Assembly: GCA_006384855.1 (NCBI GenBank)
Contig: VCJN01000830.1
Location: 1-64,000, forward strand
Direction: 5' to 3'
Origin: Tetraselmis striata
Lineage: Eukaryota > Chlorophyta > Chlorodendrophyceae > Chlorodendrales > Chlorodendraceae
Length of the DNA: 64,000 nucleotides
Made by a program: the position numbers and the translations under genes. The notes under the pieces are model-generated. The model searched no databases and was not told the DNA's origin. It was given only the letters and a program-made list of their open reading frames with translations. Of this stretch, positions 1 through 64,000 are shown piece after piece. The stretch's first letter is position 1, and every line of letters starts with the position of its first letter.

Positions 1-1370
1 CAGCGCAACAATCTAGGGCTCGCCGTCCCGAATATGATGTACCTAGGGGTGTAACTATCCACGAGTTTCTTGTCGTCGAGCCCTTGCGCATGCATAATAC
101 TTCTCTATGCCGCATTATCCGGGTACTGCAAGGCGTGCAGCCGTGTATGGATTTAGAACATGCCTAAGGCAACAATATGCGGCACACCCTGCCGAAGGCA
201 ACAATCTGCGGCGCAGCGCAACAATCTAGGGCTCGCCGTCGCGAATATGATGTACCTAGGGGTGTAACTATCCACGAGTTTCTTGTCGTCGAGCCCTTGC
301 GCATGCATAATACTTCTCTATGCCGCATTATCCGGGTACTGCAAGGCGTGCAGCCGTGTATGGATTTAGAACATGCCTAAGGCAACAATCTGCGGCGCAG
401 CCTGCCGAAGGCAACAATCTGCGGCGCAGCGCAACAATCTAGGGCTCGCCGTCGCGAATATGATGTACCTAGGGGTGTAACTATCCACGAGTTTCTTGTC
501 GTGGAGCCCTTGCGCATGCATAATACTTCTCTATGCCGCATTATCCGGGTACTGCAAGGCGTGCAGCCGTGTATGGATTTAACATATGCCTAAGGCAACA
601 ATCTGCGGCGGGGCGCAACAATCTAGGGCGTTCAGTCCTAAGCCAAAGTGAAGTTCTCGGGCGAGCACCTCCCTCGCAGTCGTACTTTCTCGTCAAGCCT
701 ATGCGCTTTTGTCGTACAAGTATGCAACGAATACCCGGACAAGGAAAGTGTTTCAGCCATGTAGGCATTTACCGCCTGCCGAAGGCAACAATCTGCGGCG
801 CAGCGCAACAATCTAAGGCTCGCCGTCGCAAATATGATGTACCTAGGGGTGTAACTATCCACGAGTTTCTTGTCGTCGAGCCCATGCGCATGCATAATAT
901 TTCTATATGCCGCATTATCCGGGTACTGTCCGGCTTGCAGCCGTGTATGGATTTAACATATGCCTAAGGCAACAATCTGCGGCGGGGCGCAACAATCTAG
1001 GGCGTTTATATAGTACTAAGCCAAAGTGAAGTTCTCGGGCGAACACCTCGCTAGCAGTCGTACTTTCTCGTCAAGCCTATGCGCTTTTGTCATACAAGTA
1101 TGCAACAAATACCCGGACAAGGAAAGTGTTTCAGCCATGTAGGCATTTACCGCCTGCCGAAGGCAACAATCTGCGGCGCAGCGCAACAATCTAGGGCTCG
1201 CCGTCGCCAATATGATGTACCTGTAGGGGTGTACCTGTCCACGAGTTTCTTGTCGTGGAGCCCATGCGCACGCATAATACTTCTGTATGTCGCATTATCC
1301 GGGTACTGTAAGGCGTGCCGCCGTGTATGGATATATTAAAACATGCCATACCTTCGCGGCGCTAGATCGG
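1..1370. repeat. Tandem array of two interleaved repeat types in the PLV
   Basis: A unit of about 180-213 bp starts near 1, 214, 427, 801 and 1,178, each marked by a core reading gcgcaacaatct(a)gggctcgcc and a second landmark tatgccgcattatccggg. A diverged sister unit lies at about 608-800 and 984-1,177, marked by agccaaagtgaagttctcgg and aatacccggacaaggaaag. The order is A-A-A-B-A-B-A. The two types keep the same layout, so B looks like an old divergent A. Short frames run through the units on both strands but show no recognisable protein. The last unit runs into the end of the minus-strand frame at 1,295-1,918. This could be a subterminal or terminal-repeat region of the PLV. Confidence 0.85.
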
Positions 1371-1918
1371 TGGAGGTAGCGCCACTTTTCGCCGAAGTCG
1401 AGAATATCAGTCTTCAAGGCCTTGTACGACTCCCACTCTCTTTCATCTACAACCGGCCTTAACCACTCATGATCATGTCCTCCTGACTTGGAAGGTTGGT
1501 GTTCTTGGACCGGGACGCTGGTAGAAGGTTGCGTGCGAGGCGGTAAGCGAGTCCCGGTACGGGTTGGGGTTGTAACTTCCGGCCGAAACTTTGGCAACGA
1601 CGCAAGGGCTTCACGGTCTGCGGGCACCCCCCCTCGAATGTTTGACGCCTCAGCCGGTGCTGGGAACTCCCGGTCATTAGGCCCGACGCTTGCCTCCTGT
1701 CCAGCGCTGCCATGTGTTGGAGTCGCACCAGTTCGTGGAAGCACCGGAACCTCAGCCAAGGAGCGGTCGACAAATCTAGTCAGCAAGCCCCGTGCCGTAT
1801 CGGCACCAAGCGCAGGTTCCAGACGCTGCAACATCGACCACACACGCTCAGAATTGACCTGCATGTACTGAAACATGCCGTCGATATGCTCGCCATTGGA
1901 CCACGCCGAATTTGACAT
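1295..1918 (-). CDS. Unrecognised PLV protein, 207 aa
   Basis: Start chosen at the ATG at 1,918 (MSNSAWSNGEHIDG). The protein has an ordered N-terminal third (about residues 1-55), a Pro/Thr/Arg-rich middle (about 60-145) and a charged W-containing patch (HEWLRPVV, REWESYKALK). I do not recognise the family. The last residues are encoded by the edge of the tandem array, so the natural C-terminus may lie a little earlier. It is transcribed in the same direction as the fiber block that follows, separated by about 190 bp with no clear feature. Confidence 0.45.
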   Translation of the reverse strand: MSNSAWSNGEHIDGMFQYMQVNSERVWSMLQRLEPALGADTARGLLTRFVDRSLAEVPVLPRTGATPTHGSAGQEASVGPNDREFPAPAEASNIRGGVPADREALASLPKFRPEVTTPTRTGTRLPPRTQPSTSVPVQEHQPSKSGGHDHEWLRPVVDEREWESYKALKTDILDFGEKWRYLHRSSAAKVWHVLIYPYTAARLTVPG

Positions 1919-2110
1919 GGCTATAAGGTAGGAGGCCTATGGGACACGGCACGGGTGTGGCGAGTGATGCCCCCCCTTGCGAAAACCGTTGACGACACAA
2001 TCTAGAAGCCGCGGTCGTGCCAGCGTCATGATCCCAGTACTTAATGCAACTGTACGAAACCCTAGATTCGTCCTTTTCGGTATAACGAGATTTGGCTCAC
2101 TTTGCTCGGA

Positions 2111-4927
2111 TTAGGGCTCAAAAACAGAGCCAAAACACGGTGCGCGTGATACATTACCTTTTTGCTCGCGTTTTGGCCCCCTCCCCACCTCGGGCCATCT
2201 GAGCGAGCGGTCCTCCTCGCCGGTGTCGGCGGAGTAGTTTCCCCCGAAGATGATGTTTGCGAATCCGGACGAGTCGACGGTGGCCAGGTAATCGTAGTTG
2301 GGCGCAAGGGAATACTCGCCGTAGTTGTTTACAACCCGAATGAACTTTGCGGCCTCGACTTCCGAAAGGTCGGAAGCGCCGCCGGCGTTCGACACGGCCG
2401 CAACCGCGTTGTGGACGTAGGATTTGTTAACGGCGTCCGTGCCTGTGGTGGGCGCCCCCACCTGCGTGATCTTGTTCCCGTTTATGGACATCACCGAGTT
2501 CACGGTGAGAAGCGCGCACTCGAGGGACCCGACGTACGCCCCGGTGCTCGCCGTGAGGAACTGGGCGTAGATATCACGCCACCTGGTGTTCGGCTTGCCC
2601 AGGTCCCACGTTTGGTTCAGGGTTGGAACGGCGCTTTCGCCGAAAAGCATATCGGAGCCGTCGTAGTTTATGAGCGGTTTCGAGGCCCCCGTTACTGAGG
2701 CCCAGTCCGTCGCGGGGGTGACGCCTGCGACCGCGGTATCGACGTAGGCCTTGGTCGCGGCCTCGGAGTCCAGTTTTGGCGTTCGCGAGAGTGTGAGGGG
2801 GCGGTCGAGCGTCATGAGGTTCGAGGCGGTGTCGTAGGCCAGCCGTACGCGGTCGGCGATGGTTCCGATTTCGACGACGTCGGAGAAGCGGCCGGTGCCG
2901 GCGTAGAGGAAAAGCCATCTCAGCTGGTCCTGGCCCAGGTTGTATCCCAGGTTGGAGGTCGGCGTGACGCTGTCGAGCGCGACGATGTCGTAGTTGGTGG
3001 TTTCGGTGGGGTACATCTGGGGGCCGACATTTTGCGTGTATATGAAATTGTCCGTCCAAGACGGGCGGTTCGTCAGATCGGTATAGCTCCCGCTGAAAAG
3101 CGGCGGCTTATTCAGAACATCCGCCCACTCAACGCTATCAGCCGTTAGCACAAGGTCGTTGTTGAATCCGCTTAGCGAAACCGCGTTTTGCGCAGTTCCC
3201 ACCCACGAGGGCACCGTTTGGATTGTCGGCTTGTTCGAGAGATCGGTGTAGCTTCCGCTAAAAAGCGTCGGCTTATTCAGAACATCCACCCACTCGACAC
3301 TATCCGCCGTTAGCACAAGGTCGTTGTTGAATCCGCTTAGTGGGATTGAGCCTTGTGCTCTAGTCACCCACGAGGGCACAGTTGGGATTGTCGGTTTATC
3401 CGCCAAATCGATGTAGCTTCCGCTAAAAAGCGTCGGCTTATTGAGCACATCCGCCTACTCGACACTATCCGTTGTGAGCACGAGGTCATTGTTAAATCCG
3501 CTGAGCGATACATTGTTTTGCGAGGTGGCAACCCAAGCAGGTGTATTTGTGAGATCGGTGTAGCTTCCGCTAAAAAGCGTCGGCTTATTGAGCACATCCA
3601 CCCACTCGACACTATCCGCTGTGAGCACCAGGTCATTCTTAAATCCGCTTAATGACACATTGTTTTGTAAGCTATCCACCCAAGCTGGCACAACGGGTAT
3701 GTCTGGTGTATTTTTGAGATCGGTGTAGCTTCCACTAAAAATAGTAGGTTTGTTGAGGACGTCCTCCCAATTGACAGACCCTGAAACCGTGTCGCCCTCC
3801 AGCAGAACGCGGCGCGTTGTTCCGCCGGAATCGTTCGCGAAAAGGTTGCCGGCGTAGAGGTTGCCGAAATGCCCTTCGAAAAACGGGAAGGTGGAGTTCC
3901 CCACGCGGCTCAGAGGCGGGAACCCCGGATTGTTGTCGAATGGTATAAGATCACCTTTCACCGTAATACCCTGGTTCCATATCTTCTCCTGGAGCCGGGG
4001 CGTTGTTACTGAAACATACGCCGTTAGCTCATCGGCGATGATTTCCCGCCATGGGAAGTTACATGTGCCGAGGTCTCGAGTATCAGCGGCGGTTCCCACA
4101 ACTGCGTTTCCGCCCTCGGCCGGCAGGAGCTTTACTACGGAGCCAAGCGACGTGGAGTACTCAATGAGGTCCGATAAACCGTAATCGCCTTCAACGCCTT
4201 GAAAAGAGGTAAATCGTAAATGTTCTGGATGTGATAGTGTAGCTTCCTCGGCATATACATGGCGCCAAGGCTTTGCGGGTTCACCGAGATCATGTAGTCC
4301 TCCGATCGGGTCGCGGAGGTGCCCGTACACATCTATGATACCGATTTCGGGGTCCGGTGTGATAGCCAAGGGCTGAATGATATCGACCTTGAACCACTCT
4401 TTTTCGCTTTGTGGTATGTAGGTGGTCACGTGTATAGCGGCAACATCGTTGATCAGCGTCGCAATGGCTAAGTCCTGCCGCTCTTGATCGCCCCAAAACC
4501 CATTACAAGCCGTCTCGAGCTCCAAATCTTGTCTAGCCTGGTCCAACCAAAGCTCATTACAAGCCGTCTCGAGCTCCAAATCTTGTCTAGCCTGGTCCAA
4601 CCAAAGCTCATTACAAGCCGTCTCGAGCTCCAAATCTTGCCTAGCCTGGTCCAACCAAAGCTCATTACAAGCCGTCTCGAGCTCCAAATCTTGTCTAGCC
4701 TGGTCCAACCAAAGCTCATTACAAGCCGTCTCGAGCTCCAAATCTTGTCGCGATTGGTCGTTGCTGATAGACGCGACTTCGCCCTCAAGATCAATCAGAT
4801 TTGCTTCTGTCGTTGCGATCTCGTTGCTTAGGCTCGCTATCTCCAACTGAAGCTCGTTGTTGTCCACCTCGAGCCTCCTCCTTCCGTTGACTTTCAAGGG
4901 CGCGGACGCTGTCCGGGATCGGTTCAT
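2111..4927 (-). CDS. PLV fiber/tail-fiber-like protein region
   Basis: An elongated attachment protein. After MNRSRTAS the N-terminus is a heptad-like coiled coil (LEVDNNELQLEIASLSNEI). Five nearly identical 18-residue copies of QDLELETACNELWLDQ follow, encoded by 54-bp repeats at about 4,484-4,752. Next comes a beta-rich segment with GxVDVYGHLRDP and DLGTxxxPWREI-type motifs. At least five repeats of about 45 residues carry VLNKPTLFSGSYTDL and SLSGFNNDLVLTADSVEW, a repeat type familiar from phage and algal-virus tail fibers. The distal part (about 2,200-3,050) has further LGQDQLRWLFLYA and DLGKPNTRWRDIYA motifs, typical of fiber knobs that pack as trimers. The N-terminus overlaps the preceding gene. 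The region appears broken about once. Role as a receptor-binding fiber is inferred from repeat architecture. Confidence 0.75.
4484..4752 (-). repeat. 54-bp tandem repeat, five copies, inside fiber gene
   Basis: Copies of a 54-bp unit are nearly identical at DNA level, differing at only a few bases. They encode an 18-residue helical unit rich in Leu/Glu with a Cys and a Trp per repeat (ETACNELWLDQ). Near-identity at silent positions points to recent expansion or ongoing homogenisation, which would change the length of the fiber stalk. The antisense strand is also open throughout, an artefact of the repeat length being divisible by three. Confidence 0.9.
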
Positions 4928-5354
4928 CGCTTTTGGTTATTCGTAGTTTAATTGTCGCTGTCCATCGCCCCCCGTTTAGATCAAGAAATCTGCCGTTATC
5001 ATCTTCTAGCCTACACACAATGTAAGAGAGGTTGATGTTTTTGCATTCCACCCATGCGTCGGTTGAGTAGTGCTCTAGTTCGTTGAATTGCGACGTAACT
5101 GGAATTTTTGCGAGGACGTCCGATGTTCGCCGAGTGATGGGATCGCGGTTGGAGGTGTGTAGCGACGTCCGCATGAAAATCGATGAGGTCCTTGTGAGGT
5201 CGACGCCCCTTGACGCCGCCAGCTGCCCATCAACACTGACCTCGCCCGTTGTTAGGCCAAGCAAAGAGCCGCAAGTAGTGGCTGGTTCTATGACAATTCC
5301 GGCTAGGTGGTCGGATACGAACGTGATCTTGTTTGTCGCCTGTGAATACACCAT
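4791..5354 (-). CDS. PLV virion protein, C-terminal-type beta domain, 187 aa
   Basis: Start at the ATG at 5,354 (MVYSQATNKITF). The pattern NKITFVSDHLAG, LLGLTTGE, a VDLTRTSSIFMRTSL strand, a TSNRD turn, SDVLAKIPVTSQFNELEHY and LDLNGGRWTATIKLRI matches a beta-sandwich virion protein that I recall from PLVs and related capsid-bearing elements. It is probably a vertex or fiber-base protein. The tail after about residue 135 is a charged, disordered-looking extension (QRKEEARGGQQ). The end overlaps the start of the fiber gene by about 135 bp in another frame, a compact arrangement usual for these viruses. Identification is by motif memory only. Confidence 0.6.
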   Translation of the reverse strand: MVYSQATNKITFVSDHLAGIVIEPATTCGSLLGLTTGEVSVDGQLAASRGVDLTRTSSIFMRTSLHTSNRDPITRRTSDVLAKIPVTSQFNELEHYSTDAWVECKNINLSYIVCRLEDDNGRFLDLNGGRWTATIKLRITKSDEPIPDSVRALESQRKEEARGGQQRASVGDSEPKQRDRNDRSKSD

Positions 5355-5366
5355 TTCGAACGTGTA

Positions 5367-5660
5367 CTAGAGTTGTGGGTTGATTATCTCAATCAGCTCG
5401 TCTATCGATCTGTTTCCGTGGGGCAACTTGATTTCCTCGTATCGGCCGCTTGGATCACCAGGGGGGAAGAACCTCACCGCGAGCGTATCGTTGTGTTCGA
5501 AAACACTGTAGAAGGTGTGTGGGATCCAGACATTTAGAAGCCGGGCCTCTAAATAATGCCGTTCTGGGGCGATAATCGAGTCGGGGAGCCAAAACACATG
5601 GCTACCGTCTTGAAGCACGAAATCGCTGTGCTGCGTATCGAGAAACAACTGCTGCAACAT
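5367..5660 (-). CDS. PLV virion protein, N-terminal-type domain, 97 aa
   Basis: Starts at the ATG at 5,660 (MLQQLFLDTQHSDF). It contains HVFWLPDSI, a RLLNVWIPHTFYSVF strand and NRSIDELIEIINPQL. The last is the helix that in this virion-protein type follows an IPxGNYS-like turn. It directly precedes the beta-domain frame at 4,791-5,354, which fits a shared structural role in a minor virion protein. It could be an independent small virion gene. Confidence 0.55.
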   Translation of the reverse strand: MLQQLFLDTQHSDFVLQDGSHVFWLPDSIIAPERHYLEARLLNVWIPHTFYSVFEHNDTLAVRFFPPGDPSGRYEEIKLPHGNRSIDELIEIINPQL

Positions 5661-5664
5661 TTGA

Positions 5665-6015
5665 TTAGTATATCACGAATTGAAACTGATCAGTAGCCTT
5701 TGGCTCTTCTACTTCCTCTACCGGGGAAGCCGCAGGCTTGCGCGCTCTAGCACGCTTCGGCTTTGTCACAGCCCCAGTAGCCTTTGGCTGTGGTTTGGGA
5801 GCCATGTGCTCGGCATAAAGCTTTTCCATTAACAATCGTTTTTCACTCTTTGCGCGACGAGCTTGTTGCAAATGTTTGGACTGCCGACTGCTTGGTGGTC
5901 GCTTGGTTACTCCTCTTTCTGGTTCGGGGTTTTGCTCATCACTCGAGCCTTCAGACGCTCGCTCAAGTACGTCACCATTCCGAGGGCTACCAGGCTGTTC
6001 CATGCTATCGTCCAT
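5665..6015 (-). CDS. Small basic PLV protein, 116 aa
   Basis: Start at the ATG at 6,015 (MDDSMEQPGSPRNG). The N-terminal half is acidic and disordered-looking. A helical basic block follows (SKHLQQARRAKSEKRLLMEKLYAEHM), then an Ala/Lys/Pro/Arg-rich tail (TKPKRARARKPAASP). The composition suits a nucleic-acid or capsid-interior binding protein. I cannot name a family. It is the first gene of the leftward block and faces the rightward block across a 33-bp gap. Confidence 0.55.
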   Translation of the reverse strand: MDDSMEQPGSPRNGDVLERASEGSSDEQNPEPERGVTKRPPSSRQSKHLQQARRAKSEKRLLMEKLYAEHMAPKPQPKATGAVTKPKRARARKPAASPVEEVEEPKATDQFQFVIY

Positions 6016-6048
6016 GGGTTCATGCTTTTTCTATCTATAATAGAAAAA
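6016..6048. promoter_or_regulatory. Divergent promoter gap of the PLV
   Basis: A 33-bp AT-rich stretch (ctatctataatagaaaaaa) separates the leftward fiber block from the rightward capsid block. It contains TATAATA-like and TCTATAA-like words. With the blocks head to head, transcription of both most simply starts here. The assignment rests on position and composition only. Confidence 0.45.
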
Positions 6049-6264
6049 ATGAATGACAAACAGACCAAGCTTGAGATTAGCGCCATCGATTTTTTGTTGC
6101 TACGCGAACCGAATTACGGTAAGCGTGATTGGTGGGCGGCAAACTACCCAGGATTTACGCCTGAGCAATGTGAGCTTCTCGAGATTCAGTGTTGGGCGGA
6201 GGCTGGTGCTAAGGAAATCGAAAGTAAGATCAAAAAGCAATGCCGAAAAAAGAATTCGAAATAG
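6049..6264 (+). CDS. Small PLV protein upstream of ATPase, 71 aa
   Basis: ATG at 6,049 in an A-rich context (gaaaaaATGAATGAC). The frame is also open further upstream, but that part overlaps the divergent gene and lacks protein-like composition. The product has an acidic/aromatic middle (NYGKRDWWAANYPGFTPEQC) and a Lys-rich end (KIKKQCRKKNSK). The family is not recognised. Its end overlaps the ATPase start by 25 bp, which suggests co-transcription and linked translation. Confidence 0.6.
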   Translation: MNDKQTKLEISAIDFLLLREPNYGKRDWWAANYPGFTPEQCELLEIQCWAEAGAKEIESKIKKQCRKKNSK

Positions 6265-6962
6265 CCGAGAGGTCGGCGTTCAAGCTTAATCCCCCGGTAT
6301 TTCTTTGCGACAAACCGATATCGAAGCAAATCGAGAAACCACTTCCGTGCCGGCCATTTTTCATGGCGATCATTGGATCGGCCGGGAGCGGTAAAACGTC
6401 GCTCATGATCAACCTCCTCACGAGCAGGAATGAATATTGCAAGGCGTTTCATCATGTACACGTCGTCATGCCATCTCACTCCGTGGCTAGCCTAAAAAAC
6501 AACCCGTTCGAGGGCCACGAGCGTATCCATGATGAGCTAGACTATAATAGTCTAGAAAACATAACCGCTTCTGTTAAGGACGCGGCGGCGGACAAAAATA
6601 GCTCTCTACTTATCCTAGACGACGTAACCGTAGCGTTAAAAGACGCCGATGTCCAACGTGAGCTCAAGGATCTTATATACAACCGCCGGCACTACCGCCT
6701 TTCTATAATAGTTCTAGTACAGTCGTATATCGCAATGCCTCTTTCCATACGCAAAACGTTGTCTCATTTCGCCATGTTCAAACCGAGAAACAAAAAGGAA
6801 TATACCGCAATTTTCGAAGAGCTGATATCTATGGACAAATCAGAGGCGGAGCGGCTCATGCGCTATGTTTTTGACTCCGAATACTCTTTCCTTTTTGCAG
6901 ACGTCGAGCAAACAAAATTTTATAAGCGGTTTGATTTAATAAAGAGCCATGCCGAGGACTAA
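6240..6962 (+). CDS. DNA-packaging ATPase (A32-like, FtsK/HerA superfamily)
   Basis: 240 aa from the ATG at 6,240. The Walker A motif is GSAGSGKTSL at about residues 46-55. A Walker B-type strand SLLILDDV lies at about 121-128, and an Arg-rich segment with a sensor-like Gln follows (YNRRHYRLSIIVLVQSY). This is the length and motif order of the packaging ATPases of Polinton-like viruses and virophages, which pump the genome into preformed capsids. It lies just before the capsid genes, the usual place in PLVs. The end overlaps the next start by 14 bp. The copy is uninterrupted. Confidence 0.92.
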   Translation: MPKKEFEIAERSAFKLNPPVFLCDKPISKQIEKPLPCRPFFMAIIGSAGSGKTSLMINLLTSRNEYCKAFHHVHVVMPSHSVASLKNNPFEGHERIHDELDYNSLENITASVKDAAADKNSSLLILDDVTVALKDADVQRELKDLIYNRRHYRLSIIVLVQSYIAMPLSIRKTLSHFAMFKPRNKKEYTAIFEELISMDKSEAERLMRYVFDSEYSFLFADVEQTKFYKRFDLIKSHAED

Positions 6963-7515
6963 TAAAGAATCGAAGAAACCTGCAAAGAAAGCTTCCAAGA
7001 AGAAGCCGGCCGCACGCAGACCCCGGGCGCGTAGAGGTTATACAACGCAGACCGTGCGAGTAAACGTGGTTCAATCAGGAATAAGCGGCAATGGGGAGGC
7101 ATCATCTATGCCGCCGTTCATCCCGTTCGAAAAGGGCTACTCAAGCTATTCACCCGTCAGCATTGATAACGGCTTCGGAACAAGGCCGCTGGAGCCAATA
7201 TCGACACCGCAAAATACTGGGGTTCCCTTGGGACTCAGTACGGACGGACATACCCTAGGCGGGTCGACCGAGCTGTCGCGCTTAGTGAGGGATGGTGCCA
7301 CCGAACCTACTCCTTCCAAAATTGATACCGGGGTTGGTGCAAATCCTTTTTTCCTGAGTCGTGATGAAGCGAAAGTTAAATTGACACAGCTAGGCTTATC
7401 AAAGAGAGGTAGTATACAAGAACTTCGCGAACGTATTGCAAATGCAATCGGTTACGTTGATGATGGGGTTGATGTAGAAGAGCTACGCGCACGGCTTGCA
7501 GCTGCAAGAACGTGA
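6949..7515 (+). CDS. Basic PLV protein with C-terminal SAP-like helix pair
   Basis: 188 aa. The first 30 residues are almost all Lys/Ala/Arg/Pro (KKPAKKASKKKPAARRPRARR), fitting a DNA-condensing or nuclear-targeting tail. A low-complexity middle follows. The C-terminus (about 150-175) reads AKVKLTQLGLSKRGSIQELRERI, the L..LGL...G...EL..R pattern of a SAP DNA-binding motif. A role as a core or genome-associated virion protein is inferred from these two ends and from its position between ATPase and capsid genes. Confidence 0.65.
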   Translation: MPRTNKESKKPAKKASKKKPAARRPRARRGYTTQTVRVNVVQSGISGNGEASSMPPFIPFEKGYSSYSPVSIDNGFGTRPLEPISTPQNTGVPLGLSTDGHTLGGSTELSRLVRDGATEPTPSKIDTGVGANPFFLSRDEAKVKLTQLGLSKRGSIQELRERIANAIGYVDDGVDVEELRARLAAART

Positions 7516-7555
7516 AGCGATGGCTTGATCATATTTTGTGATCTCGTATCAAAAC

Positions 7556-7888
7556 ATGAGCTTCTTCTCAAAATTCGGTCGCTCTCTCCGCAGCTTCGGG
7601 ACCAAAGTCTCTCACGGAATACGCACAGCCGGAAATAAGGTGGGCGATTTCCTGCTTGGAGCAACCCCAGTCTTATCCGCCATCCCAGGTATCGGCCCCG
7701 AGGCCGCCGCTCTAGCTGGTTCCGTGGGTGCCGCGGCAAAAGGTGTCGGAACACTCGCGGGCGTGGCCGAAAATGCTATCTCTGGGAGGGGCCTCGATTT
7801 CGCCGGCGCTAAAGCCGGGGCCGGTGCTGTAAAGGATGCCTATCGATCGATCAAGGGGCGAGGTTCCCCTCTGGAGCGAGGCAGTTAA
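7556..7888 (+). CDS. Small Gly/Ala-rich virion protein, possibly membrane-lytic (pVI-like)
   Basis: Start at aaaacATGAGC (7,556), giving 110 aa. It opens with an amphipathic basic helix (FFSKFGRSLRSFGTKVSHGIR), followed by a hydrophobic Gly/Ala stretch (VLSAIPGIGPEAAALAGSVG) and a basic end. The architecture resembles the small membrane-active proteins packed under the capsid in adenoviruses and PLVs. The function is inferred from this resemblance; no conserved motif proves it. Confidence 0.55.
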   Translation: MSFFSKFGRSLRSFGTKVSHGIRTAGNKVGDFLLGATPVLSAIPGIGPEAAALAGSVGAAAKGVGTLAGVAENAISGRGLDFAGAKAGAGAVKDAYRSIKGRGSPLERGS

Positions 7889-7915
7889 AACTTTTTGCAA
7901 GTATGAATCAAAACC

Positions 7916-9145
7916 ATGAGCGGCCTTTCGGACTCTTTCGTGTACGCAGCAAAACCTCGGGCCATTTCGGCCATGAAGTACCGCCACAACATTCCTCCTA
8001 TTAACGGGCGCGATTTCAAACCCGGCGATACCATCCAGCTTGCTGTCCCGTGCGGCAACAAGGGGGAGTATCTCAGCACGAAGCAGTCGTACCTCAAATT
8101 CAAGATCCGCAACAAGGATACCACTGCCGCTAATACCATGGTCTTGGACAACTCCGCCCACTCGGTTATCCGTCTGCTGGAGATTGTTTATGGTAGCAAC
8201 GTGTTGGAATACATTGACCAATATCCGGCGCTGGTGGCCCTGCTAGAGGACTCTCATGGTGACACCAAGCAAGCCGCCTTTGGGGGTAGTGTCACCGAGG
8301 GCAGGGCTACTAGTTCCCGTACTGGCGCGACAATTGCCGGAAGCGCTGAGATAACAGTGTGTCTCCCCCTTGTCTCGGGCATACTCGGAACTATGCAGAA
8401 TAAGTACCTCCCCGTCGGTGATATGGTGCGGAACCATCTTCGACTGAATCTTACCCTCGCTTCGCAGGAGGACGCCCAGGTTTCAACCGCATCACGCGCA
8501 TGGGATGTGATTGACGTGGAGTTTTGCGCGGAAATGATCAAGCTGGATGGTTCTGTGGCCAACGCAATTTCCCAGGCGAATGCGGGTGGCTACCGTATCC
8601 CCATGACCACCTTTAGCAACCACGCCTCGAGCGTCGAGACCGGCTCTACGCTAATCAATACACTTATTTCTGGCAATTACCGCTCATTGAAGACGATATT
8701 CAGTATCTTCCGTTTGCAAGATAATGTAGGTAAAGGAACTAAGAAATACGCCTCCACACGCACCAATCCCTTCGGGGATGCGGGTCGTTGGCATTATGAC
8801 GTTGGTGGTCAACTGAGTCCTCAGAAACCTGTTGATTCAAATGCTGAGGCGTTCGCTGAGCTTCAGAAGGCTTTCCATGCTTTCGGCTCTCTAGACCACC
8901 TCGGGCAGATCAAAAAGGAGACATGGGTAGCGAGTGAGGGAACCTACATTTTGGCCCAGGACCTCGAGACCCAGTCCCACAAGAGCATGGTTTCCGAGAG
9001 CGGTGTAGATGTGAGCACATCCACCATTTACCGAAAGGCTCAGTTCGCGGCAGCTCTTTCGGCAGCTCTCCGTATCGATACTTTCACTCATCAGGACGCG
9101 GTCCTCTTCATTGACCCTAGCGGTATGGCCCAGCCGGTTTTTTAG
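7916..9145 (+). CDS. Major capsid protein (double jelly-roll type)
   Basis: 409 aa from aaaaccATGAGC at 7,916. Early motifs are IPPINGRDFKPGDTIQLAVP and YLSTKQSYLKFKIRN, then SAHSVIRLLEIVYGSNVLEYIDQY. An internal LPLVSGILG strand is followed by KYLPVGDMVRNHLRLNLTLAS, the pairing seen where the two jelly rolls of PLV capsid proteins meet. The length fits PLV major capsid proteins. It sits after the ATPase and before the penton-like gene, the canonical order. The frame is uninterrupted. The fold call would be settled by structure prediction. Confidence 0.88.
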   Translation: MSGLSDSFVYAAKPRAISAMKYRHNIPPINGRDFKPGDTIQLAVPCGNKGEYLSTKQSYLKFKIRNKDTTAANTMVLDNSAHSVIRLLEIVYGSNVLEYIDQYPALVALLEDSHGDTKQAAFGGSVTEGRATSSRTGATIAGSAEITVCLPLVSGILGTMQNKYLPVGDMVRNHLRLNLTLASQEDAQVSTASRAWDVIDVEFCAEMIKLDGSVANAISQANAGGYRIPMTTFSNHASSVETGSTLINTLISGNYRSLKTIFSIFRLQDNVGKGTKKYASTRTNPFGDAGRWHYDVGGQLSPQKPVDSNAEAFAELQKAFHAFGSLDHLGQIKKETWVASEGTYILAQDLETQSHKSMVSESGVDVSTSTIYRKAQFAAALSAALRIDTFTHQDAVLFIDPSGMAQPVF

Positions 9146-9158
9146 GTGGAATACATAA

Positions 9159-10149
9159 ATGATAAGCCGGATCCTTGTAAATTCAGCGGACAGGTCTCGC
9201 GGGGAGATGTACGACTTTGCGTTTGATATGGGGCGGGGTCGTCTCAACGAGTTTGCCGGTAAACTGGTGCGCTTCGGTGTTGAATGGATAACGCCAGTCG
9301 TGGGGTCATCAATTGGAGCCTCTTATGAACAAAACACTCAGCGGTCGCTATCACTCCTTCTGACGTGCTTGTCGTTTCCGACGATCAACACACACAAGGC
9401 TTGGAATCGGGGTAACAAGGACCCCATCCTGGCGCTCCTGCCCTCGGCTCGCCAGACGGCTTATTACGGGGTAATGGCCGACACGCCATACCTCCAATCG
9501 ACAAGCTGTGGTGGTATAACCCTGGGCGACCAACTGGCGACCCTGGGAGAGCTCCAGTTCAGACTTTTTCAAACACATACCCCCACGTCCCGCGAGATAT
9601 TCCTTTTCAGACCGTTTGATAACGAGGATTTCAGTTTCAGCCTTGTGTTTTGGACAGATGAACCGGAGAGGCCAATCGCCCAAAGCTTCTATCATTTGTG
9701 GGTCAATAGCGGCGACAATCTAGCGACTCTTGTCAACAACGACTCGAGCGTTGTGAGCATCCCGTTCGATTTTAAGACCTTCGAAATGGATCGCACGACC
9801 CCCCTGGAACGTGGCGGTGAGCTATTGCTCACCAGTGTATGTGGACATGGCACTAGGCTCCTTGCCCCCGGGGCTTGTGATATTGACCCCAAGCTTTGTT
9901 ATCGATCCGCACCAAAACCGAAGCGTTTTGGCGTACCTACCTGGGAGCAACGATGACTCAGGCGAAAAGTACTTCGGCTACAAGCAAAACATCAAACCTG
10001 TCTGCAGCGACACGGTGGGTATTCCGATTCGTCCGCCTCTTGACAGCATGGGTTTTCTGACATTGGAGCTCCGGGATGCTGTGTCATACGCGCTCATAAA
10101 CGATGCATCACACTACGTAGTTTGTATAACATTTTACCGAGCGGATTGA
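9159..10149 (+). CDS. Minor capsid (penton-like) protein region
   Basis: Starts at the ATG at 9,159, 14 bp after the capsid gene. The N-terminal signature is SRILVNSADRSRGEMYDF, an opening typical of the penton-like single jelly-roll proteins of PLVs. Later segments include LATLGELQFRLFQ and SFSLVFWTDE. A distal segment holds NRSVLAYLPGSN, GEKYFGYKQN and MGFLTLELRD, the strand pattern of the same or an adjoining virion protein. The protein would occupy the five-fold vertices. The region may be one gene with about one break, or two overlapping genes. Confidence 0.75.
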
Positions 10150-10175
10150 GGAAATTTACTGACCTCGTCATTAAA

Positions 10176-11021
10176 ATGAACCGCCACACCTTAGGGACTT
10201 CAGAACGGAGTATCGAGTTCCCCGGCCCGCTTATCGGGTTTGGGATGAATACAGTTAGGATGGCGTTCGTCGAGCTCTTCGGGAAAGGCTTTTCGATCGA
10301 CCGGGGTCTTCTTTCTGCGCTTCTAACGTCGGTCGAGACAACGTTGTCAGAATCAGACATTGCTTTTCTCTTTGAATTTGAACAAACAATGGTCGTCTCT
10401 CAAGCACACCTTGGCGTGAACACAGTCAACGATATGGGTACGCGCACAGAAACGGACGTTAGTGCAAACATCTCGGGATCGACTCTCTCCTATACATACG
10501 ATGTGGGTGCCCCAAACGCTCTCCGGTACTACTGGATTAGGCTCATCGACGGCAACGGAAACGAGAGCATCACCCCTCTTGGCGCTTATACAACACAAGA
10601 CAACACCGACCCGGTCATCTCCACCTTCACTCTGGCCGCCGGTACCCCAGCTACCTCGGAGATCGCAATCACGATCTCGGCTACCGACAATGACGCGGTA
10701 CAGTCTTTGTACCTATGGGTCTCGGACACTCAAACCACCGCCCCTACAACCGCCGAAATCAAGGCATCGGGGACAGCTTTCGGGGGCACGGTCACTTCGC
10801 ACGTGGTAACGGGGCTATTGCCAGGGACCACGTACTACGGATGGCTACTGGCGAGAGACCAGGTCGGGAACGAGAGCGCAGTCACAGCTTCAACGCCTAC
10901 TACGCTCACAACCGCTGCTGATACCACTCCCCCGACACTATACTCGTCTACGCTGACGGCTACGGCTGGATATGAGGAGACGACCGTCGATATAGGCCTC
11001 TCCTTTTCCGACACGGCATGA
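10176..11021 (+). CDS. Virion fiber protein with fibronectin-III-like domains
   Basis: ATG at 10,176 (cattaaaATGAACC) preferred. About 90 N-terminal residues are unassigned and may be the capsid-anchoring part. They are followed by repeats of FN3-like strands: YYWIRLIDGNGNES, a DPVISTFTL linker, VQSLYLWVSD, VTGLLPGTTYYGWLLARDQVGNES and a DTTPPTLYSS linker. The T-x-Y-x-x-x-x-A/V-D-x-x-G-N-x-S ending is the classical FN3 F/G strand pattern. Such tandem domains on PLV and phage particles bind host glycans or proteins. The product probably decorates the vertex. Confidence 0.65.
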   Translation: MNRHTLGTSERSIEFPGPLIGFGMNTVRMAFVELFGKGFSIDRGLLSALLTSVETTLSESDIAFLFEFEQTMVVSQAHLGVNTVNDMGTRTETDVSANISGSTLSYTYDVGAPNALRYYWIRLIDGNGNESITPLGAYTTQDNTDPVISTFTLAAGTPATSEIAITISATDNDAVQSLYLWVSDTQTTAPTTAEIKASGTAFGGTVTSHVVTGLLPGTTYYGWLLARDQVGNESAVTASTPTTLTTAADTTPPTLYSSTLTATAGYEETTVDIGLSFSDTA

Positions 11022-11039
11022 TCTCTTCGCCTCTAGATA

Positions 11040-11456
11040 ATGAGCAACTCTGTGGTTACCGTTAACATCAGCCAGTTCAGAAGCAACACTCCAACCATTG
11101 CAACCTTCGTGGGGCGAAACACTTTGCTTGGGTTTACGACTTCGATCAAAATAAACTCGTTGGGGTACGAAATATCCGATATTGCAAGCCGTCAAAATCT
11201 TGAGATTGGGTTTAGCGATCCTTCGATACATGGCCAACTTGTATTCCGAAACCTAACAAATGAGCGCCGGCTCCGACTCCGTCAGTATCGACATCGAAAA
11301 TCCGTTATTGCTTCGGTGGCGCGAGTTATCCAGAAAACAACGAAAGATTCATGGGGACGCTTGCCGGTATTTCAAGAAACGGTACGATGCGGTGATATAC
11401 AACAACATTATGATCAGTTTGGCGGTCGGATGCGTTCACATTGTTTTCGGTATTAG
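11040..11456 (+). CDS. Small PLV protein of unknown role
   Basis: Starts ctctagataATGAGC at 11,040, 18 bp after the FN3 gene. The N-terminal 75 residues look protein-like (VTVNISQFRSNT, GRNTLLGFTTSIKINSLGYEI). The C-terminal part overlaps the next gene by almost 200 bp and is Arg-rich, so the real product may be shorter than the 138 aa read here. Family not recognised. Confidence 0.4.
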   Translation: MSNSVVTVNISQFRSNTPTIATFVGRNTLLGFTTSIKINSLGYEISDIASRQNLEIGFSDPSIHGQLVFRNLTNERRLRLRQYRHRKSVIASVARVIQKTTKDSWGRLPVFQETVRCGDIQQHYDQFGGRMRSHCFRY

Positions 11457-11757
11457 GCATACCGGCGAAATCGGTATAGCCGTGACCGTATCCGGGTGCC
11501 TTTCGCTCCTCGCGGGAGCCGTTTCGAGCCTGTCCAGTACAATGGGATGGTCGGAACGTTATAACAAACACGATGAGGTATCCACGAGATACTCCGAGCT
11601 GGTCCGGGAGATCAATATGGAATCATTTTTAAGTTCGGTGGACGACGGGGCGTACCGTAATATTTCTGATTTCATAAGGCACGTCGCGTCGGACATCACG
11701 AGACTGGAGGAAAGGGCGCCCCAGATCCCGAAATCGCTGGAAAATTGCTCTTCATAA
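11260..11757 (+). CDS. Two-TM SLATT-like membrane protein
   Basis: 165 aa from caaATGAGC at 11,260. An N-terminal amphipathic helix (WRELSRKQRKIHGDACRYF) precedes two hydrophobic helices, NNIMISLAVGCVHIVFG (about 46-62) and IAVTVSGCLSLLAGAVSSL (about 70-88). A long helical tail follows (WSERYNKHDEVSTRYSELVREINMES). This layout matches the SLATT superfamily, whose prokaryotic members are pore-forming effectors in conflict systems. Similar two-TM proteins occur uncharacterised in algal giant viruses. A role in virus-host or virus-virus conflict is inference. Confidence 0.6.
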   Translation: MSAGSDSVSIDIENPLLLRWRELSRKQRKIHGDACRYFKKRYDAVIYNNIMISLAVGCVHIVFGIRHTGEIGIAVTVSGCLSLLAGAVSSLSSTMGWSERYNKHDEVSTRYSELVREINMESFLSSVDDGAYRNISDFIRHVASDITRLEERAPQIPKSLENCSS

Positions 11758-11762
11758 GCAAA

Positions 11763-12549
11763 ATGAGCGGCTTCTCGGAGATACGTTTGTATCAGAACAC
11801 CACAAACAACATCCCAGTCGGGTCGTTTACAACGGTGACATCGGATTTCATAGGCACCGCGACCAGCACTATCGACCCCGGTGTGAGCTACGATTACGAT
11901 AACGGTTTGAAAACGGTAACAGGTCTATCGCCCGGAACTCAGTATTGGTTTCGGGTAGAACTCATCGATGGCGAAGGGAACTCGTCGGGAATTCAGCCCC
12001 TGGGTAGCCATACAACCAATAATTTACCCATTCCCGTTCCAGCCCTCACAGCGAATGTTGACCAAGGCTACACATTAACGGCATCCGACGAGGCAAACAA
12101 TAACTACTCGGGATGGTATATATTCAGTCGGGTACACGGTTTCTATCAAGCAGGATGGAATCCCGGTGGGACGGCAAACCCCCCTCACTATGTATCAATA
12201 CAGTTACCCGCGTCAGCGACAGTAAGAAATATAAGAATGTGGCATGTTGAAAGCTAAAAATTATTTAAAAATTACTTCTTGTCGTGTCGAGGGTAGCCAT
12301 GACGGAACGAATTGGACCGTGTTAGCCACATGTACCAACATGGCGCGCACAAAGATTCTCGCCGCGGACAAGACTACAAATACTCTCTTTCAAGCAGATT
12401 TTGATTCGCAAGTAAACGTTGAAGCCGAAGATTGTTACGTGTTTGAAGGAACTGTGACGACACCGGCTTCATACACACACTATAGATTGTACGTGCTTGC
12501 TCATGATGGGAATAGACCGGGAATAGACGAGCTTGTGTTGTTGCCATAA
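11763..12549 (+). CDS. Fiber-type region: FN3-like plus discoidin (F5/8-C)-like segments
   Basis: Opens at gcaaaATGAGC (11,763) with an FN3-like unit (ITVT-type strands, LSPGTQYWFRVELIDGEGNSS). A segment with GWYIFSRVHGFYQ, HYVSIQLPASATVRNIRMW and then VEGSHDGTNWTVLATC and YTHYRLYVLAHDGN follows. The VxGSxDGTNWxxL and YxxYRLYV pairing is characteristic of F5/8 type C (discoidin-like) carbohydrate- or lipid-binding domains. A receptor-binding role is inferred. This is the last gene of the rightward block. The region shows about one break. Confidence 0.6.
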
Positions 12550-12651
12550 AGAACACGGAGGTCATTGGCATATCGATTAACCAGAACTACCCAAATAGAG
12601 TACTGGCATAAGTACTGCGTAATGTACTTTTTGATCACTTCATTTCCCTCG

Positions 12652-12713
12652 CTACTGGGGATTTCTTGGTCACCTTGTCACGGGCCCTATTTATGACCAA
12701 GAAATCACCAAGT
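12652..12713. terminator. Long imperfect hairpin at the PLV right edge
   Basis: A perfect 13-bp inverted repeat (gatttcttggtca at 12,660-12,672 and its complement at 12,694-12,706) is extended by a nearly matching ctac...gg stem outside it, with a loop of about 21 nt. It lies about 110 bp after the last PLV frame. It could act as a transcript 3' end signal or be part of a terminal structure. Confidence 0.5.
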
Positions 12714-12826
12714 AGGGACCCGGCTTAATTATTTTTAATACTGGTCGGCGGCTTTGTGGGGGCGTTTTGTGGTCGGGAATGAGCGAAGCGAATTCTTGAC
12801 CCAAAACACCCCCTCATACTGTAGTC

Positions 12827-13056
12827 AGCTGGCGCAAAGGCATAAGGTGGACTCCCCTTGTGGTGCGGGTGCGTCATGTAGCAGGGCTGCCGCATGCCGT
12901 CCCTAGCGCCGCTGGACATCGGGAAGTCCAAGCGGTACGTGTACTGCGAATACATGTACTGGTAGCTAGCATTCAAACTGGAATCTTAACGTTACCAGTA
13001 CCTACCGGTGACAGAATAGCCCGGTGTAATCAAACCTCTATATTACCAATATGATC
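12827..13056 (-). repeat. 3' terminal repeat of retroelement 1
   Basis: About 225 bp shared in the same orientation with 19,598-19,877. Shared landmarks are agctggcgcaaaggca, ggacatcgggaagtccaagc and acagaatagcccggtgtaat. The inner end (tagaggtttgattacaccggg when read on minus) matches both termini of the second retroelement at 54.1 and 58.7 kb. This defines the family's conserved terminal word. Confidence 0.85.
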
Positions 13057-13887
13057 ATTTAACCATGATGGGGCCGCATTTGCCATCATGCCGTCCATGG
13101 GCGGGCAGCCTGTCGCTGGCGGCCCACTAACCCAAGGGGTAAGCCAGCCGAAGAGCTGCCACGATGCCGCACACGGAAGCGCCGTGGGATTGATGTAGTC
13201 GAGCACGACGCTGGACAACTGCGCCCAACCGCCAAAGTGCTTGATGTTCTGCAGCACCACGCTGATGGCGTACGCCGCAGTGGCCGCGCCCTTGCGGAGA
13301 GAGTGTGACGTCCACACAAACCCAGGAGGCGGGTGCTCCTCCAACATATGTGCCACTAGCTGCAACCAATCTGTAACGGTGGCCGATGTCCACGATGCCG
13401 CCGGCTCGTCGTGGGTCACTGCCCACCGGGCTGCTGGCAGTCCGCGCTGACCGCAGTGAACTGCGCGTGCGGCATCAAAATAGAGCAGCAGGGCCGCAAT
13501 GCGGGGCTGAGCGCGCGCCGGAATCGGACACTGTAACTTACGGTCACGGTGCTGCCCGCGTCTGCCTTTTCGGCTCCGATGGTACAATGGGATTGTACCA
13601 TCGACAGTAACCGTCAAATCGCCTGTTTGGCAGGCTACGCCGGCCTTGCCACGCGCGTAGAACACACACATGGCAACGACTGCCATCGCGGCGCGGAACA
13701 AGAGGATACGAGGAAGCTGGTCGCGGGTCCATGTGGGTCCGAACTCCTCATGCAGGGTCTCCGCCAACCGCAACGTCCGTGTGATCAACCGGGCGGGCAC
13801 GTCGGTGCGGACCACAGGCGGGTCTGGCTCAACTTGCGACGCCGCGAGGCCCTTTCTCACCTTGCTGATGAGTTCGCCTTGCGCCAC
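13030..13887 (-). CDS. Tyrosine recombinase of retroelement 1 (catalytic part)
   Basis: The frame reads 285 aa. The C-terminal catalytic signature is VWTSHSLRKGAATAAY, the H-x-L-R-K-G box of DIRS-type tyrosine recombinases, followed by IKHFGGWAQLSSVVLDYI, which supplies the W/H-type residue and the nucleophilic Tyr. An N-terminal SAM-like DNA-binding part lies just upstream (14,250-13,930; TASTYGSTIRPFLHLC). The enzyme joins the circular cDNA of the element to the genome without a target duplication. The symbol is left blank because element genes have no standard name. Confidence 0.85.
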   Translation of the reverse strand: MAQGELISKVRKGLAASQVEPDPPVVRTDVPARLITRTLRLAETLHEEFGPTWTRDQLPRILLFRAAMAVVAMCVFYARGKAGVACQTGDLTVTVDGTIPLYHRSRKGRRGQHRDRKLQCPIPARAQPRIAALLLYFDAARAVHCGQRGLPAARWAVTHDEPAASWTSATVTDWLQLVAHMLEEHPPPGFVWTSHSLRKGAATAAYAISVVLQNIKHFGGWAQLSSVVLDYINPTALPCAASWQLFGWLTPWVSGPPATGCPPMDGMMANAAPSWLNDHIGNIEV

Positions 13888-14299
13888 CGGCTCCGCGCCG
13901 TGGTCGCGGTAGAAACCGTTGATCGCGGAAAGCTAAGGCTGCATACTGGCTGCCTTGACCGTTCCCCACAAACCCTGCCACGCGATGTAGCGCGCGACGG
14001 TTGCCGCCGTGCCATCCAGGGGAGACACACCCAGCTCAGCGCATAAATGTAGGAATGGGCGGATGGTACTGCCGTACGTACTGGCGGTAGTCTCTGCCCA
14101 CGCCGACGCGTTCAAATGAAACGCCGTTTCGCCGAGTTGGTCGTTACCTAGTATTGAACGCATGTACGGACTCATAGTAGCTGCCCACGGGTTCGTGCCG
14201 GTGGTCTGGATGTCCAACAGGTTTTTTGCCTGCGGCACGCGTGGTGCGCGCGCGGGCCTGACATGCGTAGCACCTCGTACCGGGAACAACGCCAAGGTT

Positions 14300-15430
14300 G
14301 CGCCCACTGATCCGCGGCGCAGGTGCAGCCATGACGGTATGGCACACGGAAGACACTCACTGCCCATCGCGGCGCTCCGGGCATATCGCGCCCTGCCCTC
14401 CGCCCCGGCCGAAAAAGATCGCGGCGAGGCAGTACCACGCGCTCCGCCACCGCCATCTCGGTAAGTGCATGGTGCCACACCTTGCCCTCCCAGCGAGGGG
14501 CCACGACGGTAGCGGCCGCGCCGCTCTGTCGCAGCTTCTACACCAGGTCTGGCAGAAGCGGCCAAGGGGGGGTTGCAGTTGTTGTTCTCGCGACGCCACT
14601 CCGCATCGGACAGGTGCAGGGAGTCCACCGCCTCGCAGCCGGGGTCCAACCACGCAGCGTTGTATCGTGGTAGCATCGCGTTCAGGGTTGATGCGAACCG
14701 ATGGACGGAGTGCGCACCCCACATTGCCTCCAGCTCTGCGACCATGACGGGGTCTAGTTGCCATCAGTCGTAGCTGTCGAGGTGTCGGCTCAGTCGATCC
14801 GCCTAGACGTTCGCGGCGGACCGGATGTAGCGGGCTCTGATGTGTACGCCTTGTTGTCCAGCATGTACCATAGCTTGCGTAGTTCCGCCATCATCGCCGG
14901 AGAGCGGGAGGTGAGGCCAGCAAGGACGTTGCACACCGCCTGGTTGTCCTCGTGCCGCAACACACGGCGACCGGCGAGATGCGGCGGGAAAGACTCCACT
15001 GCCAGCCGGACGGCCTTCAATTCTTTCCAGGTGATGTGCTGGCGCTCGTCGGCTGCCCCCCAAAACCCCCGCGCCTCCAGCATGCCATTCAGCACCGCAC
15101 CCCAACCGTAGCCGGAGCTGTCGCAGTGCATGTAAGCTGTCTCCACAGGGCGGTGAATAGGGCGGCCGTTGGCCTGAGTCGGCACGGCGGTCCACCACTG
15201 CAGATCGCGCCGCAGCTGGTGTGTCACGCACACTCGGCCGCCCCACTTGGAGCCCACCACGTCGTGAAGCTCCCGCAGGTAGAAGCGCGCGGCCGGGATT
15301 GACAAGAAAAAGGTATTGAGCCCGTCCAGCGAGCGACTGCAGCTCCCGCACGGGTAGCCAACGGGCGTCGCGGGCCACGCGCTGCAGCAATTGCTTGGCT
15401 TGGCGCGCGAGTTTGTCCACCGGGGCATGA
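14300..15430 (-). other. RNase H and connector domain of retroelement 1
   Basis: The RNase H part (about 15,230-14,880) shows TAYMHCDSSGYGWGAVL with the catalytic Asp, then HITWKELKAVRLAVESF with the catalytic Glu, and VLRHEDNQAVCNVL with a third acidic residue. Downstream frames resemble the connector found between RNase H and recombinase in this class (NPP...W and LAGRARCGTMH-type segments). Confidence 0.75.
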
Positions 15431-15474
15431 AAATATCCCGTGGCTGTGTCGATGTCGATGTCCACCCCCAGGTG

Positions 15475-16308
15475 CTAGCCGTACTGGACCGGCTCCCACA
15501 GCCCTTTGGCGGGGTTGCGCAGCAGGCCCAGGCTGTCCATCAAGTCGGCGACGCGCTGGCGGAGCTCTAGCGCCTCCGGCTCCAACGAGGCGATCAACAA
15601 GAAATCGTCGACGTATGGTAAGATGCGCGCTCCCCTCCGCCGCCCGCGGCGCGACCGCGGGACATTGCCAGGCGCAGCGGGGGTAGTCGGTGAGCGTAGG
15701 TGCTTGACGAACGTCATCGTGAACGTCGTGAAGTAGTAAGGGCTGAGCGACCAGCCCATGGGAAGGGCGCACAGCCGGTAGAGGGTCCCGCGGATGTTGA
15801 CCGTGAAGTAGTTGCGGTCGGAGGGCGCGATGCCCACGGCATAGAAGCCGTCTTGCAGGTCGAACGAAAACATGTAGTCCCCTTTCGCGGTCAGGTGTCG
15901 GACGCCCATGAGTGTCTCCATCCGTAGTCGCTTGCGCGCGCAGAAGGTGTTGAGCACGCGGAGGTCGATTATGAAACGCCACTGGTTGTCGCCGGGTTTC
16001 GGAACGAAGAACGCCCGGGACACCCACCATGCGCACGACGACTTCTCCCACGCGCCGGCCGCCGTAAAGCGTCTTAGTTTGGCGGTGGGGAACTTGAGTT
16101 GGGTAGGGGTTGCGTCGTTGAACGAGACGCCTTGGTTGGACCTTGGGGGTGGCCGGTTGTAGCGGAAAGAAGGCACGCGTACGCCATCCCGTATCCAACT
16201 CGTCACTTGCGCGCTCGCGCCGATGTCTCGCCATTGCCGCCAACTCCGCCCTACGCGGTGACACATATAGTCGGAGTCGGGGCAACGGCTGTCGGTGCGG
16301 CGCGCCAC
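15475..16308 (-). CDS. Reverse transcriptase of retroelement 1
   Basis: 277 aa read. Reverse transcriptase motifs in order: SRAFFVPKPGDNQWRFIIDLRVLN (block 1-2), FSFDLQDGFYAVGI (block A, catalytic Asp), LCALPMGWSLSPYYFTTF (block B) and ILPYVDDFLLIA (block C, YVDD). It copies the element RNA into cDNA. The sequence type is DIRS/TOC rather than copia or gypsy, judged by its coupling to the tyrosine recombinase downstream. Confidence 0.88.
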   Translation of the reverse strand: MARRTDSRCPDSDYMCHRVGRSWRQWRDIGASAQVTSWIRDGVRVPSFRYNRPPPRSNQGVSFNDATPTQLKFPTAKLRRFTAAGAWEKSSCAWWVSRAFFVPKPGDNQWRFIIDLRVLNTFCARKRLRMETLMGVRHLTAKGDYMFSFDLQDGFYAVGIAPSDRNYFTVNIRGTLYRLCALPMGWSLSPYYFTTFTMTFVKHLRSPTTPAAPGNVPRSRRGRRRGARILPYVDDFLLIASLEPEALELRQRVADLMDSLGLLRNPAKGLWEPVQYG

Positions 16309-16312
16309 ACCG

Positions 16313-17020
16313 TCAGCCGCCGTTCTTGTCGCGGTTCTTGGCGTCCGCCTCGCGGCGTTGGTGCTGCCGCCTCTCGCGCGCCGCCTTGTCCTTTTCCTTC
16401 CGCGCCTTGTCGCGGTCGGTGTCGCGCTCCGCTGCTTGCCTCAAGGTCGCTGATGCCTGTGCCTTGGCCGCAGCCGCAGCCGCGAGGCCGACCTCGAGGC
16501 GCTTGTCCTCGAGCGCTGCCAGGAGGCCATCGACGACGTTGGCGGAGCGCTCATGCTCGGCGGTGTCGAAGACTCGGGAGTAGATGAGTCGCTTGGCGAC
16601 TTGCTCCTCGGGGGTGAGGGCCTTCTTGGCCTTGAAGCGTCGAAGGTAGGTGAGCCTGGCCTCATCCGCGTCTTCCACTGCTTCAAGCGTGCGATGCGCG
16701 GCGTCGAGTAGGTCGAGGGCGTTGGCACGGTCTTGGGTGGGGGTATCGGGCGCGCGAAGCGTAGCCATAGCTGTCTTAGCCACCGCGTTAGCGGCGGCGC
16801 GGTAGACGCCATAGCACAGCAGGTGGCGGTACTTCTCGCGCGACGCAGTTTTGTTGGCCTCAGTGAGATAGCGGTCGGCCTCGTCGTTACGGGGCCGCCA
16901 GAGGCTTGGGCGTGTGGCGCCGACCGGGGGGGGGGGGGGGGGGGGGGGGGCGAGCAGTCTTGGTACGCCCGGGGCAAGAGGTCTTCCCAATCCCGAGGTC
17001 GATGAATACGGCCGCGGCGT
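16313..17020 (-). CDS. Gag-like protein of retroelement 1
   Basis: A helical, charged protein matching the corresponding region of retroelement 2 (shared LTYLRRFxxKxxLTxEExVAxRLxY-type core and VDGLLAALxDKxLEV). Upstream the word RPRDWEDLLPRAY matches DPRDWIDVLPRAY in element 2. The match ends at about 17,020, where kinase-like host sequence begins. A proline run reflects a pure G tract at 16,926-16,950. The tail is Arg/Lys-rich (DKARKEKDKAARERRQHQRRE), fitting RNA binding. Confidence 0.7.
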   Translation of the reverse strand, partial: TPRPYSSTSGLGRPLAPGVPRLLAPPPPPPPPVGATRPSLWRPRNDEADRYLTEANKTASREKYRHLLCYGVYRAAANAVAKTAMATLRAPDTPTQDRANALDLLDAAHRTLEAVEDADEARLTYLRRFKAKKALTPEEQVAKRLIYSRVFDTAEHERSANVVDGLLAALEDKRLEVGLAAAAAAKAQASATLRQAAERDTDRDKARKEKDKAARERRQHQRREADAKNRDKNGG

Positions 17021-18046
17021 CGCGCGCGGACCCCCGTAGCAGCTTCATCAACCCGCAATACATCCAGAGCGCGGAGTACCGCGCCGCCAGCGACGTCTAC
17101 AGCGTGGGCGTGTCCATCCTGCTGGCGCTGCTGGGCCGCACGTGAGTTCTGGCCGGCGCCCCGGGTGAATGCCGCTGGTGCTGATGCGGCGACTGTATTC
17201 CGTCTATCCCTCTCTCTTTGCACCCAAAAGAATGGTGAGATGACATTTGACCTGGCGTGGCTGTGTTGGGCAGGGAGCCGACCGGCATGGTTGATGAGGT
17301 GAAGGACGCCAAGGATGACGGAGTGGAGATGGACCTGCTGGACCGCCGGCCCGGCGCCGGTCAGTGGGACAGGGGAAAGGCGGCCAGCGTGATGCGCCTG
17401 GCGCTGCAGTGTGTGCACTCCAACCAGAGCCGCAGGTGAGGACTCACCGCGTGCCGTACGCTGCCAGTGCGCGGACGCGGTGGTGTTTGATGTTGATAGG
17501 AACTAGGGGCGTCGGCGCGGTGTTATTAAGAACTTGGTGCGAATAAGAACTTGCCCTACTTGTCAGAGGTCAAATGTAGACGAAACTATGGCGAATGGTC
17601 TCAATAGTAGGCTGCGTGCAAGCCCAATTAGAGGCTTCTAATACGGGGTATTATGGGTGCGCCGTAGCTGATTTTGAAATGTTATGGATAGGCATGCCAA
17701 AGCGCTTGAGGATCCATGCTGAGCTGCATGTGGTTGGGAACGGCCCGGGCCAAGCTTGGCGGATGTGGTGGAGCAGCTGGCGGAGTTCAAGGACGCGCGG
17801 GCTCCCGCCCAGAGTGACGCCCGACCGGCAGCGGGCCCCGCGCTGGACATGGAGGAGTGGCTCATCTGCCCGATCACACAGGACATCATGGCGGACCCCG
17901 TGCTTGCGGAGGATGGCTACACGTTTGAGAGGGAGGCGATCGCGGCGCACTTTCGCCGCCGCGCAGTGTCCCCCATGACCAACCTGCCCATCGGCACTGC
18001 CGTTCTCCCAAACCGCATTGTGAAGTCGATGGTGGAAGAGTGGTAG
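17020..18046 (+). pseudogene. Protein kinase/U-box fragment (PUB-type), 5' part missing
   Basis: Three plausible exons: from about 17,020 to 17,141, 17,274-17,435 and 17,754-18,046 (TAG), with GT-AG introns and consistent phases. Exon 1 encodes the activation-segment end and helix F of a kinase (FINPQYIQSAEY, SDVYSVGVSILLALLGRT). Exon 2 gives the C-lobe (VMRLALQCVHSNQSR). Exon 3 starts SLADVVEQLAEF and continues into a complete U-box (WLICPITQDIMADPV, GYTFEREAI, SPMTNLPIG). U-box kinases of plants couple a receptor-like kinase domain to E2-dependent ubiquitination in this order. The N-lobe and catalytic loop are absent. Sequence upstream is the retroelement gag, so it is a truncated copy, probably non-functional. 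Confidence 0.75.
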
Positions 18047-19330
18047 GGGCCTGGCGCACGATGTGCGCCGCTTGTCGCGGCATTGAACCGGAATACACCG
18101 GGTGCGTGCTCCTGATTTGTGACTCCCGCTGTGTTGGCGCCCTGTGTGACGGACCTCTCACCCGCGAGCAGGCTGAGCAGGAACCGTGGCTAGCCGGATC
18201 AGGCGTGCCACTGGGACAGCAGCGTTGCCGTGCGCCGGCGGCGAAATGTACCGGCGGAGATGGTGTAAGCGGGTGGGCGCATGGCTGCACCCTGCGCAGC
18301 TTCGTTGCTTCGGAACAGCTCCTTCCCCCAAGTCTCTGCTATCCTGTGCCGTGTAGCCAAGCATGAGGATGGAACGGTGGTAGCGGCGCCCAACCAAGGA
18401 CCATCAGTCGTTGCCGAGCGTGAGCTGAGACGCGCTCAATCATCGGCAATGGCTCGTGGATAACTATGTGTGCGCCGTCGTTTCCTCGACAGTGGACGGC
18501 GTCATTCCTACCTTCGGCGCAGAGTGTTTGGGCTGGCATCCTCCGCTCCGCCCTGGGTGGCGGTGCCGTGGTAGCGCAAGCAGTAATGGTGTCATTCAAT
18601 CTCTGTGTAAGTGAGGCGATGCTCACACAAAAATGACCCGCCTGTATATTGCCCCTGTATATTTTGGAATCTGTACCATTTATGTTTGATCTATTGGGCC
18701 ATCTGGCCACATGTGCGTTTTATACAATAATCCAGAACGTATCAAGAAATTGCGCAACCTGCCGGGCAACTGGTACCCTGTAGTGCCATTGGTGTGCAGC
18801 TGGGCCTCTGGCGGTGTGGCTGCCGAGGGTGGGTAGTGCCCCTGATGTGTCCAGAGTGCGATGCCGGAAGAGAAGGCAGTCACCAGCTCGGCAACTGCTC
18901 GTCCAGCAATCCGCCCACACTCGCCGGTGTTGAAAGCGGCAAGGCGGCTGCCCACCTGCCTGCTTGCCCCGCAAGAGTCGTCGCATGCACCGCGCGTTGG
19001 AAACACGCGATGGGATGCAACAAGCCGTGGCGGAAAAAGCCGGATGCTGGCTCTGTGTCGCACGAGACGATGTGTCTGGAGCGTGGGCCTCCCATGGCTC
19101 GGTGTGCCCGCCTATTTATTTGCCGCCGAGCTCTTTCTGCGCATTTATTGTGTGGTGTACTGCAGGGAGCTGCCAGGCGGGTCCAGCCGACCGCTGAGAA
19201 AGTGGCGGAGGATGGCAAAGTTTTTTGGGCACTTGGACCAGCCGCAGAGCTGCCCACCGACAAAGAGCACACACGACGCTGCGCCCGGTCTGTGCACAAC
19301 CCATATCCCGCCAGCTGTGTATGCTACAAA
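18047..19330. other. No gene seen; remainder of the foreign segment
   Basis: About 1.3 kb between the U-box stop and the resumption of retroelement sequence. Frames on both strands are short and shadow-like. It probably represents the 3' UTR and downstream flank of the U-box gene that came along with it. No terminal repeats or target duplications are evident at either junction. Confidence 0.4.
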
Positions 19331-19597
19331 GCGATAAAGCGTCCACCTTCAACGCCATCGCTTGCATTGACGCAATCGTTGTCGTGTCCCGTGACTGTCG
19401 TCTCTGTCGGCTCCGCGGGCGTTTCGGCCAAACTGTCGGCTGACGTTGCCTTCGTAGGGTCTGCCGCCTTCTTGCCGCCTGCCATCGTAGCGTGCGCAAG
19501 TGTCGTATGTGGTGGAAGACTAGTCGTCGAGACCGTCCACTCGTAGAGATATTCACACCTTGCACACCTACGAGAGGTGCGACGCCGTTGCGCTAGC

Positions 19598-19877
19598 TGG
19601 TCAGCTGGCGCAAAGGCAGAAGGTGGACTCCCCTCGTGGTGCGGGTGCGTCATGTAGCAGGGCTGTCGCATGCTGTCGCTAGCGCCGCTGGACATCGGGA
19701 AGTCCAAGCGGTACGCGTACTGCGAGTACAGGTACCGGTAGCTAGCATTCAAACGTTCCGTATGGATTTCTGGAATTTTGCATCTAGCCCATGTAATTCA
19801 AACTAGAATCTTAACGTTACCAGTACCGGTGACAGAATAGCCCGGTGTAATCAAACCTCTATGTTACCAATATGACC
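19598..19877 (-). repeat. 5' terminal repeat of retroelement 1
   Basis: Same orientation as the repeat at 12,827-13,056, but about 50 bp longer owing to an extra block next to a duplicated attcaaac word. The outer end reads ggtcatattggtaacatagagg on the minus strand, the family terminus also seen at 54,126 and 58,742. Confidence 0.85.
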
Positions 19878-20377
19878 AATAAATAATAATTTCTACGGCA
19901 GGGCTTAACTACACAGCAAACAACACTAACAGCAACTATGAAAGGTTGTTTTTTCGTCCCCGGGACAGGACTGGCACCAGTGAAACAATTGACCCCTGGT
20001 GAAACCCTTGCAGCGCAGTTTTAATACTATGAAAGGTTGCCAGCAAAAGAGAGATTATGAGCCTGAGACCAACGTCGAGCATGAGGCGCCAGGGCGCCAA
20101 GAACCAAGGAAGACCCAAGGGAACCACGAAGTCGCCAAGGTGCCAGGGACCAAAGAGACCACCGCCCATATATACCTGTGTTAATATTGAGATAGCATGT
20201 ATGAGCGATAAACTTTTAATAAGTCGTCGGATCAGCCTCGTATATACAGTACTCGTTCGGAGTCTGTTGACGAGGTCACCCGCTGGATCACCCCAGTCCC
20301 CCAGTCGTCTGCTGGCACCTCACCTGTCTCGCTTTCACGTTGCCCACCCGCGAGCCACCTCAAGCCTGCTCGCTGCG
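19878..20377. other. Upstream region of the hydrolase gene
   Basis: About 500 bp without a convincing gene. It is AT-rich at first (aataaataataatttc), includes two tatgaaaggttg words about 95 bp apart (19,937 and 20,030), and has tatatata-type words at 20,167 and 20,240 that could serve as core promoter for the plus-strand gene at 20,378. Confidence 0.4.
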
Positions 20378-20965
20378 ATGTATGCGCCGCCCGATGGGGG
20401 CGACGAAGTGGCGGCGCTGGAGTCTGTCGCGCTGGACGGCGTGATGAGCGCGGTCCCGCTGAACTCGCGCCCCAGCGTGGCGACCGGCGCGCTGGCGGTG
20501 GTGGACGCGCGCTCCGGCGGCAGCGTCAAGGCGGATCTGATGCCGGCGCTGCAGGTGATGGAGGCGCGCAAGAGCGTCCGGCGATACCGCGGCACGCAGG
20601 AGCCCACGCGCCCAGGTGGGTGGTACCGACCCAGTGGGGCACGACCGGTGGGTGGGATGGGGGTAAAGGTGAACACTGGGTAGGCTGCCATCACGATCGC
20701 TTGACGTGATGTTCGCGAGTTGGAACACTCAGTCTCAGGGCGCACCGGTGCCGGTACCGGGTAGGAGTAATAGGGGCCGCCGCCAAGAGCGAGGCCTGTA
20801 GCATAGGAGATATATGCATATATATCATGTACGAGGTATGTGGGCAGGCATATGCAGTAAACACATGTGTTAGTGTGTCCACGGTGCTTTGTCGGTTCAA
20901 GATGTTTTTACGTGGCGAGTGCGAATCCCTCTTTGGCACATTCCCCTCCATCCTTCATCCTCCAG

Positions 20966-21000
<35 letters not shown>

Positions 21001-21022
21001 CCCTCCCCCCTCCCCCGTCCCA

Positions 21023-21056
<34 letters not shown>

Positions 21057-24000
21057 TTGTACGGCTTCAGTCATCGCCCCACGGCATTGGTACTGGACCC
21101 AAAACATCCGCTTGTCTCAAGCTGACAGCGAGATTGCCAGGTGGCTGCTGATCATGACGCTGAAGTTGCGCTGTGCACCCATGGCAGGCGTCACCTGGGC
21201 GCTCTTTGGCCTGTTTCTGCTCAGCATGCTGTACATTCCGGAGCTGTCAGGAGCGCATGATGCGGCCCCATACCCCACAGCCACTGACGTGGAGCCGCCG
21301 GCCCCGGGAGAGATTACCTACTGGCTCGCGGTCTTCGGCTTCTCCTTCAACGGCAAAAACCCCGGCAACTTTGAGGCCATCCTGGGCTTTGTCCTGCTGT
21401 TTGGCTTCTTGCTGGTATGCTACATCATTATCAAGGCGCAGGTGTACTACCGTCTCACCCTGGCCAACTACCTGCTGGCCGCGCTGATCCTCATCAACAT
21501 CATAGGCCGCTCCCAGATCACGATCGACAACATGGCGCCCGCCGTCGTCATCGGCCCAGCCATCGTCATTATGTTTTTCATCTATGTCACCTATATCCTC
21601 GCTACCCTCTTCTTATGGCATCAGCTGCCCGGTGATGCCCTTACCCCCCCCCCCCCCCCCACTCACACACACACATGCGCCTCTCCCGGGAGGAGATTTA
21701 CATCGCCCTGCCAGCTGTGCATGCGGTTTCTGAGAGGCATCTCACCACCTCAATGGAGCATGTAGCTGTAGCCCTGTCTGATCCAATCACTGAGTATGGC
21801 CGGCTTGGCGCCTCGATACGCAGGTCTGCAGCAACAAAACGGCTGGTTCATGCCAAGGATCCTGTCCAAGCAGGCCTTCCGTACCCCAGCGGTCGTGCAG
21901 CAGATGATCGAGGACATCTACCAGAGTGCGTAATACTACCCCCCCCCCCCCCCCCCCCCTAAAAAACCTAACCACACCCCATCTACCACTGGCTCGATTT
22001 TTTTACACAGAGCAGTGATGATGGTATGTAGGGGAAGGCAAGCGTAACTGACATTCTCCGCTTCCTCTCACTCCCTTTGCTGGGCGGCACCAGACTCATC
22101 AGCAACCCAGCCAATGGGGCATGGGCAAGCCGCCATGAAGATCACCTACTGCGGCTGGAGTTCCAGGTTGGCAAGCATACCTATCCGCCACAACGCCCAT
22201 GCCAGTCCAATCACTTGCCATGTGCCTTACGCACCTGCTCATGCCCATGCTGCTCACCTACCTCCACGCTTTCTGCGACTGTAAGCAGTATAACTAAGCG
22301 CCCATGGCTAAGCGTGCATCTGCCCTGGTTGCGCTGGTGCAGCTTCCTGCCTGCCAGCCTGCGCAAGCAATTGAAGAGAAACTTCACCGTGACCTATGCG
22401 GGCGAGGTGGATGAGCAGGGCCGCCCACACGGGTAACCTCTCCGCGCCCCTCCCATTATGCATGATGCATGATGAGCCCCCATGATGCATCTAAGAGCCC
22501 CGTGCAGCAGCGGTGACCGCATGCGGCGCTCTCCCGCGCAGATATGGCGAGTGGAATGACAACTACTCCAAAGGCGAGGTGCTCACCGGCTGGTGGGCGC
22601 ATGGCGTGCCGTTTGGGCCCTTCCGGTCGCGTGAGTCGGGCAGCGGGGCAGGTAGCCCCCCCCCCCCCCCCCCCCCCGGTCCAATAAAAAAGCACGCACC
22701 CACACACCCACACCCACTCCCTCTTTCGGCGCAGAGCAGGGCCGCCACCGCTGGCGTCTGACGCAGCATGGTCCCATGTGCCTGGCCGTGTCATCACTGC
22801 AGGCTTCCAGCGCGTGCTGCAGCCCTACTTCCGGAACCGCACCGACACTTGGAACACCAACAACGTGCGCGCCAAGGGGCCGCACCAATGCCAATCAGGC
22901 AATGCCGCCATCACCGGGTCTCTTGCGGGTCGCGCTGACTGCGCCTTGCCTTCCCAATCATGCCAGGGCAAGCTGGATTACGGCCCCATCACTGTGGGCA
23001 TCTGTCAAGTGGAGTGCTGCACAGCGGGCATTTTCTTCCGGGAGTACCCAAAGGTAGCATGCGGCGCACACCCATCCCATCATTCTCTCTCTTCCCGAAG
23101 CTTCTAGGCGCCACCCGGCAAGCTCTGCGCCCCCTTCCCTCCTCCTTCCCGGCTGCTGAGGCCGCCGCCCACCTGGCCTGCTGCCACCGCCGCGCAGTGC
23201 TCCGAGTTCTTTGAGGTGGAGCCCAGCGGCTCTGTCCAGAAAGACGTGTGGGAAATGCTGGAGAAGCTCAACTCGATGCCAATGCAGCTGGAGCGCCTGA
23301 CGTCCCTTGTCGTGCAGGTGGGTGGGACTGCTTTGGCGCCCACGGCCAATTTGTCCTCTGTGTCTAGATGAGCTGCTCACCGACTCCCCCCCCCCCCCCC
23401 CCCCCCCCTTCCTTGCTTTGCCTCCTGGTAGGGGGACTTGCAACGCGGCGTGCTCATCTCAGGCCTCAACACCGTAGGCGGTGCGCCGGCGTTCTCTGCC
23501 ACCGTTGGCTTCCAGGCAGGCTTCAAGCTGCCGCCATCGCTGTCCAACGGCCTGAATGAGTACCTGGCGCACACGTACCGCCATAGGATGGTGCGTCGCC
23601 CTAGCACGAAGACGCTTTTGCATTGGCGGCATTCGTTGTTGCTGTTGTTGTTGATGCGGTCGTGAAGTCAGTGCACCGTTGCCGACACTGTATCGATGCA
23701 GCATGCACCCTTAGCTGCCGCCTAGATTGCCGGCCCTCCGCACCGGTCTTCCCAAACAGCAACAGGTTCCTGGATGTGCCTCTTGCCTACGCAGGTTGCC
23801 GGAGACTCCGACGAGGAGGACACCCCCCTCACTGACTCCGACATCGAGTCCCAGGCGGCAGACACTGCTTCGCAAGAGGCACGGCAGCGCTCCGCCTCGC
23901 AGCCGCGGCTGCAGATACCGGTGCTGACGGTGGAGGGCTGGGAGCGCAGCACCCAGTGCGAGAACTGCGAGGCGCTGGTGTTCCTGCCGGGCTTCAACTC

Positions 24001-27000
24001 CATGACCGCCGGCAGCGCAGCGGTGAGTCGGCCGCAATCACGGCCTCCACCCTTGTTCGCGATATTGCCACCGCCGTAGAGACAGGCCAGTCATTTAGAG
24101 GGCATGTCACTGGACGACGGCGTCTGGTGACAATCCCGGGCTTGTGATAGCCGGGCTGCACATAACGCTCCCCCGCAACTCGCCGCTGTTCTCACGCACC
24201 GGCCTCACACCACACACCACGGCGATCCATTCAGCCTCCCGCACCCACCCGGAATGATGAACACGCGCCCGCATTCACAGCCGGCTTGTGCATAGCCTCG
24301 GGGAGATGGTATGAGGACTACACATAAGAAAACAACGCAGTTCGCGATATTATTAAACTTCTGGTACATGTACTTTCGGAAACCAGCGCAGCTTTAGGCT
24401 ATGCGGGTCGTGCGGTGAGCTTCGGTGCTGGATTTGAGTGAACGTAAGGTATGTTGGTAGCATCTGGCCCAGCCATGAACCCCCCCAGCCATGCATGGAC
24501 CCTTGCTTGTGCCTCCGCGTGCACCCGCACGTCCGCACCTAAGCGCGTATTTCCACAAATAGCAGTGGCATAACCCTGTATGTGTATGGTGTGAGGACAG
24601 GAATAACGCAGCACTCCTGTCACATGTTGATGGGGGTGCCGACCTACGTGGAAGAACCCTTATTTTCAGCCTCAAATTGGGCTTGATAGCAACCTGTAAG
24701 ACCATTTGCTATAGTTTGTTCAAGGTTAGACCTCTGCCAGGCACGGCAGGTTCTGTCTCGCAGTGGTCTCGCCACTGCGCCGGCACCCATAGTTATGCTC
24801 TGACTCATGATCCATAGTCCTGGTTCAGAGCCGGCTTGCCCCATGTGCCCGCCCCGCAGATCATGGCGCAGCTGCTGGCGCTGGGGAACTTCCCATCCTA
24901 CATCAAGACGGTCATCTACAGCTGGCCGGGTGGCAATCTCGGCACGTACCCGGTGGCACAGACAAAAGGTGCCACCCAGCGCATCGTAATAGACAACACT
25001 GCGCTAGTCTGAGGACTAGAATCCCCATGTTTAGGGTATAAGTAAAATGGCTTGTAGCCAATGCATGTTCGTTAGGAGTACTCTGCGCTTTGGGCTGAAG
25101 CGGGGAGCACTGCCCGCTCGTCGGCACAGGTGCGGAGAGCGAGCGAACCGCTGAGGACCTGAAGCAGCTCCTGCTGGCGCTGAACGCCAGCGGCATCTCC
25201 AAGTTCCACATCGTCACGCACAGCATGGGCATCCGCGTGCTCACCGCCGCCATCCCCCAGCTGGAGGTCTGAGGCGCCTCGATGCCGCCACCTCTCTGCC
25301 CCCTCAACACACTACACACTTTGGCATGTACCCCTCAGGTGTCTCGGGTCTCCAGCATCCCTGCCTTACGGCCAGCCGGGCTTGGACAGCCTCAGCCATG
25401 CGCCGGCTTACCGTCACGCTCTTTTCCTAATCCGTCGAGACTCGGACATTGCCATCAACGTGACCATGTCTCCGAAACCATCCAACCCTGATGGTGTCGG
25501 TGCCGTGCGCCCGCAACATGACGCTGTCGCAAATGGCTGACTGCTGCGGTGCCGCTGCGCAGGAGCTCTTCCTGACCTCGCCCGGGCAGAGCGGTGTGCG
25601 CTTGGGGCAGATGCAGCTGTGCACCATCACGATGCTGAACACCGAGGTGCGCCCGCCCGGCTTGCTACGGCCACCTCAGGCCTTCCGAGGAAGCCCCCCC
25701 CCCCCCCCCCCCCACGGCCTACTTCATTGACCCAGAACTCAACAAGTCAACATTGCCTCAGAGTAAATGACAATCACCGGCCTCATCACAAATGCCCTGA
25801 CCCCTCTCAGCCTGCAGTACAACGAAGTGCGATCAGTTTTGCGCCTGATGAAGCAATGTGCGCTTGCGCTTTTCGTCCATGCTTGGGACATGCAGATGGG
25901 CCGCCACGAGTTTGTGGACTGCTACGCCCGGCGCCTGACAGGTGTGGCCGTCTGCCCGCCTGATTTGCGGGGCTCTCGCTGCCTGGGAGGCATCCCGCGG
26001 AACAGTCTCTGAGGCGGTGCGGCGGAAGCGGAGGCGTTGCTGTCACCCACCCGCACCGGCTGACCCTTCCTGACCCCCCCCCCCCCCCCCCCCGTTCCTT
26101 GCCCCTTTCTTTGCAGCCATGAGCCCGTGCGTCACACTGTACGCGGACGCCCTGGATACCGCGCTCTTTGGCGCTGAGCTTCAGAACTCCGTCCTCAAGT
26201 AACTCCCCCCCCCCCCCCCCCCCCTCGGCTCCTCCTTTCGGCTTTTCTATGGAGGACGGTTTTGAGTGACATGTGCTGCCTTGCCTTGTCCCCAACTAAG
26301 GGTCATCATCATCATCACCGTTGGCCCGCTGAGCCCTGCCTGGGGTAATTTGTCGTCCTCCCCGCAGGTGGCTGTTCCCCAAGCGCCGCGCCCCCAAGGT
26401 GCACGAGGACCTGAGCAAGGCGCCGGAGGAGAAGCGCAAGGCGCGCGCCAGCAACTTGTGGGAGTACAGCCTCGGCCGCATCAAGAAGGACCTGCTGGTG
26501 CGGAGATGCGCGTCTACCTGCTCACTCGCCCTTGCCAGCCTGGAACCAGCCTGCTGCCCCTGACAGGCTGCTGTCCGGGCTTGTTGGGCCCCTCATAGTC
26601 AGCACGTGCCGGCATTCTAACTGTGGTTGACTACCTGCACGTAACACACGCGCAACCAGTCATGCTATATCAGATGTCGACATCACTAGCCAGCACAGGA
26701 GGGCAACGCACCGCTCTGATCAAAACCTGTGACCCCCCCCCCCCCCCCCCCCCCCCCCAACAAAAAAAAGGAATTTGCTCATTTTACTTTGACGTGCTTG
26801 AAAGGAATTTACCCGTTTGGCCCGGGGGTTTGCTGCCCATCAGTATGCGGACGGCACCGTGGTGGACGTGGACGTGGTGCAGACCACCCACCTGGGCGCC
26901 AACGTGCAGGACGTGCGCCACAACGCCTTCTCACTGAATCGCGAGCTGGTGGACGACCTGCGCGACGTGCTTGTCAACCGGCAGCGCGCGTTTCAGCGGA

Positions 27001-27359
27001 GCGCGCGCCTGCAGGTGCGGCGCGGCCACCACGCGCCCTCCTCCGGGCCGCCGGTTGCGATCGTGAATGTTTGCCCTGCTCGCGGCCATTCCCTCCATCG
27101 ATGCATTGTCCCACCTTCCTCGCTGCTGTGTCTCATCAGCACCGTCTTGGTATACATAACAATATAATACTTATATAATACGTTTTATACCTATATATGA
27201 TGTATTTTTCGGGGGGTGGGGGGGAGGGGGGGGGGGGTGAGGGATTTTTGGTGTGCAAGTGCTCAACTGACCAAGTGTCTGTTCTTGCTGCAATGGCAGT
27301 ACCGCGGAGGAAACCGATACAATTTCCTGGTAGCCCCCACCCATGTTGTCAACCCATAG
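20378..27359 (+). CDS. Membrane-anchored alpha/beta hydrolase, DUF900 type, with MORN-like segment
   Basis: A gene of about 19 exons. Well-supported exons: 20,378-20,615, 21,071-21,631, 22,094-22,166, 22,356-22,431, 22,543-22,652, 24,860-24,967, 25,131-25,268, 25,561-25,647 and the last at 27,300-27,359 (ends APTHVVNP). Others lie near 21.8, 22.8, 22.97, 23.2, 23.45, 23.8, 26.1, 26.4 and 26.85 kb. Domains in order: a disordered N-terminus; three to four membrane helices in exon 2 (WALFGLFLLSMLYI, AILGFVLLFGFLLVCYIII, LLAALILINII, VVIGPAIVIMFFIYVTYIL); a MORN-like segment (GRPHGYGEWNDNYSKGEVLTGWW); a VECCTAGIFF module; and the hydrolase (LVFLPGFNS, IYSWPGG, nucleophile elbow THSMG, VTLYADALDTAL with likely acid, RHNAFSLN with likely His). 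This order recalls DUF900 proteins of protists. Substrate unknown; lipase or esterase action is inferred. One exon near 25.75 kb is uncertain. Confidence 0.8.
20968..20997 (+). repeat. Pure C tract, first intron of hydrolase gene
   Basis: About 30 C residues followed by C/T runs and a (CA)n microsatellite at about 21,025-21,054. Comparable C tracts lie in eight further introns of this gene, near 21,644, 21,940, 22,658, 23,387, 25,688, 26,075, 26,203 and 26,731, all on the coding strand. Exact lengths may be limited by sequencing. Confidence 0.9.
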
Positions 27360-28030
27360 CTGCCGCTGCCAGCGCCGACCGCTCCTACACCAAGTCTCTC
27401 GCCAGGGCATGGGCGCATTACGGCGGGCACCGGCCACTCCGGATGCCCCGCTTTGCGGTTGCAGTTGCGGCGGTCGGATCAAAAGCTGCCATGTAAGGAC
27501 ACCGTGCATAATCTTGTCGCACTGCCTGAAGTGGGCCATTGTGGATGTGGTCATCGGCCACGTAACAATGCATCAACCTAGATGCGTAACGCGTGCTTTC
27601 ATTTGTTCATTAATAGCGCCATACCAATGATCCGGGTGGGCCAGCATGCCATCCAAACCCGCCTACTGAAATCGACTGAAGCATCGCTCAACGAACTTCG
27701 GAACACCGCACATGGGCGGTTGGTCTTTTGTGTGCTCTAGCAATGAAGGATTGATGGGTCGCGAATGGCTGGCAATGTAAAACACAGAAACACACTCAGG
27801 TTTTAAGCTGATGTGCACGTTGGAAATGATACAGTGAGGTGAAAGGATACAGCGTCCTACCCGGGTACTTATTTATCCTCAGCGCCTTGTAGGTTCAAAC
27901 TAGCGATTAGCCTCGTTTAGCATGCTTCTTTGCGCAATCATGCCTTGGCCATCGGTCCATTGTCCTCAACTCCCGCCTGCAGGTTGTGTGCTCAACGATT
28001 GTGGACGCTGTCGCGGCATGCAGTCGCAGT
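27360..28030. other. Gene-poor stretch after the hydrolase gene
   Basis: No convincing frame or repeat. Probably the 3' UTR and intergenic DNA. Confidence 0.4.
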
Positions 28031-28040
28031 ATTTGTTTAC

Positions 28041-28302
28041 AAGGTACATATCCCTTGTCCGCTCGGTTGAGCGGTCGTCTGGTACGCGAGAGGTCCCGGC
28101 ATCGATTCCTGGCCGATGGTTTTCGGCAATATCGTCCCAGCGCGTCCTGTGTTTACCCGGTTGATGCATTAACCCTTTCGGGTTGAAATGAGGCAATGGT
28201 CTACGGGCTATGCCAGACCTACGACTGCAGTTGGCGCAAGAGGTCAAGTGCTGGGGCGGCTTCGGCCGATGTCCCGGGGCGAACTTCACTTTACTTTATT
28301 TG
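28041..28302 (+). mobile_element. tRNA-derived SINE, copy 1
   Basis: About 260 bp. The head has tRNA-like promoter boxes: ccgctcggttgagcggtcg as box A region and ggcatcgattcctgg as box B-like. The body has tttacccggttgatgcatta and gccccggg words. It ends in an actttacttt tail. Likely target duplications tatttgttt flank it (28,031 region and after the tail). Two further copies lie at 43.9 and 49.6 kb in the opposite orientation. Pol III transcription of the head and trans-mobilisation by a LINE are assumed from the class. Confidence 0.8.
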
Positions 28303-30660
28303 TTTCTTTCCTGCGCCCGCCGGCGGTTTAGGTCTTGTTACGAAACCTCATATAATTACACGTAATTGCAACGACGACTTACCGTATCGACTACGAGTGA
28401 TCCTTGCCCGAAGTCGGTAATATAGTAGTACAAGCCCAGGAGACGGGAAAAAAAAAGCCCAGGGGCGAAAAATCGCAGGATGTAGAAGCCCGCTATATAG
28501 GCGCACGCAGCGCCGCAGGCAAGTGCCGATCCCGTCAGCGCCCACATCAATTCGCGAAACACTCAGCGAAAGCAGTGCCTAACCCCTTCCTGCTCAAGCC
28601 CACTCTGCCTCTTCCTTCCAGTCCAGTCAGGTCCAGCTCAGAAAGCAAGTCGAAGCCGCATCTTTTAGGGAACATCGCTGCGCGTGCTCGGCCACCGCCG
28701 GTCGCTTAAGGGGGGTCAATCCCTGAAGCACAGAGGTGAGCCACCTGCGTCCAATGTCAGAGGGGGGTACAGGGCAAAACGCGCGAGAGCGAAAGGTGCG
28801 TGGTTGTTTGCGGCACTGCCTGGCCCGCACGGGAGCTTGGGTATATGAGACTATCCTACCCAGAGAGTGGAAGCGGGCACCCCTCTCTCTCCGGGAATTC
28901 CCTGCCTCTCCCAGTGCCGTCGTCACCCGCGCACTAAGGATTACCTGTTAATGATCTTTACCTGTTGATCGGCTTCCGAGCACCGACGAGTACGGTAGCC
29001 ACCGATACTACGGGGGGCTTAGCCGGTACCGGACAACCAGCAGTACCAGCAGTATCAGGGGCTACCCCTGGCAGTATCTAGCTCTATCCCGCCTCGTGCG
29101 GTATGCGGGCCGCTTATAAGCTGCTGCTTGCAGTGTTGATCTTTGGGCACGCAGCATTTTTAATCGTTCACCTTTATTCACGCGCCGAACGTTCTAGGAA
29201 ATCCTCGAAGCTTCTAGAGTGGCGGCGGGTGGCAGCTGTGCCAGCAGACCGTCGACAGCTCCCGACCTCACAGTCCCGAGCTTCCAGCACTACTTAGGTG
29301 GTTTCGGAGGTGACACTGCGCTCATCCCTTTTGCTGTAGCGCTTCTCGCACCACAGCAAACGCACAGCGCATGCCGATGTGAGGGAGCGTCTATGGACTT
29401 GACTTCCTGCCCTGGAGCGCGCTGGATTAAAACCTTGCCTTGTATAATCATCACACGCCTTCTGGTGCTGGCTCATGTAAATAATAATCGTCACACGCTC
29501 CCTTGGCAGAAGAGACCCGAAGTATGTGCAATCGTAAATCCTTATTTTTAAATCCTTATACTGCTGCTCCTAATAATACTGTCGTCGAATAATATATCGG
29601 CCTTATTGGCGGTGGGTTTTTTACTACTGGATGTACTGCGCTTCGATACTGTCCAAGTACCAAACTAGTCGCTAATAGTCGCTACCCGCGGCGGACTGAT
29701 AGTACTCGCTAATAATGTACTTCATAAAATATACTGTACCTGGGCCCGCAATCTTCGCGGGCAAAACAAATCCTTGTACCCTGTAATCCTTACCGGTACT
29801 GCTGTTAATTACAAAAAGAGCAGGAACAAATCCACCTACTGCTAAAAATAGTACTACAAGATCAACACAGCAATCCGCCCAGAGGCATCCCGCCGGGTTT
29901 ACAAGCATCGGAATCGTTATCTGATATGTAAATTTGATTTTATTAATAATTAGTGACTGCAGTGGTACTGGGGTAGTAGTCGGAGTAGGATGGAGATAGC
30001 ACCTTTTGAGGACCTTTCTGATTCTCCTGTTTTTTGTTGATTTCCTGATATCGCCTTCTGCTGCTAGCTCATGTAAATATAGATAGTAGCGCTACTGTCG
30101 CGACTATCTACAGTCGCTCGTATGAATGCTGCTGATGAATAATTCGAGAATATTGCTTACGCCATAAACAAACAAAAAATGAATAACATATAGCGACTAA
30201 TCTTCGTCCGATATATAACTTGCAGAGCGACGAGATACCCGTAGCTGTAGTCCGTGACCAACATATTGGCACCGCATACCAGAACCCTAAGGGCACCTGT
30301 GCCGCCGTGCTGAAACTCGCCAGCAATCTGGCAGCAGATGCACGACTGCCAAAGGGGACGCGCCGACTCTGCTCGTATGGACACTGCACGCAGCGGGTCG
30401 GAATGCGACCGCTGGCTGGCGAGCTGCCCTGCCCCACCGCGCCTTGCATGCTGCAGGGGGTTTGAGCGCTTGTTTATTGCATGCTGATGTTCCTGAGACA
30501 AAGGCTGTCCGCCCCTGTCCACCCTCAGGCCTGCCTAATTACTGTCTCGAGACCGCCACCTGCGCGCTCACCTCCACCCTGTGCCAGCCGAGAAAACAGT
30601 CCCAGCGAGAAGGACGCTCGGCCGGGGACAAATCCGGCGCTGGAAGGCGCGCGCTGGGCA
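28303..30660. other. Gene-poor 2.3 kb; one possible small membrane ORF
   Basis: AT-richer from about 29.5 kb. The only protein-like frame is 29,103-29,297 (+): MRAAYKLLLAVLIFGHAAFL, a signal-anchor helix, then a basic stretch (YSRAERSRKSSK). It could be a small type II membrane protein or the first exon of one, but no following exon is recognisable. Tri- and tetranucleotide patterns (ccagcagtaccagcag) occur near 29,040. Confidence 0.35.
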
Positions 30661-30662
30661 GC

Positions 30663-31082
30663 ATGTCCGGTGCGTCCGAAATCCCCAGCGCCGACAGCAA
30701 CGACGGCGCGCTCGCGCCACTTGAGGAGGAGCCCCAGGCGGCGGAAGATGCCCTGCAAGATGAGGCGGAGGCGGAGCAGCTCGCCGCGCAGCTACAGGCG
30801 CTGATGAGGGAGGCGCTCCGCCGAGTGCGGATGCTGGAGGAGCTGCGCCGGCAACGGCGCCACATGCGCCGGCGCTTCCGCCTGCGGCAGCTCAAGCTCA
30901 CGCTTGAGCTTGAGCAGCTGCAGGAGCTCAGCCTGCGCGCCAACCTTGCCTGCCGGAAGGACCTGCTCGTCCTCGTCGCGCGCCGGAACCTCATGCTCGC
31001 GCAGGCCATCGGCCAGCAGCAGCAGCAACAGGACGGCCCGTCCTCGCCGCCGCCAGATGAGTCCCGTACCGGGAACAGCTAG
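30663..31082 (+). CDS. Coiled-coil protein, 139 aa, unrecognised
   Basis: Single-exon reading from the ATG at 30,663 (gcagcATGTCC). An acidic N-terminus (PLEEEPQAAEDALQDEAEAEQ) leads into a long Leu/Arg/Glu heptad helix (LMREALRRVRMLEELRRQRRHMRRRFRLRQ; LELEQLQELSLRANL), followed by a poly-Gln and Pro/Ser tail. GC-rich third positions match the other host exons. The frame is open upstream to 30,444, but that part lacks a start with good context and looks less protein-like. A pure C tract starts right after the stop. No family recognised; it may be a terminal exon of a larger gene. Confidence 0.5.
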   Translation: MSGASEIPSADSNDGALAPLEEEPQAAEDALQDEAEAEQLAAQLQALMREALRRVRMLEELRRQRRHMRRRFRLRQLKLTLELEQLQELSLRANLACRKDLLVLVARRNLMLAQAIGQQQQQQDGPSSPPPDESRTGNS

Positions 31083-32352
31083 CCCCCCCCCCCCCCCCCC
31101 CCCTCCCCCCACAAAAAAAATAGCCTCGCTACATTTGAGCAACCACCTTACCCATCTTTATTTGTTATAGCGCCTCAAGCCCGACCTGGCCTGGCGCACC
31201 GTGACATTACGCGGCCACCGCAGAGCATGGTGGCGGAGAGTAAGTTTCTCTGTGGGGAGAGCAGGCGCCACACGGGACGATGGCCCGGGCAGCTTGCCGC
31301 ACGACTGTAATTCTATCCTATTGGAGCGTCCACGGCGACGCCCGCGCTGTGGCAAGAGTGCAGCAGCCCCGCTGGTGACACCCCTGCCTGATGGCACGAC
31401 CTTGCGCAACTGGGACGCCTTTGTTCTCCACCACGCGACTGTGTCCGGCGAAGCATGCGGCAGGCCCATGGCACCACTACCTTGCCTGTAGCCTGGTAAT
31501 GATGCCCTAAGAGAATATGTTGCATTCGCCATTGTGTCACTTGGAACACATATTGCCACTGTCCCGCAGCGCCGATCGGCTGTGGCCCTACTCAATCAAA
31601 CCCCACCTTTGGTTTCCCGTGTTTGAAAGGCACAAGGTTCTCAGCCACCTACACAGTGTGTGACGGGATCTCCCTGCCTCGCTCCGCAAGCACCTCGTCA
31701 AGTGTTTACAGCAAAGCGAAGGTGTCGATCAGAATCCTTTGAGAAGTGCCGGGCATCCCCGTGGTGAAGTTCGGACGGACAGGAAGCCGTCCATCCTGCA
31801 GTAGGATCCATGATGGGGAGGGCATTGATACGTGGAGAAATGTGCTCAGCAGCAGCAACACACGGCATGCCCACTCCGGCTGCATGGACCCCCCCCCCCC
31901 TACTATCACTGTCCTCCGCCCGGCCCTCCAGGGCAGTACAGCCAGGGCTTGACGTATCCAAATATCCGTTCAATGCCGCTGCTGGGCCGTCCCATGCACA
32001 TGCAGCTGTCGTGATTCGGGAGCAGGACAGGACCATGCGTGCTCTTCTTGACGCCACTGGCAGTAGCTGGAAGCCGCGAGCTCTTGACGAGTGCAACGGA
32101 CAACCGCATGACGGTTTACTGCGCGAGATTCACGAGATCCCCCAAAGTCCCCGCCCCCCCCCTTCCCCCGTTCTTCTGGGCCCCCATGATGACGCAGCGG
32201 GGCGGAGTAGCCAATGCGGCTGCTACTACATGAGCACTGCGACTGTGAGCGCGCCAGGGTCGCGCCAGCCGCAGAAGCTCACTTGCTTAGCCAAGACCCC
32301 CCCCCCCCCCCCCCCAACCTCCTCACTACTCCATCGCCCGAGCTCCAGTCCA
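31083..32352. other. Intergenic region downstream of two convergent genes
   Basis: Lies between the plus-strand coiled-coil ORF and the minus-strand deoxyhypusine synthase end. It contains C tracts at about 31,082-31,103, 31,889-31,898 and 32,299-32,315. No convincing coding region; frames present are GC-driven. Confidence 0.4.
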
Positions 32353-36602
<4,250 letters not shown>

Positions 36603-37674
36603 CTGCACTCAACGCACGGCACAGATCAACCGCTCCTTTCTCAGTGTCACTTCTCTCCCAGCAACTCCCCGCCTGGCTCCTTGTAGCTCCGTGTCCGCTA
36701 GCGCTGGTGCAGGCGCCGCTCGTCACAACCTGAAGCTACCCATTCCAGCGGGCCCCAGCTCCCTCCCATCCATGCACCCTTTGCTGCCCTCAAGATCACC
36801 TGAACAAGCCTATCTACCGCCCTCTATCCTGGCCATGTGACGAGCATGCACCGCACAAGACTGCGCAGTCTGTCACAGCAATAACCGTGGCTGCAAGCCA
36901 GTGTACAGCGCGTTGAGCCCGTGACTGCGTTGCGGAGGGAGCTCTCTTGCAATCGACAGTAAAGTTATGCACCGCTGGACACCGCCGTCGCTGCAGTCCC
37001 CAACACCCTTGGAAGCCCCCGCGCCCTCGAGAGGATGTCGCCGTCTCACACGCACAGCACGCACAATAAGTAGGCAGCTCAGCATACGACATCTCCCGCG
37101 CCGCACGCATCCCTTTTGGTTGCTGCACACTGCCTACCGGAAGTCAGGAGTGCTATACGACGCCCCATCGAGCCACTACCCACCCTCCACTCGCCCTGCT
37201 GCTGTGCCGCGCCGGACCTGTGTCGCCGCCGCAGGCACCGCGCCGTCCGCCATCCCGGCGTCGACTACCCGGTTCCTCCGCGCGACGGGTTGAGACTCGG
37301 AAAGCGAAATCCCCGGCAATTACCGCACTGCAAAGCGTTTCTCGGTGGCTGTCAGGCGTGGGAACACTGGTAATGAGTCGATGTCGACCGGCACTACAGG
37401 GAGGCGCCGTCCTGGATAGCATCGGCAGAGGGCGTCGGCGTCGAACGACGAGCGGCGCACGGCGCGGTTGGCGGTCGGCGGCGCGGCGTCGGGCGCGTAT
37501 ACCGTATATACTGGTACCAATACCCGCCTGATGTATTTTATTATTATGGACATTTATTACTATTTTTATAAATGGTTTGAACTACACCGGGCATCTACGG
37601 AATGCGGCAATTCGAAGCCTGCGCTACTGGCGGTAGCAATAAACTATCTGGCAGCTATCGCTTGATGATAGTAA
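36603..37674. other. Upstream region of DHS; no gene assigned
   Basis: The missing DHS first exon and promoter should lie here on the minus strand. GC-rich up to about 37.5 kb, then AT-rich. Several open frames on both strands are not recognisable as proteins. Confidence 0.4.
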
Positions 37675-39026
37675 ATACACCCCTCCACATAAGTCCGGGT
37701 TTTGCATTTTCGATCGCAAAGCGCATGCATGGGCGAGGATAACGCCGGCTGCATGTGCATACATGCTAACTACAGTGGGAATAGTTCGGGCGAACGCCTA
37801 TTGTGCGCTTTATACCCACCCGCGCGACAACACGACCATTTGTGGGCGCCCTTTCAAAAACGCGAAATCATTGCATGGTGCGTTGGCGCCAGAAAGTTGT
37901 GGGTTGCGCCAACCGTCCAAACCTATGGAAATAGCGGCACTCGTCGCACCAAACCCGGTGGATACGGCCCTTGGCATAAGTTGCACACACCGTGCGTGTA
38001 GGCCACCGAAAGCATGTCGCTATAGGCACGACGTGACATCCCAACGTCAAGTTGGCCACTGTGGGGAGCAGTTTTGGGGTGAAAATGCTGCTGTTTCTGT
38101 GGCGAACGCACGTAGGAGAGGCGCTCGATGGCCCCCTTGGCGTAGGGCAATGCTCTACTATGGGGGCGCGTGGTGGAATGCCAGTTGCACCGTTTCGTGG
38201 GCGGGGTGGCGCGGTAGGGGCGTGGATTTTGATTAATATGAAATTCCTTGAAAAATGCTGTGGAAAATGGCATTTTGGCTAGTAGATGTGTGTATCGCTA
38301 GGAGGTGGCACATGCCAAGTGTTGGTGGTCCGTGGTCATCCACATACATAACGCTCTCGCGCAACTGAGTATGGGGCTTAGACACGCACTTGGCGCAAAG
38401 CCACGCGCCCGATATGGGTGGGCACATGAGGCAGTGAGGGGCAACTTGGATGATCATCTTTGGGGATTTTTTTCGGAGACCCAAAAAATCGATTTTGTGA
38501 TTATGGAAGAGTGTTCCCGACGCAGAATTGAACGAGGAATGGCGTGATATTTTTAAAAAGTTTTTCTGAGCAAACCCTGAAAAGTTACAGCGTTTTGAAG
38601 CCAAGGGGGTGTTGCCGCGCGTGGCCGACACTGATGCCATGCCAGTATCGCAACGCGACATGCACTGGCCGCCGCCCACACGGCTGCACCCCAACCAAAT
38701 GCACCCGAGCCCCTCGCCAATGTGTTTCCTCACGCGTTCATGGCCATCCCGCCGTTTGGTTGCCTATGCACGCGCGTCGGCGTGTGCGTGATACCGACCC
38801 CGGTTTTTGGTGCAGTTGCAGGCGACGCCCATCCACGCACCAAGTGCAGCGTGATTCCCTAGTCAAAGGTCATTAAGCTTCGGTTTGAGCCACTCGTCAT
38901 GCAGGTTTTATAAAGCCCTCTGAGATTCCAGGGTTTCATCTCATATACCCTACGTTCAGGTACCCTAGACTTGTGAAGTCTTGAGACTGCCGAAAAGGGA
39001 CCCCAAACTTATGTGGAGGGGTGTAT
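37675..39026. mobile_element. 1.35-kb element with 20-bp terminal inverted repeats
   Basis: The left end atacacccctccacataagt (37,675-37,694) is an exact inverted match of the right end (39,007-39,026). The match can be extended outward with one gap (gtaa). The interior has no recognisable transposase; frames up to about 165 aa are of doubtful coding nature. This is the signature of a non-autonomous DNA transposon (MITE-like). A related end is found alone at 40,531-40,551. The superfamily cannot be assigned from the ends alone. Confidence 0.7.
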
Positions 39027-41364
39027 TACATGAGCTAGCAGCAGAAGGCGATATCGGAAATCACCAAAAATTCCAGTAAATATGGTAGCGACTTCGGCGG
39101 TACGTACAGGTAAGAGTAATCCTTTATGCATGCTGATGATTAGCTCGTAAAGTAGCGCTCGGATCGTTGTCATACAGGTACATCCTACATAGTGTGTATA
39201 CATATCTACTACATATACATGCAGAAATAAGTATGAACATACATGTGGCCGTCGATCGTCGAATGATGTAATAATACAATGTGGGGTATATACAGTCGTC
39301 GATCGTTATTCCGCAGCGACATACTCGTATATACCGTTCCACATACGTTCCAGTAGGCTCCTTGGCACAAAATGATCATCGTCCGAGTTCGCGACGAATA
39401 GATACTGGGAGCTGAATGCAATGTGCATGATGTTGACGACCTGAAACCCTGTAACTTTGCACATGTATGTTCAGCTTATAACATATTAGATCAATATAGC
39501 CCTGTGATCAAACAACTGCGCTATACACTAGTGTGCCTGGCCCCGCGCCACGCTGTACGTTGCAAGCACGACCTCGCAACACTGGGGTTGGTGCCCCACG
39601 TGCCATCGCAGGCCCTGGAAGATTATTATTTATTTCATGGCGGGACGGCCATGGATGTGTTAGAAATATGTCAATAAAGAGGCTAGAAACGTTGTTGGGT
39701 GTGGTACAGACTTGTAAGCGCGCCACTGCTGCACGTGTCATAGTATGAGGTTCATCGCAGGTTCAGTGTTGCTCTCGCTGAGCACCCTGGCCAGGCACGA
39801 GGATACTCACAACATGGCGCAGGAGTTGCTAAGAAAATTCTGAAATAACCTCAAAACCTGTATAATGCAAAGAGCAGTCCATGCTGGGGCGTCCGCGGGA
39901 TGGTATCTGGGAGCGAATCACTAGTACTTGGTTCATGATCCCCTTTACCAGCAATGCACACAGGCGCCACGCTTGACCCTCCCTTTGCATGCATTACCTA
40001 ATTTCGGCCAATATCGCCGAGCCGCCATTCTCGTGCCACTCGCGGCTCAAGATGGGAACGTGGGCATGCAATACTACGAGTACATATAAGCTTTGCCCTA
40101 CGGCAAGAAGGCCGAAATAATCCTCTCCTGCGGCTTGCACAGGCAACAGTTACATCATGATTTCTTTTGCGTTGCCATGATTTGGCTGCGCTTCATCTCT
40201 ACCCCAGCGGAATAGATACATAGGTCGTGAATGACCTATATGGTGGATGAGTAGCATTCGAAGGGTGATATGCTATGAGTGCAGCAGTAAAAAGTGCGCC
40301 CCATGACTTTAAATGCTCACTGATGGCGTTCTTCGTGAATGATTTGTATAGCGGCATCGCCACATGCACTAATTTTCGGCATGACTGAAACACCTTGTAG
40401 CGAGAGCTGCGGCATGGCAGAATCGGGTCTAACACACCATTTCCCCGAAGCCATACTGCCCCAGCAACATGCACGCACGATCTCGCTGCAGCCATATACA
40501 GTAGGCCTGTCGATTGAATCCACGAAACCATGACTTGTGTGGAGGGGTGTATATCGAGATGAAATGGTAGCAGCAGCAGTTTATTTAGGGGCAGTACCCC
40601 CACATAGTACTGGTAAGTGTCGTGCTGTTTACATGATCACTACCTAAATACATATTTGTGACGGTGGCCCACGCTGATACTGTCGTGGGTTTTCATTGAT
40701 TGACACTCACTTGCGCACAGCAGCGTTGCGTAGGTGCCTATTAGAGGATACGTAGTATCACACAGTCACAGATACATTGATTCCGGTTGCGCAATTGATT
40801 CATGTATACACGCCTTAGCTAATCTGATCAATGATTTGAGCGGGGTGGGGGGCTGAAAGGCAGTGTGGCTTCGAGCTGCATGCATCGTTCCACCTACCTA
40901 CCATCGTCATACCAGTATGTGCATAATCAAGGCATGTTTCCAATGTCTGCTGAAAGCTTACTTGGCAGCAATCTGTGCAGAGCGATGTGGAGCATGAGGC
41001 AACAATTTAAGAAGTCTGCGGGGTACTGAAGCGGTCATGTTTTCACACCTAAAATCACTGCCCTCTACCCCACCACATCCGGCCCTGCTGCGGTCATGCA
41101 TTCAAAACAAATCAACAACAGATAAAATGAGAACCAGGATGTAAGCAAATACCAGCACATCCATTTGCTGTTCATTCTAGCACGTTCCTCGCCCGCCGAC
41201 ACCGACTTAATGAGGGGCTGGTGGTAATTGTCCAAATATCAGCCACCCCCTTCCCTTGTTCGCAGCCGCGGCACACCAGTTAGCGTAGTGTATTGATAAC
41301 GGGTAGAGCCATGGGATGAATGATGCCGTCCCACGATGCCACAATTGATGCCGGGATCTGGTGC
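39027..41364. other. AT-richer gene-poor region
   Basis: No supported gene. It contains short tatatacat-like runs near 39.2 kb and a solo transposon end at 40,531-40,551 (acttgtgtggaggggtgtata), whose partner was not found. The frame 39,423-39,677 (84 aa) is not recognisable. Confidence 0.4.
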
Positions 41365-43404
41365 TCATATCGTGCCCATGTCTGCATCGGCGGCCTTGAC
41401 GCCTGGCACGACGCCCTCCAGTGGGTCTTCTGTCAGCAGGCGGGCCTGGATGCCGTTCAGATGCGCCGCGCCCAGCACGGCCACAACAGTCGTGCCGAGC
41501 GGCGCCTCCAGGCAGGCATCCCTCACGCTGCGCGCCAGAATGTCGTTGCGCTTCTCGAGGAGGCCCACCAGGAAGCAGCGGGATAGGAGGACCTGCGCAC
41601 GCACAGGGCTACACACCATTATCCCCCCCTCACCCCCAGCGAGAGCACACACGGACACGCACAGGAGCCGCCTCGTGTACATATGTCAAGGACAGTTTCA
41701 AGAAAGAGTCTCCACTAGCTTTCGATCTTTCTGTAAAAATAGACATGCCCTCGTCGACGTGATGCAGCGCGATGAACTCCTGTGCATGTGTATGTGGATG
41801 AGAAAGAGAGAAGGATCTGGAGGCAGAAGCGGGGCATGGCAACTGAGATATGTGGCTGTCTCGCGCGAAGCAGGTGCCTTCAAAAGCTAATGCCAGGGGA
41901 ACATTGCAAGCGGGTCACAGGGAGAGCGTGGCGGCAGCCTGCGCACCACTTGCATCACATCCAGGAACGCAAACAAAGTTGTGATAAATGTCTCCTGGGG
42001 CGTTGCAATGTATGCACCTCCCACGTCAGTACCAATCGGTACCAGGCTCAGCAGCTGGTCCAGGCCTGAGGGGGGCATCGGCAGAGAAATATGGGTGAAG
42101 AAGAGCATGCACGAGTTCATTTGTCTGTGTTCGTGACAGGATGGGTGTCTTGCGATATGATTCAGGGGGGGGGGGGGGGGGGGGGGGGCTAGCGCCGCAT
42201 CAGTCCCCCGTGAGGCTCGCCTATTCGTAGCCGATACAGCCGATATCGAAGCTTGCGCATCATCAGGCAAGGGAAGGTCAGGAGGTGTGCTGGTTGCCGA
42301 TACGAGGTTGCCGATATTCTGCTTAACAAGTGGCAGAGGAAGGGCCGAAGGTGGGGGGGGGGGGGGGGGGGGGGCGGGCGTTCGCACCGGCCAGAGTGCC
42401 AAAGGCGGGCAAGGCGAACCGCGGCGAGCGGATGAGCATTCCGAGCGGGTACCGCAGCAGCGAGACCGGCAGGCAGAGCAGCAAGCGGGGGTCCAGGAAG
42501 AGGTCGGCAGGCGAGAGGCTGGGCACGCCCGGTACGCCCGCAAACTCGCGCCGGTATCCGCGCTCCAGGTCGTTGGCCAGCCGGCGCCAGCCACCGACGG
42601 GGCTGAGCGCGTCGACGACGGTGGCGCGCGCAAGGGCGGCCAGGTCCCCTGTCACCTCCGCGATCGGCTGGTCGCCGAGCACCAGCGTGCCGCGCCCCGC
42701 CGCCGCCTCCACTGCCGCCTGAAACTCGTTATCCAGGATGACACGCAGCGGGGAGCCGGGCGCCTGCTTCTTGAGCGTGCTGCGCCAGCGCTTCGCGCAC
42801 GTCTCCAGCACGAGCGCCCCCAGGCGGCCGTCCCCCGCGAGCTCGCGCACCGTTTCGCCCGCCAGCGCGATTGAAGCCGGGTTGTAGTGCATGCAGCCGA
42901 CCAGGACCACGGATCGCCCAGAGAGTGGCTCCCGGAAGCGCAGCAACTGTCGCTCCTGAAACAGGCCGGTGCGTTGTCAGTGCCGAAAAGGAGCAGCGCA
43001 AGCTGCCCGGCCTATCCGCACGTTCAATATGTGTAATAGTGGGGCTAGGCCAGCCACAGCCGAATGTCTACGAAAAGTAGCTAGACCTAGTAGCACCAGG
43101 GCAGGAGTAATCTCTACTCCTGGTAGTACGGACAGCGTAAAACCGCCCTCGCGGAGCTGATTCCCTCTAGACGCTGGAACCACCGTGAGCGGTTCCAGTA
43201 TGAACAGGTGGAGCCGGCGCGTACCTTGTCCGCCTCAAAGCGTTCCAAGCCAACCGGTGGTGTGGAAGGGGCGGCGGCGATTGGTCGCGACCGTGTCGGA
43301 TGCGCCCTTTGCTGCTTTCGCGGCGCGACTCGTGCGGCTGGTTGCCCACCGCACAGCAGGGCACCCCTCACACCAGTCAGCATTTTGCTTTGAAATGCAT
43401 GCAT
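41365..43404 (-). CDS. TraB-family protein, probably organelle-targeted
   Basis: Exons on minus: 43,404-43,225, 42,955-42,388, 42,065-41,950, one ending near 41,779 (EFIALHHVDE, donor uncertain) and 41,592-41,365 (stop). Exon 1 gives MHAFQSKMLTGVRGAL and a basic, Ser/Ala/Pro-rich stretch to FEADK, like a chloroplast or mitochondrial transit peptide. Exon 2 opens ERQLLRFREP and has the TraB hallmark VVLVGCMHYNPASIALA followed by LGALVLETCAKRW. The last exon has CFLVGLLEKRNDILARSV and VVAVLGAAHLNGI, the C-terminal TraB box. TraB/PrgY proteins are membrane-associated and of unclear biochemistry; a peptidase-like role has been proposed. C tracts on the coding strand lie in two introns. Phases of exons 1-3 agree; the fourth exon is the weak point. 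Confidence 0.78.
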
Positions 43405-43890
43405 GTTGGCTCTATCGTCTGGTGACCTCGCGTGGTACAGGAGAGGGGGACCCGCCGTCTGACACTTCAGTCGCCGGGCACACCGTGACAGGGTCAAATC
43501 CCGGTGACCGCAGAGTACCTGCTTGCGATCTGGCGAGTGATGAGACGTCCTAGTGACCCGGCCGTCCCGCCCCCGCCACTCTGCTGGGTCGACTCTGGCG
43601 GCTAATACCTGTAGGCTTTGGGCGGCTATACCTGTAGAGGCAGAGCCGGGGGGGGGGGGGGGGGGGGGGGGCGGGGGTTCGAGATTCAGGTTCACGCGTT
43701 AGGGCTTTTCAAGACACCCGCGCTGGCCGGCGTCGAGATATATGGCGCGATTTGTAGGGAATATTTATATCAAAATATGCAGTCGCAAAACGATTTTAAA
43801 TGTTTCATGGATCCCCTATATTAGGATTCTCTATAAGGATTAATTGCTGAGGAAGTTTCACATCGATAATTTAGCGGACGCATATCATAA
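43405..43890. other. Upstream region of the TraB gene
   Basis: Promoter side of the minus-strand gene. Contains a G tract at about 43,649-43,671. No other gene seen. Confidence 0.4.
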
Positions 43891-44125
43891 AAGTAAAGCA
43901 AAGTTCGCCCCGGGACATCGACCGGAGCACTTGACCACTTGCACCAATTGTAGGTCTTGCGTAGCCCTTAGATCATTGCCCCATTCGAACCCCGAAGGGC
44001 ATCAATAATGCATCAACCGGGTAAACCCGGGACACGCCGGGCCGATAGTGCCGACATGGAATCGATCCCTGGATCTCTCGCATACAACACGACCGCTCAG
44101 CCGAGCGGACGAGGAATGTACCCGG
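43891..44125 (-). mobile_element. tRNA-derived SINE, copy 2
   Basis: Matches copies at 28.0 and 49.6 kb: aagttcgccccgggacatcg near the tail side, cattcgaaccccgaagggc and atcaaccgggtaaacccggg in the body, and ccgctcagccgagcggac in the tRNA-like head. It is somewhat shorter and more diverged than copy 3. Flanking ggacgcatat / ggacgcctaa may be a decayed target duplication. Confidence 0.78.
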
Positions 44126-44979
44126 TAGTGGACGCCTAATGTTCTCCAACATCAACACTGTAGTCTTATCTTGCTCGTTAATTATTCAGGGTTTATGTTT
44201 ATGTAAGGGTGTCGCTTTCGCCTCGCGCGGTCCTGCAGCCGGGCCAGCGGCGGATATTACGGGCCGTCACGCGTACAGTACCCGTATCGCGGCGGGGCGA
44301 CAGGACTACAGAACAAGTCGGAGAATAAGTGCTGTTGATGATCAAGCCACGGGGACGCGAAACCCATACACCGCTGGGCTATACCATGTCTTGTAACCAC
44401 CAGCAGCCACGACCACTGGTTGAGAGGCCACAACGTAGCTACTCCGCCCCGTTATGCGGTCGCAAGTAGGGAAGTTAGGGTTCAAAAGAATCGTTTTGGT
44501 GGTGGCGGGAGTGAGGCACAGTGAGGCAGTGGCTGGCCCTTGCCTCTCGACCCTCCCACCCTAGTCGGGTCTCTCGCGCCAAGTTGCGACAGCGAGCTAG
44601 CTAGCCGCGGGGCACTCGGGCAGAAGCGGAACGAGCTAGTACCTCTCCACATACCCACCCAGCCATAGTGTGGAACTCGACGCTACGGGTCCAGGGCTTT
44701 GCGCCCCTCTTTCCATACCAGCCCCGCCACAACGCGTCCAGGTGCGCGATCCTGCCGAGAGCGCGATCCTGCCGAGGTGCTTCTACGACCGCGACTGGAC
44801 TGCTGCTGGGGTGGCCGGCCAGGATAGTGCGGCAGCGGCCGGTTGGAGCGTGGGAGAGTGCCGGCAGCGTGGCATGCGAACTTCGTGAGGGCGCCATTGC
44901 TGAGAAGCTGGTAGGTGACGCGGAGGGCAGGGTGCGCTGCAAAAGTGGTGGGTAGTGGCACAGCAGAACACCGGGCATA
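44126..44979. other. Upstream region of the SPX transporter gene
   Basis: No supported coding region. A direct 17-bp duplication (agagcgcgatcctgccga) occurs near 44,744-44,777. I looked for a P1BS-like GNATATNC phosphate-response word and saw none in this stretch. Confidence 0.4.
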
Positions 44980-47900
44980 ATGAAGTTTGGGAAAGAGCTA
45001 CTCGACGAGGCGCGCGAGGAGTGGCGGGACAAGTACATAAACTACATTGCGCTGAAGAAGAAGCTGTCAGAGGTTCGGGATGAAGTGGAGAATCCACACG
45101 CCAACCCGGGCGTGCTGGAGGCCAAGCGCGCCATCTTCCAGGGCTGCCTGGACAGCGAGATCGAGAAGGTGATCACATGGTACAAGTCGTTCCTCGAGAG
45201 CCTGGAGGCCAACGCCAAGGCGCTGGAACGCGACCTCGCGCTCGCGCCCCAGATCCTGACCGACCTCTCCATCGCCACTGACTTCAAGCACAACGGCATC
45301 AGCACGCTGCGCGCCCGCTGGCGCGCTCTGGGCACCGACCTCGCGCACCTCCTCGAGTTTGTCAGCCTCAACATGATCGCGATGCGTAAGATCCTGAAGA
45401 AGTTTGCCAAGCACGTGGAGCCCACCACTCCCATGGACGGCTACTGCACGTTGGAGATCCAGCACCCCGACGACCCTGCATGGGCATTTGTGCAGGTCCG
45501 GCCGGCACTCCATGCTTCTGCCTGCACCTACTGCTGCCGAGCCACTGACCTCCGCCCCCCCCCCCCCCCCCCCCCAACAATGAAAACAAACACACACAAA
45601 GCATCGCCACCGCAAAAACGTACGCCTGACTGACGTACGTGTGTGTGTGTGTGCATCTTGCGGCAGGGCACCTTTTTGCCGGACTACATCGCTGAGGAGC
45701 TGGACCTCATGCAGAACAATCCCGCTGTGTCAGACTTGCAGGAGCGCGTGAACGTGGCACTCGGCTACCTGCAGATGATCCGCAAGATGCTGATTGAGGT
45801 GGCTCGGGGTGGGTGCTCAGGGTGCTGAAGGGCTGCATGGCTTCCCTGCTTGCCCTCCCCCCTCCCCACCCCCCCCTCTTGGCCTCTATACCCACTTCCC
45901 CATCACAGCCCCTGGCCTTCGACAGTCTGATTATCAGCAAATAAACAGACCAGCCAGCGTGTGCATCATCGGCGCTCGAGTCACTCGCCTGGCATCTAAC
46001 GGCACGGTTCATCTAAGCATTGTGGAGATATGGATGACGCCCATTGCTGACCTGTGCCCCCTCTCACAGACGCCCCGGACCCTGATTGTGTGTCAGTCAC
46101 CGCCCCACGCCTCTTCGCAACAAGCAGGTGCGAGGGACCCGTGGGATCAGGGGGACCGGAGAGGGGGGTGGGGGGGGCGGGCAGATGCTCAGCAGTTGGA
46201 AGGCCGTGCAGGTGGGGTCATTGTGCTATGCTAACATGTGGCTGTGCCGCGCAGGCGGCTAGAGCGAGAGGCGTCCGTCACGCGGCAGCAGACGCTCAAC
46301 TTCACCTCCGTGGACGAGCAGCACCTGCTACGTCAGATTGAGATCGCCGCCAACCAGGCCCGCGTCAGCGCCTGCATGGTCCGGTCGCGGCCCTGGAGCG
46401 TGGCACAGGTGGGCGCATTCTCCGCCCGTTGTCCAGCAGTCTCAAAGCCTTGGGGGGCAAACAGGAGGGGGAGGCGGCACGCTTTTTAGCCATGGATCCA
46501 GCTCTCTGAGGAACTTGCGCTGCATTGTGCTGGCACCGACAGGCGGGCATTTTCGAGGAGCCGCTCGGCGAGCTGCTTGCCAAGGGCGACACCGCCGGCA
46601 TCTGCATCACGCTCAGCATGGCCTTCCTGCATGCTTGCGTGTACTACGTCCCGACGCCGACGCTGCACCACCTGTGCAAGTGAGCACCAAGACCCCCCCC
46701 CCCCCCCCCTCTCCCCGTCCTGGCTGCCTGCGGTCCGCATGGCGGAATGTCACCCTGCGACCTGAGCGGCTGTGGCTCTGCGCTCCTCAGGGACCTCAAC
46801 ATCAGCCTGACGTACGGCGGCCTGGTGTTTGCCATCTCTGACATTGGGGAGATAATTGCGTCGTTTGGTGAGTGTGCGGTGGGTTCATGGGACGAGGAAA
46901 TGAGTGGACCCTACCACCGTAGATGGCAAAGGAAGAGCGCACTAATCTGCAGGCCTGACTGCCTTACGGCTGCCTCCTTTTGCCAGGCTACACCTTCTGG
47001 ACTAACAACAACTACAAGCACCCGCTCCTGTTCAGCGCCTGCTGTGGCGTGCTGGGCTGCTCGCTCACCAGCCTCGGACTCGAGCTACCCTTTGGAGGCG
47101 TTTTTGTGTACCTCACAGGCCGCTTCCTTATCGGAGCAGGTGCACAACGGGTTAACCTGAATCATTCATGCAATGCCTGTTCAAATGAAACGTGGCCTGC
47201 CTGTGAATTGAAACGTCTTCCCCTCCTTCCCCTCCAGCATCTGCCAGGACAATTTGCCGCAGATACGTGGCAGACTGCATCCCTGTGGCCCAGCGAACAT
47301 TCGCGTCGATCGGCATGGTGGTTGCAAGCTCCATGGGTATGGGGATAGGCTCGCTGATATCTGTGCCCATTGAGAGGATGGGCAATGTTCCCCTGCACCA
47401 CAACATTGTGATTGAGGTGCGCCCAGCCTTTCGACCCGCTGGTACACTCTGCCGCACATATTTGTCCAGTGATGTCGGGACCTGTGTCATTCCGCCGCCT
47501 ACAGTACTCACCCACATGCAAGCCAGGGCTTCTGTGTCCATCTCTCTGTTGCTGCGGCTGAGGATGCCGGTGCCGATTTGCTGTTTCACAGCCAATAAGC
47601 TTCATTGGATGGGTGGGCGGCATTGCCTGGCTTGCCTGCCTACTGGCCGCCCTTTGCTTCTTCACGGACCCATACGTAGTCCACAAAATCGTGGATGACA
47701 CAAGCAACGACCTTGAGGCATGATACCCGCCAGCTCTGCCAGGGTGATTGTCTGTGTGTTGTCACTGCTGTGTTATCTCTGGCTTTCGCCCATGGTTTTG
47801 CTCCCATGCACCCGGTCCACGTGGTCAAATTGTGCCCATGGTGTGTTTCCGTCATTGTGTGCAGGCCCCTCTCCTTGCCGCCCTCCATGGAGCAAAGCCA

Positions 47901-49357
47901 GAGACGTCTTCCACCGCCGAGCCGGCCTCAAACCCAGCCATGCTACGGATGCAGATGTCCTCGTGGACTGCCCAACGAATGGCTGGCGATGATCATGACT
48001 GGGAGGAGGAGCAGCCGCCGCAGGAGCCCGACAAAACATGGTGCGTCGATGCTTCAGAACCAGACAGCGCTTCCCCTGTCGTGCTAGCGTTGATCCTTTT
48101 GTAAATGGTCTGTGTGGCCTGCTCGAGCTTCAATCTAAGACTCAGTGCTCTGCATCCTATTGTGCGCAGGCAGGAAAAGACCCAAATGTGCATCCTCTGG
48201 CTCATGGGCAGCACCAACGTGCCATGGAATGAGTTTTACAAGGCATTGCCTCCTCCTCACCCCCTGCTTGTGATAGGAGAGCCACATATGTGTGGGCACC
48301 TCATCAAATCCTGGAGCATCTCTGAGCAAAGCTGTGACTTTTGCCCGCAGGCGTTGCGTCCTACCATGTGCCTATTTGTGTGCCTCTCGCTGCTGAAGCT
48401 ATCGGTGGCGGTTTTCTCCAGCTCCTTGCCTCTCTTCTCTCATGGCACCCTCTGGTATTGGAAGGTGGGTGTACCCAGTGCCTGAGGCAGCCTATTTCTT
48501 GTTCCCAGGATATTGTCCATGTATCAGTGAGAAGCGGCTGAGGGCCTGAGACAACCAGGGCAGGCTACTCTGCATCAACACTCCGTGCTGACTCATTATG
48601 TGCTCTGCCCTCTGTGTGCAGGATGTGAATCGTGCTTGTGTTCTCGGGTATTTGGCGCTAACGATGATCCCAGCTGGCTACTTTGTGGGTTTTCCTGTCA
48701 ACAAAATTCAGCGACAGGCGTATCCTGGTCACCTCAATTACATGGACAACCTTCGCTTGTGGACCGCTGTACTTACTAGGTGCCCCCCCGCTCCCGCTTT
48801 GCTTGCTAGCGGAGTTGCATGCTTGCGGGTGAGCAACCTCTGCAGCTGGGGCTCGGAACTTACTCCTGCAAATCTGGTGGATTCACAGGCAGCAGCACTG
48901 CCCACAAGATTATGTACATATTTGGAGGTGTCATGCTACACATGAGTGTGGTTGGTGTCGAAGGCAGTTCCATGAGCCTGATATCAAAGGTATGCTTCGC
49001 CCAACAACATGGAGTCCCATCAACAACTACTGTCTGCCTATTGAGATCCGACCTGGTGCGCAAGCAGTGCTCATCACTGGCAAAACCGTCTGTCTGTCTG
49101 TCTGTGCTCCGCAGGTCATTCATCCGTGTATGGCGAGGGGAGCCATGAACTGCGGCCTCTTGACAACTGTCGCGGGTACCGTTGGCCGGTTGTGGGGAAA
49201 CATCATGGTGCTGGTCCTGGCCGACATCGTCACCGTCGACGCGAACTCCCCCGGCTTTGAGCTTGTGGACTTTGCGCATGTACTCTATGGTACTCTGGCA
49301 GTGATCTTGTGCGCCAATGTCTTATACGTGCTGTATACCTATAGACAGCTGCGATAG
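44980..49357 (+). CDS. SPX-MFS phosphate transporter (PHT5/VPT type)
   Basis: About 14 exons: 44,980-45,495, 45,667-45,798, 46,254-46,408, 46,543-46,679, 46,791-46,867, 46,987-47,139, 47,238-47,416, 47,592-47,717, 47,875-48,040, from 48,169, near 48,351-48,462, 48,622-48,779, 48,889-48,989 and 49,115-49,357. The N-terminal SPX domain (MKFGKELLDEAREEW; inositol-pyrophosphate-binding Lys cluster KILKKFAKH) is followed by an MFS domain. MFS landmarks are GGLVFAISDIGEIIASF, YLTGRFLIGAG and RRYVADCIPVAQRTFASIG (the family's RRYIADCVP signature), ending ARGAMNCGLLTTVAGTVGRLWG. In plants this family moves phosphate into the vacuole. The join after exon 2, the end of the tenth exon and the frame of the eleventh are uncertain. 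The intron 47,718-47,874 appears to be GC-AG. Confidence 0.88.
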
Positions 49358-49600
49358 ATTCTGATCGCGGTACAGGCAACCGCACATCGCTAGGAAGCGA
49401 GAGAGGTGGGGGGGAGTTGTTGGGGCAGCAGAATTTTGGGGAATGGTGCATCTATTCAGATATTTAAGTACATGCCTGGCGCACAGGATTTTGTGTTTTT
49501 GCACCGTGCCCATGAAGGACCCGCTGCTGGCGCAAACTGTGGATTCTGACAATTACCTCACCCACCCATGCTGCTTTCAATTTACCAATTGTTCTGTGTG
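49358..49600. other. 3' flank of the SPX transporter gene
   Basis: Likely 3' UTR; includes a G-rich patch (gtgggggggagttg) at 49,407. No gene. Confidence 0.4.
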
Positions 49601-49860
49601 GAAAGTAAAAGTAAAGTTCGCCCCGGGACATCGGCCGAAGCCGCCCCAGCGCTTGACCTCTTGCGCCAACCGCAGTTGTAGGTCTGGCATAGGCCTTGGA
49701 GCCTTGCCTCATTCGAACCCCGAAGGGCTAACGCATCAACCGGGTAAACCCGGGACACGCCAGGCCGATATATTACCGAGATACATTGGCCAGGGATCGA
49801 TCCCGGGATCTTTCGCATACGAGACGACCGCTCAACCGAGCGGACAAGGAATGTACCTTG
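49601..49860 (-). mobile_element. tRNA-derived SINE, copy 3, with perfect target duplication
   Basis: Runs from the tail (gaaagtaaaagtaaagttcgcc, i.e. actttacttttactttc on its own strand) to the tRNA-like head (ccgctcaaccgagcggac). It is flanked by identical 12-bp repeats ttctgtgtggaa at 49,592-49,603 and 49,865-49,876, the target-site duplication expected from LINE-type retroposition. It is the best-preserved of the three copies. Confidence 0.88.
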
Positions 49861-49876
49861 TGTATTCTGTGTGGAA

Positions 49877-52800
49877 TATAGCATTCCTCAGAAGCACTGC
49901 CATCATCACTGTGTTGTACTCCTGCGAATGCGCTTGTATTTGTTGCTTGCTCTATCTGGAGTGTGTATGCGTATTACTGGCTCACCGCCATTTCGCAAAA
50001 GTCCGCACTTTCATGATCCTGACAACGTGGTATATATCATGCGTGCATGTTGTTATGGGCGCAAATGCTTTCGTCTTTCTGCTGCTGGCGATACATACTT
50101 TGCTTGTAGGCAGCAGCATCCCACTCTTGCGCGCAATGTTATTGGGGATTTGGTAGTTGACAAAAATCATTGATTATTATCCTACGGCTGATATGATACC
50201 ATAAATATGATTCAGTGGAGCTCATTGAAGCTAGAGTGGTGCTACTGGATATTTTGTCTCATCTATACCGCACCTGCTATGCACTTAATAAAATGCGTCA
50301 TACATGTCATATGGTATTTTCAGGATATGCAATAATGTGCATTTCTCCTTGATCGTTATTTCGGCATACCGAACGTTATTTACAGCATGTATCCGGTATT
50401 GTTCTGTATACGCTCCCACTACTACATCCGTCAATTGTTTAATAACTATGATTATTGTTATTATCGTTATTGTTAATATGGCCACCTGACTATATGACAC
50501 TAGCAAGTAATTTAGAATAAGTTCTTATTGGTCATATAGAATATATGTACAATTGTGTACAAATATGGATTTCATCATGGAAACTCATCCACGCATTATC
50601 TACACCGATTATACCTGTGCTACGGTACTGCTCGTACTGTATGCTTCAGCAGACATGCAGAGGTCCGGCCACAGCAGGCCGAGGAGCGGGCAGTTGCTGT
50701 GAAGTTATAGGAAGGCTATCAATGCCGCAGCCCCGATCCAGCTGGGTTTGCGAACCGTCCCAGGTGTGACTATTGGGCCTCCCGACATTTGCCGCTCGAA
50801 TCTCCCTAGCAACTCCCACGGCTTGAATACAGCACTCCACATAATTTTGTGCGTATCCTCGCCTTGGTGACCAAGCCATGGGGCCACGGGGCCATGTAGC
50901 CTCGCTGTCCAGTGCATGCAAGCCTCCTACGCCAAGGAGGCAGCCGCTTCGTCCGGCTATCGCACTAGTCGAATTGTTTTTCGGCAATGGCGTGGTTTGG
51001 CACAGGGCTACAACCACCGAAACTCGACCAACACACATGGGGGCAACATGCTGGCGGTGTAGCTCCCGTCCATCGCATTTGTACGCGCGCTCCCGATGGT
51101 GGGTGGACATATGCATGCGTGGCATGTATGACGCGCAAGTTTGAGCCCAGTCAATGCATGCTACCGTTGCAATGCATGGGCATTTCCGTGACAGTGTGCC
51201 AAGAGTGCAGACAATTCTCCAAAATTGCCAATCCCACAAGCCAAAATTGTCAATCCCATCAATTTCAAGCTGCAAGACAAGCGCCGCTGGCTACACCTCA
51301 CTGGGTTAAAGTAGTACACAAAAAGCGCTTTCGATTCCACATGGGCATGCCTATACCACCCGCACCTTGGGCTAAGCGCAGGCTCGCCCCCCATAAACAA
51401 CAGTTTCACAACTAGCGCACATGTCTGCGCGCATGTTGTTAATAGATAGCACATGTCATCCATGACCAAAGGCAGAAGCCGAAATGACGACGGGATCGAC
51501 GCGACGTGGATTCGCATCCAAGAGGTCCTCACGCCTGGTATCTTGTGTGGAGTGGCACATTGTATGCCCTTATCATGTCCCCCCACCCACCCACAATGAG
51601 TTGGCTGGCTGGCATGCCAGAGTAGGGAGGGTATCTTTGACAGACCATATATAGAATGTCGACGTGTTATCGGAATGATGTTCCAATGAGCGGACTAGAA
51701 AGCCCGGCTCACGGACTTCTAGTGCGCTATTCGGGTACAAATCATGATATGAAGTAACTTGACAGTTGAATCAGCGATGCGTCGATTTTTCAGAAAATTT
51801 AAAAGAACGGGTTCTATATCACTGGCCTACAGTTCCATGAATTGCATTGCCAGCGCTTTGAAGTACCAGAGTTTTTTTCCATTACCAGCAGCGAGTAGCG
51901 AGTACCAGTACCAATACCAGCAGTTACGGGGAACTGATGCCTTTTTGTAATTCACACCAGTACCAGCAGTACCAGCAGCGAGTAGCGAGTACTAGTACCA
52001 GTACCTCCCAGTCGTGAGATCGTAATCGGACAGCTGTGTAATTAAGAACCGTGGGCGGGTGGGTGGGCGGGTGGGTGGGTGGATTCTAGTACTTAGTAGT
52101 ACATACCAGTAGATAGGCGCTTTAGTCATGCACCTATAGGCCCGATCCGCTGCACTATCCGGGTATCCGTACGGTAATAAAGCTCACCGCCGAAAAATCG
52201 ACGCTTCGCTGGATAAAATGGCGAATTGTTATGAATTACCGCGTGATTGCAAGATTACAGCTCGTTACTGGGCCACCAGCTAGTTTGCGAATGTCGCATG
52301 CAGCCCGCCGCTAGCTGGCCATAGACGCTAAACCATGCGCCGAGCATCACGGGGTAGGTGGCTAACACATGTATCTCGACGACAATGGGAGTAACACTAC
52401 ACGGTCCTTCACGTTCAAATGCCGGCGTGCCGTGCGCTCACACCGGCCACCACGCCGTTGTCCAACACATGCGGTTACACTGACATGTTACACTGATATT
52501 GCTAAATAAATGACAGGTGCCACGCGCGAACCGCACACCCTCATACTGATCCCAGCGCACCACATGCACGCCCTTGCACGAGGTTTTCCGCAATGACCGC
52601 AACGGCATAGTTTTTGCCTGCGCTCATGCACTATAAGCGCCCCAAGCGTACTCACATCCATAAACGCATGCAGTTTTTTGTGGCATGCTGTAGCCAGGGC
52701 ATGGGCATCAGCAGGGCTCCACGGCTGTGCGGAAAACATCGAACTTATGTCCCTACGGGACTCCTGTACTACGCCGTTGTGCTTGGCCGTACTACTGACG

Positions 52801-54125
52801 TGCGTTAATTAATTCGAGAGCTTTATGTATAAATACAAATGACTGATAATACGAGTAAAACAATACGCGCGTGCATGACGCATGCCATAATAATACGTGC
52901 AAGGCAGCAATGGCAATGGCGCGCCTGGCATTTTAAACACGCATGGCAACGACGCATGCCGGAATACTGCGCGTTTCTGACCGTGATCCAACAAGGACAC
53001 AGTGTTGGAAATGATATACTTGGCCTCTAAAGGCTCTTGTCTTACAGAATGCATCGGCAATTATCTGCTCGAAGACTACTGTATAACATACCAGAGCGCC
53101 GCGCCGTCGCCTACCCATTCCGCCGTAACTGGGTCGCTGCCAAAACGTCCGTCGTAGAGACGATGCAAGGGTTTCACTTTTGCCAGTCCTGTCCCGGGAG
53201 GGGCCGGGGGGGGGGGGGGGGGGGGCGCAATGACGTTGCATGCCCTGCGCGGCGTGGTCGCGGTAATAAAGATTTGCTTTTACGAGTATGCGCATTCCAA
53301 AGCGGAAAATCGTACACCGGTCCTATTGAACACGATTATATTCTATAATGTATCTATCGTAAAATAGTGACATGCAGCACTGCGATCACCGGTTAATTAA
53401 ATCAGACGCTGCTCGTAGGTATGAATACAAGGAAAGTGTGTATTACCAGCAGATGTGGGTTGGTTTTCATGAAAATCTATTTTCTGAAATTCATTGAAAT
53501 TCATGAAAGCATTTAATGTATTTTCGAAAATGGCCGGTGCTGTGTTAGATGTTCCACTCGCATGTGCTATTATACGGTGTAGGCATGCATTATGCGTACA
53601 GCGCAATGCATGCGATTATGCGATGTTGGTACACGCATTATTGTTGGTGAGCCATATTAAGGGAGTTTCTGATTACGCAGAGGCTTGTGGATCAACCACG
53701 CGGGATATATATGCGGTTCCGCCAAAGTCGCCTAGTAAGTGTGCTTTAATTGTGGTTGCTCGCTACGAGCATACTTGCTAACGATTGCCAACTTTTAAAC
53801 ATTCGAATGCGCCACGTCGACATGTTTTCGTGCGCTGATTGGCAGGCCGTGCCGCCCAGCCGCCACGCCCCGCCCGCCCGCCCGGTTGCTGATGTCTGGC
53901 CGGCCCGGCCGTGCAGCCGGTCAGCCGCCAGCGGGCGCGCCTCGCCGAGTCACCTGCCGGTATTGTGTCACCGGGCCAGCTCACCCAGCCGGCGCGCGTA
54001 GGCGCTCTGCTGCCCGCTGAGCGCGGAGAGGGTGCGCGCGCGGCATGGGCGCCTTGCGGGTCTTCGGCCGACCGGGGGAATAAATAGCTAAGTGTCCGCG
54101 TCGGCCGTAAATGGATGGGGTACCT
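49877..54125. other. AT-richer gene-poor region
   Basis: No supported host gene. Contains a (taccag)n/(agtac) microsatellite at about 51,885-52,010, a (tggg)n run at about 52,056-52,084 and a G tract at about 53,207-53,225. The longest frame (50,646-51,275, minus, 209 aa) has no recognisable domains and host-unlike composition. Confidence 0.4.
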
Positions 54126-54337
54126 GGTCATATTCATAATTATAGAGGTTTGAATTACACCGGGACTTAGGTTTGAATTACACCTGTCCAGTCCGCGCGG
54201 AGTAACGCCGGACGTTTCAGCTACCAACGCACGCGGGCCGTGGGTAGCGACACGCGAATCCCAGCCCCTATATATGACGCTCTGGTCCACCAGGGGCGCT
54301 CACCTTCTACTTTTACACGAGCTCATCGCTCACGCAA
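54126..54337 (+). repeat. Left terminal repeat of retroelement 2
   Basis: About 210 bp, direct copy of 58,742-58,953. Carries gcgctcacctt, gagctcatcgctcacgcaa and a tatata promoter-like word at 54,271. Confidence 0.88.
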
Positions 54338-54893
54338 AGCATCGGGACTCTCGTAGTCTCGCAAGGTCCGACCTCTACAACCCTCTCACGAAGTTTGACG
54401 TTCGACGTTCACCGAGACCTACGCGACTACAATTGGATAGCGCCCAAGCAACCCAAATTGCCTGGCGACATGTACGCATACGCATGCGAGGAGCCGAGCA
54501 GTGACCCCCCGCGCCGCCCCGGACGCTATCGCCGAGCGACTTGAGTGCATTGCTGATCCAACGACTAGCGACGAGGCTCGACGAGCTGGACTCTCGCTCT
54601 CGCCCCCTCGCACCTAAGCACAAGCCCGATCCCACGACGCATGACGACGGCTCCGAGGGTGGCACCGGAGAGGACGGCCCTCCCTCTAACTTCCCTATAC
54701 AATCTATTGGCCCCGCGGCCTTCATCGACCCGCGGGACTGGATTGACGTCCTGCCCCGGGCGTATACGCCGAGTGCATGCCCCCCGTCGGGCTGCTGGCA
54801 TCTGGCATGGGAACCCCGCGACAAGACGAGTGTGACCGCTGCCTCACGGAGTAGAAAAAGGAGCACGGGACGCGCGACGAATACCGGCATATT

Positions 54894-55460
54894 ATGTGCT
54901 GTGGTGTCTTTACCGCCGCGGCCGCTCACGCGGCGCCCGAGGACGCTATGGCAACGCTTCGCGCGAGTAACGTCACCCCGACGGACACCGCGTACGCCAA
55001 CGACCTACTCGCCTCCGCCCTCCGCACGCTCGCCACGGTCAACGCCCGGTCCGAGGACCGCCTCTTCTACATACGCCGATTCAACTGCAAGACGACGCTC
55101 TCGGGCGAGGAGCGAGTCGCCGAACGGCTCGTCTACAACCGCTTCTTCGACACCGCCGTCGCCGAGCGCGGGACCAACGGGGTCGACGGACTACTCGCCG
55201 CCCTCGACGACAAGCAACTCGAGGTCAGCCTCCTGCAGGCTGCCAAGGCCCAAGCAACCACCCACTTCAAGGGCGGGAGCGGAGGACCCGGCGGCAGCGG
55301 AGGGGGTGGCGGGGGCGGCGGCACCAAGCCCACCAAAACCGACACGTGGAAGACGGACAAGACGCAGCCACCGCGGCCGAAGGAGCCTACCAAGCCACAG
55401 CCCGACCGCCCCGGCAAACAAAGGACTGCGGCCACCGACGAGCAGGGCGACGAGGTCTGA
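54894..55460 (+). pseudogene. Gag-like part of retroelement 2
   Basis: Shares with element 1 the core AMATLRAS, LFYIRRFNCKTTLSGEERVAERLVYNRFFDTA and VDGLLAALDDKQLEV, then a Gly-rich segment (GGSGGPGGSGGGGGGGG) and a Lys/Pro-rich tail. The role would be RNA binding and particle formation. Treated as part of a broken element. Confidence 0.7.
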
Positions 55461-55549
55461 CGGTGTGCGCCGCCGCGCCGATTCATGTATCCCCAACTCT
55501 GACTGCATGCGACATAGCGTGCGGCGGAGCTGGCGTTACTGGAGCGACA

Positions 55550-57000
55550 TCGGCGCGAGCGCGCAAACCCTTCGGTGGATCCGGGAGGGTGTCCGCATCC
55601 CCTTCCGCCACAGCCGGCCCCCCAAACCCTTCCACTGCGGCATGTCTGTGATGGAAGCCACCCCGACGCAAGTCACCTTCTTGGAGGCGGAGCTCGCCCG
55701 CTTCGTATAGCCGCCGCGGCGCGTGCGCGCAAGATTCGTTTTAAGAATGTTTTAAGTTCGGTCCCAAGGCCGGCGTCAACCAGTGGCGCTGCATCATCGA
55801 CTTGCACGTGCTCAACACCTACCGCGCCCGCAAGCGACTCAAGATGAAGACCCTCCTCGGGATTAAGCACCTCAAAGGAATGGCGACTACATGTTTTTTG
55901 TTTGACATGCAAGACGGCTTCTACGCCCTTGGCATCGCCTAGCAAGACCGGGACTAATTCACCGTCGATGTGCGCGGACAGCTCTACCGACTCGCCAATA
56001 TACCCACGGGATGGTTCCTCTCATCTTCACGACCTTCACCGAGACCTTCGTCCGCTACCTACCCAAGCCCAAACCCTCCTCTTCGTCTACGTTGCACGCA
56101 CGCCGCAGCAAGCGCTTCATTCGCCGGACACGCTGGCGGGCGGCCCGTATCTTGATAATATATGTCGACGACTTCCTTCTCTTTGCCTCGACGAAGGAGG
56201 AGGCGCCCCAGCTCCGGCAGCGGTTAACGGAGCTTCTCGCCGGCATGGGGCTGTCCCGCAACCCCAAGAGGGGCTATTTGGGAGCCCGGCTAGTTTGGGC
56301 GGCACTTGGGGGTCGAGATGGCGTATTTGTATGCCCAGCCGGACAAGTTGTAGTGCGTTGCTACGCAAGCCAGCATCCCGCAACGCGCGGTGGCTCCCGG
56401 TGCGCGACCCGCAGCCACTCGCTTTGTACATGTACTCGGCCATCCCGGCCGCTCGTTTCTTCCTCCGCGAGCTCCACTCCGTCGTCGGAGAATAACGGTG
56501 AGGCGGGCGCATCAAGATGACGCCGCAGCTACGTCGGGAATGCAGTGGTGGACGGCGGTGCCGGCTCATGCCAATGTCAAGCCGATTCACTGCCCGATAG
56601 AGACGGCCTACCTACACACCGACAGCTCCGGCTACGGATGTGTGTGTGTGTGGGGGGGGGGGGGGGGGGGCGGGGGGGTCATGAACGGGCGGTGGGAGGC
56701 GAGGGGGTTTTGGTCTGCTGCAAACGAGCAACAACACGTAAATTGGAAAGAGTTGAAGGCCGCCCGCCTCGCAACGGAGAGCTTTCTCCCCCACCTCACC
56801 GGCCGCCGCATCCTTCTGCACGAGGACAACGAGGCAGTCTTTCACATCTTGACAGGGCTGACCTCCCACTCACCCGAGATGATGCACGAGCTGCGCCGCT
56901 TGTGGTGCCTGCTCGACACGCATATGGCATCCATCGATCTGCGCGCGCTACATCCGGTCGGAGGCGAACGTATGGGCGGATCGGCTTAGCAAGCACCTAG
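55550..57000 (+). pseudogene. Reverse transcriptase/RNase H part of retroelement 2
   Basis: Recognisable pieces: RDIGASAQTLRWIREGV, an IIYVDDFLLFAS catalytic block, TAYLHTDSSGYGC (RNase H), HVNWKELKAARLATESF and ILLHEDNEAVFHIL. They correspond in order to the same domains of element 1. A G tract lies at 56,651-56,670. Confidence 0.75.
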
Positions 57001-57549
57001 ACAACGACGATTGGCAGCTCGACCCGGAGTTGTTCGCGGAGCGGGACTGGCGGTTTGGGCCGCACTCGATCGACCGTTTCGCGTCGGCGCTCAACACCAT
57101 GACGCCCCGCTATAACGCTGTCTAGCTGGACCCGGCGCGCGAGGCGGTGGACGCGCGGTATCGTCTCTCCGACGGCGCTTGGCGCCGGGAGAACAACTGG
57201 CGCAACCCACCCTGGCACATGCTGCCCAAGCTCCGGCAGAGCGGGGCCCCGGCTACCGTGGTGGCCCCCAGCTGACAAGGCGAGGCGTGGCACCATGCAC
57301 TCACCGAGTTATTGGCGGAGGAGGAGCATCTCGTCATGGAGCCGAGCGCGGGACTGTTTGCTCCGGGGCGTCGAGCGGGGCGGGGTGTGGCCGGCAAGCC
57401 TCAATGGCTTGTCACTGTTTTCCGCGTTCCCTTCCGGGGTGGATGCATCTCAAACGGGGCGCGATCAGTGCCACCTTGGCGCCCCACCTCGGTGCCGGCG
57501 CGAATCGTCGGCCGGCGGTATGCCCAGCCCGCCGTTGCACGCGCGCCCC

Positions 57550-58650
57550 AACCAGCGCATTGAGTACATGGTGGAGGTCGACGGGTGTACGAACCCGTGG
57601 GCGGAATCCTTGCGGCTCTACATGGCGCGGGTATTGGGGTCTGATGCCATGGGCGCACAAACTATGGAGTTGCTGACGGCGGCATGGGCCCCTTCTACGG
57701 CAGGCACCTACGGCAGTACGATTCGGCGCTACTTCAAGTTCCGCGAGGACGAGGGCCGGCCCACCCTGGCTGCCGACCCGACCACGATGGCGCGCTATAT
57801 ATCACTTGGCTGCGGGACGTCGGCACTATCAAGGCCACCAACCTATAGCCTTACCTCTCAACGGTTAACAACTACTCCGAGGATCACGGCTTGCCGACAA
57901 TGGCGCTCGGTCCGCTCGTGGCTAAGGTCCGCAAGGGCTGGGAGGCATCTCATGTGTCGCTGCTCCCCACGCAGCCCAGGGTGTTCCTACCGGCGCGGAT
58001 GGTATTCAAGGCCCTCACCCTAGCCCGAGCCCTGCGGCGGGAGCTTGACCGGTGGAGGACGTGTTGCCACTACGTGTTCGCCTATTCCGGGCGGTGATTG
58101 CGGCCGTCGTCCTCTTCCCGTTATTCTGGCGCAGCGGGGCGGGGGTTGAGTGCCGGTCTTGCAACCTCGGGCGACTACGAGGTCGCCAGACAGGCGGAGT
58201 ATTCCTGAACCACCGGACACATGTAGGAAAACGCGCGGTACCGCCCCCCCGGCTGAGGCTAAACTACTACTGTGTCAATTCTGGATGCGGCGCTGCGTGG
58301 CGTCTCCGATCTGCTGCGCTACTTCGTCACTGCCCGTCGCACGCTCGATGGCGGACGGCTACCGGCCGCCCGCTGGGCCATCGACCGCCATGAACATGCA
58401 AATTCATGGAAAGTGAAGCGGACAGTGAAACGTTGTCTGGGTGGTTACAGCTCGTACTAGCCGCAGTCGACGAGCAGCCCTCGGCGAGATCTGGCTAGAA
58501 GAGTGCGGCGACCGCCGCCTATATCATCGGCGTAATGATGCAGAAAATCAAGCATTTCGGCGGTTGGAGCGCCAAGTCCAACGTTATGTTGGACTGCATC
58601 GACAACCCTACTACGACGCTGATGTGTCCAGCATCATGGTCTTCTTCGGC
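57550..58650 (+). pseudogene. Tyrosine recombinase part of retroelement 2
   Basis: The SAM-like N-terminal segment (WAPSTAGTYGSTIRRYFKFREDEG) parallels that of element 1 (TASTYGSTIRPFLHLC). Downstream pieces match the catalytic half, including a KIKHFGGWSAKSNV-type segment near 58,550. Decayed. Confidence 0.7.
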
Positions 58651-58741
58651 TAGCTCACGCCGTGGGGCGGCCAGCCGGCGCTCGTGCCGCGCCAAATAAT
58701 GGCGACCTGATGGCAAAATGGTTGTCCCCTGCTGTTCAAAT

Positions 58742-58953
58742 GGTCATACTGATAAGTATAGAGGTTTGAATCACACCGGGACTTTGTTCGTCTGTCCAGC
58801 CCGCGGCCGTTGAGTAACGCCGAACGTTTTAGCTACTAGCGCACGCGGCGGGCCGCGAGCAGCAACGCGCAGGTCCCAGCCCCTATATATGACGCTCCGG
58901 TCCCACCAGGGGCGCTCACCTTTAGCTTGTGCGCGAGCTCATCGCTCACGCAA
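58742..58953 (+). repeat. Right terminal repeat of retroelement 2
   Basis: Direct copy of the left repeat, with the shared words gcgcacgcggcgggcc, cccctatatatgacgctc and ctcatcgctcacgcaa. It is somewhat diverged from the left copy, in keeping with an old insertion. Confidence 0.88.
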
Positions 58954-59714
58954 CCCACCCACCCTGCCCTGGCTAGTTGCCTCACACTGCACATTGTTGG
59001 GGCATGCGCCCCACGGCCAAAATATTGTAAAATTGGTTGGAAACTTTTCGGCAAGTTTTTAGTCCCCGGCTGTTTGAACGAGTTTGAAATTGAAATGAAA
59101 ACACATTTCTGAATTCAGTGTTTTTAAAAAATCAATGAATTTCATGAAAGGATCGGCAGTTTGCAGCGAAACCACCGTTAATGATTAAGGATTACCAGTA
59201 GTAGCTTACACTATTGTTATTACTAATTCCATCACTGCTGACGAAATAATGACATCATTATGGGATATTATTATCATCTTTATGGGATTAGCGACCAGAA
59301 TGGGATTACTTCACGACGAACTTTACTTTACTTTCACGACTGTAATACATACAATTCAATCTGCCCGACCCAATAAAATAAGCGGGGGGAAGCGCGGGGG
59401 GGGCGGCGGGGGGGCGGCGGGGGGGGGGGGGGGCGATGGAGAGGGGGCGTCCGCCCGCGGCTCAGCATCAGCGGCGGACGATCGGCGCGCCCCCGGTGTG
59501 CGCCGATATTCGTGCGACAGCGCGCGCGCCGCGCGAGAATAGCGAGCAAGGTAATGAAGGCAACAGATCGCGACGCGCGCAACAAGGCGGCAGGTTGCTG
59601 TCGACAGTAGTGTGGCGACTCGGGCCGATGATGACGACGACGAGTTATTGAAGTATCGTTATATCGCCCTCTAGGGAGTGTCGCCGGCGGCAAACGTGGT
59701 ACAGTGGGGGGCGG
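58954..59714. other. Upstream region of the BBS6-like gene
   Basis: AT-rich until 59,380, with an actttactttac word at 59,319 like the SINE tail. A G-rich block with repeated ggcgggggg occupies about 59,386-59,446. No gene seen before the ATG at 59,715. Confidence 0.45.
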
Positions 59715-62700
59715 ATGGCTCTGTTTGGCGCCCAGTTCAAGGGGCGGGCCGCCACCTTCTCGGAGCTGGAGGCAGGCGCGGCAGCGGTCCATCGGCTATG
59801 TCTTCCTTCGATTGGGCCTGCTGGCAGGTGGGGCGATGCGCTGCCCTGGTTGCAGTTGCAGTGGCAGTTGCAGTCGCGGTCGAAGTCATAACAGTCGCAG
59901 CCATAGTGGCAGTCACGCAAGTCAAGCGTGGCAAGTTGCCGACCTTTCCCCAAATCCCCTCCATGTGGTCTGTGCAGGCACACAATCATCCAAGCAAACG
60001 AGGAGAGCGGAGCAACGACTTTGTCCGCAACCAGCTTGCGGTTGCTAGAAGGTGGGCCAATGCCAACATTAGTACCCAGGAGCCCAGATGCAGCGCGGGG
60101 CTGCGCATCTGAGGGCCGGCGCAATCCTCCCGGATGCAACGTCCTTACACCCTGCCACACGTGTTGCTGCAGGCGTGACATGGAGGAGCGCCATCACGCG
60201 GCTCCTGGTGGACATGACCGCGGTGGCGCAGCACCGCAACTGCGGCGACGGCGGGTTGCTGTGCGCCTGCGTGGCAAGCCGGTGTGCGCGGGCGTTGGCG
60301 ACCTGTCTGCATCCGCCAGTCTCCTGATCCGCCTACTCCGCATGGCCCCAATCACTGCGCTAACATCCCCACCTCTCAACCCCTGGCCCCCTTTGGCGAC
60401 CACCTCCCCTATCCTGGTAGGTTGATTCTGGACGCGCTGCAGCAGCCCAACACTTCCATCGCAGGCAGGGTAAGGGGATGGAACACCGCGCTGCAGTGGT
60501 GAGAGTCTCGCCAGCCATGGCGTGCATGTCCTGGGGGCTTCACACACTATACCCCCTTTTGCTCGTGCTGGCAACCCATTCCCCTATTCTCCAGGCTTGC
60601 TCTCTGTTGGCAACCACAGTGTATACTCCAGGCTGGCCGGTATGGGGGAACAGATGCAGCACCGCCGATTGCCACATCTCTTGTTGTGCATGCCTGCTGC
60701 GGAGGTGCCAGGTGTGTCGAGGCGCTAGGGCAGCAGATGCCCAGCGGAACGCCCGCTCACACGGGTAACCACAACACGCCGCCGCCGCCGCCGCTCTGCC
60801 TTCCCATCCGATGGAACAGCCTGGCCAGCATCACCGCCATGATCCGGGCGGTGCTTTCGCCCAAGCTAACGGTGAGCTTGATCATATATACCGTACTAGG
60901 GAGGCACAACTGCCGGCGCCGTTATTTTAATAGCGCGGCTGTGGCACGCTAAGGCGCTGGCCTCCCTGACGGGACGTGGCCCGGTGGTGGCAGGTCTTTG
61001 GCGTGGCGGAGGCCGATGGCGAGCGCCTTGTCAGGCTTGTCGCGGAGGGGTTTGTCGGGGCTCTGGGTGGCGGCGTCTCCGCCGCGCCCTGCGTGCAGGT
61101 GATGGGCGTGTCCGGGCTGCTGCCGGCTGACAGCCACTGTGTCCAGGTATGAACCGTCACATCACTCGGTGTGGCGCCATCCTCATGTTGGTTCATTAAT
61201 CTCAGGAATCTTTACCCCTAAAACCCATAAATCCTAAACCCTAAAACCTGAAAGCTCCAAAAACAGTGAATTTGATGTGCAATAAAACTGAAAGAATTAC
61301 TCTTAAGGGGAAAACCACAATTACAAAGTGTATTCACAACATTTCTGTTTTTATACAATGAACAGCTTCCGGTGTTGCTTGGATTGGCGTTGTGTACCGT
61401 TGATCCAGCCAGCGCCCCACCATCCTAGCGTGGGCCTGCTAGGCGTGGCACCATCGGGCATGGCTCATCGTTTTGCGATTGAAACAGGGCCTCCTCCTGG
61501 ACACCCCTCTCGCCCCCGAGGACCGCGCCATGCTTCCGTTGACCGCTGCAACGGCCGCGGTCTTCACCTGCCCGCTGGACGTGCCGCAGCAGCTAACGTC
61601 GCTGGAGACCGCGGACGGGCGGCCATCCCAGCAGCTGCTGGAGGTGGCTGGCCCCAGTGGTGAGCGCCGGGCCGCAGTGGCCGGATGCGGCGCGGTGTCA
61701 CATGCGCACTGCCCCAGCAGCAGCAGCCGATGCTGCGTTGTTGCTTGGGTTTCCCGCCTTGTCCAAGGCAATCGAGCTGACTACGGCAAAAACACAAGAT
61801 TGATATGTGATGAATGTACCCGTACGTATATAGCTGTGGAGGAAGTATAGGCATGTAGGTGTCGTACGTACATGTGTGCCTGTGTCTGTGTGTTAGTTGT
61901 ATGTGTATACATTTTAGGTTCGGCAGAAGGTTTGGTGTATATAGTATGGTATGGTTAAACGCGCCCGGCGCTGAGCCCCGGGGGTAGCTATAGGGTCTCG
62001 CCCGGCCCCAGTTGGCTGCCTGACTGTAGCCCTAGGGTTTGGTGTATATGGGCACTGGTTTGTGGCGCTGCGCCAGGGTCTGAATCTATCTGGGCATTCC
62101 GCCTGGCGGTGCGGGTTTCGATCCGAGCAGGGCGCCAACCGGATTGGGCGCCAGGCAGCGAGCACCTCGCAGAGCTCGAGCAGCTGCTGGGCCGCCTCGC
62201 CCGCCTGGGTGTCCGCGTGGTGGCCAGCCAGCGGGTGATCCACCCAGCTGCGCGGGCCGCCTGTCGGCAGCTGGGCATGGTGCCGCTGGAGCGCCTCTCC
62301 GCCCGCCATATTGGGCCGTTTCTGCGGCTGACGGGCGCTGCGCCGATCGGGTCAATGCGCCTGCTGGATGACGAGCTGATTGCGGCACACCTCGGGAGGC
62401 TTGGGGGGCTGCGCGGACGTCTTGTTCGAGGTCTGGCCAGGACGGCAGTGGAGGTGGTGTCTGATCCGCGACCTCCGCAGCGTGCCGCTCCGGTCTGCAC
62501 GATTGTGCTGGGCACTCCAAGCGACCTGCTGCTTGAGGTAATAGGGAACGGGAGTTTTCGAAAGCAGCCGGCCCGGGAGGTTTCCCACAATATTAGCTCA
62601 GCGTTACATGACTACATGTGGGTCGTCTCGGCTTTGAATTGATCTGTCCTGCCTGCTGCTGCCTGCCCGGCAGGAGATGCGGCGTGCCGTCGACGCGTCG

Positions 62701-63637
62701 CTCCGAGGGCTCTCGCAGTACCTCCACGTCCCCCGTGCCTGCCCAGGCGGCGGCTGCACAGAGATTCTGCTGGCGCGGCATTTGACTACGCTGTCGATCC
62801 AGCAACTGAGGTGCGTCTGGGCATGGGCGTGGGTGGAGTGGAAACCAGAATCCTGGGACGGGCCTGTCCAATGAGGAAATAAAGTGTTTGCGGTATTCAT
62901 GGGGGGGGGGGGGGGGGGGGCAGTGCATACAGCCAAATCGTCACAAGTTTTGTCAGCATATCGCTGTCTTAGACATGTGAGGCGTATGGATCCCACAGGC
63001 CACAGAGTCCGGAAGCCGCAGCGGCCCAGTCTCTTGCCAGCGCCCTACAAGAGGTGGCAGGGCAACTTACTGGCGGGCTCGTCGACCGCGCCGAGCTCTG
63101 CGATTGTGTGGTGGCATCCACGGAGACGCAGAGCGCAGCCTCGGCAGGTGCGTTTGGGCTTGATGGAACGAGGCGCTGCAAGGTTGGTTTCCACCAATGG
63201 GTGCCAAGCTAGTGGCTGCCAATCAGTACCTGACCACGGGGGTTACTGTTTGCCCGGCTGCAGGCGGAGGCGGTGAGCTTGCCCTGTACGGTTGGCATCA
63301 TCACGCCGCGCAGGTTGCTCCGGTGGCGCAGGCGCGGCTCATGCCACAGGGCTCAAATGGGCAGGGCAGCCTGCAGTCGCAGGTACTGCAGCTCCCAAAA
63401 TCATCCGAGCTTGCACCGGTCCCTTGTGTCAGCTTGCGCCCCAAGTCCGGCCCCATTGATTCTTTCGATTCGCTGACAACTGCCCACTGCCGCCTTACTC
63501 GTGTCGTCCGGCAGGTGGCCTCCATAGAGGCGGCGTACCTCCTGGACAGCCTCGCCAGCAAGGCGTCGGCGCTCGCCTGTGCCGTGGATGCAGCGTGTAT
63601 GCTCTGCAGGGTGTGCGCAACTGTGGAGGAGAGCTAG
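59715..63637 (+). CDS. BBS6/MKKS-like chaperonin-related protein
   Basis: BBS6 (MKKS) is a group II chaperonin-like subunit that helps assemble the BBSome, the cilia trafficking coat. Exon 1 (59,715-59,827) encodes MALFGAQFKGRAATFSELEA and ends in the chaperonin GPAGR turn. Later exons give a NCGDGGLLCACVASR segment (60,175-60,280), RWNSLASITAMIRAVL (ending 60,870), VFGVAEADGERLVRLV (60,994-61,147), GLLLDTPLAPEDRAMLPL (61,489-61,645) and VVASQRVIHPAARAACRQLGM with FLRLTGAAPIGSM (62.1-62.54 kb). They continue with the diagnostic GGGCTEILLARHL (62,675-62,810), AAAAQSLASALQEVAGQLTGGL (63.0-63.15 kb) and a C-terminal exon ending at the TAG at 63,637. Exons between 59.9-60.15 and 60.4-60.75 kb are uncertain. 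Conservation of GxGCTE and IHP...TGAxPIGS argues for MKKS over CCT subunits. Confidence 0.8.
61207..61250. repeat. Degenerate telomere-like CCCTAAAA patch in an intron
   Basis: Reads ccctaaaacccataaatcctaaaccctaaaacctgaaa inside an intron of the BBS6-like gene. It resembles degenerate green-algal (TTTTAGGG) or plant (TTTAGGG) telomere repeats, three to five units. Confidence 0.45.
62900..62919. repeat. Pure G tract in BBS6-like intron
   Basis: A run of about 20 G on the coding strand, the minority orientation compared with the other genes. Confidence 0.85.
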
Positions 63638-64000
63638 AACTAAAGGAAATCCGACCATGCTTCGACCCTACCCAAAGCAATGCAACCGCATACAGGGTTT
63701 TTCCCTTCTCTCTAGGGCATGTCCCACATAGGCAGCCAACTGCAGCTCAAAGAGAGGGTCATTTTGCATGTTGGCGATTCTTGATTTTTTTTTTCAATGC
63801 ATAGGTTTACTGACCTATGTCATATACCCAAGTTCTGACCTACTATTCCTAGGCCCAAAACCTGAGAACCACTCCAGGGAAAATAAAGCTCGGCGATAGG
63901 CGGCGACTCTGGTAGATTATATTAGCTAGAGGCTCAGGTCACAAGTTCACCAGGAATCGGAGCGCAGGGGGGGGGGGGGGGGGGAGGGGCTCTATGTACG
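63638..64000. other. 3' flank of the BBS6-like gene
   Basis: Likely 3' UTR and intergenic DNA, with a tgattttttttttcaatg run at 63,783 and a G tract at about 63,967-63,984. No gene. Confidence 0.4.

Follow-up and report, generated by a model that had tools for sequence, protein, structure and literature searches.

A fragment of a host kinase/U-box gene that still carries its introns lies within the gag-like gene of a putative tyrosine-recombinase retroelement in the green alga Tetraselmis striata, and most likely entered it by repair of a DNA break, not by reverse transcription. The window analysed is a stretch of 64,000 nucleotides (contig VCJN01000830.1, positions 1 to 64,000), in which two parts of the minus-strand element bracket the plus-strand fragment (Table 1). 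This arrangement had been proposed in a first-pass annotation and is borne out by element homology on both sides, by paralogs of the fragment and by its GT...AG introns. With the donor family, the uninterrupted site in 29 other copies of the element and both junctions known, the case is a clean one.

Table 1. Features of the interrupted retroelement and of the host segment within it (window positions).
Feature	Position	Strand	Remarks
A2 repeat, retroelement	12824..13055	-	first ~11 bp gone; no outer B2 in the window
B1 repeat	13056..13085	-	~28 bp like the far end of B2 in 5/7 sister copies
Putative tyrosine recombinase, open piece	13030..13932	-	Pfam PF00589 E=0.013, under curated cut-off
RNase H-like piece	14790..15539	-	PF17919 E=8e-4, under curated cut-off
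Reverse transcriptase	15475..16440	-	PF00078 E=3e-15
Gag-like ORF, 3' side, to left breakpoint	16313..17043	-	
Left junction	17042..17043	.	2-bp microhomology GC, element and host donor
Captured host segment, 3' part of kinase/U-box gene	17042..19326	+	2,285 bp; paralog homology
Exon piece, kinase C-lobe	17042..17141	+	
Intron	17142..17273	+	GTGAGT...AG
Exon, kinase tail	17274..17435	+	
Intron	17436..17754	+	GTGAGG...AG; dispersed repeat inside at ~17,538-17,664
Last exon, U-box	17755..18046	+	stop TAG
Downstream of stop	18047..19326	+	1.28 kb, common to paralogs
Right junction	19327..19331	.	5-nt filler CAAAG
Element leader and gag 5' side	19332..19589	-	
A1 repeat (5' end)	19590..19878	-	

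Structure of the Retroelement

The element occupies approximately 12,824 to 19,878 of the window and encodes a reverse transcriptase together with RNase H-like and putative tyrosine recombinase pieces, the latter containing an HSLRKG motif spotted by eye. In sister copies an A1 repeat is found at the 5' end and the order B1-A2-B2 at the 3' end, where an outer stretch of about 120 bp beyond A2, the length of B2, is common to the seven sister 3' ends compared (ten were fetched). Likeness between B1 and B2 was detected in five of these seven, and a repeat search of 12,300-13,200 in the window returned no such pair. PAT-like and Ngaro elements are known for split direct repeats of this kind (PMC6681497, PMC3266345), and PAT-like elements have been reported from Chlamydomonas relatives (PMC8226300). 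The element is provisionally classed as PAT-like, an assignment based on its repeats and on the PAT-like reports in chlorophytes (PMC3266345, PMC8226300).

The family is large: first-look searches gave 618 candidates with a gag-RT query and 789 with a 5' query, 40 of each being scored. Two copies (L041 on contig C2181 and L042 on C776) share an internal boundary at the position of window 16,732, perhaps marking a deletion-derivative subfamily. The A1 repeat of the window holds an insertion of ~47 bp at ~19,755-19,802 that is absent in the 15 other repeats compared.

Interruption of the Gag-like Gene

Element sequence reaches position 17,043 and picks up again at 19,332, leaving 2,288 bp between. 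The first-pass annotation was right in placing two junctions here, at positions to be corrected from about 17,020 and 19,330. The site was compared with 30 distinct other copies of the element (38 loci from two queries, eight of which are second loci of a copy). The two sides of gag lie 102-117 bp apart in 29 of these copies (37 loci), the distance being 114 bp in 23 of the 29, and the corresponding 114 bp of gag are gone at the interruption in the window copy. The thirtieth copy (contig C2666, L021/L065) retains the 114 bp and carries an insert of ~16.9 kb at the same base as the left breakpoint of the window. The host segment was found in none of the 30 other copies examined, a sample of a larger family; the search for further copies sharing it, suggested by the first-pass annotation, came back empty for this sample. 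Two independent retroelement insertions, which that annotation had named as a way for its reading to fail, were ruled out: put together, the two parts make up one element that lacks no more than 114 bp at the interruption.

The Host Segment and Its Donor Family

The segment begins near the end of the kinase activation segment, as judged by eye, and continues through the C-lobe, two introns and the U-box to the stop codon; the description of the captured part as a kinase N-lobe was therefore mistaken. Its exons keep an open frame through all 183 codons and its splice-site dinucleotides are intact. Pfam recognizes the U-box at E=1.3e-13. Taken by itself, the short exon piece of the kinase falls under the cut-off (E=0.021) and owes its name to a full-length paralog on contig C1568, whose spliced product of 357 aa contains a protein kinase domain (E=4.5e-37) and a U-box (E=2e-12). 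The captured piece is a promoterless gene fragment in a broken element, with no evident function.

Among the 40 of 628 candidates that were scored, five match 17,042-19,326 over the full length at 91-92% identity (four on contig C2725 and one on C1568), and partial matches lie on C2725, C1568 and C990 (76%). The four C2725 copies form a tandem array with a unit of ~10.6 kb. In the array copies read, the remainder of the kinase domain adjoins the segment on the left and unrelated downstream DNA on the right, and element sequence was seen in none of the 13 donor loci fetched. The segment diverges by 6.5-8.3% from seven array copies and by 20% from the C990 copy. A search for the parental gene elsewhere in the genome, also proposed at the outset, accordingly recovered relatives on three contigs; the exact donor copy was not found among the paralogs compared, the best of which differs at 6.5% of aligned sites.

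The tandem kinase/U-box genes occupy ~80-156 kb of C2725 and ~36-57 kb of C1568 (L049-L051, L053, L054). Between them lie long WD40-repeat ORFs of about 240-580 aa, built of similar units of ~141-168 bp. WD40 and kinase are combined in one database protein (EukProt P0006, labelled jgi/Tetstr1/440820), so that the tandem genes may encode WD40-kinase-U-box proteins. This protein matches the genome at 99% in two pieces, residues 1-75 and 115-199, on contig C2003.

The pentanucleotide TGTAA serves as a poly(A) signal in chlorophytes. It occurs at 18,606 in the segment, is conserved in 7/7 array copies and is missing from the C990 copy. This bears on whether the segment might be cDNA of an unspliced kinase-gene transcript that a cellular reverse transcriptase had copied and that then served to close a break. 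The first-pass annotation held that capture must have been at the DNA level; the introns do exclude a spliced mRNA, but they are compatible with such a patch, and human templated insertions can come from RNA, with intronic sequence among the templates (PMC5110952). The segment nevertheless runs on for ~0.7 kb past the TGTAA, a predicted signal, and no poly(A) is seen, so that an RNA template appears quite unlikely.

Junctions and Probable Mechanism of Capture

At the left junction the element reads ...CGTAGCAGC|GGCTG, the donor ...CCTGG|GCTTCATC and the window ...CGTAGCAGCTTCATC, with GC common to both partners, a 2-bp microhomology within what is expected by chance. At the right junction the donor reads ...TTTGCTA|TTTGG, the element ...GCGGGT|CGATAAAGCG and the window ...TATGCTA-CAAAG-CGATAAAGCG, the five bases CAAAG being derived from neither. 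The AAAGCG spanning this junction is found again 2 bp farther into the element. As 312 of 4000 random fillers gave a repeat this long, locally templated end joining is no more than hinted at. No target-site duplication was seen at the junctions, where 114 bp were lost rather than duplicated, and neither end of the segment carries poly(A).

An 18-mer across the left junction occurs once in the genome as an exact match. The assembly is a draft (224 Mb in 2,903 contigs) and both the element and its kinase partner belong to repeated families, circumstances under which two element fragments and a kinase fragment could have been joined wrongly. Misassembly is nevertheless very unlikely: the segment is identical to no assembled paralog compared, at the divergences given above, the element parts complement each other except for the missing 114 bp, and two separate precise junctions would be needed.

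The best explanation is break repair with ectopic chromosomal filler DNA in an integrated PAT-like retroelement, which we consider probable. It rests on the loss of recipient bases, the lack of a duplication or poly(A), the slight overlap and added bases at the junctions, and the location of the donor family on other contigs. A double-strand break would have arisen in gag of the integrated element; one end would have stayed at 17,043 and the other would have lost 114 bp. The gap would then have been filled with a chromosomal copy of ~2.28 kb from a member of the kinase/U-box family, either by synthesis primed on an ectopic template or by ligation of a loose fragment, and error-prone joining would have sealed the ends, one through 2 bp of microhomology and the other with five bases added. 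A break as the cause, DNA as the template and capture after integration are thus what we infer from the sequence. Insertions of this type, class 2 templated insertions, have been ascribed in human to the patching of double-strand breaks (PMC5110952).

Three routes had been offered by the first-pass annotation, and of these filler DNA at a break fits best. A simple nested rearrangement leaves unexplained why 114 bp were lost, why the partners overlap by 2 bp and where the five extra bases came from. DNA-level transduction is not borne out, as none of the 30 other copies examined carries the segment, which is antisense to the element. The same applies more broadly to transduction or template switching during retrotransposition of the element. 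Such an origin would suit the position of the segment inside a retroelement and the similar terminal branches of the window in two FastTree phylogenies (3.7% for the segment, 3.5% for the element), but it is highly improbable given that the segment is antisense and retains its introns, that 114 bp were lost and that none of the 30 other copies examined carries it. The antisense orientation and the retained introns count against an origin through the element's own reverse transcription: switching on a spliced mRNA is ruled out by the introns, and switching on sense pre-mRNA by the orientation.

Transposon Excision as a Possible Source of the Break

A special case of break repair would have a large DNA transposon insert at 17,043 and excise, the resulting gap being patched with kinase DNA. 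The C2666 copy of the element bears on this possibility. The two ends of its insert are related to one another in inverted orientation (94% over 54 bp), the insert is flanked by a repeated CCCGTAGCAGC(G), in which the true duplication measures about 8-12 bp according to the end points chosen for the insert, and its left edge coincides with the left breakpoint of the window within 1-2 bp. Excision events in rice include 9 of 94 with both a deletion and filler, and one with an exact left border and a 2.5-kb deletion on the right (PMC4423477). Against these points, the 1.5 kb from the left end of the insert has no match in the window, the rice fillers reported in the same source are 1-123 bp and hence far shorter than the segment, and the ~16.9-kb insert is presumed to be a single transposon from ~1.9 kb of read sequence. 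With no clear target motif in the five insertion flanks seen, a separate hit on this very base would a priori be improbable. In a search allowing up to two mismatches, the same end beside a similar target turned up at one further place, on contig C2080 (two mismatches), which has no match to the retroelement copy compared.

Transposon excision as the source of the break is accordingly suggestive only, and on balance rather unlikely. The fuller scenario, in which the same ~17-kb transposon family hit the gag site in two copies and left the window copy before the kinase patch followed, is unlikely; if true, a transposon would have induced the transfer of a gene fragment into a retroelement, and the pre-excision state would be preserved in a sister copy.

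The insert belongs to an unclassified, DNA-transposon-like family that is abundant, its left end giving 575 first-look candidates (40 scored). It lies at ~16289-33190 of C2666 (L021, L065), within gag of the sister element, and ends in (G)GGTACAGGGGGCAATATCGAG and, inverted, GGAAAAAGGGCAAATATCGAG. A similar end is present in the element copy on contig C1851 (L016), at a place matching window ~14,568.

Timing of the Capture

Divergence from the closest array copy is 2.4% in exons and 9.9% in introns, and when that copy was set against four others of the array the values were 1.5-3.1% in exons and 7.7-11.2% in introns, with exon limits 1-4 nt off the refined ones. Because the pattern resembles that among the array copies, most of the divergence of the segment probably predates capture and accumulated while the gene was under constraint. 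Substitutions specific to the window number 38 in 2,270 positions, an upper bound on change after capture; five of them fall in exons, where they alter four amino acids. The capture looks young in view of the array-like exon and intron divergence, the 183 open codons and the small number of window-specific positions. Three array copies are identical, and one of them stands for all three in the divergence comparisons and in the counts for the segment; the C990 copy was excluded from the singleton counts for the segment.

Window-specific changes were also counted in the gag-RT region of the element, for which 12 copies were aligned and the three most diverged (L011, L018, L028) left out. The element shows 51 changes in 1,966 sites against nine copies and the segment 30 in 1,713 (Fisher P=0.09), the latter sites being those without a gap or a disagreement among the other array copies compared, where 30 of the 38 substitutions lie. 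Transversions number 17 in each and do not differ (P=0.73), and CpG transitions (12/392 in the element, 1/236 in the segment; P=0.04) favour a younger segment. The A1 and A2 repeats of the element differ at 19 of 237 sites, compared with 5-13 of 240-245 in seven sister copies; at an age equal to the bound for the segment, 7.9 differences would be expected (P=6e-4). Three of the ten sister 3' ends were left out of this comparison, L057 (C2036) and L061 (C1633) having no repeat match and L056 (C2883) a poorer one. The A2 of the window is unusually distant from all the other repeats compared (8-12%), and its difference from A1 may therefore overstate the age. Together these counts weakly suggest that the element was in place before the segment was captured. 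The FastTree branch lengths disagree with the counts of window-specific changes, and dating by branch lengths was set aside as not decisive, the closest array copy changing along the segment when viewed in 200-bp bins.

DNA Neighbouring the Element

The DNA to the left of the element (window 1-12,820) is lower in G+C, at 45-60% per kb against 62-67% at 13-17 kb, and many genome matches stop at its right end, 12,820, where the A2 of the retroelement is cut. Plus-strand ORFs lie at 7,907-12,549, two of which reached no curated Pfam cut-off when tested. Six ORFs tested in the block gave weak PHROGs matches, some of tail type. The block is possibly a Polinton-like virus insertion, such insertions being known in Tetraselmis (PMC10120064), and tyrosine-recombinase retroelements and virophages are also reported to nest in Cafeteria (PMC8547959). 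On the other side of the element, C homopolymers of about 17-30 nt are numerous over a few kilobases (window 20,960-26,760).

Comparison with Known Systems

Intron-bearing fragments of host genes are found in mobile DNA through capture by Helitrons and Pack-MULEs. Here, no ends of a capturing transposon surround the host fragment, at most 5 bp being unassigned at its edges, and host homology and retroelement sequence are no more than 5 bp apart on either side; Helitron or Pack-MULE capture was ruled out, there being no room for termini. The case cautions against taking chimeras of this sort for gene capture by a retroelement, and the many copies of the element could help to measure the scars of break repair in a green alga. 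Judged by titles and the beginnings of abstracts, none of the papers among the literature matches listed concerns this T. striata case.

The element itself resembles PAT-like retrotransposons (PMC3266345, PMC6681497) in its reverse transcriptase/RNase H, its putative tyrosine recombinase and the order A1 ... B1 A2 B2 of its sister copies; the window copy differs from them in being without B2 and without 114 bp of gag and in holding host DNA.

The event has features in common with two described types of repair. As in the class 2 templated insertions of human (PMC5110952), a distant template, a micro-deletion, microhomology and added bases are combined with the lack of a duplication or poly(A); it is unlike them in that the organism is an alga, the target is a retroelement and the insert is a gene segment with introns and an open frame. 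It is likewise similar to the filler DNA of grasses, where gene fragments or foreign segments are copied into a break at or near a transposon (PMC3445842, PMC4423477), and unlike those cases in being one copy in an alga, in exceeding the length of the rice fillers and in that excision would here be only a possible trigger. The capture is therefore an event of a known kind, in which both ends are readable and which is unusually well resolved.
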